Assembly (NCBI RefSeq): GCF_011009015.1
Contig: NZ_CP048878.1
Coordinates: 2,517,001-2,581,000 of the forward strand
Direction of reading: 5' to 3'
DNA length: 64,000 nucleotides
Source of the DNA: Spartinivicinus ruber
GTDB lineage: Bacteria; Pseudomonadota; Gammaproteobacteria; Pseudomonadales; Zooshikellaceae
A program made the position numbers and the translations under genes. The notes under the pieces were generated by a model. The model was given only the letters and a program-made list of their open reading frames with translations, was not told where the DNA came from and ran no database searches. This document shows, piece after piece, positions 1 to 64,000 of the stretch (positions within the stretch are counted from its first letter, which is position 1; each line of letters starts with the position of its first letter).

Positions 1-44
1 GGGGAATTACTGTTCTGGCAGAAGCTATTGATTTGAGTGCGTAG
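1..44 (+). CDS. 3' end of an unidentified gene (partial)
   Basis: The frame beginning at base 3 is open from the window edge to a TAG at 42-44 and reads GITVLAEAIDLSA. A second frame is also open to a TGA at 34-36, so the reading frame is not certain. Too little is left to identify the gene. It would precede ftsK on the same strand. Confidence 0.25.
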   Translation, partial: GITVLAEAIDLSA

Positions 45-173
45 AGAACAAAACAGATTTGCTAGTATAAACACTAAACGATTCAATAATTTAGGCGCGT
101 ATAGTTAATGTTTTGGTGGGCAATAACTTGCTAAACTATTATTATATAAGCTTTTTTGAGGAAGGGTAGGCTA

Positions 174-2540
174 TTGAAAGGCGCGAAAACTCGAGCTAAC
201 GATACTATTACAATTCCCAGTATTTCATTCGTTGCACGACTGAAAGAGGGTATTTTAATTGCCCTGGTGGCAACTTGTGCTTATTTGCTGATGGCGTTAT
301 TTACTTATAGCCCTACTGACCCTGGCTGGTCCCACACAGGTGATGGGCAGCCAGTACAAAATGCAGTTGGCGCATCAGGGGCTTGGTTTGCAGATTTGCT
401 ATTATCACTATTCGGTTATTTTGCTTTTCTGTTTCCATTACTGCTGGCCATTAAAGCCTGGCAGGTATTTCGTTTTCGGCATCACCCCATTGAGTTTAAC
501 GGCCTATTGTGGACTTTGCGGTTTTTGGGGTTGCTAGTAACCGTTGCTACTGGCGCTTCGCTGGCATCGTTGCACTTTTCTATGCCAGCAGCAGAGCAAT
601 TACCAGCGTCCTCGGGTGGCATTCTGGGAACAGTAATCATTAAGCATACATTACCTGCTTTTAATGTTATTGGCTCCACCTTAGTGTTGGTAACTTGTTT
701 TCTAGTAGGAGTGACAGTTTTTACGGATTTATCCTGGCTGCGTTTGATGGATGTAACTGGGCGAGTAGTATTGGACTTTCTTGCTCTGGTAGCACATGGC
801 GGCAAACTGGTTTGGCAGCGCTTGCCAAAGCGTCAGCAGGATGAAGAGATTATAGAGCAACCGGCTAAGCCTCAACGGAGACGGCAGAAGCGCCAAGAGC
901 CCGCTATTGATGATGAGATAGAAGTAGGGGAGGGGGATAAGCGTGCACCGATTTTAATTTCTCCGCTTACACAAGAAGCACCTATCAACAAGGCTCCACA
1001 AGCAAAAGCTACCAAGCCTAGGCGCAATGTCCAGTATGCAGGGCAAGTTTCTGGGGATATGCCTGCAGCTACGTTGTTAGATGAGCCTGACACAGGTAAT
1101 CGCAAGGGCTTTTCTACAGAAGACTTAGAAACCTTATCTGAGCTGCTTGAAGTAAAGTTGAAAGATTTTAACGTGGTGGCGGAAGTGGTTGCTGTGCATC
1201 CTGGGCCAGTAATTACGAGATTTGAAATTCAACCTGCAGCTGGGGTAAAAGTCAGCAAAATTACTAACTTGGCTAAAGATTTGGCCCGTTCTCTGGCAGT
1301 AGTCAGTGTTCGGGTAGTGGAGGTCATTCCTGGGAAATCTGTGGTGGGTATTGAAATCCCCAATGAGGATCGGGAGATTGTTTATTTCAGTGAGGTGATT
1401 AATTCTAAAGCTTATCAGGCTTCTGACTCCCCGCTGAGTTTGGCATTGGGGCATGATATCTCTGGCCAGGCAGTGGTAGTGAACCTTGCTAAGATGCCTC
1501 ACTTACTAGTGGCGGGTACGACAGGCTCAGGTAAGTCAGTTGGAGTTAATAGTATGCTGTTAAGTATGCTGTTTAAGGCCTCGCCTGAAGAGCTGCGGCT
1601 GATCATGGTGGACCCCAAAATGTTGGAACTGTCCATTTATGAAGGGATTCCGCACTTATTAGCGCCAGTCGTAACGGATATGAAGGAGGCTTCCAATGCT
1701 CTGCGTTGGTGTGTGGCAGAGATGGAACGCCGTTACAAGCTGATGGCTAAGCTGGGGGTAAGAAACATAGCCGGGTTTAACCGTAAAGTGAAGGATGCTA
1801 ATAAAGCAGGAGAGCCGATCCCCGATCCTTTACACCAGCCTGTTAGTGAAGATGATCTAGCACCTGGCCTGGAACCTTTACCTTTTATCGTCGTGGTCAT
1901 TGATGAGTTTGCTGACATGATGATGATTGTTGGTAAGAAGGTTGAGGAGTTGATTGCGCGGCTGGCGCAAAAAGCACGGGCAGCCGGTATTCACATGATT
2001 CTGGCAACCCAGCGCCCATCGGTCGATGTGATTACTGGTTTGATCAAGGCGAATATCCCTACCCGAATCAGCTTCCAGGTTTCTTCAAAAATCGATTCTC
2101 GTACCATCTTGGATCAAGGAGGGGCTGAGCAGCTGTTAGGTCATGGTGATATGCTTTATCTCCCTCCGGGTACAGGGGTACCTATTCGAGTCCATGGGGC
2201 ATTTGTGTCTGATGATGAAGTCCATCGGGTGGTGGCAGACTGGAAAGCACGCTCCGAACCCGATTATTTGGATGAGGTCTTACAGGGGGGCGACGCCGAT
2301 GTGCCTGGTATCTCTGCGGAAAATTCGGATGACAGTGAACAAGACGCACTTTATGATGAGGCTGTTGCATTTGTCACAGAATCAAGGCGTGCTTCCATTT
2401 CATCTGTGCAACGACGGTTGAAAATCGGGTATAACCGAGCTGCACGAATGATTGAGGCAATGGAGGCAGCCGGTGTGGTTAGCCCAATGGGCAGTAATGG
2501 CTCCCGGGAAGTTATCGCTCCAGCCCCTGTCACTGACTAA
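174..2540 (+). CDS. ftsK: DNA translocase FtsK
   Basis: FtsK pumps DNA at the division septum and brings the chromosome dimer-resolution sites together for XerCD. The N-terminus carries four hydrophobic segments within roughly the first 200 residues. A charged linker follows, then the RecA-like motor with Walker A GTTGSGKS at about residue 448 and Walker [15 protein letters not shown]-terminal winged-helix gamma domain ([15 protein letters not shown]) is intact. At about 790 residues the linker is short compared with the E. coli protein, as is usual outside enterics. An in-frame TTG exists at 156, but the purine-rich GAGGAAGGG lies at 158-166, so TTG at 174 is the better start. lolA follows directly. 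Confidence 0.95.
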
Positions 2541-2566
2541 ATAATCTGTTGTTGGAAAGGTTTACT

Positions 2567-3199
2567 GTGTTGAAACAAATTACATTGGCCGTAGTCGGCT
2601 TCTGTTTAGCCTCGACGGCAATGGCCGATCAGCAAGCCGTTGAAGCGTTAAACAAATTATTGGAAAAATCTCACTCAATTACTGCGCAGTTTCATCAAAT
2701 TACATTGAATGCGGCGGGTAATCGAACTCAAAAATCTGAAGGTTTGGTGGCAGTATCCCGACCCAATCAGTTTCGCTGGGAGGTTACTGGACCATTTCCT
2801 CAGCTAGTCATTTCAGATGGGGCTAAAGTGTGGGTATATGATCCAGACCTTGAGCAAGTTACAGTTCAAAAACTGGATAAACAGATCAGCACTACACCTG
2901 CATTATTACTGAGTGGTGATGTAAATAAACTGGCGGATAATTTTGAAGTAGTGAAAATGGGTGATGCTAAAGGCAAGTCCGTTGGTTTTAAATTAACCCC
3001 AAAAGCGAAGGACAGTGTTTTTGAAGCTTTACGCCTAACGTTTAATAATGATGTGTTAGCGAATATGAAACTCACTGATTCATTAGGAGCGCATACCACA
3101 ATTGACTTTACTGATATTAGTACCAATAACAAAATCCCAGCTGATAAATTTAAATTGCCAGCCGATGTGCTGAAAAGTGCTGATGTGATTGAAGAGTAA
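2567..3199 (+). CDS. lolA: Outer-membrane lipoprotein carrier LolA
   Basis: LolA is the periplasmic chaperone that takes lipoproteins from LolCDE and hands them to LolB at the outer membrane. From GTG 2567 the protein opens with a clean type I signal peptide ending in STAMA before DQQAV. The lolA hallmarks QFHQIT, RPNQFRWEV and VWVYDPDLEQVTV follow. About 210 residues is the usual length. The start was set at GTG 2567 (TTG 2570 also possible) because GGAAAGG at 2554-2560 would lie inside the coding region if TTG 2549 were used. It sits between ftsK and rarA, the order I know from Pseudomonas-type genomes. Confidence 0.93.
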   Translation: MLKQITLAVVGFCLASTAMADQQAVEALNKLLEKSHSITAQFHQITLNAAGNRTQKSEGLVAVSRPNQFRWEVTGPFPQLVISDGAKVWVYDPDLEQVTVQKLDKQISTTPALLLSGDVNKLADNFEVVKMGDAKGKSVGFKLTPKAKDSVFEALRLTFNNDVLANMKLTDSLGAHTTIDFTDISTNNKIPADKFKLPADVLKSADVIEE

Positions 3200-3202
3200 T
3201 TT

Positions 3203-4525
3203 ATGTCTGACCTGTTTGCAGACCAGTCGCTGCCTTGGCAGCCACTGGCTGCGCGAATGCGCCCTCGCACCCTTGATGAATATGTTGGTCAAGCCCATTT
3301 GCTGGGGGCAGGTGAGCCATTAGGAGAAGCGATTCGCCAGGGCCAGTTGCACTCCATGGTGTTGTGGGGGCCACCAGGAGTGGGTAAAACCACCTTGGCT
3401 AAATTGCTGGCAGAATATACCAAAGCCCACTTTCAAACCCTTTCGGCCGTATTAGCAGGGGTTAAAGATATTCGAGATGCCGTGCAACAGGCAAAAATGC
3501 GCCAGCAGCCGACAATCCTGTTTGTAGATGAAGTCCATCGTTTTAATAAAGCCCAGCAAGATGCCTTTTTACCTTATGTGGAAGATGGCACCATTGTTTT
3601 TATTGGCGCGACCACTGAAAACCCCGCCTTCGAATTAAATAATGCCCTATTATCCCGAGCCAGAGTTTATACCTTAAAGCCTCTGGAAGATGTGCAGTTG
3701 GAGCAATTACTATCGCAAGCATTGACTGATCGTGAGCGCGGTATTGGCAAAAAACAGCTGAGTAGTAATCTCGATGCACAAGCATTACTGCTAATGGCAG
3801 CTAATGGAGATGCCAGGCGACTGCTTAATGTGCTGGAAGTAGTGGCTGATTTAGCTGAAGATGGGTCAACGATTACTGCTGAACAAATTAAGCCAGTTAT
3901 TGCTGATTTACCTAAGCGCTTTGATAAAGGCGGTGATGTTTTTTACGATCAAATTTCAGCTTTACATAAAGCGGTTAGAGGCTCATCCCCCGATGCAGCC
4001 CTATACTGGTTTTCCAGAATGTTGGATGGTGGCTGTGACCCCTTGTACATCGCTCGACGGGTAGTGCGAATGGCCAGTGAAGATATTGGTAATGCCGACC
4101 CAAGAGCGTTATCTGTTTGCTTGTCTGCCTGGAATGTGCAGGAGCGTTTAGGTAGTCCTGAGGGAGAACTGGCGATTGCTCAAGCGATAACTTATTGTGC
4201 ATGTGCGCCAAAAAGTAATGCAGTTTATGTGGCTTATAAAAAAGCACGGGCAGCGGTTAAGGAATTACCGGATTATGAAGTACCAATCCATTTACGTAGT
4301 GCACCCACTAAACTACAGAAGTCGTTAGGTCATGGTGCAGAATATCGATATGCCCATGATGAGCCCAATGCCTATGCGTCAGGTGAGCAGTATTTTCCCC
4401 CTGAAATGGTCGGTGCGCAGTTTTATCAGCCTGTTGATCGTGGTCTAGAACAAAAGATTAAGCAGAAGCTGACACAGCTGGCTGAGTGGGATCAGCAAAG
4501 CGAATTACAGCGCTATTCGGATTAG
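3203..4525 (+). CDS. rarA: Replication-associated recombination protein A (RarA/MgsA AAA ATPase)
   Basis: RarA is a clamp-loader-like AAA ATPase that acts at stalled replication forks. Walker A GPPGVGKT lies at residues 56-63, Walker B is [12 protein letters not shown], and sensor 1 is IGATTENP, as expected of the RarA/Mgs1/WRNIP1 family. The C-terminal tetramerisation part contains [14 protein letters not shown] and YFPPEMVG, both typical. At 440 residues the length is normal. It begins 3 bases after the lolA stop, so co-transcription with lolA is likely. Confidence 0.95.
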
Positions 4526-4551
4526 CAACGCCAATTAATAGTTTAATTACC

Positions 4552-6259
<1,708 letters not shown>

Positions 6260-6328
6260 TTAGCTTAGATCAAAAGCTCATTTGCTGAAGTTACCTGGCT
6301 TAGCGACAATAGGAGCCAGTTTCAGTAA

Positions 6329-7735
6329 ATGGGTTTTTCAATGGATCAGTTGCCATTATTTCATAATTTAAAAAACCGCCCTTGTCTGTTAGTCGGTGGT
6401 GGGGATGTAGCTAATCGTAAGGCGCATCTCCTATTGCAGGCAGGAGCAAAGTTAATAGTGGTTGCCCCACAAATTAATGACAACCTACAAAACCAGGTCA
6501 TTCAGCAGGGAAGCCAGTATCATCTTCGATGTTTTGATCCTCAGGATATACAACACTTACCTTATGCATTAGTGGTAGCAGCTACTAACGACCAGCAGGT
6601 TAATCAACAAGTTTCCCAGTTAGCACAACAGGCTAATATCCCCGTTAACGTTGTGGATCAACCTGCCTTATCAACGGTTACTTTCCCGGCCATTATTGAT
6701 CGTTCGCCCTTAACCATTGCAATTAGTAGTGGTGGTGCGGCCCCCGTTTTAGCACGTTTACTGCGCGGCAAAATTGAGTCACTGATTCCCCATCGCTATG
6801 GCCAATTGGCTGAGTTGGCAGGTAAATTCCGGGAAAAAGTGAAGCAACGGTTTAATGTCATTAATGATCGGCGCTATTTTTGGGAAAAAGTTCTTACAGG
6901 ACCTATTGCCGAACAAGCTTTTGCTGGCAAGCTCGACAAAGCAGAACAGCAATTGGAGTCTGCACTTGCTGAAGCTACACCCACTAAACTAGGTGAAGTC
7001 TATTTAGTGGGGGGGGGACCAGGCGACCCTGATTTATTGACATTTAGGGCGTTACGCTTGATGCAGCAAGCAGATGTGGTGCTATATGATAGGTTGGTGT
7101 CACCTGAAGTATTAGAACTAGTACGGCGCGACGCTGACCGACTCTATGTTGGTAAAGCACGTTCAAATCACGCACTCCCTCAAGCAGAAATTAATCAACG
7201 GTTAATCGACTTAGCTTTAGAAGGTAAACGAGTTTTACGCCTAAAAGGTGGAGACCCTTTTATTTTTGGTCGTGGTGGAGAAGAAATTGATCGGTTAGCA
7301 GAGGCTGGCATTCCCTTTCAAGTGGTGCCGGGCATTACCGCTGCTTCTGGGTGTGCCAGTTATGCTGGGATACCATTAACCCACCGAGACTATGCTCAGT
7401 CAGTACGATTTATTACTGGTCATATGAAAGAAGGCCACCTTGAGCTTCCCTGGCAGCAGTTTACTAACCCAGCTGAAACCTTGGTGTTTTATATGGGATT
7501 GATGGGGCTGGGCACTATCTGCCAGCAATTACAACATCACGGTCGCAGCCCAGATACACCGATTGCGTTAGTTCAACAAGGTACCACCCAAAAACAACGG
7601 GTTTATACTGGTACGTTAGCAACCATTGAAGCTGTTATTAAAGATCAGGAAGTTAAGCCACCTACGTTGATAATAGTGGGAGAGGTTGTGTCCTTACAGA
7701 GTAAGCTGGCTTGGTTTTCTGCGGAGACAAAATAA
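6329..7735 (+). CDS. cysG: Siroheme synthase CysG (bifunctional)
   Basis: CysG makes siroheme for sulfite and nitrite reductases. The N-terminal half is the NAD-dependent precorrin-2 dehydrogenase/sirohydrochlorin ferrochelatase ([29 protein letters not shown]). The C-terminal half is the SAM-dependent uroporphyrinogen-III methyltransferase ([41 protein letters not shown]). Total 468 residues, close to the E. coli length. ATG 6329 follows AGGAG at 6311 with acceptable spacing; the family would also allow ATG 6341. It converges with the tus operon, so sulfur-related genes lie on both strands here. Confidence 0.96.
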
Positions 7736-7768
7736 TAGCTAGCCCTACCTATTCCTTGAGCCAAAAAA

Positions 7769-8104
7769 TTAAAAACAATTAGTCGGCCTGGGTAGGCCGG
7801 CAATTTTTGCGGCTAGTTTGGCAGGGCTGCCTGGAAACAGTTGCATCAGGTAAATAGAGTTACCTTTGTCTTTGCCCAGGCTATTAGCAATGTACTTAAC
7901 AAAAGGGCGCATGGCAGGGGATTGCTCAAACTGCTGGTAAAAATCCCGTAGGGCATAGATGACTTCCCAATGGCTATCACTCAGCTCAAGCCCTTCTTGT
8001 TCAGCCAGTGCCACTGCTACCGATTGATCCCAGTCGGAAAGCCGCTTTAAATAGCCTTCCTTATCTAGCAGGATCGTTTTATCAGACACTGTTATACACT
8101 GCAT
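7769..8104 (-). CDS. tusE: TusE / DsrC-family sulfur relay protein
   Basis: TusE accepts persulfide sulfur from TusBCD and passes it to MnmA for 2-thiolation of the wobble uridine in some tRNAs. The protein has 111 residues and ends GLPRPTNCF. The penultimate cysteine is the conserved sulfur-carrying residue of the DsrC/TusE family. Central LSDSHWEVIYALRDFYQQF is also diagnostic. It is the last gene of tusDCBE and starts 1 base after the tusB stop. Confidence 0.94.
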   Translation of the reverse strand: MQCITVSDKTILLDKEGYLKRLSDWDQSVAVALAEQEGLELSDSHWEVIYALRDFYQQFEQSPAMRPFVKYIANSLGKDKGNSIYLMQLFPGSPAKLAAKIAGLPRPTNCF

Positions 8105-8105
8105 A

Positions 8106-8399
8106 TTAATACCAGCTAATTACCTGTTTATGTTCGGTGCATAGTTTGACAAAGCCAGGATAGCCAATCAACTGAATGTCAGGAAAGAGCAGGGCTTTTA
8201 TCCCTCTTGCTATGCAGTCAGGTTTAAGGGCATAGAGGTTAATTTCAGTATGCATTGCTAGAAGCTTCATAGAGATAGTTTCCTGAATCCCTAGATAAAC
8301 ACCTTCTTCAATCAATAACAGACTATCACCGGCAACCATCGTATCAGAGCAGCTCTGGATTAGTTTTTCCGAAGCTTGGTTTAATGTATGTAAAATCAT
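8106..8399 (-). CDS. tusB: TusB, sulfurtransferase complex subunit
   Basis: Small subunit (about 97 residues) of the TusBCD hexamer that relays sulfur from TusA to TusE. The start MILHTLNQAS at 8399 fits the family; a longer frame to 8420 would overlap tusC. The sequence SLLLIEEGVYLG matches TusB/DsrH proteins. Like other TusB proteins it is the least conserved member, so the call rests partly on its place between tusC and tusE. Confidence 0.88.
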   Translation of the reverse strand: MILHTLNQASEKLIQSCSDTMVAGDSLLLIEEGVYLGIQETISMKLLAMHTEINLYALKPDCIARGIKALLFPDIQLIGYPGFVKLCTEHKQVISWY

Positions 8400-8403
8400 A
8401 GGG

Positions 8404-8760
8404 CTATAAAGAAATAACAATATCTTGCTGGCGAATTAAATGGCTAAGCTGTTGGCTAGCTAAAACATGTACATTATCCATTAATTGTTCTGGCTTAATG
8501 CCTCGGCAGGCAAGGTCTTGTTCAGATACATAGAGCGTTTCAATGTCATACATAGGCAATACAGCCAACTGCTTGCCCAGGTGTTTCTGATGAATTTTTT
8601 CGCCTGCTTGCGCTTTAATAGCTTGAAAAACGCCATCACCTAGCAATACCAGTGTGGTAGGAATATCAAAGGTAGCGGCTACTAATACTGCATCGAGTGC
8701 TTCTTTGGCGCGAGGGGATGCGTAAGGCGACTGCTGAGAGATAATACATACACTTTTCAT
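8404..8760 (-). CDS. tusC: TusC, sulfurtransferase complex subunit
   Basis: DsrF/TusC-type subunit of the TusBCD complex. MKSVCIISQQSPYAS at the start and ARGIKPEQL near the end are typical. The start at 8760 gives 118 residues; an upstream in-frame start at 8796 would overlap tusD and is not needed. It lies 25 bases after tusD in the same operon. Confidence 0.9.
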   Translation of the reverse strand: MKSVCIISQQSPYASPRAKEALDAVLVAATFDIPTTLVLLGDGVFQAIKAQAGEKIHQKHLGKQLAVLPMYDIETLYVSEQDLACRGIKPEQLMDNVHVLASQQLSHLIRQQDIVISL

Positions 8761-8785
8761 GTCGTTTATTTTCCTTGCACAGTGC

Positions 8786-9178
8786 TTAAGCCCCAAAGGT
8801 TATCACTTGGTCAGAATGTTGAGTCGCTTCAATTAATTGACCCAAACCAGATAATGGCCAGTTTTTATGTAAATTGGCAGCGGGTAACTCGTAACGACTT
8901 TGCTCTTGTTCATCAATAACGCCCCGGCGTAATGCGGCACCAATACAAACGACACAATCGAGCTTATTTCTTTTAATAAATTTGTTCCATTCTTTGGGTA
9001 AATTAAGCTCATCTTGTGGAGGAGTGACCAGACTATTACCGCAGTGAACACCATCCTGGTAGAAAAATATCCGGTAAATACTGTGGCCCTCTTTTAGCGC
9101 TGCTTTAGCAAAGTTTAGAGCTGTATAAGGTGCCTCACTGTTATAAGGTCCACCAGCAATTAATAAGGTAAATTTCAT
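8786..9178 (-). CDS. tusD: TusD, catalytic sulfurtransferase subunit
   Basis: DsrE/TusD subunit that carries the persulfide in the TusBCD complex. The family opening FTLLIAGGPYNSEA and the later VHCGN are clear. The active cysteine is expected in CVVCIGAALRRG, where Cys78 falls at the same position as in E. coli TusD (from memory). Length 130 residues is normal. It is the first gene of the leftward tusDCBE operon; yccA lies upstream on the same strand. Confidence 0.93.
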   Translation of the reverse strand: MKFTLLIAGGPYNSEAPYTALNFAKAALKEGHSIYRIFFYQDGVHCGNSLVTPPQDELNLPKEWNKFIKRNKLDCVVCIGAALRRGVIDEQEQSRYELPAANLHKNWPLSGLGQLIEATQHSDQVITFGA

Positions 9179-9217
9179 TTGGAACTAGCCCTATCACTCC
9201 ATCTTAATCATTAGGCC

Positions 9218-9246
9218 AAAAAAAAACCCTGCAGTTGCAGGGTTTT
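9218..9246 (-). terminator. Intrinsic terminator after yccA
   Basis: On the minus strand, AAAACCCTGCA, a 2-base loop and TGCAGGGTTTT form a perfect hairpin, followed by a run of nine T. It sits just after the yccA stop and before tusD, separating the two leftward units. Confidence 0.85.
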
Positions 9247-9264
9247 AGCATATCTTCTTAAGGC

Positions 9265-9936
9265 TTAGTCGTCACCTGAGAAGGCCATGAAAATATGTAG
9301 TAAAGAAATAAACAAGTTATAGATAGAAGCGAATAGCGTGATAGTGGCCAGAATGTAGTTGGTCTCACCACCGTTGATAATTTCACCTGTCTGGTAGAGT
9401 ATCAGAGCACTGGCAAATACCATGAAGGCACATGAAATTGCTAAGCTAAATCCGCTGATGTCAAAGATCAATGACATTACCACGGCCGCGAGCAGAACAA
9501 TGGCACCCGCGAAAAGAAACCCACGTAAGAACGAGAAGTCACGCCGGCTCACCAGTGCATAGCCTGATAGAGCTAAGAAGATAAATGCTGTACCACCAAG
9601 TGCATTCATCACAATAGCCGTACCTTGGCCACTACTCATAAACATATTGAGAATGGGGCCGAGTGCGAAGCCGACAAAACCGGTAAATGCAAAAACGGCG
9701 GCAATTCCCCAGACACTGCGGCACAGTGCTTGAGCCAGGAAAGATAGCCCGATGAAGCCTCCCAGGAACACCCATGGGTTAATCATTGGGGCATTGCGGA
9801 AGATAAAAGCACAAACAGCGGCAAAGCCTAGCGATAGGCTGAGTAAGATGTAAGTGTTTTTTAACACCTTGTTGGTTTGAATAATCGAAGCCTCTTTGGA
9901 GGCAGCTGCTGTTGCATATTGATTATTTTCTAACAC
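9265..9936 (-). CDS. yccA: Bax inhibitor-1 family membrane protein (YccA-like)
   Basis: Inner-membrane protein with about seven hydrophobic segments over 223 residues. E. coli YccA binds FtsH and modulates its proteolysis. The family features ALGGTAFIFLALSGYAL and a C-terminal run IYNLFISLLHIFMAF with acidic residues at the tip (SGDD) are visible. In E. coli, yccA is also next to tusE, which supports the assignment. Confidence 0.9.
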   Translation of the reverse strand: MLENNQYATAAASKEASIIQTNKVLKNTYILLSLSLGFAAVCAFIFRNAPMINPWVFLGGFIGLSFLAQALCRSVWGIAAVFAFTGFVGFALGPILNMFMSSGQGTAIVMNALGGTAFIFLALSGYALVSRRDFSFLRGFLFAGAIVLLAAVVMSLIFDISGFSLAISCAFMVFASALILYQTGEIINGGETNYILATITLFASIYNLFISLLHIFMAFSGDD

Positions 9937-10087
9937 GATAAACTCCTGTTTTGTTTATAAAACAAGCAAAAAATGCCTTTGTTGAAAATCATACCTCTGT
10001 CACAGTTAAAATCAAGCAATTAGCCGTTGACTCTGAAAAAAAATCCGGTATTATCTGCCACCAAGTTCGGGGGCACCCAAACAGTTT

Positions 10088-10178
10088 GGAGAGGTGGCTG
10101 AGTGGTTGAAAGCACCGGTCTTGAAAACCGGCGTGGGTTAATAGCCCACCCAGGGTTCAAATCCCTGCCTCTCCGCCA
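10088..10178 (+). tRNA. tRNA-Ser (anticodon TGA)
   Basis: A 91-base sequence with acceptor stem GGAGAGG/CCTCTCC, encoded CCA and a long variable arm, as in class II tRNAs. The anticodon loop CTTGAAA gives anticodon TGA, decoding UCA/UCG. The T arm GGGTTCAAATCCC is canonical. No integrase or duplicated tRNA end lies nearby, so it does not look like an attachment site in this strain. Confidence 0.97.
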
Positions 10179-10185
10179 AACGTCG

Positions 10186-10218
10186 AAAAAGGGTCTATTA
10201 TCATAGACCCTTTTTTTT
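10186..10218 (+). terminator. Terminator of the tRNA-Ser transcript
   Basis: GGGTCTA, a 6-base loop and TAGACCC (10191-10210) are followed by eight T, 12 bases after the tRNA end. A good factor-independent terminator. Confidence 0.9.
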
Positions 10219-10576
10219 ATGGTAAGTTTTTGAACAAATGCCACTTAAACAGAACTCACATAATCGTCTGTCGTTTGCCAGTCCTGTCTCAAATATTATC
10301 CATCGCTCATTACTTGTTTTAGTTTTACGTCAACTGAATTAAAACAATTGGATTCCTTTTTATTACTTTATCCTTGAGTTTGCATCAAAGTCTGCTTCAG
10401 TTGCTTACTGTGGCTGCTCATTAGTCTTTTGTTATAAGTGTAGATAAACCTGAGCATGGCGTGCACATTGGTGTATAAGTCGTGGCGAGCTAGGTCGATA
10501 GTTGAAAATAATCCTAAGCTAAAGAGTCTAAATTAACACAATAAGTGCTTCAGTATTGAGGGCATTGGTTAGCTGT
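10219..10576. other. Intergenic region, tRNA terminator to sdaA
   Basis: About 360 bases, A+T-rich, with stop codons in all frames. I see no conserved RNA fold or clear promoter pair. It presumably holds the sdaA promoter. Confidence 0.4.
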
Positions 10577-11965
10577 ATGAGTGAGAACACGATATTAAGT
10601 ATTTTTGACCTCTTTAAAATCGGTATTGGTCCATCAAGCTCCCATACAGTGGGGCCAATGTGGGCGGTCTATCGGTTTTTAGCTGATGGTAAGGATTGTC
10701 TGAACGAAGTGGTTAAGGTAAAAGTAGCCTTGTATGGTTCACTGGCGCTGACGGGTAAAGGCCATGGCACCGATACTGCGGTATTGCTGGGACTGCTGGG
10801 AGAGAGGCCAGATGAAGTAGACCCTGAGGAGGTCACTGCTAAGCTCGATGAAATCAAAGCTACTCACCGCTTGTTGCTGGCGGGTCAGCATGAAATTGCT
10901 TTTAATCCTGATCAGGCCATAGAGTTCCACAATGATACCTTTTTGCCTGAGCACCCCAATGGTATTGAACTTACCCTTTATGACGTAAATGGTCTGGTGC
11001 TTCATCATGATCAATTTTTCTCGGTCGGTGGAGGTTTTGTTGTCAGTAAAGATGAGCTTTCTGCTGCTGCCCCAGTTGCACCAGAAATAGAGGTGCCTTT
11101 TCCTTTTCATACAGCAGCCGAATTGCTAGCACTCTGTAAGCAGCACAATCTCTCTATTGCTCAGTTGGTGTTTGCCAATGAGGAAGTATTGCAAGGTTCT
11201 ATGGCAGCAGTTGAGCAACAGTTAGAGGCAATTTGGCAAGTATTTCATAGCTGTATTGAGCGGGGGTGTCGAACTGAAGGAGAGTTGCCTGGTGGTTTGA
11301 GTGTTCAACGGCGTGCCTCAAAATTGTATAAAGCGCTTTGTGGTCGTCCTGAGGACTCTTTGAAAGATCCTCTTACGGTCATGGACTGGATTAGTTTATT
11401 TGCCTTGGCTGTTAACGAAGAAAATGCAGCTGGTGGGCGGGTGGTGACAGCACCCACTAATGGTGCTGCTGGAGTGATTCCTGCCGTATTAAGTTATTAC
11501 ATGCGTTTTGTGCCAGGCGCTAATCAACAAGGACTGTATGACTTTTTGGCAACGGCGGCAGCTGTTGGCATGCTTTATAAAAAGAATGCTTCTATTTCTG
11601 CTGCAGAAGTGGGTTGTCAGGGAGAGATAGGCGTTGCTTGTTCAATGGCAGCAGGTGCTTTGGCTGCTGTATTAGGTGGAACAGCTGAACAAGTGGAAAA
11701 TGCAGCTGAGATTGGTATGGAACACAGTTTGGGTATGACTTGTGATCCTATTGGTGGTTTGGTTCAAATCCCTTGTATTGAGCGTAATACCATGGGGGCT
11801 GTTAAAGCGGTAAATGCGGCTCGACTTGCATTACGGGGTGATGGTACTCACCGGGTAGCTTTAGATAGTGTGATTGAAACCATGCGTCAAACAGGGATGG
11901 ATATGCAATCGAAGTACAAAGAAACAGCGTTAGGTGGGTTAGCGGTTAACGTAGTGCTTTGTTAG
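10577..11965 (+). CDS. sdaA: L-serine ammonia-lyase (iron-sulfur type)
   Basis: Converts L-serine to pyruvate and ammonia using a [4Fe-4S] cluster. The beta domain opens with [21 protein letters not shown] and the alpha domain carries [20 protein letters not shown] and [18 protein letters not shown]. Conserved cluster cysteines are visible in [14 protein letters not shown] and [12 protein letters not shown] 10577 (MSENTILSI) is preferred over the in-frame TTG at 10556, which would add a tail the family lacks. Single chain, 462 residues, the usual length. It appears monocistronic. Whether it is SdaA or SdaB cannot be told here. Confidence 0.93.
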
Positions 11966-12245
11966 GTTATCGTATGAAAAAATATTTATGAGATTGTATC
12001 AAAACTTAGCAGATATGAGCTAAGGCATAAGCCTTTTCAGAGCTTGAAGTGCTAGGGACAGTACTTCAAGAGCGGTGGAAGAATGTCCTGTTACTCCAAT
12101 TAAACACTCAGCTTACTTATTACTCCCTTTTGCGACACTCTGTTTTGCTAGGGAGGTGTAATAGAATTACTCCTGCCCCTTGATTTTGTCTTTATTGGTG
12201 GCCATATCTTAATCTTATAGAGAGAAAATGCTGTAAGAGGTGTTC

Positions 12246-12968
12246 ATGGCGGACTATAAAAATGATCAGTTTCCTGCAACCCCTTCAAGCCATAAAGAAG
12301 TTGCCGATTTCATCCAACAAGCAGAGCAGCTACCCACTACAACCAATGCCATTAGCAAAGGCCGATTAATATTTGCCTTAGATGCCACCGCAAGTCGCGA
12401 AGCGACCTGGGACCGAGCCTGTCACTTGCAGGGTAAAATGTTTACTGAAACTAAAGCACTAGGGCAACTGGCGATACAGTTATGCTACTACCGTGGTTTT
12501 AGTCAGTTTCATGCTAGCCCTTGGTTGCACTCGACAGAAGCCTTACTTGCAGAGATGAATCAGGTGTCGTGTATTGGAGGTTTTACCCAAATTAGTCGAC
12601 TGTTGCAGCATGGTTTAGCAGAGGCTAAGCGCCAACCATTACAGGCTATCGTATTTGTAGGAGATAGTTTAGAAGAGTCCATTGATGAAGTATGTAACTG
12701 GGCAGGTCAACTAAAATTACGAGGTGTACCGGTCTTTTTATTTCAAGAAGGTGATGATGAAGTGGCCACTCAAGGCTATCAGCAAATTGCTAGAGTATCC
12801 GGAGGAGCTCATTGTCAGTTTGATGAGGGAAGTGCAGCTGAATTACAGGCACTTTTGTCTGCTGTGGCAGTCTACTCTGTGGGTGGCTTAAAAGCACTAC
12901 ATCAATTTGCTAAAGGGCAGCCGGAAATTGTGTTACAGCTTGAGCACCAGCTATCTGGCGGTTGTTAA
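12246..12968 (+). CDS. VWA-like protein
   Basis: A 240-residue soluble protein with a von Willebrand A-like fold. RLIFALDATASREATWD places a D-x-T-x-S metal-site motif at residues 46-50; GGFTQI and FVGDSLEES could supply the other metal ligands. ATG 12246 is preceded by AAGAGG at 12235-12240. It is followed by a J-domain membrane protein and leads into the ter region, where VWA proteins (TerY type) are common partners. I do not assign a substrate. The roughly 280-base upstream gap contains an inverted repeat (CTTGAAGT at 12043, ACTTCAAG at 12063) without a T tract. Confidence 0.7.
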   Translation: MADYKNDQFPATPSSHKEVADFIQQAEQLPTTTNAISKGRLIFALDATASREATWDRACHLQGKMFTETKALGQLAIQLCYYRGFSQFHASPWLHSTEALLAEMNQVSCIGGFTQISRLLQHGLAEAKRQPLQAIVFVGDSLEESIDEVCNWAGQLKLRGVPVFLFQEGDDEVATQGYQQIARVSGGAHCQFDEGSAAELQALLSAVAVYSVGGLKALHQFAKGQPEIVLQLEHQLSGGC

Positions 12969-13059
12969 GTACTTTTTGTTTTAAGATTATTAAAACTGCT
13001 CAGTAGAGGAGGCTAACTAACGTATTGTTAGTCACCGACGGATAAAAGGATATTTTGTT

Positions 13060-13839
13060 TTGTCTCAATTGTTGATTCTTATTGCACTAGTCGGTGGTTC
13101 CATTGCTTGGTATCAGTATCACCAGCTGCCACCAGAAGCGAGAAAAAAGTGGTTACAAAAATCAGCACTCATCGCCGCTATTTTGGTCTTTGCTTATTTA
13201 GTTATTACAGGACGTATATCAGTTGTTTTTGCTCTGTTGGCTGCACTTATTCCATTGTTAAGAAAAGCGCTCTCAGTGGCAAGCTATTGGCCATTACTAC
13301 AAAGACTTTGGGGACACAAAGCTATTTTCACTGGGGGGGCAGCAACAGCTCAACAGCAAACACATACGAAGGGCAAGCAATCTACGGTACGTACCCAATT
13401 ATTGTTAATGACTTTAGATCACAGCAGTGGCCACATCGAGGGTGAAGTGTTAGTGGGGCAATATAAAGGAAAGCAGCTAAGAGAATTAACTATTGAACAG
13501 TTAGCTGAGCTTTATTCCCATTGTCCTGCACAAGAACAAGATACTCGTCAGTTGTTGGATACTTATTTAAATAAAATGCGTACATCAGAATGGCAAGTGT
13601 TTCAGGATCAGCAGCAGTCTTCTTATTCCCAAGCGAAAAGTCATAGAGATAGTGGACCGATGACGGTTACTGAAGCAGCAGAGGTGCTAGGTGTAAAAAC
13701 GACAGCCAGCAAGCAAGAAATTATTGATGCCCATCGACGATTAATGGCAAAACTTCATCCTGATAAAGGGGGGAGTAGCTATCTAGCCATTCAAGTGAAT
13801 TCGGCAAAAGATGTGCTGTTAGCGCAGTTAAAAACCTGA
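13060..13839 (+). CDS. Membrane-anchored J-domain protein
   Basis: The first 75 or so residues contain three hydrophobic stretches (starting SQLLILIALVGGSIAW), then a basic linker and a C-terminal J domain. The J domain holds HPD at residues 233-235 followed by KGGS, the arrangement of TIM14/DjlC-like proteins rather than full DnaJ. It should dock an Hsp70 (DnaK-type) to the inner membrane. TTG 13060 is read as the start with AAAAGGA at 13044-13050. It lies between the VWA-like gene and a small membrane protein, all on one strand. Confidence 0.78.
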   Translation: MSQLLILIALVGGSIAWYQYHQLPPEARKKWLQKSALIAAILVFAYLVITGRISVVFALLAALIPLLRKALSVASYWPLLQRLWGHKAIFTGGAATAQQQTHTKGKQSTVRTQLLLMTLDHSSGHIEGEVLVGQYKGKQLRELTIEQLAELYSHCPAQEQDTRQLLDTYLNKMRTSEWQVFQDQQQSSYSQAKSHRDSGPMTVTEAAEVLGVKTTASKQEIIDAHRRLMAKLHPDKGGSSYLAIQVNSAKDVLLAQLKT

Positions 13840-13848
13840 TGGTTATCG

Positions 13849-14211
13849 ATGGTGGATATGGCGGTCTGGTTAACCACAATCCTATTAGCAAGCCTGATAA
13901 CAGTGAGTGTTGTGTTGTTACTGTTAAAAGTAAGAACGCCCCGCTATCGAGTAGAAAGGGCCAAAGCAAAAACCTTGCTTTACGATATTGTTAATGGCAG
14001 AGCTTCAGAAGAAGATTGGCAAATTTTTATCAGTATCCCTATTTATAATGATGAGCAATTAGAAGCTATCCGACAGCGTTGTTTGCAATTAGATGAAACA
14101 GAGTTTACCGGTTACTCAGTAACCAGTTCGTTTTTTCTCACGACACTGGCTATCAAAGAAATACGACAAATACTGGAAACATTGGAAGGTGATATTGTCT
14201 TTAGGGGGTAA
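13849..14211 (+). CDS. Small membrane-anchored protein of unknown function
   Basis: 120 residues. One N-terminal transmembrane helix (roughly residues 7-26) is followed by a basic stop-transfer stretch and a mostly helical soluble domain containing [14 protein letters not shown] do not recognise a family. It starts 9 bases after the J-domain gene and is probably co-transcribed. The start could also be ATG 13858. Confidence 0.6.
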
Positions 14212-14228
14212 TTAAAGGTGCAATTCAA

Positions 14229-14711
14229 ATGAGAATAAAGCCGTTTTGGTATGCTCTGATTAGCGCAGCTTTTTATAGTCAGTGTTATGGTGAAATAGTG
14301 GGAAAAGTTTCAACAACATTTAAGCTGCTGGGGGCTAATGACAAAATAGTGATAGAGGCTTTTGATGACCCTGATGTTAGTGGAGTGACTTGTTATTTAA
14401 GTCGGGCTAAAAAAGGTGGGGTGTCAGGTTCATTAGGACTGGCTGAAGATACCTCAGATGCTTCCATTGCATGTCGACAAGTGGGGCCTATTCAATTGTC
14501 TGATGAATTGAAAGCTGGCAAGTTGGATGGTGAACAGGTGTTTAAGAAACGTACTTCAGTGCTTTTTAAAACCATGCAAGTGGTTCGGTTTTATGACCCC
14601 AAACGACAAGTCATTATTTATCTGACCTATAGTGATAAGCTGGTAGAGGGGTCGCCAAAAAACAGTGTGACGGCTGTGCCGGTGTTGCCTTGGCCAACTT
14701 CAGCTAAATAA
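14229..14711 (+). CDS. creA: CreA family periplasmic protein
   Basis: 160 residues with an N-terminal signal peptide. [38 protein letters not shown] and [19 protein letters not shown] match the CreA family, conserved but of unknown biochemical role. AAAGGTG precedes ATG 14229. It is the last gene before a 270-base gap ahead of the ter operon, in which I see no gene. Confidence 0.85.
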
Positions 14712-14982
14712 TCTCCTATTCGTCTTGCTGAAACTTTGTTTCAGTTTATCTGTCACTATGGTAGATCTTTTAGGTTTTTTTCAACACAAGTCGCTTTTAA
14801 GTCGGCTACTGTAGTATATGTATTATCCATTTGGTGGTATAGGACTGCCCTGATTAATCTGAATAGGCGACTATTGGCGTCAATAAAGAACCATTATTAT
14901 TCTTATTGACTAGCTATAGGGGGTATGTCAAAGTGCTGCCTTCATATTATTGTATGAAACTTTATTAGGGCAAGGAGTCTAT

Positions 14983-15591
14983 ATGGCAATTTCATTAACT
15001 AAAGGTCAACGTATTAGCCTTGAAAAAGAAGCGGGTAAAAACCTTCAACAAATTTGTGTAGGGGTAAACTGGGGCGCAATAGAGAAAAAAGGTTTTTTTG
15101 GCGCTAAAAAAGTGCCAGTTGATCTGGATGCCAGTGTAGGCTTGTATAACGAAAACAAACAGCCTGTCGATGTCGTTTATTTTGGTCAACTAAGAAGTAA
15201 ATGTGGTTCAATTCATCATAGTGGTGATGATTTAACAGGCGACATGGAAGGTGATGACGGTTTAGATAACGAAGTAATCACGATTAATTTACAGCAAGTG
15301 CCTCAAGGTGTCTCGGCGGTTGCTGTGGTGCTTAACTCTTTCCGTAAACAAGATTTTGCAGCAATTCCTTTTGCTTCTATTCGGCTATACGAAGGCACTC
15401 CTTCAAGAGTGAATAATATTTTAGCTACCTATGATATTGCTAACGATCCGTCATTTTCAGGTTCTATCTCAATGGTGTTGGGTATTTTGTATAAGAAAGA
15501 CGGCGACTGGAAATTTAAAGCTGTGGGTGAAGCCACACGGGACCAAGGGCTAGAACAAACCATTGAAACAGTTTCTCGCTCGTATATCTAG
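14983..15591 (+). CDS. terZ: TerD-family protein, TerZ-like
   Basis: TerD-family proteins are calcium-binding stress proteins of tellurium-resistance clusters. This one has MAISLTKGQRISLEKEAGK at the start, VDLDASVGLYN, and an acidic loop GDDLTGDMEGDDG, the metal-binding region. ATG 14983 is backed by AAGGAG at 14972-14977. As first gene before terA, terB, terC, terD and terE it occupies the terZ place. It differs from its two paralogues downstream by an insertion (EKKGFFGAKK) before the DLDAS motif. Confidence 0.85.
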   Translation: MAISLTKGQRISLEKEAGKNLQQICVGVNWGAIEKKGFFGAKKVPVDLDASVGLYNENKQPVDVVYFGQLRSKCGSIHHSGDDLTGDMEGDDGLDNEVITINLQQVPQGVSAVAVVLNSFRKQDFAAIPFASIRLYEGTPSRVNNILATYDIANDPSFSGSISMVLGILYKKDGDWKFKAVGEATRDQGLEQTIETVSRSYI

Positions 15592-15663
15592 TGACCTAAG
15601 TAGGGAATAGTTGTTTTATTCTCGGATAGGTTACTTGTTTACAGCACCAAGGAATTTGTTGAA

Positions 15664-16749
15664 ATGCAGTCATTGATACCTGGGCAGAATGCAAAAGTTG
15701 ATAATCCAATCGTGACCCTTCGCATTGAAGGCAATATGGGGGTCAGGTGGTTGAGTTTAGTACTTGATGATCAACAACAGGTTGTTCAGGGAACATGCAC
15801 AGGTATCAACCAGGTTAATGATATGACTTGGTTGATTCAGCCTTTTGAATTACCTAGTCACGTTAATAAAATTAAATTCATTGCTTATGGTGATGATAGT
15901 TTAGCTGCTTTAGTTAGTCAGTTGACTGTGTTTTATACAGATATACTGTCTGATCAGCCACTTTTTGAGGTAAAAGCTGCACTGGACAGTAGTCGCAATG
16001 AATCGTTATTAATAGTATCTGAGCTTTATCGCCACCAAGATAACTGGAAAGTCCGATCAGTTTGTCAAGGGTTTAATGAAGGAATAATGCAGCTGGAAAA
16101 ACAATATAATATTTCCCTTGCTGAATCCGCACCTTCTGCCAGTAACACTGCAAGTAAAACACAATCAACGTCTACAGCTGCGAGCAATACCCAAGCTAAA
16201 GACGTCCTTCACCCTATTTCAACAGAAGATTTATTTGTCACATTAACCTGGAATAACCAGTTAAACCCCCATGATCCAATCAATAATGTGCTTGACTTTG
16301 ATCCTGTCAATGATTTGCGAATAGGGGCGTTTTATGAATTAAGCAATGGTCAACGAGGGTTGGTACAATCTTATGGTGAAGAGCGTGGCTCTTATTACGG
16401 GGTGCCTTATATTCATGCACTGAGTCATGAAGAGCAACGTGTTCAGCAGTTGCACTTAAATACTCAGTATTGGCATAAGTCTTATCGAGTTTTAGTTTAT
16501 TGTTTTATTTTAGAAGGGTTAAGCCAATGGAATAAATTAGGTGCCAGCATTGATTTTAACAAATTAGACCAAATAAATATTAATTCCTACCGTTGTGATC
16601 AGCCATTATGTGCCGTGGCAATGATAGAAAGAGTTGCTCAGCAATATAAGCTCACCCCACTTGTTGAGTTTTTTGATTCTTTGGTTGCAATGGATCAAGC
16701 CTATGGGTGGGGGCTGCCCTGGCGTTCACAACAACAAAACCCAGAATAG
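15664..16749 (+). CDS. terA: TerA-like tellurium-resistance protein
   Basis: 361 residues, near the length of TerA (about 385). The N-terminal half resembles a divergent TerD-like domain (VRWLSLVLDDQQQVV; KIKFIAYGDD) without the full acidic metal loop. A Ser/Thr/Ala-rich linker near residues 150-178 leads to a second domain with DLFVTLTWNNQL and a DFDPVNDLRIGAFYEL stretch reminiscent of TerD. It lies between terZ and terB, as in the E. coli terZABCDE order. Its role is not established; the name rests on position and domain pattern. Confidence 0.75.
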   Translation: MQSLIPGQNAKVDNPIVTLRIEGNMGVRWLSLVLDDQQQVVQGTCTGINQVNDMTWLIQPFELPSHVNKIKFIAYGDDSLAALVSQLTVFYTDILSDQPLFEVKAALDSSRNESLLIVSELYRHQDNWKVRSVCQGFNEGIMQLEKQYNISLAESAPSASNTASKTQSTSTAASNTQAKDVLHPISTEDLFVTLTWNNQLNPHDPINNVLDFDPVNDLRIGAFYELSNGQRGLVQSYGEERGSYYGVPYIHALSHEEQRVQQLHLNTQYWHKSYRVLVYCFILEGLSQWNKLGASIDFNKLDQININSYRCDQPLCAVAMIERVAQQYKLTPLVEFFDSLVAMDQAYGWGLPWRSQQQNPE

Positions 16750-16760
16750 AGGATTGAATT

Positions 16761-17219
16761 ATGGCAGGTGGATTTAGTGGCTTTTTAAACTCGCTAAAAG
16801 AAAAAGCCGGTGAACTAAAAGATGATGTAATGAAATTTAAGAATAAAAATTTCTTAAATGCGGCAACTGGTGGTGCTGCGTTAATTGCTTTAGCTGATGG
16901 CTCGATTGACCCTGAAGAAAAGCGAAAAATGATCAAGTTTATTGAGAATAATGAAGCATTAAAAGTATTTAAAATGACCGAAGTGGTCTCTGCATTTTCT
17001 GAGCATGTGAGTAATTTGGAATTTGATAAAGATATTGGTGAGTCCAAAGCCTTTGAAGCACTTAACAAGCTTAAAGGCAATGAAGTCGCCTGCCGTACAG
17101 TAATGCGTTTGATTATTGCTATTGCCGCAGCCGATGGTAATTTTGATATGGATGAAAAAGCCGTTGCACGTAAAGTTGCTGTAGAGCTGGGGCTGAACCC
17201 AGCAGAATTTGAGCTGTAA
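16761..17219 (+). CDS. terB: TerB family protein
   Basis: 152 residues, the TerB length. Helical repeats with the acidic motifs LIALADGSIDPEEKRKM and IAIAAADGNFDMDEK are the paired metal-coordinating loops of TerB domains. E. coli TerB interacts with membrane-bound TerC. GAGG precedes ATG 16761, 11 bases after terA. terC follows within 18 bases. Confidence 0.92.
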   Translation: MAGGFSGFLNSLKEKAGELKDDVMKFKNKNFLNAATGGAALIALADGSIDPEEKRKMIKFIENNEALKVFKMTEVVSAFSEHVSNLEFDKDIGESKAFEALNKLKGNEVACRTVMRLIIAIAAADGNFDMDEKAVARKVAVELGLNPAEFEL

Positions 17220-17237
17220 GTTATTAAGGCGTTGTCG

Positions 17238-18266
17238 ATGGAATCATTTGGTTTTCCTTTGGAAGCAGTGATTGTTTTGTTTGTTGTGGTTGCTGCTTCT
17301 GTTTGGTGTGATTTATTTAGCCACCGTAATTCAACTGAAATAAAATTTAAAGATGCTTTAGGCTGGTCCGTTTTTTGGGTGGCTTTAGCCATTGCATTTT
17401 ATGCCTATTTATACCTTCGTTATGAGCCCAAGTGGGCTGACTTGTTTTTAACTGGCTATGTGCTGGAAAAAACTTTGTCAGTGGATAACATGATGGTGTT
17501 TATTGCTATTTTTGCTTCTTTTGGCATTAAGGGAGCACTACAGCACCGGGTACTTTATTACGGTATTGTTGGAGCACTGTTATTTAGAGCTATTTTTATT
17601 GCGGTAGGCACTTCCTTATTTGGCTTAAGTGTGTGGGTGGAATTTATCTTTGGTTTAATCGTTGCCTGGACTGCAGTCTTAATGTTGAAAGGCGGGGATG
17701 AGGAGGAGGTTGAAGACTACTCTAATCACTGGTCTGTCCGTTGGACTAAAAAGTTTGTTCCAGTATTGCCTCGCTTAAATGGCAATAAGTTCTTTATTAA
17801 GCACAATGAAGTCGAGCAACTTAAAGCAACTGACTCCAGTTTAACTGTGGTGGGTAAAGCGGCCTTTTATGCGACGCCATTGTTTTTGTGCTTAATCTGT
17901 ATTGAGATAAGTGATATTGTTTTTTCATTTGACTCTGTACCAGCCATTATTGCAGTAACAGAAGAACCTTTCTTGGTTTATGCTGCAGTAATCTTTGCTA
18001 TTCTTGGCCTGCGTAACCTTTATTTCATGCTAGCGGTTGCAGCTAAATACTTATGTCACTTGGAAAAAGCGGTGGCATTTGTTCTATTCTTCATTGCATT
18101 TAAACTGTGTGCACAAGCGGCTGAACATATTTGGGAATTCAGCTTTGAAATTACCCACAGTATGAGCTTGTTTATTGTATTAGGCACAATCACTTTAGGT
18201 GTCGTGGCTTCTATTTTGTTTCCAGAAAAAGAAGAATCAAACACAAATAATAGCGAAGTGGTTTGA
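17238..18266 (+). CDS. terC: TerC family integral membrane protein
   Basis: 342 residues and about nine membrane segments. The TerC signature is clear: LEKTLSVDNMMVFI and CIEISDIVFSFDSVPAI hold the acidic membrane residues thought to handle metal ions. ATG 17238 with AAGG at 17226-17229 is preferred over TTG 17232. TerC proteins have been linked to manganese or other metal export and to a membrane complex with TerB and TerD. Confidence 0.93.
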   Translation: MESFGFPLEAVIVLFVVVAASVWCDLFSHRNSTEIKFKDALGWSVFWVALAIAFYAYLYLRYEPKWADLFLTGYVLEKTLSVDNMMVFIAIFASFGIKGALQHRVLYYGIVGALLFRAIFIAVGTSLFGLSVWVEFIFGLIVAWTAVLMLKGGDEEEVEDYSNHWSVRWTKKFVPVLPRLNGNKFFIKHNEVEQLKATDSSLTVVGKAAFYATPLFLCLICIEISDIVFSFDSVPAIIAVTEEPFLVYAAVIFAILGLRNLYFMLAVAAKYLCHLEKAVAFVLFFIAFKLCAQAAEHIWEFSFEITHSMSLFIVLGTITLGVVASILFPEKEESNTNNSEVV

Positions 18267-18324
18267 TACCGACTGCTTTAAGATTTTTAGCAAAGGGTGT
18301 AATCACAATTAAGGAGAAATTATC

Positions 18325-18897
18325 ATGGCAATTAGTTTACTGAAAGGTGGACGGGTCAACCTTGAAAAAGAAGCACCGGGCTTGACCAAACTGCACGTAG
18401 GTTTAGGTTGGGATATCCGTGCGACAGATGGTGCTGCATTTGACCTTGATGCTTCACTATTAATGGTTAATAACGAAGGCAAGGGCATTGGTGAAGGTGG
18501 TTTTGTTTTCTATAACAACACCAAGTCTGCTTGTGGCTCGATACAGCATATGGGCGACAATCTGACAGGTGAAGGGGAAGGTGATGATGAGGTAATTAAG
18601 GTTAACCTTGCTAATATCCCTGCTGATGTTGAAAAATTAGTTGTTGTGGTGACAATTCATAATGCTGAAGAAAGAAGGCAAAACTTTGGTTTAGTTGAAA
18701 ATGCCTTTATTCGTATTTTAAATGATGATAATCAACAAGAAGTTGTACGTTATGATTTAACTGAAGATTACTCAACAGAAACCTCATTAATTTTTGGTGA
18801 AATTTATAAAAAAGACGGAGAGTGGCGTTTTGTTGCTAAAGGCGATGGTTTTGCTGGTGGGTTAGCTGCATTTTTACAGACCTATGGTCTCGCTTAA
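18325..18897 (+). CDS. terD: TerD-family stress protein
   Basis: 190 residues, close to E. coli TerD (192). FDLDASLLMV and the calcium-binding loop [13 protein letters not shown] are complete, as is VVVTIHNAEERRQNFG. AAGGAG lies 8 bases before ATG 18325. Clear paralogue of the next gene; the pair matches terD and terE. Confidence 0.93.
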   Translation: MAISLLKGGRVNLEKEAPGLTKLHVGLGWDIRATDGAAFDLDASLLMVNNEGKGIGEGGFVFYNNTKSACGSIQHMGDNLTGEGEGDDEVIKVNLANIPADVEKLVVVVTIHNAEERRQNFGLVENAFIRILNDDNQQEVVRYDLTEDYSTETSLIFGEIYKKDGEWRFVAKGDGFAGGLAAFLQTYGLA

Positions 18898-18948
18898 AAG
18901 CATTTGCATTAGTTATATTAGTTGATAATAAGGACAGGAGAGAAAAAA

Positions 18949-19527
18949 ATGGCTGTTACTTTACAAAAAGGTGGTAATGTTAGCTTAGAAAAAACTGCAC
19001 CTGGTATGACCAATGCGGTTATTGGTTTAGGGTGGGATGCTCGGTCAACAGATGGTTCTGACTTTGACTTGGATGCTTCTATTTTTATGGTTGGTGAAGC
19101 CGGTCAGGTACGTAGTGATGCTGACTTTATTTTCTACAATCAGCTGAAAAGTCAGTGTGGTTCTGTTGAGCACATGGGCGATAACCGAACAGGTGAAGGG
19201 GAAGGGGATGATGAGTCAGTAAAAGTTGACTTGGTCAAAATCCCTACTGATATTCAAAAAATCGTTATTGGTGTCACTATTCACGATGCAGAGTCAAGAA
19301 ACCAAAACTTTGGCCAGGTTTCTAACGCTTTTATACGCATTGTGAATGAAGCTAATAACGAAGAAGTGGTTCGCTATGACTTGAGTGAAGACTATTCTAT
19401 TGAAACGGCGATGCTATTTGGTGAATTATATCGTCATGGTGGTGAATGGAAGTTTCGTGCCGTAGGCCAAGGGTTTAGCGGTGGTTTGAAAGCCATGGCG
19501 ACTCAATACGGGGTTAATGTGGGTTAA
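18949..19527 (+). CDS. terE: TerD-family stress protein (TerE)
   Basis: 192 residues from ATG 18949, preceded by [33 protein letters not shown] and [15 protein letters not shown] are the same blocks as in terD. Last gene of the operon; a strong terminator follows. No terF is present in the window. Confidence 0.92.
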
Positions 19528-19559
19528 ATTATAATAGATATACCCTAGATAGTTATTGT

Positions 19560-19586
19560 CAGGCGGCATTTGCCGCCTGTTTTATT
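19560..19586 (+). terminator. Terminator of the ter operon
   Basis: CAGGCGGCA, a 2-base loop and TGCCGCCTG followed by TTTTATT. It ends terZABCDE and makes the next gene run a separate unit. Confidence 0.9.
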
Positions 19587-19608
19587 ACTTTAAGAAGTAG
19601 TCCTTCCC

Positions 19609-20745
19609 ATGGATGCAAAAGTCGAAATTCAGTCAGGCTCATTAATCTTTAATATCAATCATCACCTTAGTAGTCAGCATTATAGCCTGCTTGATTTGTT
19701 AACATTTGGCGCCAGGCAAAATCCCAAGCGAGGCTATTTATTTATTTCGAAAGTATTGGGGAAACACATTCCCTGCAAGCCTTCTTTAATGGCAGAAACT
19801 TACCAGGTACTGTCTAAAAAAATTCAATTAGCTAGTAGCGGACCAACTCTAGTTGTTGGTTTGGCAGAAACCGCTACAGGGCTAGGCGCTGGTGTAGCGG
19901 AAGCCTTGGCAAATGATGGGCATGAGGTATTGTATACCCATACAACCCGCTATCAGTTAACAAATGTGCCCACCATTTTTAGTATTGATGAAAGCCATAG
20001 TCATGCACCCGCTCATATTGTGTATCAGCCATTGCAACAGCTGCAAATACAGCAGGTAGAAACAGTAGTGTTGGTTGATGATGAAATTACGACAGGTAAT
20101 ACTTTATTCCAGTTAGCAGAAAATTTACGCCAATATATTGGTAGCTTAAAGAAAGTTATTTGGGTGAGTTTGGTTAGTTGGTTATCTGAGCGGCGTAAAG
20201 CTGAAATACAGCAGTTATTAGCAGGTATTGAAGTGTCGTTTATTTGTTTAATGGCAGGAGAGTTTAACTTCACTCCAAATCTCGATTTTACTTGTGACTT
20301 GCCTACCAAAGCCCAGCAGCAACTTTCTCAGCAATCAGTGCTAGCTGAAATACGTACTGGTATTACCTTTGAAGAGGATAGCACTAGTTTTTATTCGGTA
20401 AATGGTGAATGCTTTACTTTAGATGGTTTAGCTAAAACTGAAAAATATACCGTATTAGGGTATGGTGAGTTTTTATATCAACCTTATAAATTAGCCGAGT
20501 TAATGGAAAACCAGGGCTTTGATGTTGTTTTTCAGTCAACGACACGCTCTCCTATCATTGAAGGAAATGGTATTAAACGGAAAGAAGTATTTACCGTTGA
20601 AGATGGCTATGAAAACTATGTGTACAACCGGCCTGCAACACGGATGACCATTATTGCTTATGAAACCTATGCCCAATATCTAAGTTGTGGATTAGCTCAA
20701 CAAATTGAGTGTATTCCTGTGATTAAACAGCAGGTTGAGGTGTAA
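19609..20745 (+). CDS. Phosphoribosyltransferase-domain protein of the ter metabolite module
   Basis: 378 residues. VVLVDDEITTGNTLFQLAEN is a PRPP-binding loop of type I phosphoribosyltransferases, preceded by VVGLAETATGLGAGVAEAL. The C-terminal third (SRSPIIEGN-like TTRSPIIEGNGIKRKE; GYENYVYNR) matches the TRSP domain that accompanies this enzyme in ter clusters. The family is proposed to build a nucleoside-like compound, but the substrate is unknown. It is the first gene of a compact four-gene run. Confidence 0.8.
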   Translation: MDAKVEIQSGSLIFNINHHLSSQHYSLLDLLTFGARQNPKRGYLFISKVLGKHIPCKPSLMAETYQVLSKKIQLASSGPTLVVGLAETATGLGAGVAEALANDGHEVLYTHTTRYQLTNVPTIFSIDESHSHAPAHIVYQPLQQLQIQQVETVVLVDDEITTGNTLFQLAENLRQYIGSLKKVIWVSLVSWLSERRKAEIQQLLAGIEVSFICLMAGEFNFTPNLDFTCDLPTKAQQQLSQQSVLAEIRTGITFEEDSTSFYSVNGECFTLDGLAKTEKYTVLGYGEFLYQPYKLAELMENQGFDVVFQSTTRSPIIEGNGIKRKEVFTVEDGYENYVYNRPATRMTIIAYETYAQYLSCGLAQQIECIPVIKQQVEV

Positions 20746-20747
20746 AA

Positions 20748-21506
20748 ATGTCACTAGTCGTATTTACTGACATTGACGATACGTTAATACAAACAGAGCG
20801 GAAATGTGTAGGCAATGACAAGTTGCACCCAGGAGCTGTTGATCGAAATGGTCAGGTCATTTCTTTTTATACCGAGAAGCAGCATAAATTAATTAGCTTA
20901 TTGAGTGATGGCGTATTAATTCCAGTAACAGGAAGAAACTATGCGGCATTATGTCGTACTCAGCTTACATTTAGTCATGAAGCAGTTATTAATCATGGGG
21001 CATTAATTCTCAATCATGATTGTACCATTGATGAGGGGTGGCTACAGCTTATTGAGTTTGAAGTTGATCCTTGGCAAGAACAGCTGGTGGAATGGGTAAG
21101 GCAGGTCCAGCAGGTTATTGATCATGAGCAGTTGCCACTTCGGACGAATGTGATTACTGACTTTGATATAAGCTGTTATGTCAGTATTAAAGTAGACAAT
21201 CAGGCGAATAAAATTGAGGACTTTTATCCGTTATTGAAGCCGGTTATCGAGCAAGTGAATGCACGACAGGAAGCGCGAATTCATATCAATGGCCGTAATA
21301 TGGCATTATTACCGCCATATGCATCAAAAGCTAAAGCAGTGAATTATTTAAAGCAAAAATATCAATCTTTAAATAACCATACGTTATTTGTTGGTGCAGG
21401 GGATAGTTTGAGTGATATCGCATTCATGAAAGCCTGTGATTATCTGGTGGTACCGCAAAACAGCCAAATCACTGATAGTGCATTTAACGAATACATTGGG
21501 GAATAA
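20748..21506 (+). CDS. HAD-superfamily hydrolase (Cof-like)
   Basis: 252 residues. FTDIDDTLIQT is HAD motif 1 with the nucleophile and acid-base Asp pair. LIPVTGRN is motif 2, and GAGDSLSDIAFMKACD is motif 4. The cap is of the C2 type used on sugar phosphates and nucleotides. It starts 2 bases after the phosphoribosyltransferase stop with GAGGTG as ribosome site, so the two are translationally close. It is probably the phosphatase of the pathway. Confidence 0.82.
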   Translation: MSLVVFTDIDDTLIQTERKCVGNDKLHPGAVDRNGQVISFYTEKQHKLISLLSDGVLIPVTGRNYAALCRTQLTFSHEAVINHGALILNHDCTIDEGWLQLIEFEVDPWQEQLVEWVRQVQQVIDHEQLPLRTNVITDFDISCYVSIKVDNQANKIEDFYPLLKPVIEQVNARQEARIHINGRNMALLPPYASKAKAVNYLKQKYQSLNNHTLFVGAGDSLSDIAFMKACDYLVVPQNSQITDSAFNEYIGE

Positions 21507-21507
21507 C

Positions 21508-22617
21508 ATGGGGCAGCAGCAATTATTAACCGGAAGTTATCACCCAAATGATTGTCAGTTTCTCCTTCAAGAAGCTGAAGGGATAGAGCTACTGACAGTT
21601 GCAGAAAAAGAGCAGCGTTTGCAGGCTGGTACTCATTATTCTCAAATGGTATCGATTGAACAGGCTCCAACAAGGGCCTATCTCGATATTTTTTATAAAT
21701 TAACAGCTAAATACAAAACCAGATTAGCTACAGAAATTTTCCAGCTAGCTAAATTACTTCAGCAAGCAATAGGCAGCTCAATTACTTTAGTGTCTTTAGC
21801 TCGTGCAGGTACACCGATTGGTATTTTGTTGAAGCGGGCTTTATCTGCGTTGGGAGATATTTCAGTTCAACATTATTCCATTTCTATTATTCGTGGCAAG
21901 GGAATTGATGAAGCAGCTTTGTCTTATTTGCAAAGCATCGGCGTGAAAGCTGAATCTATCGTATTTGTTGATGGTTGGACAGCAAAAGGAGCGATTACCC
22001 GTGAGCTAAAACAGGCCATAAAAACTTGGAATCGTAAAAACCCCGATTATAAACTTAGTGATAAGTTATGTGTGGTTTCGGATATTGGCTATACCGCTCA
22101 CTATGTGGCTACCCACGATGACTATGTTATTCCTTCCGGTATTTTAAATAGCACCGTATCAGGTTTAGTTTCGCGAACCATTCGTGACCCGAATGTAGTC
22201 GGTTTTCATCAGTGTGTCACCTATCATAACTTGCAGTCGCATGACTTAAGTAATTGGTTTATTGAAGAAGTTGCCAGTGAAATAACTCGGCTTGATCCGT
22301 CAACGGTGCAAATAGCTACAATGCTCAGTCAACAAATTCAGGCTCAACAACATCAGGTGATATTGAGCTATTTAACTCAAATAATGAAAGCTCAGGGTAT
22401 TAAAGATATCAATAAAGTGAAACCGGGTATTGCGGAAGCAACTCGGGTAATGCTTCGTCGAATTCCAGACTTATTAATATTAAATAATAAAAATCAAGAA
22501 GATGTTGAACACCTTCTTCTGTTAGCAGCGGAAAAGCAGGTAAGGGTGGTTGTTGACCCAGCCATGCCTTTTAATGCATTAGCCTTGATAAAAGATTTAA
22601 CAAGGAGTGAATCATGA
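21508..22617 (+). CDS. StiP-type protein (putative cysteine protease / PRTase-like with Pelota domain)
   Basis: 369 residues from ATG 21508, directly after the HAD stop. LLTGSYHPNDCQFLL near the start and SLARAGTPIGILLKRAL, VFVDGWTAKGAITREL and SDIGYTAHYVATHDDY are hallmark blocks of the StiP family. It combines a phosphoribosyltransferase-like core with a C-terminal Pelota-type RNA-binding domain. Database names call it a cysteine protease; I would not trust that activity without experiment. Overlaps the next gene by 4 bases. Confidence 0.8.
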   Translation: MGQQQLLTGSYHPNDCQFLLQEAEGIELLTVAEKEQRLQAGTHYSQMVSIEQAPTRAYLDIFYKLTAKYKTRLATEIFQLAKLLQQAIGSSITLVSLARAGTPIGILLKRALSALGDISVQHYSISIIRGKGIDEAALSYLQSIGVKAESIVFVDGWTAKGAITRELKQAIKTWNRKNPDYKLSDKLCVVSDIGYTAHYVATHDDYVIPSGILNSTVSGLVSRTIRDPNVVGFHQCVTYHNLQSHDLSNWFIEEVASEITRLDPSTVQIATMLSQQIQAQQHQVILSYLTQIMKAQGIKDINKVKPGIAEATRVMLRRIPDLLILNNKNQEDVEHLLLLAAEKQVRVVVDPAMPFNALALIKDLTRSES

Positions 22618-23489
22618 AAGGGGCTGAACAACTGTATTATCAATTAGGGGCAACGCTTTATATGCCCGCTATCAGATCTGATTTGGTTCAGCGATTGATG
22701 GCCACTCAGGCAGGTTCTGTCGTGCTTTGTACTGAAGATGCTATCTCTGAGCACCAAATTGAAGATGCATTAAAAAACATTAATAAGTTGTTGACGAGTT
22801 TTCCTCAGATTAATACAAGCGTGTTTATTCGCGCTCGCTCGCCAGGGGTATTAGCGAATTTACTGGCATTGGACACGATTGAGCACATTAAGGGGTTTGT
22901 TATTCCTAAAATCGATCACAGTAATGTGCATGAATATAAGGCAGCAATTGAAGATTCAGGTAAAGAGAAGTTTTACTTAATGCCAACCATTGAAACTGAA
23001 ATAGCCTTCGATAATCAGGAGCTAATTCGGCTGAGGAAGTTAATGGATACTTTCCCGGTTGGAATACCCTGTTTTCGCATTGGTGGTAATGACTTATTAA
23101 GCTTGCTGGGGATTAAACGACCTGATTATGTGACGATATATGAAACCCCTGTACGAATAGCGATTGATAATTGCATTACTGCCTTTAGGCCTTTTGGTTA
23201 TCAATTGTCAGCGCCTGTATTTGAGTTTATTGATGATGAAAACATACCCTTGTTAAAAAAAGAGCTGATGCTTGATCGTGCATACGGTTTTTTAAATAAA
23301 ACTGCTATTCATCCTACTCAGGTTAGTTTGATTCAGGATATTCTTTCTATCAGAAATGAGGAGTTGGATTTAGCCAAAGAAATTATTCGACATCAGGATA
23401 AAGCCGTTTTTAAAGCTGGGGGGCAAATGTGTGAGCCTTCTACTCATATCAATTGGGCAAAAAAGGTGCTTGCCATTGGTGGAAGGTAG
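22614..23489 (+). CDS. HpcH/HpaI aldolase / citrate lyase-like protein
   Basis: 291 residues of the citrate-lyase beta-subunit/aldolase TIM-barrel family. VFIRARSPG, VIPKIDHSN and LMPTIETEIAF resemble the substrate- and Mg-binding strands, and NKTAIHPTQVSLI is the conserved C-terminal element. Its start overlaps the StiP stop (ATGA), indicating coupled translation. It is expected to cleave or join a C-C bond in the ter-linked metabolite pathway; substrate unknown. Confidence 0.8.
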   Translation: MKGAEQLYYQLGATLYMPAIRSDLVQRLMATQAGSVVLCTEDAISEHQIEDALKNINKLLTSFPQINTSVFIRARSPGVLANLLALDTIEHIKGFVIPKIDHSNVHEYKAAIEDSGKEKFYLMPTIETEIAFDNQELIRLRKLMDTFPVGIPCFRIGGNDLLSLLGIKRPDYVTIYETPVRIAIDNCITAFRPFGYQLSAPVFEFIDDENIPLLKKELMLDRAYGFLNKTAIHPTQVSLIQDILSIRNEELDLAKEIIRHQDKAVFKAGGQMCEPSTHINWAKKVLAIGGR

Positions 23490-23495
23490 TGGCAA

Positions 23496-23774
23496 ATGAA
23501 TGATAACCAAATCAATAAGCTATCCTGGAATAAAGTGTGTGCGACACTGGTTCAACAGGCTAGACAGAAAAACGACCTGACTTTTCGGGATTTGGCTGAA
23601 TTGATTAAGCAAAAAACAAGTATAGATATAGAGCCAAATAATTTAGCTAATCGTGTTAACCGGGGAAACTTTTCTGCCTCTTTATTGCTTGCGGCTTTTT
23701 TTGCAATGGAAGAACCGTTGCCAAATAGTGGTGACTTAGAAAATATTATCGTTGAGGTATTTGAACAGCTATAA
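23496..23774 (+). CDS. Small DUF6471-like protein
   Basis: 92 residues. SWNKVCATLVQQARQKNDLT, FRDLAEL and NRVNRGNFSASLLLA resemble DUF6471 proteins, which look like short helix-turn-helix regulators. It begins 6 bases after the lyase gene, so it is likely the last gene of the metabolite run and may regulate it. The family match is from memory. Confidence 0.6.
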   Translation: MNDNQINKLSWNKVCATLVQQARQKNDLTFRDLAELIKQKTSIDIEPNNLANRVNRGNFSASLLLAAFFAMEEPLPNSGDLENIIVEVFEQL

Positions 23775-23825
23775 GCTTAATCTGAATATTTCAGTGTATA
23801 TTTGTTATAGCTTGTTTTAAGAGTT

Positions 23826-24152
23826 GTGCCGATATCACTATCGCTTGCTGTATTTATTACAGCATTAATGGTTTATTTTTTTAGCTATTGGATTATCCGT
23901 AAATTATGTATTGAAATATTAGCTGATAATGATCAGTTTGTTGTTGCTGTTGTTTTGGCGCCCTTCAATATCTCGCATATTGTGGTAAAAGTCTTCTTTG
24001 AATATCGAGTTAAATGTAGTTTTTACACTGGTTGGTCAGGCATTGGTTTTGCTCCCGGAATGAATATTTTAGATTTAAATCACAAGTCGTTACCTGTCAT
24101 GCTACGGAGTGCTTTTATTATAAATATATTAAATGTATTTATATTAATTTAA
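23826..24152 (+). CDS. Possible small membrane protein
   Basis: Open frame of 108 residues from a GTG with two or three hydrophobic stretches (ITALMVYFFSYWIIRK near the start). No convincing ribosome site and no family recognised. It could be chance; the next 290 bases up to 24442 hold nothing I can identify. Confidence 0.3.
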   Translation: MPISLSLAVFITALMVYFFSYWIIRKLCIEILADNDQFVVAVVLAPFNISHIVVKVFFEYRVKCSFYTGWSGIGFAPGMNILDLNHKSLPVMLRSAFIINILNVFILI

Positions 24153-24442
24153 ATGATAATAGAGGTTTAAATAAACCAGTGGGTAAAGATCATGTGTACA
24201 TATTGTTATAATAAAAGAATTTTTATAACAATATGTAGGTTATGGCCTCCCTAGCTTCCTTCCTCTTTTAGCAAGAAGCTTCTTTAGAGTATTTGTGCAT
24301 AAATATGTGGACAAAAAATAGTCTAACATGTAATATGGTTGAAGTTTTACATGTGATGTCTTAATGGAGCATATATAGCAATTATCCATGGCAAAGACAT
24401 AGCAGCAATTTCAGTCATGTTGTAAGCAGGAGGTAGAGGCTT

Positions 24443-24907
24443 ATGAGTATCTTGAACAAATTAATGTTAGCTATCCGTGGTAATACAGCGGTTTCGTGTG
24501 AAGACCATGTGGAAGTAGTGGTTGATAACCAGGTATTGCAGGATTTTGAGCAGGCGATTGCTGCAGCACATGTAATTATTAAAGACTCTAAAATAGCATT
24601 GGAAAGTCAGTTAAAAAAGCAACAGCTATGCATTACCCGATATGAGCAAATAAAAGCAAAAATCAATGGTATGGTTCAAGATGCTACTGATGCTTTAGGT
24701 AAAGGAAATGAAGCACTGGCAGTTAATGCGACGAAAGTGATTGCAGATTATGAGATTCAATTGGAGTTAGCTGAAAAGCAAAAAGACGAGATGGCCTTAA
24801 AAGCAAAATCGTTAAGGCAGGCTACTATTGCAGCAGAAATAAATCTTAAGAGATTGCAGCAACAAAGGGAAGTGTATCAAACGACAGGGGTTGTGCAAGA
24901 AGGGTAA
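24443..24907 (+). CDS. Short PspA/IM30-like protein
   Basis: 154 residues, almost entirely charged coiled-coil helix, with MSILNKLMLAIRGN at the start in place of the PspA amphipathic helix. PspA/Vipp1 proteins are about 220 residues and form membrane-protecting rods; this one lacks roughly the last third. AGGAGG precedes ATG 24443. No PspB, PspC or PspF is near, so it is not a classical psp operon. Its neighbour is the ter island, another envelope-stress set. Confidence 0.7.
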   Translation: MSILNKLMLAIRGNTAVSCEDHVEVVVDNQVLQDFEQAIAAAHVIIKDSKIALESQLKKQQLCITRYEQIKAKINGMVQDATDALGKGNEALAVNATKVIADYEIQLELAEKQKDEMALKAKSLRQATIAAEINLKRLQQQREVYQTTGVVQEG

Positions 24908-24908
24908 G

Positions 24909-25448
24909 TTAATCGTTAAATTTAATCGTCTTGATTAAGCTGTTCAACTCTTGACAGGAAGAGTGACCCTCTTCACAAGCGGTGTAAATTTCAAGGATAT
25001 AGGTGTTTTTTAAAGCAGCATAATTTTGTTCAAGGGTTTTTACTGCAGGGTCATAATTAATAGCAGTACTAATATTGTCAAATTGTACCCCACCTATAGA
25101 TTGGTTATCTGTTTTATGTGGGGTATCTGGGGAAGGCAGCTTATTTTTGATTAGGTAATCTTTTGCTGAAGTGGCCCCTTCAGCATCTTCTTTTGAGATA
25201 ATACTGATAGCGAAAACGCTATTGGTATTTTTTTTATTCGCTTCAAACATAACCTGTTCATCTAACTTCAATTGATAATTTATTTGGTTTCCTGATGTTT
25301 GTTGGTTTTGGATATTAGCGTCAAGAATTTCCCAGGATTTGTCCATAGTAATGGATAGTGATATTGTTTCGGCAGCAACAGTTGTTGAGATAGCGCTTAA
25401 TATGCCAAGTACAGTGCTCTTAGCTAATAACATGACATGCTTATTCAC
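24909..25448 (-). CDS. Exported protein of unknown function
   Basis: About 179 residues read from GTG 25448, which follows AAAGGT with 6-base spacing. A signal peptide ends at TTVAA before ETISLS. The mature part has a cysteine pair in TACEEGHSSCQEL near the C-terminus that could form a disulfide. Family not recognised. Its stop lies 1 base from the PspA-like stop on the other strand. Confidence 0.65.
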   Translation of the reverse strand: MNKHVMLLAKSTVLGILSAISTTVAAETISLSITMDKSWEILDANIQNQQTSGNQINYQLKLDEQVMFEANKKNTNSVFAISIISKEDAEGATSAKDYLIKNKLPSPDTPHKTDNQSIGGVQFDNISTAINYDPAVKTLEQNYAALKNTYILEIYTACEEGHSSCQELNSLIKTIKFND

Positions 25449-25720
25449 TATGTTACCTTTATGCATTTGATGGTAAGAGCTTATAAAAGTGTAGCTTAGC
25501 TAGTGATGCATGCGCAAAATCAGGTCGCAATTTCTCACTATTTTGGTTCTCTATCTCTGGGCTGTGTTGCTTTGCTTTTACCAGAAAAAGATCGATCTAT
25601 TAGGAGGTAGGTGCCATAGCAATTGTAAATAACAGGATCATGCTTAGGTTAGAGCAAGCTAAATTAATCATCGATATCCTGGTTTTTTCTATGGTCCTAC
25701 TGCTTTTATAAGGAATGATG

Positions 25721-26050
25721 ATGGGATACTTTTACTTAGCGATTGCTATTATTGCTGAAGTGGCTGCAACCAGTGCCTTAAAAGCTTCAGAGGAATTTAC
25801 AAAATTGGTGCCTAGCTTAGTTGTTATTGTTGGTTATGGCCTAGCTTTTTACTTGTTATCACTGGTGTTAAGAACTATACCGGTTGGGATTACTTATGCT
25901 CTATGGGCAGGGCTTGGGATTGTACTTGTTGCGCTGGTGGGGGCCGTTGTTTATAAGCAGACTCCTGATTTACCAGCTATCTTAGGTATGGGATTAATTG
26001 TTGCAGGTGTCATTGTGATTAATGTGTTTTCTAAAACAGTTAATCACTGA
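25721..26050 (+). CDS. Small multidrug resistance (SMR) transporter
   Basis: 109 residues and four membrane helices. The essential helix-1 glutamate is present as Glu13 in IIAEVAATSALK. GITYALWAGLGIVL and LPAILGMGLIVAGVIVIN match EmrE-type proteins, which exchange cationic drugs or polyamine/guanidine compounds for protons. ATG 25721 has AAGGA 6 bases upstream; two earlier ATG codons overlap that site. Single gene, so a homodimer is expected. Convergent with the aquaporin gene. Confidence 0.9.
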   Translation: MGYFYLAIAIIAEVAATSALKASEEFTKLVPSLVVIVGYGLAFYLLSLVLRTIPVGITYALWAGLGIVLVALVGAVVYKQTPDLPAILGMGLIVAGVIVINVFSKTVNH

Positions 26051-26212
26051 TTACAACCAGAAATACTGGCCTGAACAAAACCATATAGCATTAAGATGTT
26101 ATGCCATATGGCTGGAAAAGAAATCCAGCCGGCTAATAGTAAATAATTACTGCGAAAATAAAGTATTCAATTAAGAGTGTCTTAAAAAAATGACTATTTT
26201 TAGAAGTGTGCT

Positions 26213-26950
26213 TTAAGAGAGTGCTAAATACAGGCTGCTGGCAATGCATGCACCAGTTAATGGGCCAAGGACTGGTACCCAGGCGTAATCCCACTGACTG
26301 TTGCCTTTATTATTGATAGGTAGTACTGCATGCATAATTCGGGGAGCTAAATCTCGAGCTGGGTTAATGGCATAACCTGTAGTTCCTCCTAAGGACATAC
26401 CAATAACAATCACTAAAATCGCCACAGGCAATGCACCTAGGGAGCCTAAACCAATGGTAGCTGTATTGGTATCACTGAATTGCAGTGTAGGGTTTGAAAA
26501 ATATAAAATAACAAATACCAGGGCGAAAGTACCAACTAACTCAGAAAGAAAGTTACGTGGTAAATTGCGAATTGCTGGGCTAGTAGAAAAGACACTCAGT
26601 TTAGTGTTTTTATCATCTGTTGCATCAAAATGATCTTTATATACTAACCAAACGACCAGTGCACCTAATGATGCGCCTATCATTTGGGCTAAGCAATAGC
26701 CGGCCAGGTTTTTCCATGGAAACAGTCCGGCAAGCGCTAATCCTACTGAAACGGCCGGGTTTAAATGTGCTCCACTTATAGGGCCGGCCACGACTACGCC
26801 GGTAAACACAGCAAACCCCCAGGCAAAAGTGATAACAATCCAGCCACTATTGTGGCCAATGGTTCTATTTAGGCTAACATTTGCCACCACACCAGTGCCT
26901 AATAGAATTAAAAAAAATGTTCCTAACAGCTCTGCTATAAAAGGGGTCAT
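26213..26950 (-). CDS. Aquaglyceroporin of the MIP family (GlpF-like)
   Basis: 245 residues, six helices and the two pore loops SGAHLNPAVS and GYAINPARDLAPR. The aspartate after the second NPAR is the mark of glycerol facilitators rather than pure water channels. The start was placed at 26950 because GGAGGT lies 6 bases before that ATG; ATG 26956 and 26971 precede or abut the ribosome site. No glpK or glpD is adjacent, so the natural solute is open. Confidence 0.85.
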   Translation of the reverse strand: MTPFIAELLGTFFLILLGTGVVANVSLNRTIGHNSGWIVITFAWGFAVFTGVVVAGPISGAHLNPAVSVGLALAGLFPWKNLAGYCLAQMIGASLGALVVWLVYKDHFDATDDKNTKLSVFSTSPAIRNLPRNFLSELVGTFALVFVILYFSNPTLQFSDTNTATIGLGSLGALPVAILVIVIGMSLGGTTGYAINPARDLAPRIMHAVLPINNKGNSQWDYAWVPVLGPLTGACIASSLYLALS

Positions 26951-27122
26951 ATCCATACCTCCAAACCACATTTATTAAAAAATATATGGTAAATAAAAAA
27001 GTGATTATATATAGCAAGCTATTTTTGACTAAATAGTCGTTGTAAAATTGAAAGACAAGATGAGACTAATATTTGCAATAAAGCGGCTAGGAGGCATTTT
27101 GCCCCCTAATTAAATTGACAAG

Positions 27123-30100
27123 CTAGTGAATAATAACCCAATGATTGGTCATTTTGAATGACCAGGGCTGTCGCCAGCGGAGCTGACGTTGGCTTTCGAA
27201 CCAAAACAGGGTTTTCACCAGTTGATAGGTGGTTTGATTCACTTGCTGCTGGCTACTGTTGCTGCTTTGATATACAGCTGTTGCTAAGCTAATTTTATTA
27301 GCCAACTGTTGTTGTGCTTTAGCAGGGAAATACCACAGTGGGTTATGATTGGCCTGTTTAAGCCGGTAATTAGCTGTTTCAATTGTGGCTGCTAATCCTG
27401 CTTTGTAAACAACTGGACGAAAGTTGTCAACTTTAGTCAGCACTTGTTTTAGATTATTAACTACACGATCGACTTGTTGCTGGGTAGATTGATTGTTTGA
27501 CTGGGTTTCAAGTGCTTGGAGTAAATGGGTAGTGAGGGACCATTTTAGAGAGTAAGGATAAAAGCCCTCAATATCTTTAATAACTACTTCTTGATAAACA
27601 GACCAAGCCTGCTCAACTAATTGATTAAGTTCGGCTTTAACTGGTTGTTTAGGCTCAAATTGAAATTCGATAATAATAGGGTCGTGATCAGAGGCGCTAA
27701 AAAGGCTGTCAGATTTTGGTAATTGGCCTGAATATTTACGGCTATATTCAAACAGGCTGTTTTCCACAGAGTTAATATGCCAGCCAACAATATCAACCAT
27801 TTTATTTGCTAGTTTTGGAGAAGCCAAGGCATGATCTAAATTACCTAACTCACCTTCGTAGCTGTAACTAAATGTTTTGTTGCCTTGAGCGTGGGTGTTT
27901 AAATTGATAAAACCATACCCGGCTACAATGGTTTGAGGCGGTTGCCAAGATTTGCCTGCTAACACAGTGTGGGCTGCTGTTTTGATTGGGCGTGATATTT
28001 GACTTGCCTGATAATCTGTGAGGGTGAGTAGAGGGTCTTCCTGGCCGTAAGCATTTAGATCGCCAAGAATGAGGATATTATTGCTTAATGATTTTTTATA
28101 TTGTTTTAGGTACTCCCCTAAACGATAAGCAGCGGAAACCCTCAATTCATTACAACTGCCTTGTAAGTCATCGACATAATTGGGAGCAGTAGGCTTACCA
28201 GTAACTTGGCCTTTATTATTAAGAGGGATTTTGCCATCAACTGCATATTCCAAGTAATCTTCAAGACACATCGAGCCTTTGGATTTAAAGTGGTTAACAA
28301 CAATAGAGAGTACTTCTCCTGTTTGGGTTTTAAAGGTTTGAATTAAACCGTCACGTTGTCCTTTATTAAAGTTACGGGTTTTGTTTTCTGTAGTGGTGAC
28401 TGTGAACTGTTGATGAGGCATGGTGACGATATGGGCATTACCCACTAATGCTATCTTAGCAGGGCGATATAAAATCCCGACAGTAATTGCATCGTTACCA
28501 ATGTAAGCGGCAACAGCTGGTTTCACAAATTGGTAATGATCATCAGGGTTGCTGATCATTTGATTCAGTGCCGTTACTAAAGAATGGATAGCACTGCTTT
28601 CACTGAAACCGTTATTCTCAATTTCCATTAAGCCGACAATATCTGCATCCATGGCGACTAGGGCATTAACGATTTTGGTTTGTTGTAATTCGAAATCAGT
28701 TAAACGAGTGGCGCCACGATTTTGATTGTTGGCTGGGTTACTTGCTGCACCAGGTACGACATGGTTAAAGTAGTTTAGGACATTAAAGCTGGCTATACGC
28801 AAGTTACCGTGTTGTTTGAGTGGTGGCGTTGCCTGCCGAGGATAGTGGTGGTGGCTAAACGCATTGTCAGCAATTAACTGAGTTGGGATAACACTGTATT
28901 GGCCATAAGCATATTTAATGACACCGGTTAACTGATCAACAGTGTCGCCAATGCGAATATAAAACTGATTAGGCTCAAAGGGGGGATAAAAGCTAATCAC
29001 GCCATCTTGTTGTTTATGGTCGGTTTCAATAGTGATTTGATTTTGTTGGTTTGCTTTTGCCAGCTGCTTAGCTTCTTCACTAAGTGCAGGAAATAACTGT
29101 GTTGGCTTATATAAAGGGGTGCCTTGAGTAAGAGTCATATCATTACGCCGGCTTTTAAAGTTGAAACCATAATTTTTGGTGACAGTTAATGACGCATCAC
29201 CTTGCCAACGGACTTGCATACCTTCATATGGCTCTAATGCCTGTAAAGTTGTTTCGGCAGATAAGTCAACAATTTGAGTCGTATCTTGGTGTTGTCCCAT
29301 TGGTGAACAAACTTTGGCTTGCTTTAAGACCAGTTGAGTTTCGTTATAATGTTCCTTGACCAAGCCTTCTACACGTACTTTATCACCAACATTAACAGCA
29401 ACTATCGGGTTACCATATACAAAGATTCCTTCAGAGGTGTTGGGATTGTTATCTTCATCAGTGATTTCTTCTTGCATAAAGAAACCCTGATAACGATTGG
29501 GTGTTAATTTAGTAACAATACCTTCTACTAAAAAAGAGGTGTCACTTTGGCGCTTATCAGCAGGAATGAGTGGGCTACGGTCTCCAGCGCCTTGTAGTTG
29601 ACTAATTAATGTAACATCATTTGTTGTACAGCTAATGGTGTTTTGATTAGGTGAGCCTGTCAAGTCTACCTGGCCTAAGGTAGCTGCCATTACTTCGGGA
29701 TCATTGGCAGGTGAAAATTGCCACTGAGAAGTTTGGTATTGTTGACTGGCTTTTGCTGTTGTACGTTGAATGGTTTTATCTTTACCAAAGTTGGTGCGTT
29801 GTCCAGGTGTACCAATAATATCCAGTAGCTGTTGGTTGTTGAATAAAGCAATAGGGTCATCCCCATTAAAGTTGACCGCCTGGCTGTCTGTTATCAGTTG
29901 AGCTTTATTTTTAATGGCTTCAACTGCTTTTGAGTAGCTGATAACGAAAGTGGTTTTAGCTGCGAGATTACCACTAAGAGCTAAAGTGTTGGTTTTATTT
30001 GGGTCGCCATTGGTGTATTTGGTTAGTTTGTAATTGGCTAGGTTAATAGATTGTGAAGAGGGGTTATATAACTCAATTGCTTTATTGTAGCTTTTACCCT

Positions 30101-30191
30101 CACTGTATTCGCTGATTATAATTTCAGCACTCAGTGGCAGGCTCAGATAAGCGCCAAGACCTGCAATAAGTGATTTATGGAGTTTAGTCAT
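27123..30191 (-). CDS. Large secreted ExeM/NucH-type endonuclease with lamin-tail domain
   Basis: About 1022 residues. A signal peptide ends at LSA before EIIISEYSEG, which begins a lamin-tail domain (EYSEGKSYNKAIELYN). An OB-like section follows, then an endonuclease/exonuclease/phosphatase domain with LRIASFNVLNYF, LMEIENNGF, VNHFKSKGS, ILGDLNAYGQEDP and SASDHDPIIIEF, the full catalytic set. A helical C-terminal extension of about 200 residues is unlike known parts. This family degrades extracellular DNA in marine bacteria. Start 30191 has AAGAG upstream; the upstream ATG at 30236 would delay the signal peptide. Confidence 0.88.
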   Translation of the reverse strand: MTKLHKSLIAGLGAYLSLPLSAEIIISEYSEGKSYNKAIELYNPSSQSINLANYKLTKYTNGDPNKTNTLALSGNLAAKTTFVISYSKAVEAIKNKAQLITDSQAVNFNGDDPIALFNNQQLLDIIGTPGQRTNFGKDKTIQRTTAKASQQYQTSQWQFSPANDPEVMAATLGQVDLTGSPNQNTISCTTNDVTLISQLQGAGDRSPLIPADKRQSDTSFLVEGIVTKLTPNRYQGFFMQEEITDEDNNPNTSEGIFVYGNPIVAVNVGDKVRVEGLVKEHYNETQLVLKQAKVCSPMGQHQDTTQIVDLSAETTLQALEPYEGMQVRWQGDASLTVTKNYGFNFKSRRNDMTLTQGTPLYKPTQLFPALSEEAKQLAKANQQNQITIETDHKQQDGVISFYPPFEPNQFYIRIGDTVDQLTGVIKYAYGQYSVIPTQLIADNAFSHHHYPRQATPPLKQHGNLRIASFNVLNYFNHVVPGAASNPANNQNRGATRLTDFELQQTKIVNALVAMDADIVGLMEIENNGFSESSAIHSLVTALNQMISNPDDHYQFVKPAVAAYIGNDAITVGILYRPAKIALVGNAHIVTMPHQQFTVTTTENKTRNFNKGQRDGLIQTFKTQTGEVLSIVVNHFKSKGSMCLEDYLEYAVDGKIPLNNKGQVTGKPTAPNYVDDLQGSCNELRVSAAYRLGEYLKQYKKSLSNNILILGDLNAYGQEDPLLTLTDYQASQISRPIKTAAHTVLAGKSWQPPQTIVAGYGFINLNTHAQGNKTFSYSYEGELGNLDHALASPKLANKMVDIVGWHINSVENSLFEYSRKYSGQLPKSDSLFSASDHDPIIIEFQFEPKQPVKAELNQLVEQAWSVYQEVVIKDIEGFYPYSLKWSLTTHLLQALETQSNNQSTQQQVDRVVNNLKQVLTKVDNFRPVVYKAGLAATIETANYRLKQANHNPLWYFPAKAQQQLANKISLATAVYQSSNSSQQQVNQTTYQLVKTLFWFESQRQLRWRQPWSFKMTNHWVIIH

Positions 30192-31168
30192 AATATCTCT
30201 TCTTTTAAGTGGGTCATTAAGTAGACAAAGAAACATCGCAACTGCCAGGGTGAGCTAGCATTGCTTGGGTATTTTTTTAAATTTTTTATTTTTCTTTGCT
30301 ACTATCATTTTTATTAAATAGCACCGTTCAATAACTAACCGCAATTAAGAAACACGCTGACTCTAATAAAAGCGTACGATGATTGCTTACTGTTTTTTTT
30401 ACACAGCCATGCACACCAGTCTTACTTAACTGATAGGAGTAGCCTGCGTTAATTATGCATCGTATCTGTTTAATTAAGATTAACGAGATTCATTAGTATG
30501 ACTGAGTATTGAAAAAAATGGCTATATAATGAACGCATGAGTAGCATACCAATTAGCCGGGCAACCTTAGCATTGTCTTTTCTGTTCTGCCAACTTTTTT
30601 GTTGCTAATCTTTTAGTTTCTGTAAATAGAGGATTATTAATATAAGAAAGTTTAAATATATCTGGGTCTAATGTTTTAATGAAAAAACTTGTTTATTTGG
30701 TCAGGATTTTTTGTTTTTTAATAGATAAAACTTTTAATTAGTAAAACTAAAATGATAAATGTGTATTAACCCTTCGTTTTCGCTATAGCTAATAATCTCC
30801 AGCGAAGCAGATAAAGATTTATATTCTTCGTGAATAACTTTTAGGGTTTGTTGTTACTTTTCACCCTAATCATGTATAAAAACATAAACTCATAGGGCTT
30901 CATCGTTCAACGGCCCTGCCAGCACTTTTTACTTCAATTAATAAGGTTGATATCGCTAACTTCACAGTAGAAAGAAAGTTACCCCCCTAAAAGCCATTTG
31001 TTTTGACTATATAGTTGTCAGTTTTTTATATTTAATAGTAAACGACTTAAGACAGTTGTCTTTATAGACATAAGTCGAAGTACTTAGCTTTACGTATGTA
31101 TCCCTAGCTAGAGTTTGAAGGATGACTTTGGTTTAAAAAATAGTAAGAGAGGGCAGCGAGCCTGATTA
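30192..31168. other. Long non-coding stretch upstream of the first IS1595 copy
   Basis: Nearly 1 kb of A+T-rich sequence with dense stops in all frames. It should hold the nuclease promoter. I see no intact gene, RNA fold or repeat family. It may be decayed sequence, as the site has since taken an insertion sequence. Confidence 0.4.
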
Positions 31169-31176
31169 AAAAGTTA

Positions 31177-32207
31177 CCTAATTATCACTATACCTAAGCC
31201 ATTAACTGCTGTATATTTGAACAGCATGGAAACTTAATTGAGAAGGTATAAATAATGGCTATCAACAAAGTTCAATTTCAAAAAGGCCTGAGTTTAAACG
31301 AGTTTCTCAAACAATATGGTACAGAAGAACAATGCTTTAATACCTTATACAAATTGCGATGGCCAGAAGGTTTTCAGTGCCCCAATTGTGGATACGACAA
31401 ATGCTGTCAACTCACTACTAGAAAGCTTCAGCAGTGCTATAAATGTCACCAGCAAACATCTGTAACTGCAGGTACTATCTTTGAATCAACCAAATTACCA
31501 TTAAAGACTTGGTTCCAAGGGATGTATTTGATCTCCCAAGACAAAAAAGGTATATCAGCCATAGAATTACATCGCCATTTAGGTATTTCCTATCAAGCTG
31601 CCTGGAGAATGAAACATAAGCTCATGAAAGTGATGCAAGAAAGAGAAGGCACCAAGCAATTGTCGGGTTTTATTGAAATTGATGATGCCTATCTTGGTGG
31701 TGAGCGTACAGGTTGCAAAAGAGGTAGGGGAGCAGATGGGAAAATACCTTTTGTAGCAGCCGTAGAAACAACAAAACAAGGTCAACCGACACGAATTAAA
31801 CTGAGCATTTTAAAAGGGTTTAATAAAGAAGAGATAACGGCTTGGAGTAGGCAGAATTTGGCCAAGGGCAGTACCGTAATCTCCGATGGACTGGCCTGTT
31901 TTAATGGTGTCATAGAAGCAGGTTGTCTTCATGATAAAATTGTATGCGGTGGTGGTCGTGCATCAGTAGAGGAACCTGAATTTTATTGGGTTAACACCAT
32001 CCTTGGAAACTTAAAAAGTGCTTTACGTAGTACTTATCATGCTATTCGCGCTAAATATGCACAACGTTATCTTGCTGAATTTCAGTATCGATTTAATCGA
32101 AGATTTAGCTTAGTAGAATTTATTCCTAGGCTAGCATTTGTAGCACTGAGAACACCTCCACTACCAGGTAAGCTACTAAATATAGCTTAGGTATGATGAT
32201 AATTAGG
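31177..32207 (+). mobile_element. IS1595-family insertion sequence, copy 1 (1031 bp)
   Basis: Imperfect terminal inverted repeats CCTAATTATCACTATACC (left) and CCTAATTATCATCATACC (right, reverse complement). Flanked by an 8-base target duplication AAAAGTTA at 31169-31176 and 32208-32215, the size expected for IS1595. Complete element with one transposase gene. A second 1031-bp copy is at 43683. Confidence 0.93.
31255..32190 (+). CDS. IS1595-family transposase (ISXO2-like)
   Basis: 311 residues. An N-terminal zinc-ribbon (CPNCGYDKCC ... CYKCHQQ) is followed by a DDE-type core with EIDDAYLGGERTG and VISDGLACFNG. Intact, no frameshift. Protein identical to the copy at 43700; the two genes differ at least at one silent base (GGT here at 31699-31701, GGC there). 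Confidence 0.93.
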   Translation: MAINKVQFQKGLSLNEFLKQYGTEEQCFNTLYKLRWPEGFQCPNCGYDKCCQLTTRKLQQCYKCHQQTSVTAGTIFESTKLPLKTWFQGMYLISQDKKGISAIELHRHLGISYQAAWRMKHKLMKVMQEREGTKQLSGFIEIDDAYLGGERTGCKRGRGADGKIPFVAAVETTKQGQPTRIKLSILKGFNKEEITAWSRQNLAKGSTVISDGLACFNGVIEAGCLHDKIVCGGGRASVEEPEFYWVNTILGNLKSALRSTYHAIRAKYAQRYLAEFQYRFNRRFSLVEFIPRLAFVALRTPPLPGKLLNIA

Positions 32208-32436
32208 AAAAGTTATGCTCTAAGGTAAGACGTTATCGTTATTATAGGGTACTAGTTTGGTTATCACTGTTAAGGGTTGTGGTTGTTGTCGGACAAAATA
32301 AGCCTGCCATTATTATTTGCTCAATATTTAAGCGGCAAGCTAAAGGTTAATCACAGGTATTGTCCAGAGGAATAAGACAAGACCTATGATTAATAATAAT
32401 GCCAAAAATACTTAAGCTGTAGTAGGAGGTTGCTGC

Positions 32437-33282
32437 TTAAGGCTTTTCTCCTCGTTTTAATCGCTGCTCTATATCGGTTAAACAGGCAGGCAGGTCTTTA
32501 ATCGTATCTATGACATAATGGGCACCAGCACGATAGAGTTGGATAGTCGCAGAGCTTCTTAAGGCATCTTGTTCAGTATTATCAAGAGCTTGCCATTCTT
32601 CCCAGCTTTTGCCGAGTTTACACCCACTGATTGCAACAGCAACTGTCCACATGCCTGCATTTAAACCTTCTTCGATACCAGCTTCGCTATCGTCAACTTT
32701 AACGCAAGCATGGATATGCCCAACATCTAACTCAATAGCGTTTTTTAAACTCATTTGTGGACAAGGACGGTTACGGGATACTTCATTGGCACAAACAATA
32801 CTGGTGAAGGTTACTCCTTGATTTTGTAATTCTGGTAATAGGTCTGCTACAAGGCTACGGCTGTATTCTGTATTAATGCCTAATTTGATGCCTTGTTTGG
32901 TTAGCTGTTTTACCAGTTCAGTAGTGCCTGGAGTCAGTTCTGCATGACTTAAAATAGCTTTCATCTGATGGAGAATAAACTTTTCATGTAATTTTTCTAT
33001 ATCTTCATGACTGGGAAGCCGACCATGCTCTTTAGACCAAGCTTCAGTAATTGCTGGGTCATCTAATAACTGCTTAATTTGCTGTTGGTAATCAGCAGTA
33101 TTTAGTTGGCGAACGAGTGATTCTGGCAAGTCGAGTTGGTGATCAGCAAAGGTGGCTTGAAGTGCTTTTACGGGGGCCATCGCGCCAAAGTCAATGAGGG
33201 TTCCAGCGAGATCAAAGATGACACCTTGGACTTTGCCAATATATTTGCGCTGATTGCTGTAACTCTTAGGTTGCTCCTGCAT
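32437..33282 (-). CDS. Phosphonatase-like HAD hydrolase
   Basis: 281 residues resembling phosphonoacetaldehyde hydrolase (PhnX). The nucleophile motif FDLAGTLIDFG has Asp24 and the PhnX-type Ala26; KVDDSEAGIEEGLNAGMW is motif 4, and the C-terminal cap SGCKLG is also PhnX-like. In PhnX a cap lysine (within MG-x-x-K) forms a Schiff base with the substrate. Here the matching stretch reads NTADYQQQIKQLLDDP and has no lysine at that place. It may therefore act on a different phosphorylated compound. No phn genes adjoin. AAGGAA precedes the start. Confidence 0.75.
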   Translation of the reverse strand: MQEQPKSYSNQRKYIGKVQGVIFDLAGTLIDFGAMAPVKALQATFADHQLDLPESLVRQLNTADYQQQIKQLLDDPAITEAWSKEHGRLPSHEDIEKLHEKFILHQMKAILSHAELTPGTTELVKQLTKQGIKLGINTEYSRSLVADLLPELQNQGVTFTSIVCANEVSRNRPCPQMSLKNAIELDVGHIHACVKVDDSEAGIEEGLNAGMWTVAVAISGCKLGKSWEEWQALDNTEQDALRSSATIQLYRAGAHYVIDTIKDLPACLTDIEQRLKRGEKP

Positions 33283-33635
33283 TATTATGTTCCTTATTAG
33301 TTAGCGGCTGCTACAGCGTCCGGCAGACGACAAATAACCTACTTTAGTGTTGGGCTTATCCTACCAATCAGTTTAGTAACTGTACAAGTAATACTCCTAG
33401 TAAAAAGTCATGAAGGCTTTAAGATAGTGTAGCCGGATAGTTAAAAAAACCCTAGTTTCCCAATTCAAAATTGACCATCCATTGTCTAATGGTTGTGGTA
33501 TGTAAATAGAGCTTCAGTGGGTGTGCATTCCAATGATAGACGCTACACGCTATATGTAAAACTTCCCAATAATACTATATAAAAACAAAGTGACAATCCC
33601 ATGAAGGCGATTACGCTTGCTATATGAAAACTTTT
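33283..33635. other. Intergenic stretch before the IS4 element
   Basis: About 350 bases without a credible reading frame. It lies between the upstream end of the HAD gene and an inserted IS4 element, so the promoter of the HAD gene is probably here. No repeat or RNA structure seen. Confidence 0.4.
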
Positions 33636-33644
33636 ATGTCATTT

Positions 33645-34906
33645 CACTGCTGTCCCATAAGATTGAAACAAAAAAGGCTTAAGTCCCCATAAGTTGTTAC
33701 AATGAGAGTGCAACCAAACACTGCAAAACCAGAGGATTTAAGCCTTGGCTCATCGTAACACAATCTTGCACCAAATACTTCAGTTGCTTTCTAGACATGA
33801 GTTTGAATCACTAGCCAATCAGCATCATACGGGTCAACGGCTACGTAAAATGACTCGGTGGGGGCAGTTTGTTGCGCTATTATTTGGTCAACTCTCAGGT
33901 CGCAATAGTTTGCGTGACATCATTGATCACCTATCGATTCAGCAGCATAAACGCTATCACCATGGTATTGGAAATATCACCAGAAGTAGTTTGGCCCGTG
34001 TCAATGAACAGCAACCCGCTACGCTTTATGAAGCCTTGTTTTATAAGCTATTAAATAAATGTCATCATCATCGGCCAGGGCATAAGTTTCGTTTTAAAAA
34101 TCCATTGTATTCTCTTGATGCATCAGTGATCGACTTGTGTTTATCCATGTTTCCTTGGGCAGATTTTCGAAAAAGTAAAGGTGCTATCAAGTTACATGTT
34201 GGGTTTGATCATAATGGCTACTTGCCTGCATTTATGAGTATTACTGAAGGGAAATGTCATGAAATACAGATAGCACGCAGCCTTGATCTCCCCAAGGGGA
34301 GTATTCTTGCTGTAGACCGTGGCTACACTGATTATCGCTGGTTTAATACTTTAAATGAGCAAGGAATCTTCTTTGTAACCCGACTAAAAAAGCAAGCCAA
34401 ATACCGTGTACTAAAGCGCCAGCCTACCGACAATAGCAGTACAGTCACTTCTGATCAGCACATTCAGTTGACTAGCCAACAAGGGGCTGTTTATAAAGGT
34501 CATTTACGTCGTATCGGTTTTAAATGCCCAGAGACTGGCAACCAATATTACTTTTTAACTAATAATAGTAAGCTCGCAGCCAGCACCATTGCAGCTATTT
34601 ACAAAGAACGCTGGAAAATAGAGCTATTTTTTAAGTGGATAAAGCAAAACCTAAAGATAAAATCGTTTGTCGGTACCTCTAAAAATGCCGTGTTAACCCA
34701 GATATGGGTAGCCATGTGTGCTTATTTGCTCGTCGCTTATCTAAAATTTTCTCATGGAATAACACTATCGATCACTCAAATAGCTCGACTCATACAACTC
34801 ACTTTGTTTGAGCGTAGAGAGCTTAAAGCATTATTTACACCCTCACCACCGAATAATACAGATGATCATAAGCAAATGAGGATGCTGTAAATGTGGGACA
34901 GCAGTG
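33645..34906 (+). mobile_element. IS4-family insertion sequence (1262 bp)
   Basis: Ends are CACTGCTGTCCCA at 33645 and its exact complement TGGGACAGCAGTG ending at 34906. A 9-base direct repeat ATGTCATTT flanks it at 33636-33644 and 34907-34915. Complete and apparently recent, since both target copies are exact. Confidence 0.93.
33745..34890 (+). CDS. IS4-family transposase
   Basis: 381 residues, start TTG 33745 after GAGG. N-terminal helical domain (LARVNEQQPATLYEALF), then the DDE core: LYSLDASVIDLC, AVDRGYTDYRWF and the YREK-like AIYKERWKIELFFKWIKQNLKIKSF with the catalytic Glu. Intact. Confidence 0.92.
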   Translation: MAHRNTILHQILQLLSRHEFESLANQHHTGQRLRKMTRWGQFVALLFGQLSGRNSLRDIIDHLSIQQHKRYHHGIGNITRSSLARVNEQQPATLYEALFYKLLNKCHHHRPGHKFRFKNPLYSLDASVIDLCLSMFPWADFRKSKGAIKLHVGFDHNGYLPAFMSITEGKCHEIQIARSLDLPKGSILAVDRGYTDYRWFNTLNEQGIFFVTRLKKQAKYRVLKRQPTDNSSTVTSDQHIQLTSQQGAVYKGHLRRIGFKCPETGNQYYFLTNNSKLAASTIAAIYKERWKIELFFKWIKQNLKIKSFVGTSKNAVLTQIWVAMCAYLLVAYLKFSHGITLSITQIARLIQLTLFERRELKALFTPSPPNNTDDHKQMRML

Positions 34907-35052
34907 ATGTCATTTAGCCATTATTACTTGATTTAATACCAATACTACTCAGTCAAACAAAAAACTTTCATCTAAATGTAATGTTTTGTGAGCATATTAA
35001 CCCATGATTTTTTAGTTGCTAACTGCATTAAATTTTAGGGGGAGTAATAACG

Positions 35053-36654
35053 ATGGTAGGGCAAAAAAAATGGCTGGCCAATTTATGTTTGGCTGCGACT
35101 TGTGCCATTAGTGTAGCGACTGTTGATGCTGCAGAAATAAAAATTAAAAACATCATCCTACTGATTGGAGATGGTATGGGGCCTCAGCAAATGGGGCTAC
35201 TAGAAGCTTATGCAAGGCAAGCACCTAATTCTCGATATCAGCAAGGGAAAACGGCAATGTCCCATTTAGCTGATAGGGGCGTGATAGGGTTATCGATGCA
35301 TAACCCTGCTAGCGCTATTGTGGTTGACTCAGCCAGTTCCGCCACGCAATTGGCAACCGGGGTCCCAGCAGGTTCTGAGATGATTGGTTTGGATGTTCAA
35401 GGAAATTCCATAGAAACCATTTTAGAACAGGCGAAAAAAGCAGGTAAAGCAACTGGATTGGTATCTGACACTCGCTTAACCCATGCAACCCCTGCTTCGT
35501 TTGCAGCTCATCAACCGCATCGTTCACTGGAAAATAAAATTGCTGAAAATATGTTGGCAACGGCGCCAGATGTCATGCTATCAGGTGGATTACGCCACTG
35601 GATTCCAACAGATGCTGGTAAACCAGGGAAAACCCATGATCAACTCGTAACATTGGTAGGTGACAAGATTAGTCTAAAGTCTAAACGAAAAGATAACCGA
35701 AACTTATTAGCTGAAGCCAAGCAGGCGGGATATCAACTGGCTTTTGATCGTGATCAACTCTCAGCGGCTAATAATAATGGCAAAGTATTAGGCTTGTTTA
35801 GTAGCTCAGGCATGTTGGATGGTATTGCCTATAGTAAAGCGAAAGATGATCCAAAGCGTCGTGAGCCCAGCTTGCGTGAAATGACTAAAAAAGCATTAGC
35901 TGTTTTAGCCAATGATCCTGATGGTTTCTTTTTGATGGTCGAAGGTGGTCAAATCGACTGGGCGGGCCACAATAATGATGCTGGCACAATGTTACATGAA
36001 ATGCTCAAGTTTGATGAGGCGGTGGCCGCTGTTGTGGAATGGGTTAAAGACCGTGATGATACTTTAGTGGTACTAACAGCTGACCATGAAACAGGCTCGT
36101 TTGGGTTTAGTTATTCTGCCGCTAATTTACCAAAAGCCAAGGCCTTACCGGGTAACGCTTTTAAAGGGATTAAGTTTAAACCTAATTTCAACTTTGGTAG
36201 CCCTGCAATTTTAGATAGGCTATTTGCTCAACAGAAGAGCTTTAATGCAATGTTTGCGGAGTTTTGGACACTTTCCAAAGATCAACAAAGTGCAAAAGCA
36301 CTAGTGAAAATTATTAATGCAAACAGTGAGTTTAAAATTACTGAAGCTCAGGCTGAACGAATTTTAGCCACAGAAAATAACACCTATTATCAACCTGACC
36401 ATAAATACCTTAGCTTAAAGCAGTTCCCTAAAGTGACTGACTTTAAAGCATTTTATGTTTATGGCGATGAGGTGAAGTTTAACCTGTTAGGGCGTGAGTT
36501 AGCGGAACAACAAAATGTAGTGTGGGGTACTGGTACCCATACTCATACCCCAGTTGCCGTGTTAGCTTATGGGCCTGAACAACTCACCAAAAGCTTTGCA
36601 ACTATCCAACACCATACTGATATTGGACGGAAACTGAAGTCTGCTTTAAGGTAA
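35053..36654 (+). CDS. Secreted alkaline phosphatase
   Basis: 533 residues. Signal peptide ends near VDAAE. LLIGDGMG provides the first metal Asp40, and VDSASSATQLATG contains nucleophile Ser93 (D-S-A-x-S pattern). MVEGGQIDWAGHNND, VVLTADHETGSFG and TGTHTHTPVAVLAYG give the remaining zinc and magnesium ligands. It scavenges phosphate in the periplasm or outside. I see no clear Pho box upstream; the IS4 element sits about 140 bases before the start, which could alter expression. Confidence 0.92.
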   Translation: MVGQKKWLANLCLAATCAISVATVDAAEIKIKNIILLIGDGMGPQQMGLLEAYARQAPNSRYQQGKTAMSHLADRGVIGLSMHNPASAIVVDSASSATQLATGVPAGSEMIGLDVQGNSIETILEQAKKAGKATGLVSDTRLTHATPASFAAHQPHRSLENKIAENMLATAPDVMLSGGLRHWIPTDAGKPGKTHDQLVTLVGDKISLKSKRKDNRNLLAEAKQAGYQLAFDRDQLSAANNNGKVLGLFSSSGMLDGIAYSKAKDDPKRREPSLREMTKKALAVLANDPDGFFLMVEGGQIDWAGHNNDAGTMLHEMLKFDEAVAAVVEWVKDRDDTLVVLTADHETGSFGFSYSAANLPKAKALPGNAFKGIKFKPNFNFGSPAILDRLFAQQKSFNAMFAEFWTLSKDQQSAKALVKIINANSEFKITEAQAERILATENNTYYQPDHKYLSLKQFPKVTDFKAFYVYGDEVKFNLLGRELAEQQNVVWGTGTHTHTPVAVLAYGPEQLTKSFATIQHHTDIGRKLKSALR

Positions 36655-36922
36655 AGGACAGCCTTGCCTTTTCTTAGTTAGAGGAAAGGCAGGGCATATT
36701 CTATACACTATAATAAGACCTCAAAATACTAATCCTGTTTGGAGTCTGTGCTTAAAGACGATGGGTGTAGTCTGTTTTTTGATCTGGTGTATTGGGTTTT
36801 AGTTTGTGATCAGCACAGTAATTTACTGTAAAATGTTTTTCTGGTTGTTGTAAAACTGTTATATTCCACTCTTTATATAAAGGTAACCTGATTTTGTTCG
36901 GTTTGAACGAGGTTAAAGCTTG

Positions 36923-37606
36923 ATGCAATTTGCAAGAAAATGGCTTGCACTCACTTGCTGTAGTTTTTTCTACGCGGCTCCAGTGCTTGCTAATAACGAT
37001 CAAGATCCTTGGGAAGGGTTTAATCGCTCAATCTTTGCATTTAATGAGACTATTGATACTTATGCGCTTAAACCTATTACACAAGGCTATCAATACATTA
37101 CACCTGATCCAGTAGAAGGTTTGGTGAGTAACTTTTTTGATAATTTGGGTGAAGTACGTAATGTGGTGAATGACTTGCTGCAACTGGAAGGCAAGCAGGC
37201 GTTAAATGACTCTGGTCGTTTGGTAGTCAATTCAACAGTAGGTATGTTAGGTTTGCTTGACGTAGCCAGTGAGTTTGGGTTGGAAAAAAAATATCAAGAT
37301 TTTGGATTAACCTTGGGGCATTGGCAGGTACCTCAGGGCAATTATCTTGTGCTGCCATTCTTTGGACCTCATACTGTTCGTTCTGCAGTTGGCTTAATCC
37401 CCGATTCCCAGCTTAATCCGGTTACCCATATCGAGGATGTGCCTGTTCGTAATGGTTTAATGTTAATGAATGTTATAGATACCCGTTCAGGCTTATTGAA
37501 GGCAGAAGACTTAATAGTGGGGGATAAGTACACATTTATCCGTAACACTTATCTACAAAACCGTGCATTCCTGTTAACGGGTCAGCAGCCTGAGGATGAC
37601 TTCTAG
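36923..37606 (+). CDS. mlaA: MlaA family outer-membrane lipid-asymmetry protein (VacJ)
   Basis: 227 residues. DPWEGFNRSIFAFNE, FFDNLGEVRNVVNDLLQ, STVGMLGLLDVAS, QDFGLTLGHWQVPQG and YLVLPFFGPHTVR are unmistakable MlaA blocks. MlaA removes misplaced phospholipid from the outer leaflet and passes it to MlaC. The N-terminus looks like a type I signal peptide ending PVLA before NNDQD; a standard lipobox is not obvious, although two cysteines occur in LALTCC. Most MlaA proteins are lipoproteins. Confidence 0.92.
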   Translation: MQFARKWLALTCCSFFYAAPVLANNDQDPWEGFNRSIFAFNETIDTYALKPITQGYQYITPDPVEGLVSNFFDNLGEVRNVVNDLLQLEGKQALNDSGRLVVNSTVGMLGLLDVASEFGLEKKYQDFGLTLGHWQVPQGNYLVLPFFGPHTVRSAVGLIPDSQLNPVTHIEDVPVRNGLMLMNVIDTRSGLLKAEDLIVGDKYTFIRNTYLQNRAFLLTGQQPEDDF

Positions 37607-37843
37607 CTAGAGGTTGTGGCTAGTTGATCAATAAACCACATTGATTTGATGGGATGCCCTTTCTGAGAAGGTCGGTATAACTGGCCTTCTGCAATTCCAG
37701 CCATGAAAATAAATAATACTGGACCACCCTACCTGACAAAGTCACTATTTGTCTTATATAAACACCTGAATAGTTGTCTATCATATTTCAGGCTTGTTAT
37801 TTTTGCGAAAGGCATGTACCTCTGGACCAGTATTTAGTCAGTA

Positions 37844-38170
37844 CTAAATAATTTTATGGATTTTTAGAGCGATTTGATAAAGGGTTTCATCCTCCTCACT
37901 TTGTTTATCATCAGTAATATCAGATCTTATCACTTCAGCTTCTGCTTTAAAGTCAGGGAATTCTGGGCGTTCTGATGGTATGGTGATTTCAACCCTGTCT
38001 CCTACCGGTAATGGCGAGTGATACTCGATCATGATTCCTGAACTACTTAAGTTGCGACAGTGGACAGAAAATGTTTGGCGAGGCTCACCGTGAGAGAGTG
38101 AGGCAGGTGTGTCCATCACCATGCGGATAAAACCTCTTTTTTCACTATAGAGTCTGTTGCTCAAAGCCAT
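37844..38170 (-). CDS. PilZ domain protein (putative c-di-GMP receptor)
   Basis: 108 residues. The c-di-GMP-binding motifs are both present: R-x-x-x-R in EKRGFIRMVMD and N-x-S-x-x-G in CRNLSSSGIMIEY. The beta-barrel ends with VEITIPSE and AEAEVIRSD. Stand-alone PilZ domain, divergent from the adjacent regulator gene. Confidence 0.87.
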   Translation of the reverse strand: MALSNRLYSEKRGFIRMVMDTPASLSHGEPRQTFSVHCRNLSSSGIMIEYHSPLPVGDRVEITIPSERPEFPDFKAEAEVIRSDITDDKQSEEDETLYQIALKIHKII

Positions 38171-38459
38171 TATTGTCCCTCACTTTTATAGTAGTTGTAC
38201 AATCCTTATACTCGGCATTTTTCTTTCTGTCAAAGCCTCTATTATAACGAACAAAGGATAACTGGTTTATGCTAAGGAATAACACAGTTTTAAAGCGCTT
38301 GCTGTTCGATTAAGAAAAGAGTAAGGTGTGCCGGTTCGCGTTAGGCGCTGTTGATTAGCTGGTGTTTTACCCTGTTTTTGAAAGCTTGGTTGCAAAAATG
38401 ATGACAAAAAGCTTTTCATCAAAAAGCAGTAAACAAGTAAAGAATATAAAGGACGCCTT

Positions 38460-39644
38460 ATGGCGGTGGAAAGCAACACACTGCTAGTTATAGATGATGA
38501 AACCACAGTGCGTGAGAGTGTTGTGGCTTATCTAGAAGATAGTGGCTTTAGTATTCTAGAAGCCGAAAATGGTGTGCGTGGGCTGGCAGTTTTTGATGAA
38601 CATCACCCTGATCTAGTGATTTGTGATCTTAGAATGCCAAAGCTTGATGGCTTGGGAGTGCTTAAGCAGATTAGAGAAAAGTCACCCGAGACACCGGTTA
38701 TTGTGGTTTCTGGGGCGGGGGTTATGTCGGATGTAGTTGAGGCGCTCAGGTTAGGTGCCAGTGATTACCTGATTAAACCCATTGTTGATTTAGAAGTGCT
38801 TGAGCATTCCGTCAATCGTGCGCTTGAAAATGCACAGCTTGTGAAAGATAACCAGCGCTACCGGGAAAGCCTGGAAGAGGCTATCCAAACCTTACGCGAA
38901 AGCTTGGAAGAACTTCAAGCCGATCAAAAAGCCGGACGGCAGGTGCAAATGAAAATGTTGCCGGCAACTCCCTATCGTTATTTAGATTATCAGTTATCTC
39001 ACCATATCAGCCCTTCGCTTTATTTAAGTGGTGACTTTGTTGATTATTTTCGTTTATCAGATCACCAGTTTGCTTTTTATTTAGCCGATGTTTCTGGGCA
39101 TGGTGCTTCTTCAGCATTTGTTACAGTGTTGCTTAAGCATATGTCTACTCGGCTTAAGCGTGAGTATGCTAGTCGAAAAAGTGATAATTTAATCAAGCCT
39201 TCTGAGGTGTTTAGCTATATCAATCGTGGCCTACTTAATACCGACCTAGGTAAACATGTTACGATGTTTGGCGGTATTGTTGATACTAAAGCAAATACGC
39301 TAACGTATGCATTTGGGGGACACTTTCCCTTTCCAATATTGGCAACTGATAAAGAGGTTGCCTATCTTGAAGGGTATGGGTTGCCAGTGGGATTATTTGA
39401 TGATGCTACCTATAACGACTTTACTATGGAGTTACCAGAAAGGTTTGCGCTAATAACTTTTTCTGATGGCATCATTGAAGTACTTCCACATGCTAAATTA
39501 AAAGACAAAGAAGAATATTTGTTGTCAGTGATTAGAGGTGGGGCCATTACCGTTGAAGCCTTAATTGAGGCGTTAGAGCTTAAGCAGCTAAAAGATGCGC
39601 CTGATGATATTGCGGTGCTGGTATTGGCCAGGAATATGTCATGA
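38460..39644 (+). CDS. Response regulator with PP2C/SpoIIE-type phosphatase output
   Basis: 394 residues. The receiver domain has the phosphoacceptor Asp56 in VICDLRMP and Lys in DYLIKP. A coiled coil (about residues 125-165) leads to a PP2C-like domain with GDFVDYFRLSD, LADVSGHGASSAF, FSDGIIEVLP and DDIAVLVL. Proteins of this build (RssB/HsbR-like) dephosphorylate a partner STAS protein; that partner is the next gene, overlapping by 4 bases. Confidence 0.9.
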   Translation: MAVESNTLLVIDDETTVRESVVAYLEDSGFSILEAENGVRGLAVFDEHHPDLVICDLRMPKLDGLGVLKQIREKSPETPVIVVSGAGVMSDVVEALRLGASDYLIKPIVDLEVLEHSVNRALENAQLVKDNQRYRESLEEAIQTLRESLEELQADQKAGRQVQMKMLPATPYRYLDYQLSHHISPSLYLSGDFVDYFRLSDHQFAFYLADVSGHGASSAFVTVLLKHMSTRLKREYASRKSDNLIKPSEVFSYINRGLLNTDLGKHVTMFGGIVDTKANTLTYAFGGHFPFPILATDKEVAYLEGYGLPVGLFDDATYNDFTMELPERFALITFSDGIIEVLPHAKLKDKEEYLLSVIRGGAITVEALIEALELKQLKDAPDDIAVLVLARNMS

Positions 39645-40126
39645 CTGTAGGTAAAATTCAGTTTGCTGAGAGTGAAGGCACTTACATTTTAAAGTTTGTA
39701 GGTGACGTGCGGCTAACCCTTTGTTCTACGCTGGATACCTTCCTCGATAAAATGTTCGCTCAGCCAGACTTTCGTTCAGTGATAGTTGACTTAACCGAAA
39801 CTGAAGGTATTGATAGTACTTCACTGGGGCTGCTTGCCAAGCTTTCCATTCAAGCCAAAAGGCGCTTTGGGTTGATACCAACCATTGTCTCAACTAATGA
39901 AGATATTAATCGAGTCTTGTTAAGTATGGGATTTGATCAGGTATTTATTTTGGTAAGAGATCAACTTCAAGAAAATCAGGCAATGAACGAGCTGCCTTGT
40001 CAGGAATGCTCAGAGCAAGTGGCGAAGGAAAAAGTGCTTGATGCTCATAAAGTATTGATGAGCTTAAATGAAAAAAATCGCAATACTTTCAAAGACTTAG
40101 TAAAAAGCTTGGAGTGTGATAGTTAA
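39641..40126 (+). CDS. STAS-domain anti-sigma-factor antagonist
   Basis: 161 residues. IVDLTETEGIDSTSLGLLAKL is the STAS phosphorylation loop with Ser59 the likely site. A C-terminal extension of about 60 residues is cysteine-containing (LPCQECSEQ). Translationally coupled to the phosphatase gene (ATGA overlap). By analogy with HsbA in Pseudomonas it is the switch protein; no matching kinase/anti-sigma gene is in the window. Confidence 0.88.
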   Translation: MTVGKIQFAESEGTYILKFVGDVRLTLCSTLDTFLDKMFAQPDFRSVIVDLTETEGIDSTSLGLLAKLSIQAKRRFGLIPTIVSTNEDINRVLLSMGFDQVFILVRDQLQENQAMNELPCQECSEQVAKEKVLDAHKVLMSLNEKNRNTFKDLVKSLECDS

Positions 40127-40133
40127 TGGTCAA

Positions 40134-40166
40134 GCTTATTACCCCTGTAAACTAGAGGCAATAAGC
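40134..40166. terminator. Possible bidirectional terminator
   Basis: GCTTATT at 40134 pairs with AATAAGC at 40160-40166, with CCCCT/AGAGG nearly extending the stem. It lies between the convergent STAS and transaldolase genes. T runs are short. Confidence 0.4.
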
Positions 40167-40174
40167 ATGTTATA

Positions 40175-41131
40175 TTAGCCTAGCTGAGCCAATTGTTTTT
40201 CAAGTTTGACTTGGTCTGCCGCAAAGTTTCGAATGCCTTCAGCCAGTTTTTCAGTAGCCATAGCATCTTCATTCATATCCCAGCGGAATTGCTGTTCGCT
40301 AACGGCATACTTTTCGTATTGGGCACCGCAATTCTCTGCATTCAGTTTTCTTTCTAGTGGATCTTCAGTCGCTTCTAGCTCAGCCAGTAACTGTGGGCTG
40401 ATAGTGAGACGGTCACAGCCTGCCAGTTGTTGTATTTCACCGATATTACGGAAGCTGGCACCCATCACCACTGTGTTGTAACCAAACTGCTTGTAGTAGT
40501 TATAAATTTGGGTAACTGATAAAACCCCTGGATCTTCATGAGCAGAGTAATGGTCTTTGCCTGAGACTTTTTTATACCAGTCCAAAATACGACCAACAAA
40601 AGGTGAAATTAGGAACGCTCCTGCATCTGCGCAAGCGGCTGCTTGGGCAAAACTAAACATCAGTGTTAGGTTGCACTCAATACCTTCTTTTTCTAATACC
40701 CGAGCGGCTTCGATACCTTCCCAGGTAGAGGCAATTTTGATCAGGATGCGTTCTTTATCAATACCGGCTACTTGATATAAGTCAATCAGTTGTTTGGCTT
40801 TGTTGATGGAGGCTTGGGTATCAAATGAAAGCCTTGCATCTACTTCTGTGGAAATACGACCAGGAATCACTTTTAGAATTTCACAGCCAATGGAAACTGC
40901 CAGTTTATCAACAGTATTGGCCAGCATTTCCTGATTGTTGCCTCCTCGCTGTTTAGCCCACTGAATAGCTTCTTTAAGTAGTGGTTGATATCGAGGTAAA
41001 GCAGCGGCTTTCAATAGCAGCGAAGGGTTGGTGGTCGCGTCAACTGGTTGATAACGTTTAATCGCTTCTATATCACCTGTATCTGCTACAACCGTTGTCA
41101 TTGTTTTAAGCTGAGCTAGTTGGTTACTCAT
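40175..41131 (-). CDS. tal: Transaldolase
   Basis: 318 residues, type I transaldolase of the pentose phosphate pathway (TalB class). [13 protein letters not shown] and the Schiff-base lysine in [14 protein letters not shown] are present, as are NLTLMFSF and ISPFVGRI. Length matches TalB. It is isolated between the STAS gene and dusA. Confidence 0.95.
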
Positions 41132-41232
41132 AAAATACCTAGTGTTTTCAAATGACTTATTTATTTGAGTTGCTCATTAACTGACTCTATTTATCATAAC
41201 ATGGACTAAGCCTGAATATTTATAAAGTTAGG

Positions 41233-42231
41233 CTATGTAAGAGAAAGTTCTGTGCACTTGCTTAAGGCGGTTTTCAATACATCAATTGAGGCATTTGGTT
41301 TGTGGGTGTTTTCGCTTAAGTGGCGCCTGAACAGCCGTGCACCAGGTAAACCTTGGAATAAACCCAAAATATGTCGTGTCAGGTGGTGTAGCCTGGTACC
41401 AGTAGCCATCTGCTGTTCTATATAAGGAATAAATTGTTCTATGACCTGGTGGCGGTTTGGCGCTGGTTTTTTGCATTGATAAAGTAATTTATCAACATCT
41501 GCTAATAGGTAAGGTGTTTGATAAGCTGCTCGGCCTACCATCACCCCATCCACATGAATAAGGTGCTCCTGAACCTGGCCTAGGGTGGTGATTCCGCCAT
41601 TGATAATGATGCTTAGACTAGGAAATAGTGACTTGAGTTGATAAACCCAATCATACTTCAGTGGTGGAATTTCTCGGTTCTCTTTAGGAGAAAGGCCTTC
41701 CAAGATGGCAATCCGAGCATGGACAATGAAGGTGTCACAGCCAGTTTCAGCTATCGTTGAAACAAACTCAACAAGCTGCTCAAAAGACTCCTGGCCATTA
41801 ATTCCAATCCGGTGTTTAACAGTAACAGGCACTGAACAAGCGTCTTGCATAGCTTTAATGCAGTCAGCTACCGTTTTCGGCTCAGCCATCAGGCAGGCAC
41901 CAATGCGCCCATTTTGGACTCGGTCACTGGGGCAGCCAACATTTAAATTAACCTCATCATAGCCCCATTCTTCAGCGATTTTGGCGCACTTAGCCAGTTC
42001 ATCTGGTTCATGGCCCCCTAGCTGGATAGCTAGGGGGTGTTCTTCAGCATTAAAGTCTAAAAAACGTTGACGATCTCCATGAAGAATGGCTCCTGTGGTC
42101 ACCATTTCAGTATACAGCAGGCTGTGCTTAGAAATTAAACGAAGAAAATAGCGTGCATGACGATCCGTCCAATCCATCATGGGTGCAACGGCAAAAGTTC
42201 GGTTCAAGGTTTTACTGCTTTTCGTTTGCAT
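41233..42231 (-). CDS. dusA: tRNA-dihydrouridine(20/20a) synthase DusA
   Basis: 332 residues, FMN enzyme reducing U20/U20a in tRNA. FAVAPMMDWTDRHARYFLR, LQLGGHEPDELA, VNLNVGCPSDRVQNG (catalytic Cys) and VKHRIGIN are all canonical. Its 5' end abuts a prophage integrase. The 5' end of dusA is a known integration target, so the first codons may have been supplied by the phage attachment site while keeping the frame open. Confidence 0.95.
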   Translation of the reverse strand: MQTKSSKTLNRTFAVAPMMDWTDRHARYFLRLISKHSLLYTEMVTTGAILHGDRQRFLDFNAEEHPLAIQLGGHEPDELAKCAKIAEEWGYDEVNLNVGCPSDRVQNGRIGACLMAEPKTVADCIKAMQDACSVPVTVKHRIGINGQESFEQLVEFVSTIAETGCDTFIVHARIAILEGLSPKENREIPPLKYDWVYQLKSLFPSLSIIINGGITTLGQVQEHLIHVDGVMVGRAAYQTPYLLADVDKLLYQCKKPAPNRHQVIEQFIPYIEQQMATGTRLHHLTRHILGLFQGLPGARLFRRHLSENTHKPNASIDVLKTALSKCTELSLT

Positions 42232-42240
42232 TTCAATAAG
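42150..42240. other. Candidate left attachment region within the start of dusA
   Basis: The dusA codons for MMDWTDRHA and the bases up to the ATG are the region used by dusA-targeting integrases. The integrase gene starts about 130 bases away, in the opposite direction. The core repeat cannot be defined without the other prophage end. Confidence 0.4.
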
Positions 42241-42308
42241 TTAGCTATCTTAAATTATTCAAACAGTTGACTAAAAAGTCTCAGAAAATCGCTGTTTTTC
42301 ACCCTTCG

Positions 42309-42345
42309 GTGTACCATTTAGTGTACCATATAAGAAATGGTACAC
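42309..42345. repeat. Three copies of GTGTACCAT upstream of int
   Basis: GTGTACCATTT at 42309-42319, GTGTACCAT at 42321-42329 and the inverted AAATGGTACAC at 42335-42345. They sit 19 bases before the integrase start. Likely a binding site for the integrase (arm sites), an excisionase or a repressor. Confidence 0.6.
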
Positions 42346-42363
42346 CGCTACGAGGCTGATTAA

Positions 42364-43413
42364 ATGTTGACCATTGTAAAGCGTCCACGTGCAAATGGAA
42401 ATGTCGCTTATCGGGCCGTGGTGAGAGTAAAGTGGAAAGGCAAGATTGTCTATTCTGAATCGCGCACTTTTGACCGGGAAAGGCTGGCCAAAGCTTGGGG
42501 GAAGAAGCGGGAATTAGAGCTTCAGACTACGGATGGTATTGAAAAACTGAAGGTAGCCAAGGTCACGGTTGCAGAGTTGATTGAACGCTACATCCAAGAA
42601 GTTGACCCAATTAAGCGATTAGGGCGAAGCAAGCGTTATACCTTGGAGCAGTTGAGATGTTCTGATCTTGGTAGGAAATCAGCGGTAGAGCTAACTAGCA
42701 GTGATGTAATCGATCATTGCAAGATTCGTCAGTCTGAAGGAGCAGGTCCGGCTACGGTTAGCCAGGATGTGACTTACCTAAGAACCATATTCAGCCTTTG
42801 CCAAGCAGCATGGGGGATGCCTATTACCTCAGGTGCGATTGATGCTGCAAGACCAGTACTTAATCAGTTGGGGCTTATCGGTAAATCGAGTCGACGTGAT
42901 CGACGAGTTACACCCGACGAAATCAATCAGTTGTCAGCAGCCTTTAAAGAAAGATTCTCAAATCGACAAGCAAATATTCCAATGAGTGATATTTTTGAAT
43001 TTGCTATCGAAACGGCTATGCGGCAAAACGAAATCTGCAGCTTGCGCTGGGAAGACCTGAATCTGGACAAGAAAACGATTGTTATCCGTGAGCGGAAAGA
43101 TCCAAAAAATAAACACAACAATCACCAGGAAGTGCCGCTGTTGGGTAAGGCATTGGGTATTGTTCTCAAACAACCCCAGGTGTCGGATCTGATTTTTCCC
43201 TATAACTCTAAATCTGTAGGGGCTGCCTTTACACGTGTGGTGCGGAGTTTGGGTATACACGACTTACGTTTTCATGACCTTCGTCATGAGGCAGCGAGTA
43301 GGCTCTTTGAGCAGGGATATGATATTCAGGAAGTGGCATTGGTGACTGGGCATAAGGACTGGAACATGCTACGTCGGTACACTCAGATTAAACCGGAATC
43401 GTTACATCGCTAG
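42364..43413 (+). CDS. int: Phage tyrosine integrase
   Basis: 349 residues. N-terminal arm-binding part, a SAM-like core-binding domain (VAELIERYIQEVDPIKRLG), then the catalytic domain. Catalytic residues are visible: Arg in ETAMRQNEICSLRW, H-x-x-R in FHDLRHEAASRL, His in VTGHKDW and nucleophile Tyr339 in LRRYTQIKP. GAGG precedes the ATG. It faces away from dusA and converges with the PrtN-like gene. Confidence 0.94.
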   Translation: MLTIVKRPRANGNVAYRAVVRVKWKGKIVYSESRTFDRERLAKAWGKKRELELQTTDGIEKLKVAKVTVAELIERYIQEVDPIKRLGRSKRYTLEQLRCSDLGRKSAVELTSSDVIDHCKIRQSEGAGPATVSQDVTYLRTIFSLCQAAWGMPITSGAIDAARPVLNQLGLIGKSSRRDRRVTPDEINQLSAAFKERFSNRQANIPMSDIFEFAIETAMRQNEICSLRWEDLNLDKKTIVIRERKDPKNKHNNHQEVPLLGKALGIVLKQPQVSDLIFPYNSKSVGAAFTRVVRSLGIHDLRFHDLRHEAASRLFEQGYDIQEVALVTGHKDWNMLRRYTQIKPESLHR

Positions 43414-43428
43414 CGGAAACCCGCTAGC
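43409..43428. terminator. Hairpin between int and the PrtN-like gene
   Basis: GCTAGCGG, loop AAAC, CCGCTAGC: a perfect 8-bp stem that overlaps both stop codons. It probably ends both convergent transcripts, although the T tract is weak. Its sequence closely resembles the replication iterons at 50295-50491. Confidence 0.6.
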
Positions 43429-43657
43429 AATTCATTTTGTCCCATTCACTTTGGGCATGTTTTTGTTGCTCTTCAATATAATGAGCTAAATCCTCAATAT
43501 GCACCATACGTGGGGCTTTATTCGTTTTACCTACCCGAAAGGTATTAAACGGCAATTGATGAGTACTAGCACGGTAATTAGCCGTTTGTGGCGTTAATCC
43601 TAAATATTTTTCACACACTTCATTGAGAGGGATAACAGTGGTACCATACTCAGCCAT
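43424..43657 (-). CDS. PrtN-like (pyocin activator family) DNA-binding protein
   Basis: 77 residues with TTVIPLNEVCEKYLGLTP, TFRVGKTNKAPRMVHIEDLAHYIEEQQ, the pattern of the pyocin activator PrtN family. These are small winged-helix-like regulators. Next to an integrase such proteins may instead act as excisionase. The IS1595 copy inserted about 25 bases upstream of its start, possibly separating it from its promoter. Confidence 0.75.
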   Translation of the reverse strand: MAEYGTTVIPLNEVCEKYLGLTPQTANYRASTHQLPFNTFRVGKTNKAPRMVHIEDLAHYIEEQQKHAQSEWDKMNC

Positions 43658-43682
43658 TAATAATAAAACGGTATTAAATTTA

Positions 43683-44713
43683 CCTAATTATCATCATACC
43701 TAAGCTATATTTAGTAGCTTACCTGGTAGTGGAGGTGTTCTCAGTGCTACAAATGCTAGCCTAGGAATAAATTCTACTAAGCTAAATCTTCGATTAAATC
43801 GATACTGAAATTCAGCAAGATAACGTTGTGCATATTTAGCGCGAATAGCATGATAAGTGCTACGTAAAGCACTTTTTAAGTTTCCAAGGATGGTGTTAAC
43901 CCAATAAAATTCAGGTTCCTCTACTGATGCACGACCACCACCGCATACAATTTTATCATGAAGACAACCTGCTTCTATGACACCATTAAAACAGGCCAGT
44001 CCATCGGAGATTACGGTACTGCCCTTGGCCAAATTCTGCCTACTCCAAGCCGTTATCTCTTCTTTATTAAACCCTTTTAAAATGCTCAGTTTAATTCGTG
44101 TCGGTTGACCTTGTTTTGTTGTTTCTACGGCTGCTACAAAAGGTATTTTCCCATCTGCTCCCCTACCTCTTTTGCAACCTGTACGCTCGCCACCAAGATA
44201 GGCATCATCAATTTCAATAAAACCCGACAATTGCTTGGTGCCTTCTCTTTCTTGCATCACTTTCATGAGCTTATGTTTCATTCTCCAGGCAGCTTGATAG
44301 GAAATACCTAAATGGCGATGTAATTCTATGGCTGATATACCTTTTTTGTCTTGGGAGATCAAATACATCCCTTGGAACCAAGTCTTTAATGGTAATTTGG
44401 TTGATTCAAAGATAGTACCTGCAGTTACAGATGTTTGCTGGTGACATTTATAGCACTGCTGAAGCTTTCTAGTAGTGAGTTGACAGCATTTGTCGTATCC
44501 ACAATTGGGGCACTGAAAACCTTCTGGCCATCGCAATTTGTATAAGGTATTAAAGCATTGTTCTTCTGTACCATATTGTTTGAGAAACTCGTTTAAACTC
44601 AGGCCTTTTTGAAATTGAACTTTGTTGATAGCCATTATTTATACCTTCTCAATTAAGTTTCCATACTGTTCAAATATACAGCAGTTGATGGCTTAGGTAT
44701 AGTGATAATTAGG
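43683..44713 (-). mobile_element. IS1595-family insertion sequence, copy 2 (1031 bp)
   Basis: Same terminal repeats and length as the copy at 31177, in reverse orientation. Flanked by the 8-base duplication TAAATTTA at 43675-43682 and 44714-44721. It sits in the prophage left operon between the PrtN-like gene and a 57-residue gene. Confidence 0.93.
43700..44635 (-). CDS. IS1595-family transposase (ISXO2-like), copy 2
   Basis: 311 residues, identical in protein sequence to the first copy. Zinc ribbon, EIDDAYLGGERTG and VISDGLACFNG are intact, so this element could be active. Confidence 0.93.
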   Translation of the reverse strand: MAINKVQFQKGLSLNEFLKQYGTEEQCFNTLYKLRWPEGFQCPNCGYDKCCQLTTRKLQQCYKCHQQTSVTAGTIFESTKLPLKTWFQGMYLISQDKKGISAIELHRHLGISYQAAWRMKHKLMKVMQEREGTKQLSGFIEIDDAYLGGERTGCKRGRGADGKIPFVAAVETTKQGQPTRIKLSILKGFNKEEITAWSRQNLAKGSTVISDGLACFNGVIEAGCLHDKIVCGGGRASVEEPEFYWVNTILGNLKSALRSTYHAIRAKYAQRYLAEFQYRFNRRFSLVEFIPRLAFVALRTPPLPGKLLNIA

Positions 44714-44755
44714 TAAATTTAAAAGTCATTGCTGCTTTCCTTCCTTAAATGATGC

Positions 44756-44929
44756 TTAATGATTACTGTTTTGCACAGAAGCCATCATTTTTGAAATAGC
44801 TTTATTAGCAATCGATGCTGAAATTTCCATTTGACCGACAGCGTATGCCCTACCAAAAGCTTTCATAAGGTCATAGTCGTGTTTTATATCGATGCGAATA
44901 ACGCATTCGCGGGGCCTCCATTTTTTCAT
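44756..44929 (-). CDS. Small phage protein (57 residues)
   Basis: A continuous frame reading MKKWRPRECVIRIDIKHDYD at the start and ending SVQNSNH. AAGGA lies about 9 bases before its ATG (CAT at 44927-44929). It sits in the leftward operon between IS copy 2 and the next small gene. Family not recognised; the ribosome site and operon position argue that it is real. Confidence 0.6.
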   Translation of the reverse strand: MKKWRPRECVIRIDIKHDYDLMKAFGRAYAVGQMEISASIANKAISKMMASVQNSNH

Positions 44930-44963
44930 GACTCTATTCCTTAACTTATTTTTAATTAGGCTA

Positions 44964-45194
44964 TTATTTGGCAGTGTTAATCGAGCATATATCTAGTTTT
45001 AAAATTTTTAGCCGATGCTCCAACACACGCTCAATACAATTAACTATTCGATTGAGTTCCTCATGACCTCTGTATTCGATAATGTCGTTAAAATCAATGT
45101 CGCCATAGTGGGTTTTAATGATAAAACCAGTTTGCATATCAGGGACCTGTTTGGCTAACGCATATTCCACTTCTTCAATTGTATTGAGGCTCAT
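44964..45194 (-). CDS. Small phage protein of unknown function
   Basis: 76 residues from ATG 45194 (MSLNTIEEVEYALAKQVPD), which follows AGGACAGG. Mixed alpha/beta pattern with THYGDIDFNDIIEYRG. The longer frame to 45260 overlaps the next gene's end. Part of the leftward recombination operon. Confidence 0.6.
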   Translation of the reverse strand: MSLNTIEEVEYALAKQVPDMQTGFIIKTHYGDIDFNDIIEYRGHEELNRIVNCIERVLEHRLKILKLDICSINTAK

Positions 45195-45262
45195 TTTCCT
45201 GTCCTTAGTTTTGAAGCTATTGAAAGGGTTTAGCGACTGCAAACTGCTAAACAAATACATAA

Positions 45263-45601
45263 TTAATTTAATCGCTTAAACATTCGTGACTCTATAGTTT
45301 GTAGATCTAATTCACGTTGGTCAGGGTCATTTTTAAGTAAATCACCATCTTCTGTGGACCATAAAACATCTTGCATCGGATCTTCTTCAGGTACTACCAA
45401 TTTGATCGCCGGTGTGATTTTTACAGGATCTTCATCCTCAGTATTAAGCATATTTATTTTTAACTGTAAGGTAACTGAACCTGTCTTTTTGGTTTTTCTA
45501 ACAGCTTTAACCACTTTGGTTATTTTCTCAGTTAATTCTGCATCCAGACAGCCTTTGCTTAGCTCTGCAACGGTTCTGCTAAAAGGTGTATTATCATTCA
45601 T
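45263..45601 (-). CDS. Phage protein of unknown function next to recT
   Basis: 112 residues, acidic, with TVAELSKGCLDAELTEKIT and GSVTLQLKINML. Small proteins of this look often accompany RecT in phage operons, but I cannot name a function. 57 bases downstream of recT. Confidence 0.65.
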   Translation of the reverse strand: MNDNTPFSRTVAELSKGCLDAELTEKITKVVKAVRKTKKTGSVTLQLKINMLNTEDEDPVKITPAIKLVVPEEDPMQDVLWSTEDGDLLKNDPDQRELDLQTIESRMFKRLN

Positions 45602-45658
45602 TATTTGTTTAGTCCTAAAATTGTTTAAGGAGGGAACTAAAGCAGATCTTGTTTTATA

Positions 45659-46525
45659 TTATTGATTTACAACTTCCCCGGTTTCAGTATCCACAAATTC
45701 CTTTTTATCTTCAGTCTCGTTGCTAAATTCACCTTCGAAAACATTGACCTCATCAAACATGGTTTGATGGTCTTGGCTTTCACCGCTATGGGCTTGCTCT
45801 TCCAAGGTCACTGCTTTTTGCATTTCGACACTAACAGGCAGGTATTTAAATAAACGACGGATGACGGTTTTCTTGGCCATTTCTTCATAGTGGGTTTTCC
45901 AGGGACCAGAGTCAGCGGCTTTGGATTGACGACGGACTTCGTCTACTTCAGGCTTCCACATCACCTCAATCTGGTGGCCGCCGTCTTTTAATTTGGCCAG
46001 GGCATAAACACCCAGCATGCTACCGCGATTTAGGGTGTCACTGGTGGGTACATGGTGCAGGCGTTCTTCCAGACCATAAGCAAAATCAAATTCGTCACCT
46101 TCATACACCGCATGCGCTTGTAAGGAAATAATCTGGCCTGAGCGACGGGCTAGGTCGATCATACCGCGATAGCCGACAATAAACTGTACATCCACGCGAT
46201 TTTCACGACGATTGCGAAAGGGTATAAGGTAGGAGTGGCCTAATCCTGAACCGACCTCTAAACCCAGTTGAGCCGATTGCACAATGGCACCGAATAAGGA
46301 AAGGGGATCACATTCACCCAGCATTTTATTTTTACGAATTTCAGTCAAGGCAATCCGGGACATCCGCTCGGGTGTCATGTGCTTAGGTAAAGCCGCCTGA
46401 ATTTGATTGAGAAACCGCTTGTCTTTCAACATGCCATCAATAGTGGTAGGTAATGGCTTTTTATTGGGAACTTGGCTTATGGGTTGCTGGTTAAGTGCTT
46501 GGGCAATTTGTTGGCTTCTACTCAT
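45659..46525 (-). CDS. recT: RecT single-strand annealing protein
   Basis: 288 residues. TPERMSRIALTEIRKNKML, CDPLSLFGAIVQSAQLGLEVG, GLGHSYLIPF and VQFIVGYRGMIDLARRSG are RecT signature blocks. It anneals single strands made by the partner exonuclease encoded just upstream. The C-terminal 40 residues are acidic, as in many RecT/Beta proteins. Confidence 0.94.
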   Translation of the reverse strand: MSRSQQIAQALNQQPISQVPNKKPLPTTIDGMLKDKRFLNQIQAALPKHMTPERMSRIALTEIRKNKMLGECDPLSLFGAIVQSAQLGLEVGSGLGHSYLIPFRNRRENRVDVQFIVGYRGMIDLARRSGQIISLQAHAVYEGDEFDFAYGLEERLHHVPTSDTLNRGSMLGVYALAKLKDGGHQIEVMWKPEVDEVRRQSKAADSGPWKTHYEEMAKKTVIRRLFKYLPVSVEMQKAVTLEEQAHSGESQDHQTMFDEVNVFEGEFSNETEDKKEFVDTETGEVVNQ

Positions 46526-46585
46526 CGTCTTGTCCTTTGGCGGTGTGGCGTTTCCTGTTTTAACCCTAGTTATGAGGGGCTTTTG

Positions 46586-47587
46586 TTAAAGGCGAAATAC
46601 CCGGCTTTCGCTTGTTTTAGTAAATTTTTTCGCGAGTGTTGGATGGGTTGCTTTAAAACCTTTGCCATCGAATCGGCTGGCGTTTTGCAATTTCCAAGTA
46701 GCCAATTTAGAACCGTGGTTATCAATTAAAATAGCGGCTTCACCCAGGCATTTTTTTATTTTGGTTTCGTGTACGTCGGCTAGTTTTTCGAGAGCCTTAA
46801 TTTTACTTTTCAGTTCTTTTAATTTTTCAATAGACACTTGCGTTTCGCGGTCAGCTAAAATCGATTGGCCATTATCCTTTTTGAAAAATTCATTCACTTC
46901 ATTTAAGGCCGTTGGTTCAGGGGGTACACCCGCAATGACATGATCAAACCAGAATTGGCGAGCGCGTTTGATCATCATGGTTTCGACTTGTTGGTTACGC
47001 TCAACCCGGTATTGCAAATATTGTTGACCGCCCTTTAATAATGCCACATCACAAATATCAGCATTTAAGACAGCCAGATACCAAGTGCATTGCAGCCAAT
47101 AAGAGTGGGGAATTTCGTCGGTGTTTTCTTCCCCCCATTCTTTAGCAAAAGGACTCGCAGTTTTGCACTCTAATAAATGTTTGGAGCGAATTTCATTTTT
47201 AACGACCGGTGCTTTACCATTTTGCCAAATAATTCGGTCAATATTGGCAGCCATCCAGGGCATGTCTGCATGGTGAATGATACGATTGATCCGTTGTACT
47301 TTATGGCCTGTACGCTTGGTATATTCCTGGGCAACCACCGGTTCTAGTTGAGTTCCCCAATAAGCAGCCTCACCTGCTTGATCGGGACCTGCTTCGCCAA
47401 CTTTTTCCTTCCATACTTGCAGTGGGGTTTTATAGGGATTTAACCCTAAAATAGCACCGATATCTGAACCACCCATACCCATCCGACGATTAAAGTGCCA
47501 GGCTTCTTCTTCTGACATTTCAACTACATTATGCTGTGCTGCCAGGGCCGTGACATATTCGTCATGAATTTTTGCGTCAATATCCAT
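46586..47587 (-). CDS. YqaJ-type phage exonuclease
   Basis: About 333 residues. RRMGMGGSDIGAILGLNPYKTP and the active site LLECKTASP (E-x-K) with upstream AYWGTQLEPVVAQEY mark the YqaJ/lambda-exonuclease PD-(D/E)XK family. GGAGAAG lies before ATG 47587; longer in-frame starts overlap the preceding gene. It supplies 3' overhangs for RecT. Confidence 0.92.
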   Translation of the reverse strand: MDIDAKIHDEYVTALAAQHNVVEMSEEEAWHFNRRMGMGGSDIGAILGLNPYKTPLQVWKEKVGEAGPDQAGEAAYWGTQLEPVVAQEYTKRTGHKVQRINRIIHHADMPWMAANIDRIIWQNGKAPVVKNEIRSKHLLECKTASPFAKEWGEENTDEIPHSYWLQCTWYLAVLNADICDVALLKGGQQYLQYRVERNQQVETMMIKRARQFWFDHVIAGVPPEPTALNEVNEFFKKDNGQSILADRETQVSIEKLKELKSKIKALEKLADVHETKIKKCLGEAAILIDNHGSKLATWKLQNASRFDGKGFKATHPTLAKKFTKTSESRVFRL

Positions 47588-47588
47588 T

Positions 47589-47915
47589 TTAATCTTCTCC
47601 ATGAATAACACATGCCAGTTCGAAAGCTGATTCAATTAATAATTGGCGGTATTGATTGAGTACTTTATTTAATTCTTTTGGGTTATTGGTATGGCATGCC
47701 ATTTGTTTAGTAATGTCAGTAAATTGATTTGTATCAGCGGCATGGTCATACACATCATCAAATGTCCAGGTTTGATCGAAAAGGGTGACTGGAGTATCGT
47801 TTAATAATTCTTTTGCCGTTTGTTTAATATCAATTTCTTTGGCTAAAAAGGCTTTTTCCAGTTGTTCCTCTTTTCGGTAATAGCGGTCTAAGTCCGCCAT
47901 AACGCGGCATTGCAT
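47589..47915 (-). CDS. Phage protein of unknown function
   Basis: 108 residues, helical and acidic, containing DLDRYYRKEEQLEKAF and TWTFDDVYDHAADTNQF. GGAGAATATT precedes ATG 47915. Lies 1 base before the exonuclease gene and so is co-translated with it. No family recognised. Confidence 0.65.
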   Translation of the reverse strand: MQCRVMADLDRYYRKEEQLEKAFLAKEIDIKQTAKELLNDTPVTLFDQTWTFDDVYDHAADTNQFTDITKQMACHTNNPKELNKVLNQYRQLLIESAFELACVIHGED

Positions 47916-47925
47916 AATATTCTCC

Positions 47926-48111
47926 TTATATTTTTATTATCGGTAGCGGGAATTTAATTGGCTGACCTGAAGTTCTATAAGTTTGCCAATATTTTTCCTG
48001 CCGTTTTTTGTAAGCATTTAATCGGTCTTTATTGGTAGCTGCCCGGTTGGGGGTTGCCATGTGTATAGATACTGTGAAGGTCGTACGCCTGCTGTGTTTC
48101 TTTCTGCGCAT
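47926..48111 (-). CDS. Small basic phage protein
   Basis: 61 residues, rich in Lys/Arg (MRRKKHSRRTTF), ending FPLPIIKI. GAGAGGG lies upstream of ATG 48111. First gene of the leftward operon, directly after the putative leftward promoter. Role unknown; early small basic proteins can be antiterminators or inhibitors, but nothing here proves that. Confidence 0.5.
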   Translation of the reverse strand: MRRKKHSRRTTFTVSIHMATPNRAATNKDRLNAYKKRQEKYWQTYRTSGQPIKFPLPIIKI

Positions 48112-48169
48112 GAGGTGATCCCTCTCAATGGATAGAGAAGATAAAGTATTCTTAACTTCTTTAGATATA

Positions 48170-48198
48170 AATTTAAGTTAACTTTAATTTGTAGTCAA
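48170..48198 (-). promoter_or_regulatory. Leftward early promoter with embedded operator
   Basis: On the minus strand TTGACT (48193-48198) and TAAATT (48170-48175) are separated by 17 bases. The perfect palindrome AAGTTAACTT (48175-48184) lies in the spacer and touches the -10 box. The same half-site recurs beside the repressor gene, so this is a good candidate for the repressed PL-type promoter. Confidence 0.65.
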
Positions 48199-48287
48199 GA
48201 GGGGATTTGAAGAAAACTTTATTTTTGTTCGAGGAAAGTTAAGCTCACAGAGCTGTGAGCCTTAATCAAACTTAAGTGAAAGGGTTG

Positions 48288-48914
48288 TTAAACTAGGGTG
48301 ACAGATGAAATAACAACACCAAAGATATCTGGCGCATCAATTTCAATGAGCTGTTCAGGCCAGTTGGGGTTAGCTGGTTTAAGAAATAGCCTTGTCCCTT
48401 CTTGTATAAGTTGTCTAAGAACAGCTTCACCTGACGCTTTTGCCACTACATAAGATCCATTTTTAAAAGGTTTCTCTGGATCTACGTAAATCATCTCTCC
48501 TTCATCAAACTTAGGAGCCATGCTGATACCTGAGACTGGCAAGATGAATGTACTTTCACTGCATGGAGTAATTGATGGGTAAGTGGGCGCACCGTCAATA
48601 GGTAACTTTTTAATTGAGCCAGCTTCATTAAGCTGCTCCCATGAGATAAGTGGATAAACACCTGTTACTGGTGGTCCAGGTATCACCATTGGTTTTTCTG
48701 GTGTTAGTTGCTCATTACCAGTCAGAAGCCACTCTGGACTGCACTGCAAAGCTCTAGCCAATGCAAATAGGTTCTCTCCTTTAGAGCCTTTGGTATCTCC
48801 TTTTTCAAGCTGACTTATAGCTGCACCAGATACACCCACTTCTTTGCCCAGTGCGTTTTGAGTCATTTCTAACTCTTTTCTTCGTGCTTTTAGCCTTTCG
48901 CCAAAGCTAGTCAT
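48288..48914 (-). CDS. CI-type phage repressor (HTH plus S24 peptidase)
   Basis: 208 residues. N-terminal helix-turn-helix (MTQNALGKEVGVSGAAISQLE), then a LexA-like self-cleavage domain with Ser131 in VSGISMAPKF and Lys159 in YVVAKASGEA. Ala98-Gly99 in NEAGSIKK is a suitable cleavage site. RecA-stimulated cleavage would induce the prophage. GAGAG precedes the ATG. Divergent from the Cro-like gene across an operator array. Confidence 0.92.
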   Translation of the reverse strand: MTSFGERLKARRKELEMTQNALGKEVGVSGAAISQLEKGDTKGSKGENLFALARALQCSPEWLLTGNEQLTPEKPMVIPGPPVTGVYPLISWEQLNEAGSIKKLPIDGAPTYPSITPCSESTFILPVSGISMAPKFDEGEMIYVDPEKPFKNGSYVVAKASGEAVLRQLIQEGTRLFLKPANPNWPEQLIEIDAPDIFGVVISSVTLV

Positions 48915-48937
48915 AGCTTATCTCTCAACGGGTTTTT

Positions 48938-48995
48938 AAGTTAGCTTAACATATCAAATATAAAGTTTGCTTGATTTTAGTAATTAAGTTTGCTT
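48938..48995. promoter_or_regulatory. Repressor/Cro operator array (three sites)
   Basis: AAGTTAGCTT at 48938-48947, AAGTTTGCTT at 48963-48972 and AAGTTTGCTT at 48986-48995, with starts 25 and 23 bases apart. This is the OR1-3 type layout between divergent repressor and Cro genes. The palindrome at 48175 fits the same consensus. Confidence 0.75.
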
Positions 48996-49033
48996 CAATC
49001 GTGATTGTGTAAACACCACAAACAAGGATGAGT

Positions 49034-49285
49034 ATGAGAAAGGTTGATGCAATTAATTATTTTGGAACTGCCTCAAATCTGGCTAAGGCTTTGGGTATTA
49101 AGCCCTCAGCAATAACACAATGGAGAGAGTTTGTTCCACCACTTCGCGCCTTCCAACTTGAGCACCTCACTCAAGGTAAGTTAAAGGCAAGAAAAATACC
49201 AAACCAGGCTACTAACAATACTACATGTGTGGAGGTATCTCATGTACCACTGCGATCGGAAACATCGAGTACACCTATTAAATAG
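49034..49285 (+). CDS. Cro-like (YdaS-type) regulator
   Basis: 83 residues from ATG 49034, chosen because AAGG is 6 bases upstream; ATG 49028 abuts it. AINYFGTASNLAKALGIKPSAITQW is a compact helix-turn-helix typical of Cro/YdaS. It competes with the repressor for the operators. Its 3' end overlaps the next gene by 44 bases in another frame. Confidence 0.85.
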   Translation: MRKVDAINYFGTASNLAKALGIKPSAITQWREFVPPLRAFQLEHLTQGKLKARKIPNQATNNTTCVEVSHVPLRSETSSTPIK

Positions 49286-49838
49286 GTATATCAGTCGTTG
49301 GTTGGAATATCCTAAGGTATCTCGCCAGGGAATTGCTGAAGAAGTAATCACATTTTTAAAGGAATATGGTTATCTCGAAGTGTTAGAGCGAGAAAATATT
49401 CAATTCAGTCAAACACGCAATTTAACAAAAGACTTAAGGATTAATGCACAAAAGATTTTTCGCTGGTTGGGTGATTATGACGAAGTAAAACCTTCACCCA
49501 GTAAACTATTTTTTGTCGAAGCCGCCATAGTGGCCACAATGCCTCTCGATTTACGCATGGCTTATTTAAACGAAGTATACGATGTTGCTGGTGTTTATAT
49601 CGGGGTTAAACAATCCAGTAGTGAAGGTATTTGCAGCCAAACCATGGCAGCTCGTTTAACCAAAGAAAATATGGAGGCTCAGTTATCGGTGATTGAGTTG
49701 GGTGATTGCCCAACAGAAGAGGCTGTAAAAAATGCCCATCGGGAATTAAAAGAATCAGCCGCAACCACACAGGCAGCTGTTGAAGCATTAGAAACGAATT
49801 ACCCGTTTATTTCACTAAAGAAAGAAAAAAGCTGCTAA
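49242..49838 (+). CDS. Phage early regulator-position protein (unknown family)
   Basis: 198 residues from ATG 49242 after GGAGG. It stands where CII or YdaT stands in lambdoid phages. The middle section (LRINAQKIFRWLGDYDE) might bind DNA, and the C-terminal part is helical. I do not recognise the family and do not assign CII function. Confidence 0.65.
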   Translation: MYHCDRKHRVHLLNRYISRWLEYPKVSRQGIAEEVITFLKEYGYLEVLERENIQFSQTRNLTKDLRINAQKIFRWLGDYDEVKPSPSKLFFVEAAIVATMPLDLRMAYLNEVYDVAGVYIGVKQSSSEGICSQTMAARLTKENMEAQLSVIELGDCPTEEAVKNAHRELKESAATTQAAVEALETNYPFISLKKEKSC

Positions 49839-49870
49839 TCCAGCTGAGCATATCCAGAAAAGCAGCTTTT
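49827..49870 (+). terminator. Possible terminator/attenuator before the replication genes
   Basis: AAAAGCTGCT (49827-49836) pairs perfectly with AGCAGCTTTT (49861-49870), loop 24 bases, then AATTTTAG. The position matches tR1-type terminators between cII and O. Confidence 0.5.
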
Positions 49871-49894
49871 AATTTTAGTGTTGGAGATATAAGT

Positions 49895-50887
49895 ATGACT
49901 GAGATTTCAGAATCATGCAAAGTTTTTGCTTTTCCTAGTGGTGAAAAACCGGAGTTTAGGAAGCAGGGGGAGTCGGTCAAAGTGGATATTAATAACGGAT
50001 ACATGCGAATTGCAAATGAGTTAATAGAAGCAATTTCGCGCTTAGATATTAGTGGTCGCCAGTTTCGAATCCTGATGGCCGTTACCCGAAAAACCATAGG
50101 TTTCAATCTTGAAGTGGATTGGATTGCGCCTCAACAAATTGCTGAGTTAATTCATTATGAGGGGGATATTTCACATATCTATGCAGACTTGCGGGTATTA
50201 AAAACGAGAAACATTTTATTAACGAAAGGGAGAAATAAGGGTATCAATTTAGTGACATCTGAGTGGGTTTACCAAAAACCTAAGGCAGTTAAAACTAGCA
50301 GAAAACGGCCACAAAACTGGCAGAAATCGGCTACTCATGAAACGTCAAAACTAGCAGAAACCGGCCAAAAAACTAGCGGAAATCCGCTACAAAAGTGGCC
50401 GAAAACGGCTACAAATGAAAACGAAAAACTAGCAGAAAACGGCTACTCGACTAGCGGAAATCGGCCACAAAAACTAGCAGAAATCCGCCAGACACAAAAG
50501 ACAAAAAACACTATACCAAAAAACAATAACCCCCCTATGGTCCCCCCCGAGGGGGAAAACCCAACCAACCCGACTTCGAAATCACGATCTCGATCGCCAG
50601 CGAAGCGAGCCACCCCAGCGCCAGAAAAATTCCAGTTGACTCCCGAGCTGGTTCAGTGGGCTAGCGAAAAATTTATCCAGGTTGATCTCGTGATCGAAAC
50701 CGAGAAATTCTTGGATTACCACCGAGCCAAAGGTTCCACGTTCAAGTGCTGGGCGTCGGCTTGGCGCAACTGGATGCGAAACGCTGAGAAATTCGCGGCT
50801 GAAAAACAAACGCAATCTGCAACCCGCTCCAAGGCTGGAGAAATGGACTGGGATGATACCAGCTGGCGGTTTAACCTAGGACTGTGA
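49895..50887 (+). CDS. Phage replication initiator, lambda O-like
   Basis: 330 residues. The N-terminal part (NGYMRIANELIEAISRLDISGRQF; MAVTRKTIGFN; WIAPQQIAEL) is the phage replication protein O winged-helix domain. Residues about 135-200 are encoded by eight iterons and read as a degenerate repeat (TSRKRPQNWQK, TSKLAETGQK, TSGNPLQKW). The C-terminal domain (RAKGSTFKCWASAWRNWMRNA) is shared by O-like initiators. Origin inside the initiator gene, as in lambda. Partner P-like gene follows. Confidence 0.9.
   Translation: MTEISESCKVFAFPSGEKPEFRKQGESVKVDINNGYMRIANELIEAISRLDISGRQFRILMAVTRKTIGFNLEVDWIAPQQIAELIHYEGDISHIYADLRVLKTRNILLTKGRNKGINLVTSEWVYQKPKAVKTSRKRPQNWQKSATHETSKLAETGQKTSGNPLQKWPKTATNENEKLAENGYSTSGNRPQKLAEIRQTQKTKNTIPKNNNPPMVPPEGENPTNPTSKSRSRSPAKRATPAPEKFQLTPELVQWASEKFIQVDLVIETEKFLDYHRAKGSTFKCWASAWRNWMRNAEKFAAEKQTQSATRSKAGEMDWDDTSWRFNLGL
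50295..50491 (+). repeat. Replication origin: eight 18-bp iterons inside the O-like gene
   Basis: Copies start at 50295, 50317, 50351, 50373, 50395, 50429, 50451 and 50474. Consensus is CTAGCAGAAAHCGGCYAC, with CTAGCGG in two copies. Start-to-start steps are 22, 34, 22, 22, 34, 22 and 23 bases, that is two or three helical turns. An adenine-rich tract follows at about 50493-50530, a likely unwinding element. Confidence 0.85.
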
Positions 50888-50897
50888 GGATTTGACG

Positions 50898-51626
50898 ATG
50901 AAAAAACCAGGCGAAATAATTTCGGGTATTAATTTTAATCAACCCAATACTCAGCAGCCAGAGCCAAACTCTCAGGATGTTTCTGAGCATGCCGCTCAAC
51001 TGGTTAATTTAATTTTTCGAGAGCTGGTCGGTATATTTTCCGCTTGGAAACAAACCTATGCGGATCCTGAAGTCTTAGCCAGCGCTAAACGCAATTGGAC
51101 CAAAGGGTTTATTACTCATGGGATTAACCGCGTAGAACAGGTCAGAATTGGATTAAACAAAGCGCGCGGTATCAATAAAAATTTTGTGCCGAGTGTTGGC
51201 GTGTTTGTTAACTGGTGCAAAGGTGATCCTGAAGACTTTGGTTTACCCAGCGCAGCCTTAGCCTATCGAGAAGCTTGCCGAAAAGCACATGATTTTAGTC
51301 CTGGCCAACTCAATTGGAGTCATCCAGCGGTATACTCAGCTGCCAGAAACACGGGATTTTTCGAATTAAAATCCATGTCTGAACGGAATATTTTTCCACT
51401 TTTTGAGCGAAATTATAACTTGGCTTGTCAGCAAGTGATGGCAGGAGAAGCACTACAAGACGTACCTAAGGCGCTGACCGATGAAATACCAAAATCGATC
51501 GCAGAAAAAAATAAAGCCTATCACGATACACAGCAACAGAAGTATTTACAGGAACAGGGGCTTGATCAACTAAATGATCCGCGGGAAGCGATGAGTGCGA
51601 TTTATCAGATGTTGGGTAGAAAATAA
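50898..51626 (+). CDS. Replication protein P-like (helicase loader)
   Basis: 242 residues from ATG 50898, with GAGGA upstream. AAQLVNLIFRELVGIFSAWKQ, RNWTKGFITHGINRVEQVRIGL and SVGVFVNWCKG follow the pattern of lambda P-type proteins, which bring host DnaB helicase to the O complex. Immediately downstream of the O-like gene. Confidence 0.85.
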   Translation: MKKPGEIISGINFNQPNTQQPEPNSQDVSEHAAQLVNLIFRELVGIFSAWKQTYADPEVLASAKRNWTKGFITHGINRVEQVRIGLNKARGINKNFVPSVGVFVNWCKGDPEDFGLPSAALAYREACRKAHDFSPGQLNWSHPAVYSAARNTGFFELKSMSERNIFPLFERNYNLACQQVMAGEALQDVPKALTDEIPKSIAEKNKAYHDTQQQKYLQEQGLDQLNDPREAMSAIYQMLGRK

Positions 51627-51631
51627 AAAAA

Positions 51632-51685
51632 GCATTGCCTCAAAAGTACGGATGCAAAAGAAAGGAAGTGCAGCCGAGGCAATGC
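51632..51685 (+). repeat. Long inverted repeat after the P-like gene
   Basis: GCATTGCCTC (51632-51641) is repeated exactly in reverse complement at 51676-51685, 34 bases apart, just after the P stop. No T tract follows. A 41-codon frame from ATG 51652 overlaps it but has no ribosome site, so I do not call it a gene. Confidence 0.55.
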
Positions 51686-51798
51686 ATAACAATTGCGTTG
51701 TAAGTGTCTTCACGAGCGGGTTAAACAATACAGCAAATGTAGTTTATTTTGCTAGTAACGAACGACCATGTAAGTGATAAAAAAGACTAGGGGTTGAT

Positions 51799-52125
51799 AT
51801 GAGTCAATTGGAATCAACGTTGGATCTACATATTCGTTGTTATGGCATACCACAACCAACACGAGAATACCGCTTTCATCCTGTTAGACGGTGGCGTTTT
51901 GACTTTGCCTGGGTTGATCAAAAAATAGCAGTGGAGGTGGAAGGTGGTGGCTGGGTTAATGGTCGCCATAATCGAGGTAAGGGCTTTGCTAGCGACATGG
52001 AAAAATATCATGAAGCGATGATTCTGGGCTGGCATGTTTATCGTTGTAACGATGAGTTAATCACCAGTGGACGAGCAATTAAGGCTATTCAGTTGTTACT
52101 TGCCCGTACCCAGCAAGCCGCCTAG
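51799..52125 (+). CDS. Phage PD-(D/E)XK endonuclease-like protein (Vsr/DUF559 type)
   Basis: 108 residues. YRFHPVRRWRFDFAWVDQKIAVEVEGGGW gives the D...E-x-E nuclease core, followed by KYHEAMILGWHVYRCNDE. Similar single-domain nucleases occur after replication genes in many phages, possibly for Holliday-junction or DNA processing. AGGGG precedes the start. Exact substrate unknown. Confidence 0.75.
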   Translation: MSQLESTLDLHIRCYGIPQPTREYRFHPVRRWRFDFAWVDQKIAVEVEGGGWVNGRHNRGKGFASDMEKYHEAMILGWHVYRCNDELITSGRAIKAIQLLLARTQQAA

Positions 52126-52152
52126 TGATGTATTTCAGTCAAGGGGGATACA

Positions 52153-52551
52153 ATGAACCTGTTACACGAACTTGCCGAAATCATAGGCCCTGAAGCCACA
52201 TTGAAACTAGGACAAAACCTGGGAGGTGCACGGTTATATATTCCACACCGAATGACGGATGAACATATTCTAGTCTCCCTTATTGGTTTTGAGGCAGCCG
52301 AACAGCTCAGTGATTACTTTCAAGGGGATCATATCGAGCTGCCATCAAAGCAGCAGTTTAAGCAGGTGCGTAATGACTTAATCAAACGGGACTATCACAA
52401 GATAAAGTCAGGTGGTGGGTGTTCTCGGGTTGATTGGCTCGCGGCTAAGTATGGGATATGCAGACGACAGGCGTTGAATATTTTGAGGGATGAGGGAGCT
52501 GAGGACGAGGTGGGGATGGAGCCGGTGCAAACTACCTTGCAATTGATGTGA
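52153..52551 (+). CDS. Mor-like transcription activator
   Basis: 132 residues. LGGARLYIPHRMTDEH resembles the Mor dimerisation strand, and DWLAAKYGICRRQALNILRDE is the C-terminal helix-turn-helix of the Mor/C family of Mu. AAGGGGG precedes ATG 52153. It is placed just before lysis and head genes, suggesting it turns on late transcription. Confidence 0.8.
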   Translation: MNLLHELAEIIGPEATLKLGQNLGGARLYIPHRMTDEHILVSLIGFEAAEQLSDYFQGDHIELPSKQQFKQVRNDLIKRDYHKIKSGGGCSRVDWLAAKYGICRRQALNILRDEGAEDEVGMEPVQTTLQLM

Positions 52552-52595
52552 AAATATTCAACTATATTGATTGCTACAGTTAGGAGTAAATAATA

Positions 52596-53015
52596 ATGAA
52601 TTACATTGATGTAGAGCAGGTTGCGAGGTTGTTAGCAGAAGAAAAAATCACGTTTATCGAGTTTATAGAAATTAGTCAAGAAGCTAATTTGAATACTGAA
52701 CAAATACAAAAAATTATTTTGCTACAACGGCAGTATTACTATAAACAAGCTATAGAATCTCTAAATAAAATTAGATCTTCCATTGAAAATCAGCTGGTTT
52801 ATGATCAGGAAATTAAATCATACGACTTCTTTAAAGATATGGATGAGTTTGGTGACGATGAAGAGTTTTATAATAGGGAAAATATCGAAAAAATTATTAA
52901 TAGCTTTTATGAGAGAGAAGGGGTTTATCCTACAGCAAAACAAATTCTGTTTGGTTTGTTGGAAATGATGAAAAAGACTGCCCAGAATAAGTTTTTACCG
53001 TATAAGGTTAATTAA
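52596..53015 (+). CDS. Hypothetical protein of the prophage
   Basis: 139 residues, strongly helical and acidic (DFFKDMDEFGDDEEFYNRENIEK). AGGAG precedes ATG 52596. A+T-rich codons set it apart from the structural genes. No family recognised; a cargo gene is likely. Confidence 0.6.
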   Translation: MNYIDVEQVARLLAEEKITFIEFIEISQEANLNTEQIQKIILLQRQYYYKQAIESLNKIRSSIENQLVYDQEIKSYDFFKDMDEFGDDEEFYNRENIEKIINSFYEREGVYPTAKQILFGLLEMMKKTAQNKFLPYKVN

Positions 53016-53042
53016 TATTTGATTGTCATTTTATTTTTGAGT

Positions 53043-53066
53043 AAAAGCCAGCAATTGCTGGCTTTT
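53043..53066. terminator. Bidirectional terminator
   Basis: A perfect palindrome: AAAAGCCAGCAA and its complement TTGCTGGCTTTT in 24 bases. It separates the convergent hypothetical and nuclease genes and works on either strand. Confidence 0.85.
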
Positions 53067-53069
53067 CAA

Positions 53070-53708
53070 TTATCGACACAAACTTTCACAAGGAACGCCA
53101 TCCTTATCCCTATCTAGCCTAAATAAATTGCACTGATTAAGATAGAACTTTGCTTCCTCACAAGATGTCATCTGCTTACAGTATTTTTTATTTCCACAAG
53201 CAAATGCATGCTTATAATCAGGTTTGGATTTCGCTTGGGCTGTGGCCTTTTTATTGCGACGCCATTCCCAAGGTGGTACTTGTTGAGCAGTTGGTAAGGT
53301 CCATATTCCCCGTTTTTCTGCTTTGGCCTCTGACTCATATTGTTTTAGCTCTTTACTATCACTGTAATGGTCGTATACCCAGGCAGCCCCTTGTTTTACG
53401 AGTTCTGCATTGATCCAAGTTTCACCCAGGTATATATGCGCAATACTCCTGCCGTATTTGTCTTTGGTCTGAATTTCTGCTTTGACATTTTTTTGAAACA
53501 CCATATTTGACAAGGCTTGTTTTGCCTTCTGGCCATATGGTTGGGCTTTCTCTGGGGTATCAATTTCTGCTAGTCGTATTTTGACTTGCTCTCTGCTGGT
53601 AGTAAGTAGTGTTAGGGTGTCTCCGTCTGAAATGCTTATTACCTTTCCATCAAGTGCTAAAGTTAATGAGGGTAGCAGAGTCAGGAGTAGTATAGTCAGT
53701 TGTCGCAT
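53070..53708 (-). CDS. Secreted thermonuclease-like protein with Excalibur domain
   Basis: 212 residues from ATG 53708. A signal peptide ends near TLALDG. The SNase domain shows SDGDTLTL, VKIRLAEIDTPE, KYGRSIAHIYLG and GAAWVYDHYSD with the catalytic Arg/Glu/Arg pattern. A C-terminal Excalibur motif DRDKDGVPCESLC with a calcium-type loop and cysteines follows. It is reversed relative to the surrounding late genes and terminates at a strong hairpin, as expected for cargo. Confidence 0.87.
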   Translation of the reverse strand: MRQLTILLLTLLPSLTLALDGKVISISDGDTLTLLTTSREQVKIRLAEIDTPEKAQPYGQKAKQALSNMVFQKNVKAEIQTKDKYGRSIAHIYLGETWINAELVKQGAAWVYDHYSDSKELKQYESEAKAEKRGIWTLPTAQQVPPWEWRRNKKATAQAKSKPDYKHAFACGNKKYCKQMTSCEEAKFYLNQCNLFRLDRDKDGVPCESLCR

Positions 53709-53736
53709 ATTGGGTTCCTCAGTGTATGGATAGCAG

Positions 53737-54564
53737 ATGGATAATAGTGCAATGGAAGATAAATGCAAAAATAAACTACGCAATCTGTGGGAAAAATATA
53801 AATATTTAATATTGTGGTTATTTGTTGTGGTTATTTTTTGGATAATTTATTGGGTGTCAGTGGAATATGGTATTGATGATAACTTTGGTGACGCTAGTGA
53901 TAGGGGAATATTTGGTGATCAGTTTGGTGGTTTGAATGCTTTGTTTTCTGGTTTTGCATTTGCTGTGATTATTTATACCCTTATTCTTCAAAGAGCAGAT
54001 CTTGAACTACAGCAAGAAGAGTTAAAGTTAACAAGGGATGAGTTGAAAGGGCAAAAAGAGCAAATGGAAATGCAGACTAAAACTCTAACCAAACAAAATT
54101 TTGAGGATACTTTTTTTAGGTTGTTATCATTTCATAATGAAGTGGTTGATAGTTTGAATATGCAAAATCAGCAGGGCAAGGACTTTAAAAAGGGTAGAAG
54201 TAGTTTTGAGTGGTTTGTAAATAAAATTAATAAAAATTTTAAGGAAGAAGGAGATCTGTTTATTAATATTGAAAAAACTTTTTTTGACCTTAACGTAGAA
54301 TTCTGCTCTTATTTTTCCTCTTATGAGAATATTGTTGAGTTTGTTGATACTCAAAATGTTGGTGGCTTGAATTATATAAAATTTTTGCAAGGGCAAATGT
54401 CAATGAGTGAAAAATTAGTTTTATGTTACTATGGCTATGTTTATAAAAAAAGTTTTAAGAACTATATAGAAAATTACTCTTTACTTAAAGGTTTGGATAA
54501 AAACAAATGGATTCAATGTGATGAACTCAAAACTTACTACGAAGAAAGTGCTTACGATGAATGA
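53737..54564 (+). CDS. Putative phage abortive-infection protein (AbiC-like)
   Basis: 275 residues. Two N-terminal membrane helices (about 22-42 and 66-86) with DQFGGLNALFSGFAFAVI between, then a coiled coil (LELQQEELKLTRDELK), then QNFEDTFFRLLSFHNEVV, the pattern of the putative phage abortive infection family. It is A+T-rich and divergently paired with the nuclease gene (28 bases between starts). A superinfection-blocking role for the prophage is inferred. Confidence 0.75.
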   Translation: MDNSAMEDKCKNKLRNLWEKYKYLILWLFVVVIFWIIYWVSVEYGIDDNFGDASDRGIFGDQFGGLNALFSGFAFAVIIYTLILQRADLELQQEELKLTRDELKGQKEQMEMQTKTLTKQNFEDTFFRLLSFHNEVVDSLNMQNQQGKDFKKGRSSFEWFVNKINKNFKEEGDLFINIEKTFFDLNVEFCSYFSSYENIVEFVDTQNVGGLNYIKFLQGQMSMSEKLVLCYYGYVYKKSFKNYIENYSLLKGLDKNKWIQCDELKTYYEESAYDE

Positions 54565-54599
54565 AGGACTTCCCCTAACCAACTCCACCTAAACTTTTA

Positions 54600-54637
54600 A
54601 AACTCCTCACTATCCCCAACCAGATTTTGAGGAGTTT
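54600..54637 (+). promoter_or_regulatory. Hairpin covering the endolysin ribosome site
   Basis: AAACTCCTCA (54600-54609) pairs perfectly with TGAGGAGTTT (54628-54637). The second arm contains the ribosome site GAGGAG and ends at the base before the endolysin ATG. If folded, it would hide the translation start. Confidence 0.65.
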
Positions 54638-55063
54638 ATGCCTAAATTTAGCCTTACGTCGTTAGAGCGATTAGCCACCTGCCACGAAGACCTTCAAGTT
54701 TTATTCAGTGAAGTCATTAAAGACTGTGATTGCAGTATTTTAATTGGCCACCGTAATCAGCAAGATCAGGATGCAGCCTTTGCGGCTGGCCGTTCTAAGC
54801 TGGCATTTCCCCACAGTCAACATAATCGACTGCCAGCGTTTGCTGTAGACGTGGCCCCTTATCCAATTAATTGGGAGGACTACAGTCGGTTTTATTATTT
54901 TGGCGGGTTAGTGGTAGGAACAGCAATTAAGTTGTTTAAAGAAGGGCGTATAAAACACCGCTTGCGTTGGGGTGGGGATTGGAATCGTAACCATCAAGTG
55001 AGTGACCAGCGTTTTAATGATCTGGTTCATTTTGAGTTAGTCGAGGGAAGTGATGATGGATAA
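54638..55063 (+). CDS. Phage endolysin, M15-type peptidase
   Basis: 141 residues. ILIGHRNQQDQDAAFAAGRSKLAFPHSQHN, FAVDVAPYP and DLVHFEL carry the zinc ligands H-x6-D and H of VanY/endolysin M15 peptidases, which cut peptidoglycan stem peptides. No signal peptide, so a holin is needed. The holin start lies inside its 3' end. Confidence 0.88.
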   Translation: MPKFSLTSLERLATCHEDLQVLFSEVIKDCDCSILIGHRNQQDQDAAFAAGRSKLAFPHSQHNRLPAFAVDVAPYPINWEDYSRFYYFGGLVVGTAIKLFKEGRIKHRLRWGGDWNRNHQVSDQRFNDLVHFELVEGSDDG

Positions 55064-55244
55064 ATCAGGTGTTGTCAGTTATGTGGTGGGTTCTGCCACG
55101 GTGATTGGTTCGGTGACCATTGAACAGTGGAACACGATGGAGTGGCTCAGTGCACTGGGTATTATTGCCGGTGTGATTGGTGTGCTGGTGCGGATCTATA
55201 CGGATATTGCCGCCCACCTGGATCGACGGCGGGAACAACCATGA
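55056..55244 (+). CDS. Small phage holin-like protein
   Basis: 62 residues with hydrophobic stretches VSYVVGSATVIGSVTI and ALGIIAGVIGVLVRIYTDI and a charged tail DRRREQP, as in HP1-type holins. GAGGG precedes ATG 55056 (ATG 55053 also possible). Overlaps the endolysin by 8 bases and the next gene by 4. Confidence 0.7.
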   Translation: MDKSGVVSYVVGSATVIGSVTIEQWNTMEWLSALGIIAGVIGVLVRIYTDIAAHLDRRREQP

Positions 55245-55636
55245 GCTGGTGGAGTAAATTAATTGGCAGTGGTTTAGCTGAACCCATCGAAGCGATTGGT
55301 AATGTACTGGATAAAGTCACCACCAGCGATTCTGAACGTGCCCAGGCGGAGATTTTATTATCCCGTATACGACAGCAGCCGCGCTTACTGCAAATTGAGC
55401 TGAACAAGGTAGAGGCGCAACATCGTAGTTTATTTGTGGCGGGTTGGCGTCCGTTTATTGGTTGGGTTTGTGGCTTGGGATTAACCTTTACCTTTCTGAT
55501 TAATCCTATTTTGCAATGGGCCTCTGGCGAGCCAGGACCACAACTGCCGTTTGATGTGATGACGGAGCTAGTCATGGCCCTATTAGGTTTAGGTGCGCTG
55601 AGAACCGCTGAGAAGTTCGGAGGACGGGCCAAGTAA
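55241..55636 (+). CDS. Three-transmembrane holin family protein
   Basis: 131 residues from ATG 55241; longer readings of this frame run through the previous gene. A helical N-terminal half (LDKVTTSDSERAQAEILLSRI) precedes VAGWRPFIGWVCGLGLTFTFL and later membrane segments, the Holin_3TMS pattern. Together with the preceding gene it forms the membrane part of the lysis cassette. Confidence 0.8.
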   Translation: MSWWSKLIGSGLAEPIEAIGNVLDKVTTSDSERAQAEILLSRIRQQPRLLQIELNKVEAQHRSLFVAGWRPFIGWVCGLGLTFTFLINPILQWASGEPGPQLPFDVMTELVMALLGLGALRTAEKFGGRAK

Positions 55637-56211
55637 TGTCCGGTAAGCTAACCCCGAAGCAAGCCATGTTTGTTAAAGAATACCTGGTGGATTTAAATGC
55701 CACTCAGGCAGCAATACGGGCGGGGTATAGTGCTAAGACGGCCACAGAGCAAGGTGCACGACTGTTAACCTATGCTAAGGTGCAAAAAGCCATTCAAGCA
55801 GAGCAAGTTAATCGTGGTGATCGATTAGAAGTATCCGCTGATCGCATCGAAAAAGAACTCGCCAAAATTGCCTTTAGCCATATTACCGATGTGATTGACT
55901 GGCATGAAACCATCCTGGAATCCAATGAGGATGAGCCAAATCATTCAGCGGCCATAGCTTGCCAATCAATACGATTAAAAGACTCAGATACCTTATCCCC
56001 AGAAGTCACGGCTACCATCCAGGAAATATCCCAAACCGCTCATGGGGTTAAAGTCAAACTCTACGACAAATTAAAAGCCCTGGAATTATTGGGCCGGCGT
56101 CATGGGATTTTTATTGATAAAGTCGAACACAGCGGCACCATCAAAAACCAAAACCTGTCGGAAGTTGAACTTGATAAGCGCATAGCGGAATTAACGAAAA
56201 AACTGTCATGA
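55636..56211 (+). CDS. Terminase small subunit
   Basis: 191 residues. LTPKQAMFVKEYLVDLNATQAAIRAGYSAKTA is the classic small-terminase DNA-binding start. It recognises packaging sites and recruits the large subunit, whose start overlaps its stop (ATGA). Confidence 0.93.
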   Translation: MSGKLTPKQAMFVKEYLVDLNATQAAIRAGYSAKTATEQGARLLTYAKVQKAIQAEQVNRGDRLEVSADRIEKELAKIAFSHITDVIDWHETILESNEDEPNHSAAIACQSIRLKDSDTLSPEVTATIQEISQTAHGVKVKLYDKLKALELLGRRHGIFIDKVEHSGTIKNQNLSEVELDKRIAELTKKLS

Positions 56212-57722
56212 CCATGGCAGATAAATTAAAGCTTTTAGCCCTGTTGGAAAAGAAATTAGCGATACGGGCGGCCAACTCATTAGACGCCTATTGTCGTTTT
56301 ATTGACATTCCCGGTGTGCCGTTATCTGAGTCGGCTGATTGTGAATTATTTTACCCGGATACGGTTGAACCTGCCGAGCACCATCAATTAATTAACCGCA
56401 CGTTAGAGCAAGTGGAGCAGGGCAGCATTAAACGGGTAATGTTGTTTATGCCCCCCGGCTCGGCTAAATCCACTTATGCCAGTGTGGTATTCCCCACCTG
56501 GTTTATGGGCCGTAATCCTAGAAAAAATATTATTTCCACCTCCTATGGCAGTGACCTCGCCAAAAAATTTGGCCGTAAATGCCGGGCGATTACCCGCAGT
56601 GAACAATTTAAAACCCTCTTTCATGCCGAATTAAATCAGGATAACCAAGCGGTAGATAACTGGTCGTTATCCAATGGAGCGACCTATATGGCGGGTGGGA
56701 TTTTATCCGGGATTACTGGCAACCGGGCCGATGGGTTAATCATCGATGATCCAGTCAAAGGCTTTGAACAGGCGGAAAGTGAAACCATTCGGGATAAAAC
56801 CTGGGATGCTTATTTAACCGATCTACGTACCCGACTGAAGCCGTCTGGCTGGATTATCATTATCCAAACCCGTTGGCATGAGGATGACTTATCCGGTCGT
56901 ATATTACCGCTAGGCTATGAAGGTCAATCGGGTTGGGTCAATGCCCGAGATGGGGAAGAGTGGTACGTCATCTGTCTTCAAGCGCAATGTGAGCGCGAGG
57001 ATGATCCGCTAGGTAGACAAATTGGCGAGTATTTATGGACGGATTGGTTTAGCCCTAAACATTGGCAACAGGAACGCACGAGCCAGGGTAGTCGTAACTG
57101 GGATGCCCTTTATCAACAACGACCCGCCCCAGCAGAAGGTGGCATCATTAAACGGGCCTGGATTAAACGCTATAAAGCGTTGCCCGCCAATCCACTACGC
57201 ATTATTCACAGCTGGGATACCGCCTATAAACCTGACCAAATTAATGACCCGTCTGTGTGTACCGTATGGATGGAAACCAAATTTGGTTATTACCTGGTAG
57301 ATGTCTGGCGAGAGCGAGTGGAATATCCCCATTTAAAAACTGCGGTAAAAGCTATGGCTGCTAAATGGGGCGCACATGCCGTATTAATCGAAGATAAAGC
57401 CAGCGGCCAATCCCTCATTCAAGAGCTGCGATTAACAACGAGTTTACCCATTATTGCCATTGAACCCGAAGGCGACAAACTCACCCGCATGAGTAGCCAG
57501 AGTGCCACCATTGAAGCCGGTAAAGTGTTTTTACCCGAATCCGACAGTTGGCTGGTGGATTATGAACGGGAAATCTTTGTATTTCCCCTATCCGAACATG
57601 ACGACCAGGTGGATAGTACAAGCCAGTTCCTGAAATGGGTCAATGACCATAAACAACAGTTTGAGTATAAGCCAGTGAAAGGGTGTGGTACTGAATTTAA
57701 ACGCAAGAAAGGAGCCTGGTAA
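56208..57722 (+). CDS. Terminase large subunit
   Basis: 504 residues. ATPase domain with Walker A MPPGSAKST (81-89) and Walker B GLIIDDPVKG; nuclease domain with HSWDTAYK, VLIEDKASGQ and HDDQVDSTSQFL, whose aspartates bind metal. It packages DNA into the prohead built from the genes that follow. ATG 56214 is an alternative start. Confidence 0.95.
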   Translation: MTMADKLKLLALLEKKLAIRAANSLDAYCRFIDIPGVPLSESADCELFYPDTVEPAEHHQLINRTLEQVEQGSIKRVMLFMPPGSAKSTYASVVFPTWFMGRNPRKNIISTSYGSDLAKKFGRKCRAITRSEQFKTLFHAELNQDNQAVDNWSLSNGATYMAGGILSGITGNRADGLIIDDPVKGFEQAESETIRDKTWDAYLTDLRTRLKPSGWIIIIQTRWHEDDLSGRILPLGYEGQSGWVNARDGEEWYVICLQAQCEREDDPLGRQIGEYLWTDWFSPKHWQQERTSQGSRNWDALYQQRPAPAEGGIIKRAWIKRYKALPANPLRIIHSWDTAYKPDQINDPSVCTVWMETKFGYYLVDVWRERVEYPHLKTAVKAMAAKWGAHAVLIEDKASGQSLIQELRLTTSLPIIAIEPEGDKLTRMSSQSATIEAGKVFLPESDSWLVDYEREIFVFPLSEHDDQVDSTSQFLKWVNDHKQQFEYKPVKGCGTEFKRKKGAW

Positions 57723-59266
57723 TGGCTGAAAAAAACAAAACCACCAACAAGCAAAACCTCGCCCGTGAAATTGTTGGCCCATCAGCAGTCCGTAATCCGT
57801 TTGCGATGGAATCGGTAGCCAGTGGTTTAACCCCCGGTAAATTAGCCTCGGTATTACAGGAAGCGGCGGAAGGGGATATGCAAGCCTATTTAACCCTGGC
57901 AGAAGAAATGGAAGAGCGTGAGCCTCATTACGCCAGTGTATTACGTACCCGGAAATTTGCCGTGTGTAGCCTGGATATTAGCGTGGAGCACAGCACTGAA
58001 AATCGATTCACAGAAGAAATACAACAGCTGGTTGATACACCAGAGTTTGCGGACATGATGAATAATGCCCTGGATGCGATTGGTAAAGGGTTTAGTGTCA
58101 ATGAAATTATCTGGGATCAATCGGGTAGCGTTTGGAAACCGGTCGCCTATCAATGGCGAGATCCCCGTTATTTTAAATTTTTGCAGGATAATCCAGAAGA
58201 GTTGCGGATTATTGATGACGCGCATTCTGATCAAGGGCTGGCAATTCCACCCTATAAATTTATTGTCCATCGACCCAGATTAAAATCCGGGTTAACCCTC
58301 AGAGGGGGATTAGCTCGATTGGTGGCCTTTTCTTACCTATGCAAAATGTACGGTCTCAAGGACTGGATGGCTTTTTTAGAAATTTATGGTGTCCCGTTGC
58401 GGGTGGGGTATTACGACGGTGAAATTGATGACAAGCAGGAAGAAATCCTACGACGGGCTGTGTATGAAATAGGCAGTGATGCTGCCGCTATTTTACCACG
58501 GAGTATGGAAATCGAGTTTGTGCAGGTCACCTATGCGGCCAGTGGTTCCGATGCCTTTGCCCGACTGGTGGAGTGGATTGATCGTCAGGTATCGAAAGCG
58601 GTACTCGGCCAGACCATGACCGCCGATGATGGTAGCAGCCATGCCCAAGCGCAGGTGCACGATGAAGTGCGCCAGGATATTATTGACGCCGATGCTAAAC
58701 AATTAGCGGCTACCCTTAACCGGGATTTAATTAAGCCGTATATCGATTTAAATTATGGGGTACAGAAAGAGTACCCGCGCATCAGTCTTAATTTACCTGA
58801 AACCTACAACACCGAATTTCTGGCGGATAATCTAGCCAAGTTAGTGCCCTTGGGATTAAAAGTCTCACAGCAGGAAGTATTAAGAAAACTGGGCTTGTCA
58901 GAACCCCAGGAAGGGGAGGATTTATTACAAGCCGTTACCCAACCACCTGAAAAAGAAACACCAGGCAAGCAACCCCAAGACAAAGCGAATAATCAGCAAC
59001 AGGGTTGTCACCATTGTCAGGCGTTGAATAATCAGCAGTCGGATGAAATAGAAGAACTGGAAAAACAATTACTCAATAACTGGCAGCCCCAATTACAGCC
59101 CATCATGGATCCGGTGTTAAAAGCGATAAACCAAGCTAAAAGTTATGAGGAAGTACAACAAGTGTTACCTGCGTTATTAACAAAAATGGATCGTAGCCAA
59201 CTCACGGAGAGCTTAGCGAAGGCGGGATTGATGGCCTATGGCCTCGGGGTAGAGGATGACAGCTAA
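57722..59266 (+). CDS. Mu gp29-like portal protein (DUF935)
   Basis: 514 residues. AEEMEEREPHYASVLRTRKFAV, IIWDQSGSVWKPVAYQWRDPR and LEIYGVPLRVGYYDGEID belong to the Mu gp29/DUF935 portal family. The C-terminal 100 residues are Gln-rich with a CHHCQAL motif. AAAGGAG precedes the start, which overlaps the terminase stop. Confidence 0.93.
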   Translation: MAEKNKTTNKQNLAREIVGPSAVRNPFAMESVASGLTPGKLASVLQEAAEGDMQAYLTLAEEMEEREPHYASVLRTRKFAVCSLDISVEHSTENRFTEEIQQLVDTPEFADMMNNALDAIGKGFSVNEIIWDQSGSVWKPVAYQWRDPRYFKFLQDNPEELRIIDDAHSDQGLAIPPYKFIVHRPRLKSGLTLRGGLARLVAFSYLCKMYGLKDWMAFLEIYGVPLRVGYYDGEIDDKQEEILRRAVYEIGSDAAAILPRSMEIEFVQVTYAASGSDAFARLVEWIDRQVSKAVLGQTMTADDGSSHAQAQVHDEVRQDIIDADAKQLAATLNRDLIKPYIDLNYGVQKEYPRISLNLPETYNTEFLADNLAKLVPLGLKVSQQEVLRKLGLSEPQEGEDLLQAVTQPPEKETPGKQPQDKANNQQQGCHHCQALNNQQSDEIEELEKQLLNNWQPQLQPIMDPVLKAINQAKSYEEVQQVLPALLTKMDRSQLTESLAKAGLMAYGLGVEDDS

Positions 59267-60051
59267 TGCATTTTGCGTTTAATCGTGAACAGAAAACGGG
59301 TGATAAACAAGACAGTGACAATAAAACACTCAGCGAAGCGCTGAGCTATTTTCGGGATAAAGGGATTAAAATCAGTTGGGATTATCGTGAGGTATGGAAA
59401 GCTGAACATACCCATGCTTTTACGGTATCTAAGGCCATGTGCCAGGATGTGTTGTTAGAGATTAAAGCCGCTGTGGATAAAGCCTTGACTGAAGGAATAC
59501 CGTTTGAAACTTTCCAAAAAGAATTAATGCCTTTTTTACAAAGGCGAGGTTGGGTAGGTATTAAAATCCAGCCGGATGGCACACGAGTCGAACTAGGGTC
59601 CCCCAGGCGATTGAAAATCATTTACGACACCAATATGCGAGTATCCCGTGCGGCTGGCCAATGGGCACGAATGCAGCGCACAAAAAAAGTTATGCCTTAT
59701 TTGTTGTATAGCTTGGGACCATCCAAAGAGCACCGGCTTCAACATGAACGCTGGGCAGGTTTGGTTTTACCGATAGACGATGTGTTTTGGAATACCCATT
59801 TCCCACCGAACGGTTGGGGCTGCAAGTGTCGTGTAAGGCAAGTCACCAAGCGTGAAGCAACCCGGCGAGGACTTTCACCGTTACCTGAAATTAATCCCGT
59901 ACGTTGGACGAACCAATACACTGGACGCACTGAAATGGTCCCGGAAGGAATTGATCCAGGCTGGAATTATAACCCAGGCCAGTCACGTTCGCAGTGGTTG
60001 AAAAAGTATGCTCAGGAAAAAGAGAAAGAGTTTCAGGCGGTATTTGGTTGA
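59266..60051 (+). CDS. Mu gpF-like minor head protein
   Basis: 261 residues. YDTNMRVSRAAGQWARMQR, EHRLQHERWAGLVLPIDDVFWNTHFPPNGWGCKCRV-type blocks (here split by normal spacing) identify the phage head morphogenesis family. The length is at the short end for the Mu F group. Next comes a reversed regulatory block rather than the protease expected in Mu order. Confidence 0.88.
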   Translation: MHFAFNREQKTGDKQDSDNKTLSEALSYFRDKGIKISWDYREVWKAEHTHAFTVSKAMCQDVLLEIKAAVDKALTEGIPFETFQKELMPFLQRRGWVGIKIQPDGTRVELGSPRRLKIIYDTNMRVSRAAGQWARMQRTKKVMPYLLYSLGPSKEHRLQHERWAGLVLPIDDVFWNTHFPPNGWGCKCRVRQVTKREATRRGLSPLPEINPVRWTNQYTGRTEMVPEGIDPGWNYNPGQSRSQWLKKYAQEKEKEFQAVFG

Positions 60052-60052
60052 T

Positions 60053-60277
60053 TCATGATGAGTTAACCTCATTTCCTATAAGGACTACTTTACCTAATGG
60101 TTTGAGCTTACATTTATTCGTTGAAATTATAATATTTCTGTTGTCATCTTTGAATAAGCCTAATTCTCCATTATTAGGTAATGATTCTGTATCTATAATC
60201 ACAGTTGAATTTTTGACTATCCCAATTTTTATTGCTTCATTATTAGTAACTTTATAATAAAGATATCGTACAGCCAT
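60053..60277 (-). CDS. Small hypothetical protein
   Basis: 74 residues from ATG 60277, with AAAGGG and 6-base spacing. MAVRYLYYKVTNNEAIKIG and beta-rich remainder. Not recognised. It belongs to the cassette that splits the head genes and ends 1 base from the gpF-like stop. Confidence 0.55.
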   Translation of the reverse strand: MAVRYLYYKVTNNEAIKIGIVKNSTVIIDTESLPNNGELGLFKDDNRNIIISTNKCKLKPLGKVVLIGNEVNSS

Positions 60278-60376
60278 AATCATCCCTTTGGCGTTGGTAC
60301 ACGCGCTTACACTGCGAGGGATTGTGTCCCTCTTATTAATTAGAATGAGGATATGACTATAACTGATTTATTTTTT

Positions 60377-60404
60377 AAAAAAACTAGGGTAAAACCCTAG
60401 TTTT
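60377..60404 (-). terminator. Terminator of the LuxR-type gene
   Basis: Minus strand AAAACTAGGGT, 3-base loop, ACCCTAGTTTT, then more T. It lies 9 bases past the stop of the LuxR-type gene. Confidence 0.85.
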
Positions 60405-60412
60405 GCAACTTT

Positions 60413-61027
60413 TTACCAGTTAATGGATTGTGATAGTAATTGAGATAGATTGTTTTTCATACAAAGTGAAATCAAATCAGCTTTTTTCTCACAATTAAAT
60501 TTTGCTTTTAATGCTTTAATACGATGCTCTGCTCCTTTAATCGTTAATCCTAGTTTATTGGCAAGCTCCTCGCTGTTGCGAGAAGTGCAAATTAGCTTGA
60601 GTGTTTCTAACTGTGCTCGCTTGAGCTGAATATTATTGTAAGCAGGACCTAACTTAACTACTTGCTTTTCTGTATCAATTGTAAACTGACCAAGCTCGGC
60701 ATTTATAATTTCGTGAGAAATACCTAAAATACACTGGTTTTTTTCATCAAATTTCTTTGATGTAATAACGGTGACTATACGGTCATTTATCGTGATGATT
60801 TCTCTTTGCCCTTTGATTAGGTGGCCAGATAGCACGCGCTTATCGTCAGCTAGTAGTTCAGATGCCTGCTGACACCAAGGCATATCAAAGTCAGTTAACC
60901 CAATTAATTGTTGTGGGGAGTCCATATTGGCTGCTTCTGCATAGGCTTCCGATGCGTAGGTATACTTTCCATGACGGTCTTTAGCAAAAGCGAATACTCC
61001 TGGTAGATTCATCATCTCCCTGTACAT
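60413..61027 (-). CDS. PAS-LuxR-type transcription regulator
   Basis: 204 residues. The N-terminal PAS-like domain (GVFAFAKDRHGKYTYASEAYAEAANM; IGLTDFDMPW) could sense a small molecule. The C-terminal LuxR/GerE helix-turn-helix shows LKRAQLETLKLICTSRNSEELANKLGLTIKGAEHRIKALKAKFN-type spacing. It is divergent from the arc/ant pair, the place of mnt in P22. Confidence 0.8.
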   Translation of the reverse strand: MYREMMNLPGVFAFAKDRHGKYTYASEAYAEAANMDSPQQLIGLTDFDMPWCQQASELLADDKRVLSGHLIKGQREIITINDRIVTVITSKKFDEKNQCILGISHEIINAELGQFTIDTEKQVVKLGPAYNNIQLKRAQLETLKLICTSRNSEELANKLGLTIKGAEHRIKALKAKFNCEKKADLISLCMKNNLSQLLSQSINW

Positions 61028-61357
61028 CGCTTGCTCCTAATGTATAACCATTTGCGAACCGTGATCATGAAATATTTCTGCAATAAATGGAAGGGGTAAA
61101 CGAAAAAAAATACGACTTTCGTACTAAGTGAAGGTTTTTCTAAATATGGAATGAATTTTAAGAATAATTAAAATGAATTAAAGTAAAAGCAAGCCTGCCG
61201 CTAATTGATTTAGTATGACCCATTGGTCGGAATAATTATTTAATAAGTTTCCAAAGAGAAAAGTTATTTCCTGCGAAAAAAATTGCCCCTAATTCACTGA
61301 TGATTTCCCCCATACACTACAAATGTTCCTTATCAGCAACAGAGAGGTGTGTTTGAG
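61028..61357. promoter_or_regulatory. Divergent control region of the LuxR and arc/ant genes
   Basis: 330 bases, A+T-rich and without genes. It holds the palindrome TACGA-ctt-TCGTA at 61111-61123, about 85 bases upstream of the LuxR-type start, a possible operator. I could not place a convincing promoter pair. Confidence 0.45.
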
Positions 61358-61531
61358 ATGGCCCTTGATCATCGGACATTTAATTTACGATTGGAACCAG
61401 CCGTTTTGGAATGGTTAAAAAAATATGCTGAAGAGAATAATCGCACGGTAACCGGGCAATTGAGAACCATGATTAAAGAAGAAATGAAGCGTGCAAACTG
61501 CAGTAAAGTGGAGGACGTATCATGGAATTAG
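61358..61531 (+). CDS. Arc-like ribbon-helix-helix repressor
   Basis: 57 residues from ATG 61358, after GAGAGG. HRTFNLRLEPAVLEWLKKYAEENNRTVTGQLRTMIKEEM is split here as a beta strand (TFNLRL) and two helices, the Arc/MetJ fold. Its stop lies inside the antirepressor gene, an arrangement shared with P22 arc-ant. Confidence 0.85.
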   Translation: MALDHRTFNLRLEPAVLEWLKKYAEENNRTVTGQLRTMIKEEMKRANCSKVEDVSWN

Positions 61532-62244
61532 TTCGATTTAATTTTAACAATAGTCAAGTGCGGGTAATTGAGCGTGGTGGTGAGCCTTGGTTTGTGGCAA
61601 AAGATGTTGCTGGCTTATTGGGTTATACCAACCCACAAAAAGCGGTACGAGATCACTGCAAGGCTGCATCTTCCATAGGGGTGAACAAATCGTTCACCCT
61701 TGATTCGCAGACAATTGTGATCCCTGAGCGTGATGTTTACAGGCTCATTATGCGCTCGAAATTGCCAGAGGCCCAAAAGTTTGAAGAGTGGGTTGTCGGG
61801 GAAGTACTACCCAGTATTCGACAAACGGGCAGTTACGGACTTACTCAAATTGATTGGTCCAATCCACAGCAGATTGCGGGTATCTTGGCTCAGTCCATGG
61901 AAAAGATTCAAGAGCAAAACCGGCAAATTGAAGTTATGAAACCGCAAGCTGACGCCTATCACCGTATTGCGACATCCGATGGTGCTCTGTGTATTACAAA
62001 TGCTGCAAAAGACTTGCAAGTGAGACCAAAAGATTTATTCCATTGGTTATCCGCCAATAAATGGATATATCGACGGCCTGGCAGTAGCTGGACGGCTTAC
62101 CAGGATAAAATTCAGCGGGGGTTGCTAGAGCATAAAGTCACCGTGGTAAGCCGATCTGATGGCAGTGAAAAGACGGTGGAGCAGGTAAAAGTGACGCCAA
62201 AGGGGTTGGTTAAGTTGTCAGAGCAGCTTTTGTCGGTGGCTTAG
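61522..62244 (+). CDS. ant: Phage antirepressor (BRO-N plus KilA-C type)
   Basis: 240 residues. BRO-N domain: PWFVAKDVAGLLGYTNPQKAVRDHC and PERDVYRLIMRSKLPEAQKFEEWV, then a coiled coil and a KilAC-type domain (KDLQVRPKDLFHWLSANKWIYRR). GGAGG precedes ATG 61522. Antirepressors bind and inactivate CI-type repressors, so it may act on the repressor at 48288. Confidence 0.88.
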   Translation: MELVRFNFNNSQVRVIERGGEPWFVAKDVAGLLGYTNPQKAVRDHCKAASSIGVNKSFTLDSQTIVIPERDVYRLIMRSKLPEAQKFEEWVVGEVLPSIRQTGSYGLTQIDWSNPQQIAGILAQSMEKIQEQNRQIEVMKPQADAYHRIATSDGALCITNAAKDLQVRPKDLFHWLSANKWIYRRPGSSWTAYQDKIQRGLLEHKVTVVSRSDGSEKTVEQVKVTPKGLVKLSEQLLSVA

Positions 62245-62282
62245 CTTACCATTGCCAAATATGAGATAATCGTCTGAACTTA

Positions 62283-62305
62283 GGCCCCGTAATGGGGCTG
62301 TTTCC
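62283..62305 (+). terminator. Terminator after the antirepressor
   Basis: GCCCC, loop GTAAT, GGGGC, then TGTTTCCTTT. A short but G+C-strong hairpin about 40 bases past the ant stop. Confidence 0.65.
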
Positions 62306-62328
62306 TTTGTTATTAGGTGAATGTTTCT

Positions 62329-62793
62329 GTGCAGTACAAGAGTTATTTAAAACTGACTTTGTTGATGCCTGTTATTGGGCCACTTCTGGTTTGGGCAATG
62401 ACATTTTTAATAGAACTGGTAATTAATCCTTCCTGGATTGAAGATGTTCAGGGTTATTTTTTCCTGAATTTAATAGGCTTGGTTTACTTGGCTATTCCTT
62501 TCTTAATTGCCCTCATTCTCTGTTGGAGTAACTTGAAGGACCTTACGAATAAGCAGTCATTCAATTCAGTGTGTTTGTTTCCAGTCGTAGTGATTGTTTT
62601 CACTTTACTCTATTTACCCATTTTTATATTAATGACGGGGAGCTTAGAAGTTCTTTTTAATATGCAATCTATACGCTTTATTATGTATGTATTAGGTCTA
62701 GAGCTGCTCATGGGAGCACCTTGGGTTGTACTTTCACTCTTGCTTATTCCTGTATTAAAGCGAATTAGTTTTATAAAAACAGAAGAAAAATAA
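62329..62793 (+). CDS. Four-helix membrane protein, possible superinfection exclusion factor
   Basis: About 154 residues with four hydrophobic helices (LMPVIGPLLVWAMTFL; IGLVYLAIPFLIALILCW; VVVIVFTLLYLPIFIL; GAPWVVLSLLLIPVL) and a charged tail. GTG 62329 is preferred over GTG 62317 because TTAGGTGA lies at 62314-62321. P22 places a polytopic membrane protein of similar size, SieA, beside its arc/ant genes; the analogy is positional only. Confidence 0.55.
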   Translation: MQYKSYLKLTLLMPVIGPLLVWAMTFLIELVINPSWIEDVQGYFFLNLIGLVYLAIPFLIALILCWSNLKDLTNKQSFNSVCLFPVVVIVFTLLYLPIFILMTGSLEVLFNMQSIRFIMYVLGLELLMGAPWVVLSLLLIPVLKRISFIKTEEK

Positions 62794-62835
62794 TTTCCCC
62801 TAACACCTGCCTTCCGCCCGCATTACCCTGCGGGC

Positions 62836-63813
62836 ATGAACAATCAAACCATTGCACTTAACACCGAGTTAAACCCCATTCTCCAGGCCATCGAAGCCAG
62901 CCAAGCCCCGCAGTGGGTGCAATTAATTCCGGCTGGCGTTGATGTCGTTGGCCGTGATGGCCGGGCCTGGCTCAATGATAACCCCCAAGCGATCGTGCGT
63001 GCCTTTAACAGTAGTGGGGTCGAGTTACCCATTGATATTGAGCACGCCACTGAGCACAAAGCACCAAAAGGCGAACCGGCCCCTGCAGTGGCCTGGGTCA
63101 AGCAGTTAGAGACCCGTGACGGCGGTAGTATCTGGGGTTTAGTCGCCTGGAACCGGGAGGGGGACGCGCTAGTCACCAGTAAGCAGTATCGGTACCTCTC
63201 GCCGGTTTTTTATTTTGAAAAAGACACCCGTCGTATTTCCCGGCTAACTTCGGTTGGCCTCACCAATAAACCCAATCTGGAATTAAAAGCACTGAATCAG
63301 CGCCAGACACAAGAGGAATCACCTATGGATGAAGCACTACTCGCCGCGTTGGGCCTGGCGCCTGGCGCGACTGTCGAGCAGGCCATTAATGCCATTAACC
63401 AACTGAAGGCCAATGAGCAGAAGGCGGTCAACCAACAACAAACGCCAGACCTGAATAAATTTGTGCCACGCTCAGATTACGATAAAGCGATTAACCGCGC
63501 CCAAAGCGCCGAGCTGGAAATTAAAAAACAGCAGGAAAAAGCCCTGAATGCTGAGATAGAAACGCTGATCGATAAGGCATTAAAAGACGGGGTGATTACC
63601 CCTGCCAGCGTGGAATACCATAAAAGCTGTTGCCGCCAGGAAAAAGGGCTGGAGTTATTTAAACAATTTATCCAGCAAGCCCCAAAAGTGGTGAAGGAGG
63701 TTGATAATTTCGATAAACCGCCACAGGGTTCCAGTGACCAACTGTCTGCTGAAGATAAAGCCGCTTGCCAATTTTTAGGGCTAACGGAAGAAGAATTTAA
63801 ATCCAATAAATAA
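62836..63813 (+). CDS. Mu gpI-like prohead protease with C-terminal scaffold
   Basis: 325 residues. WVQLIPAGVDVVGRDGR, ELPIDIEHATEHKAPKG and YRYLSPVFYFEKDTRRI are Mu I protease blocks. The C-terminal half (from residue 164) is Gln/Lys-rich helix as in scaffolding proteins. Cuts the scaffold during capsid maturation. Major head gene follows. Confidence 0.92.
   Translation: MNNQTIALNTELNPILQAIEASQAPQWVQLIPAGVDVVGRDGRAWLNDNPQAIVRAFNSSGVELPIDIEHATEHKAPKGEPAPAVAWVKQLETRDGGSIWGLVAWNREGDALVTSKQYRYLSPVFYFEKDTRRISRLTSVGLTNKPNLELKALNQRQTQEESPMDEALLAALGLAPGATVEQAINAINQLKANEQKAVNQQQTPDLNKFVPRSDYDKAINRAQSAELEIKKQQEKALNAEIETLIDKALKDGVITPASVEYHKSCCRQEKGLELFKQFIQQAPKVVKEVDNFDKPPQGSSDQLSAEDKAACQFLGLTEEEFKSNK
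63325..63813 (+). CDS. Nested scaffold protein (gpZ-like), internal start in the protease gene
   Basis: ATG 63325 is in frame with the protease and is preceded by AGAGGAA at 63312-63318. The product (MDEALLAALGLAPGA..., 162 residues) is the scaffold half alone. Mu makes its scaffold Z from such an internal start. Confidence 0.7.
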   Translation: MDEALLAALGLAPGATVEQAINAINQLKANEQKAVNQQQTPDLNKFVPRSDYDKAINRAQSAELEIKKQQEKALNAEIETLIDKALKDGVITPASVEYHKSCCRQEKGLELFKQFIQQAPKVVKEVDNFDKPPQGSSDQLSAEDKAACQFLGLTEEEFKSNK

Positions 63814-63869
63814 CCTGATTTAACGCTTGTTGTTCGCTGCACTGTTATTGCTAAAAAGGAAATCGATGA

Positions 63870-64000
63870 ATGGCCATCATTACCCCCCAGTTAATTAAAA
63901 GTTTATTTGCCGGCTATAAAGCCAACTACCAAAAAGGCTTGGGGATGGCGGCCCCTCAATACAAACAAATCGCCACGGTAATTCCCTCCAGCACCGCTAG
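63870..64000 (+). CDS. Mu gpT-like major head subunit (partial, runs off the window)
   Basis: First 43 codons: MAIITPQLIKSLFAGYKANY then QKGLGMAAPQYKQIATVIPS. The start of Mu gpT-type capsid proteins has this pattern. AAAAAGGA precedes ATG 63870 with 9-base spacing. Confidence 0.85.
   Translation, partial: MAIITPQLIKSLFAGYKANYQKGLGMAAPQYKQIATVIPSSTA

Follow-up and report, generated by a model that had tools for sequence, protein, structure and literature searches.

Does a Ter-linked set of biosynthetic enzymes without an ATP-grasp ligase represent a chemistry of its own? This question is raised by the locus at 19609-23489 (+) of the window, the 64,000-nucleotide stretch of the Spartinivicinus ruber genome (G000) that was analysed here. 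The locus belongs, as the original prediction proposed, to a Ter-linked set that the literature suggests makes a nucleoside-like compound. It had also been put forward, with the ATP-grasp gene missing, as a candidate for undescribed chemistry.

The four predicted enzymes are real, since Pfam matches identify adjacent plus-strand genes immediately 3' of the last terD gene. They encode a PRTase_2 protein with a C-terminal TRSP domain (19609..20745; PF15609 200 bits, PF12500 60 bits), a HAD phosphatase of the sugar-phosphatase type (20748..21506; S6PP, Hydrolase_3), a StiP family protein with a predicted PRTase fold and a PELOTA/L7Ae-like domain (21508..22617; PF11202 304 bits, PF15608 96 bits), and a C-C bond lyase of the HpcH/CitE TIM-barrel family, in line with the HpcH-type lyase expected (22614..23489; PF15617 277 bits). 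The Pfam matches of the PRTase_2, StiP and lyase proteins exceed their cut-offs by a wide margin. With ATG 21508 as the start of StiP, the gene junctions, including that with the DUF6471 gene that comes next, are +2, +1, -4 (ATGA) and +6 nt. The genes are thus as closely adjacent as described, but the overlaps of a few bases are confined to the StiP/lyase pair (4 nt). With the earlier StiP start of the ORF list, GTG 21436, the overlap would be 71 nt.

The linkage to ter is direct. Upstream on the same strand lie the first TerD-domain protein of the ter run (14950..15591; PF02342 134 bits, 90–98% identical in the relatives G001, G002 and G003), a 361-aa protein with a partial TerD domain (15664..16749; PF02342 37.8 bits, 74–84% identical in the same three), TerB (16761..17219; PF05099 65 bits), a TerC-like membrane protein (17232..18266; dN/dS 0.05, 61% identity to a Halomonas plasmid gene annotated TerC/Alx), TerD (18325..18897; PF02342 263 bits), and the last TerD before the module (18922..19527; 92–95% identity to relatives). 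The ORF of this last TerD is listed from TTG 18922, while ATG 18952 matches the length in relatives. A PADLOC-listed anti-phage defence system was considered and rejected: a scan of nine window proteins against PADLOC-DB 2.0.0 gave no match for eight, and only a partial match of the PRTase_2 protein to PRTase_III-A (20.5 bits).

The run ends, as predicted, with a 92-aa DUF6471 protein (23496..23774, +), which passed the PF20075 cut-off (38.6 versus 26.8 bits) as the single match in the G000 genome. Of 91 loci, 4 have this gene beside the module, and these 4 belong to the window's family; the genome-contig members of this sample are the best 80 of 597. By eye it looks like a small helix-turn-helix protein, an unsupported impression. 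One viral match extends over 28 residues.

Between terD and the module lies a hairpin with a T-rich tail (19560..19579, +; 8 pairs, 7 of them GC), which ends 29 nt 5' of ATG 19609. The fold of 19528-19615 has a z of -3.17. G001, G002 and G003 have a hairpin at this position as well; the outer pair is C-G in the window genome and T-A in G001 and G002. Terminator-like matches in 14000-25000 were more frequent than in shuffles (14 versus a mean of 7.9, sd 3.3), and the hairpin is the richest in GC pairs among these 14. It may be a terminator or an attenuator. If the module had its own promoter, it could be regulated apart from ter, with the DUF6471 protein as a small regulator. The terminator-like hairpin upstream, at the same position in three relatives, is consistent with this idea, but we consider it unlikely. 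The gap between hairpin and ATG 19609 is too short for a full promoter, so that the predicted transcription unit of its own is not supported, and promoter-like matches in 14000-25000 did not exceed shuffles (26 versus a shuffle mean of 32.7). For the DUF6471 protein, the single-sequence model is of poor quality (pLDDT 53.9), and a PDB profile search gave only ~20-residue matches to ribosomal uS10. Probably, ter transcripts read through the hairpin into the module, and the hairpin would lower the level of module expression.

The lyase has five PDB matches, to acyl-CoA, citrate and malyl-CoA lyases (E 3e-7 to 4e-5). The PRTase_2 protein contains the loop VDDEITTGNT, which we take to be a motif of the PRPP-binding type; D158, E159 and G163 are present in 81 of 81 filled rows of the alignment, and D157 in 78 of 81. 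The StiP protein, too, is predicted to carry a phosphoribosyltransferase fold. Its AlphaFold2 model has a pLDDT of 95.8, and 47 of the 50 matches listed by Foldseek against the PDB are named HPRT-type enzymes, with matches covering part of the protein (TM 0.21–0.30 by query length). Yet, StiP may not act as a PRTase, because its altered loop, VDGWxxKG, lacks the second of the acidic residues found in standard PRPP loops.

Two database names suggest other roles for these enzymes. Pfam and RefSeq call StiP a cysteine protease, which could cleave Ter proteins or their partners. Of the 2568 plasmid records with a match, 40 are listed, and 38 of these bear the label. The names alone speak for a protease role, and we rejected it as hardly credible on Cys conservation and fold matches. 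No conserved catalytic Cys was found in the alignment columns filled in the window, where a single column had C in >60% of the 91 rows (64 of 91), whereas the invariant residues of this 91-row alignment form PRTase-like motifs. Moreover, no protease was present among the 50 Foldseek matches listed. The StiP-type call of the original prediction holds for the family (PF11202, PF15608), but the 'cysteine protease' label is not supported. The HAD phosphatase poses a similar problem. It exceeds the Pfam cut-offs for S6PP (31.2 versus 20.3) and Hydrolase_3 (24.5 versus 20.9), matches 11 NCBIfam HAD models, all under their cut-offs, and shares D8, D10, K194, D219 and D223 with 87 of 87 aligned rows. 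Its best PDB match is 6d3v/6cj0, a 'trehalose phosphatase' (E 1e-26). The HAD of a P. aeruginosa plasmid module is identical to 6d3v at 233 of 251 positions (alignment count), and its only cysteines, 85 and 231, match the two named for Paer-ecTPP (PMC6838324). From these sequence features, the PDB entry appears to be the P. aeruginosa enzyme of that source, where it was assayed as a phosphatase and is described as a trehalose-6-phosphatase and not a nucleotidase (PMC6838324). The exquisite substrate specificity attributed there to such enzymes (PMC6838324) likewise argues for a true trehalose-6-phosphatase, and for a module that serves trehalose-type metabolism. Nevertheless, we regard this as very improbable. 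The window HAD matches no trehalose-phosphatase model in Pfam or NCBIfam, and 19 of the 22 module-bearing genomes searched, including G000 with 0 matches, have no trehalose-6-phosphate synthase (PF00982), while the E. coli control was positive. A trehalose pathway was rejected on this lack of a synthase.

How exceptional, then, is the missing ligase? Searched with a profile of 18 Ter ATP-grasps (A4), all 6.69 Mb of the genome yielded no ATP-grasp of the Ter type. G000 reached 21.5 bits at best, in a 1081-aa frame that is presumably CarB, compared to 363–454 bits for 12 true members in the same search and 443 and 454 for two positive controls. The reported lack of an ATP-grasp in the window is thus correct, and the genome-wide search proposed as its check is likewise negative for the Ter type. 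This absence is ordinary, however: the ATP-grasp is an optional extra, missing from many such sets. Among the 70 assessable loci found through StiP, taken from a sample whose genome-contig members are the best 80 of 597, PRTase_2 was present in 66, HAD in 67, the lyase in 65 (missing from 5) and a ter gene in 63 (missing from 7), but the ATP-grasp in only 30. We treat the ATP-grasp as optional because the other 40 are without it. The 70-locus count leaves out 21 of 91 loci whose flank was too short on one side; in all 91, profile search found the ATP-grasp in 40. These 40 include L099, where the match (40 bits) is to a fragment of 64 codons lying at the edge of a contig. The locus sample leans to close relatives, because it takes in the best 80 of 597 confirmed genome-contig loci.

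A single draw of 369 genomes of the class gave a similar picture. StiP (over cut-off) and PRTase_2 (E <= 1e-10) occurred in the same 9 genomes, and the lyase (E <= 1e-20) in 7 of these 9 and in 0 of the 360 others. Two of the 9 carried a Ter ATP-grasp, with at most five candidates scored per genome. A weaker match to the Ter ATP-grasp, of 155 bits, came from one genome without StiP. In relatives, for example G012 and L029, an ATP-grasp even lies inside the same cluster, which is what the original prediction had said would speak against it. That of G012 was missed by BLAST and found by profile search, and our statements on gene content therefore rest on profiles. Since the ATP-grasp is the variable part in both samples (present in 30 of 70 loci and 2 of 9 genomes), its absence is confirmed but does not mark the locus as special chemistry.

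In a tree of the 76 loci with all four core genes (15 of 91 left out; genome-contig loci the best 80 of 597), the window falls in a group of 10 (SH-aLRT 99), and the nearest row outside this group is L029, with an ATP-grasp. The ATP-grasp label requires 6 changes on this quick tree, which came with warnings of long branches and uneven composition, and in which near-copies help labels to cluster. Eight of the nine whole genomes in the window's group are without a Ter ATP-grasp (best 60 bits, in G404), and the genome of L028 has one on another contig. Probably, the ATP-grasp was unlinked or lost in this group.

Such a loss might have left the module as a decaying remnant, or with its ligase encoded elsewhere. 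Decay is highly improbable and was rejected on dN/dS. Compared to G001, the module genes and the DUF6471 gene, all five open, have dN/dS values of 0.065–0.10 (DUF6471: 0.069); compared to G003, values are 0.04–0.15 for three genes and saturated for two. Catalytic-type residues are kept and gene order is unchanged in G001, G002 and G003. The module is intact and under purifying selection. It is also rather doubtful that the pathway still needs an ATP-grasp, which another gene of the genome would supply in trans. In favour of this idea, A4 showed that, of 40 genomes with no copy next to the module, 10 have a true Ter ATP-grasp at another site and 30 have none (several genomes reached through loci are MAGs). 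Four of these 10 sites were examined, and at 2 of them the gene lies near a lone TerD gene. Furthermore, a 607-codon ATP-grasp+GNAT fusion of G000, also present in G001 and G002, exceeds the cut-off of PF15632. Yet this profile is less clean: it also matches 13 of the 14 control genomes, and the fusion scores 35 bits compared to 76–160 for Ter members, although an unrelated-looking G404 gene reaches 71. A4 does not list the fusion among the G000 matches at E <= 0.001, and its scores for the G001 and G002 copies are ~20 bits. By eye, the fusion adjoins peptide-transport-like genes. G003, which has the same module and DUF6471, offers only a 1087-aa match of 23 bits.

With moderate confidence, we consider the locus a working version, without ATP-grasp, of the known Ter-associated biosynthetic pathway, in which four enzymes form the core and the Ter ATP-grasp acts as an optional tailoring ligase. 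The lyase would build or trim a ring or acyl precursor, which PRTase_2 would join to PRPP. StiP might perform a further ribosyl-phosphate step or hold the product, and HAD would take the phosphate off. The resulting small ribose-derived product could be read by the TerD/TerB proteins encoded just upstream. Where an ATP-grasp is present, it would add an amide-linked cap to this product, whereas the window's lineage would use the product uncapped. We infer the reactions, with each step assigned from fold and motif, as well as their order, the product class, the sensing by TerD/TerB and the attenuation at the hairpin. Several points count against this scheme: the altered loop of StiP, the description of the assayed HAD relative as a trehalose-6-phosphatase, the loci without a ter gene or a lyase, the Ter ATP-grasp match in a genome without StiP, and the chance that ligation is carried out by some ATP-grasp of this genome that is not of the Ter type.

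A more specific version is possible, but we hold it only tentatively: the four-enzyme core alone may make the complete signal here, a dephosphorylated ribosyl compound of about disaccharide size, while in certain lineages the Ter ATP-grasp would turn it into a capped form. The module HAD might then accept trehalose 6-phosphate because of this product size. If so, ter systems would use two or more chemical dialects, each fitting the TerD/TerB readers of its own system. The finding that four enzymes, not five, stay together narrows the question of the ter-linked product, and with this constant core an ATP-grasp-free locus offers a simple system for finding the compound. Our results also call the 'cysteine protease' label of StiP into question, and tie a crystallised phosphatase by sequence to a ter-linked pathway.

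Anantharaman, Iyer and Aravind reportedly described in 2012 a Ter-associated biosynthetic module with the same families beside ter genes. The window shares with it PRTase_2+TRSP, HAD, StiP+PELOTA and the C-C bond lyase beside TerB/TerC/TerD. It differs in having no Ter ATP-grasp in cluster or genome, and in its 3' DUF6471 gene, which among the 91 loci (genome-contig loci the best 80 of 597) is restricted to the window's family. The P. aeruginosa structures 6cj0, 6d3v and 6d3w belong to the same HAD family as the module phosphatase; they are named for the assayed substrate, and we found no literature linking them to ter. A Ter system is also known from the Acinetobacter jumbo phage ME3 (PMC7824862). 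Like the window, the phage has PRTase, HAD and StiP with TerC and TerD, and no ATP-grasp within the 21 kb examined, but it is phage-borne and has no C-C bond lyase within these 21 kb. The IncHI2 ter locus of the Leclercia plasmid pE61_001 (L017) has PRTase, HAD, StiP and lyase in the same order as the window. In contrast, its operon starts with an ATP-grasp, the module is divergent from terZ-terD, and DUF4236, TerW and TerY-type genes come after. The plasmid of Halomonas sp. I5-271120 (L016) was searched as well and, like the window, has no Ter ATP-grasp. It shares with the window the order TerB-TerC-TerD-TerD-PRTase-HAD-StiP-lyase on one strand, and differs in that a 243-aa gene and a TerD gene, instead of DUF6471, follow the lyase.

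Directly upstream of the module lies a run of six ter genes on the forward strand: TerD (14950), a TerD-related gene (15664), TerB (16761), a TerC-like gene (17232) and two further TerD genes (18325 and 18922). The module continues on the same strand with PRTase_2+TRSP (19609-20745), HAD (20748-21506), StiP+PELOTA (21508-22617) and the C-C bond lyase (22614-23489), followed by DUF6471 (23496-23774). Judged by their Pfam scores, the family assignments of these five genes are beyond doubt, even if HAD scores modestly (31 bits versus a cut-off of 20). The successive junctions of +2, +1, -4 and +6 nt make this a tight run. Hence, the predicted close packing holds, but the predicted overlaps reduce to a single pair. 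Further upstream (12240-14711) are an unassigned gene whose 242-aa product looks vWA-like by eye, a gene for a DnaJ-domain protein and CreA; the first two also adjoin ter in the other two genomes of the genus (G001, G002). Downstream of the ter region are an IS1595-type transposase gene (31255-32190) and, on the reverse strand at 27123-30236, a gene whose 1037-aa product carries a Lamin Tail Domain and matches the endonuclease/exonuclease/phosphatase family slightly below the cut-off.

At the sequence level, the module is intact and under selection. The gene order of the entire run, including DUF6471, is identical in G001, G002 and a genome of the family (G003), and none of the five genes has internal stops. 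Because synonymous sites are close to saturation, dN/dS values are rough: 0.100 (PRTase_2), 0.083 (HAD), 0.080 (StiP), 0.065 (lyase) and 0.069 (DUF6471) against G001, and 0.151 (PRTase_2), 0.090 (StiP) and 0.040 (lyase) against G003, where HAD and DUF6471 were saturated. Several residues, presumably of catalytic kind, are kept in alignments whose genome loci are the best 80 of 597: D8, D10, K194, D219 and D223 of HAD (87/87 rows), D158, E159 and G163 of PRTase_2 (81/81 filled rows; D157 in 78/81), and E127, R155 (82/82) and D160 (81/81) of the lyase.

The original prediction found no ATP-grasp gene in the window, and our search of the rest of the genome extends this absence for the Ter type. 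A profile built from 18 Ter ATP-grasps gave nothing above 21.5 bits in the complete genome, versus 363-454 bits for 12 true members and less than 65 for all other matches, which indicates that the Ter ATP-grasp is absent. PF15632 did have matches, at 35 bits to an ATP-grasp+GNAT fusion and at 26 bits to a 1081-aa frame that is probably CarB. This family is not specific, since 13 of 14 control genomes also contain matches.

This absence is common, and therefore not the special mark it was taken for. We compared 91 loci: the best 80 of 597 genome loci, 4 relatives, 4 plasmid loci, 2 phage loci and the window. ATP-grasp is present in 40 of them. Among the 70 assessable loci of this set, with at least 6.5 kb on either side of the StiP start (genome loci again from the best 80 of 597), PRTase_2 occurs in 66, HAD in 67, the lyase in 65 and a ter gene in 63, but the Ter ATP-grasp in only 30. 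Comparison across ter clusters thus upholds the enzyme set, not the ligase as its usual companion. The class draw of 369 genomes agrees: StiP exceeded the cut-off in nine (one, G230, 58% complete; another, G153, with partial matches), PRTase_2 occurred in the same nine, and the lyase in seven of these and in 0 of the 360 others. A Ter ATP-grasp above 300 bits was found in two of the nine, once on a different contig from StiP. One genome lacking StiP also gave a match, at 155 bits; nine more genomes with weak StiP matches below the cut-off were left out of the count. Together, these counts show that PRTase_2, HAD, StiP and the lyase belong together as the core, while ATP-grasp is optional.

Other arrangements were also seen. 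A Rhizobium phaseoli plasmid (L018:8711-11967) carries PRTase_2, StiP and HAD, but the locus has neither a lyase nor any recognised ter gene. In five Chromatiaceae loci (L041, L068, L075, L094, L096), TerD, a TerD-related gene and TerB lie between PRTase_2 and HAD, so that ter and module genes are interleaved. In an IMG/VR contig (L124:5901-14360), genes for a Macro-domain protein and for an ADP-ribosylglycohydrolase come after a ter module with ATP-grasp; single-sequence searches found no relatives of these two in the 91 loci (genome loci, best 80 of 597).

Where the ligase is missing from the locus, it may reside elsewhere. Among 40 genomes without ATP-grasp in the locus stretch, a true Ter ATP-grasp turned up elsewhere in 10 (those of L028, L030, L035, L074, L077, L081, L087, L088, L095 and L101) but not in the other 30. 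Four of these ten places were examined. In the genomes of L087 (L127:7212-9511) and L077 (L128:5244-7541), the gene sits away from the ter module, with a lone TerD ~0.7 kb from it; no ter gene was recognised near it in those of L028 and L035. In a tree of the 76 loci having all four core genes (genome loci from the best 80 of 597), the window falls in a group of ten (SH-aLRT 99) with G001-G003, Endozoicomonas, Vibrio sagamiensis, three Halomonas-type loci and contig L028. None of the ten has ATP-grasp in the locus, and the closest row outside them, L029, bears it. The ATP-grasp label needs six changes on this tree; 0 of 500 shuffles were as low, an effect also expected from near-copies. G003, whose contig stops 5.7 kb downstream, was therefore unlabelled, and the profile found no Ter ATP-grasp in its genome. 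Within the group, the L028 genome retains an unlinked copy, and the other eight whole genomes have no Ter ATP-grasp (best 60 bits in G404 and 46 bits in G406); for the Halomonas plasmid locus the search covered the plasmid only. These results fit an ATP-grasp that was unlinked and then lost in the window's group, a direction not readable from the tree alone.

The module was also predicted to form its own transcription unit, which our results do not favour. A terminator-like hairpin with a T-rich tail (19560-19579) ends 29 nt before the module ATG, which leaves no room for a promoter and start site. An own unit would require a promoter within the hairpin or before it, and the promoter scan gave no support for one. 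The fold of 19528-19615 is better than shuffles (z -3.17; 2/200 as good). By eye, a hairpin occupies the equivalent place in G001, G002 and G003; its outer pair, C-G in the window, is T-A in G001 and G002, and the stem is weaker in G003. With moderate confidence, we take the hairpin to be an attenuator placed between ter and the module.

Both Pfam and RefSeq label StiP a cysteine protease, a name that appears to need correction. Its best cysteine column holds C in only 64 of 91 rows (genome loci, best 80 of 597), while S98, R101, G103, P105, G107, R131, D157, W159, K162 and G163 are invariant in these rows (numbered from start 21502; minus 2 for Met 21508). An AlphaFold2 model from 49 sequences (pLDDT 95.8) resembles phosphoribosyltransferases: 47 of the 50 PDB matches listed by Foldseek are named as hypoxanthine-type enzymes, and the remaining three (4rab, 4rac, 4rad) have inhibitor titles with no enzyme name visible. 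TM values among these 50 (0.40-0.57 when scaled to the target and 0.21-0.30 when scaled to the query length) suggest a shared domain in distant proteins. All 11 profile matches of the C-terminal domain are to L7Ae-type proteins (best E 2e-4).

HAD matches two PDB entries, 6d3v and 6cj0, named 'trehalose phosphatase' (E 1e-26). The ter-module HAD of Pseudomonas aeruginosa plasmid L019 matches both over its full length, with 233 of 251 residues identical (hand count of the alignment), and has two cysteines in all, at positions 85 and 231. The available text of PMC6838324, which cites Cross et al. (2018), names cysteines 85 and 231 for the extrachromosomal enzyme Paer-ecTPP. Since the PDB codes are not printed there, we only infer that the structures are of the assayed enzyme. 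Sequence identity would place Paer-ecTPP in a ter module. Trehalose-6-phosphate synthase was absent from 19 of the 22 module-bearing genomes searched, the window's included. Possibly, trehalose 6-phosphate is a stand-in for a similar-sized substrate, such as a phosphoribosyl compound.

Our analysis thus yields a more sharply defined core, a genome lacking the Ter ATP-grasp for testing it, and a tie to a crystallised phosphatase. According to the available text of a jumbo-phage paper (PMC7824862), PRTases and HAD enzymes of the Ter system synthesise a signal, TerB/TerD sense it, and the membrane responds. That of a Klebsiella paper (PMC8115787) describes a putative biosynthetic cluster with a predicted nucleoside-like metabolite or DNA-processing role. 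Overall, the locus is real and intact and belongs to a known, unsolved pathway, in a form free of ATP-grasp.
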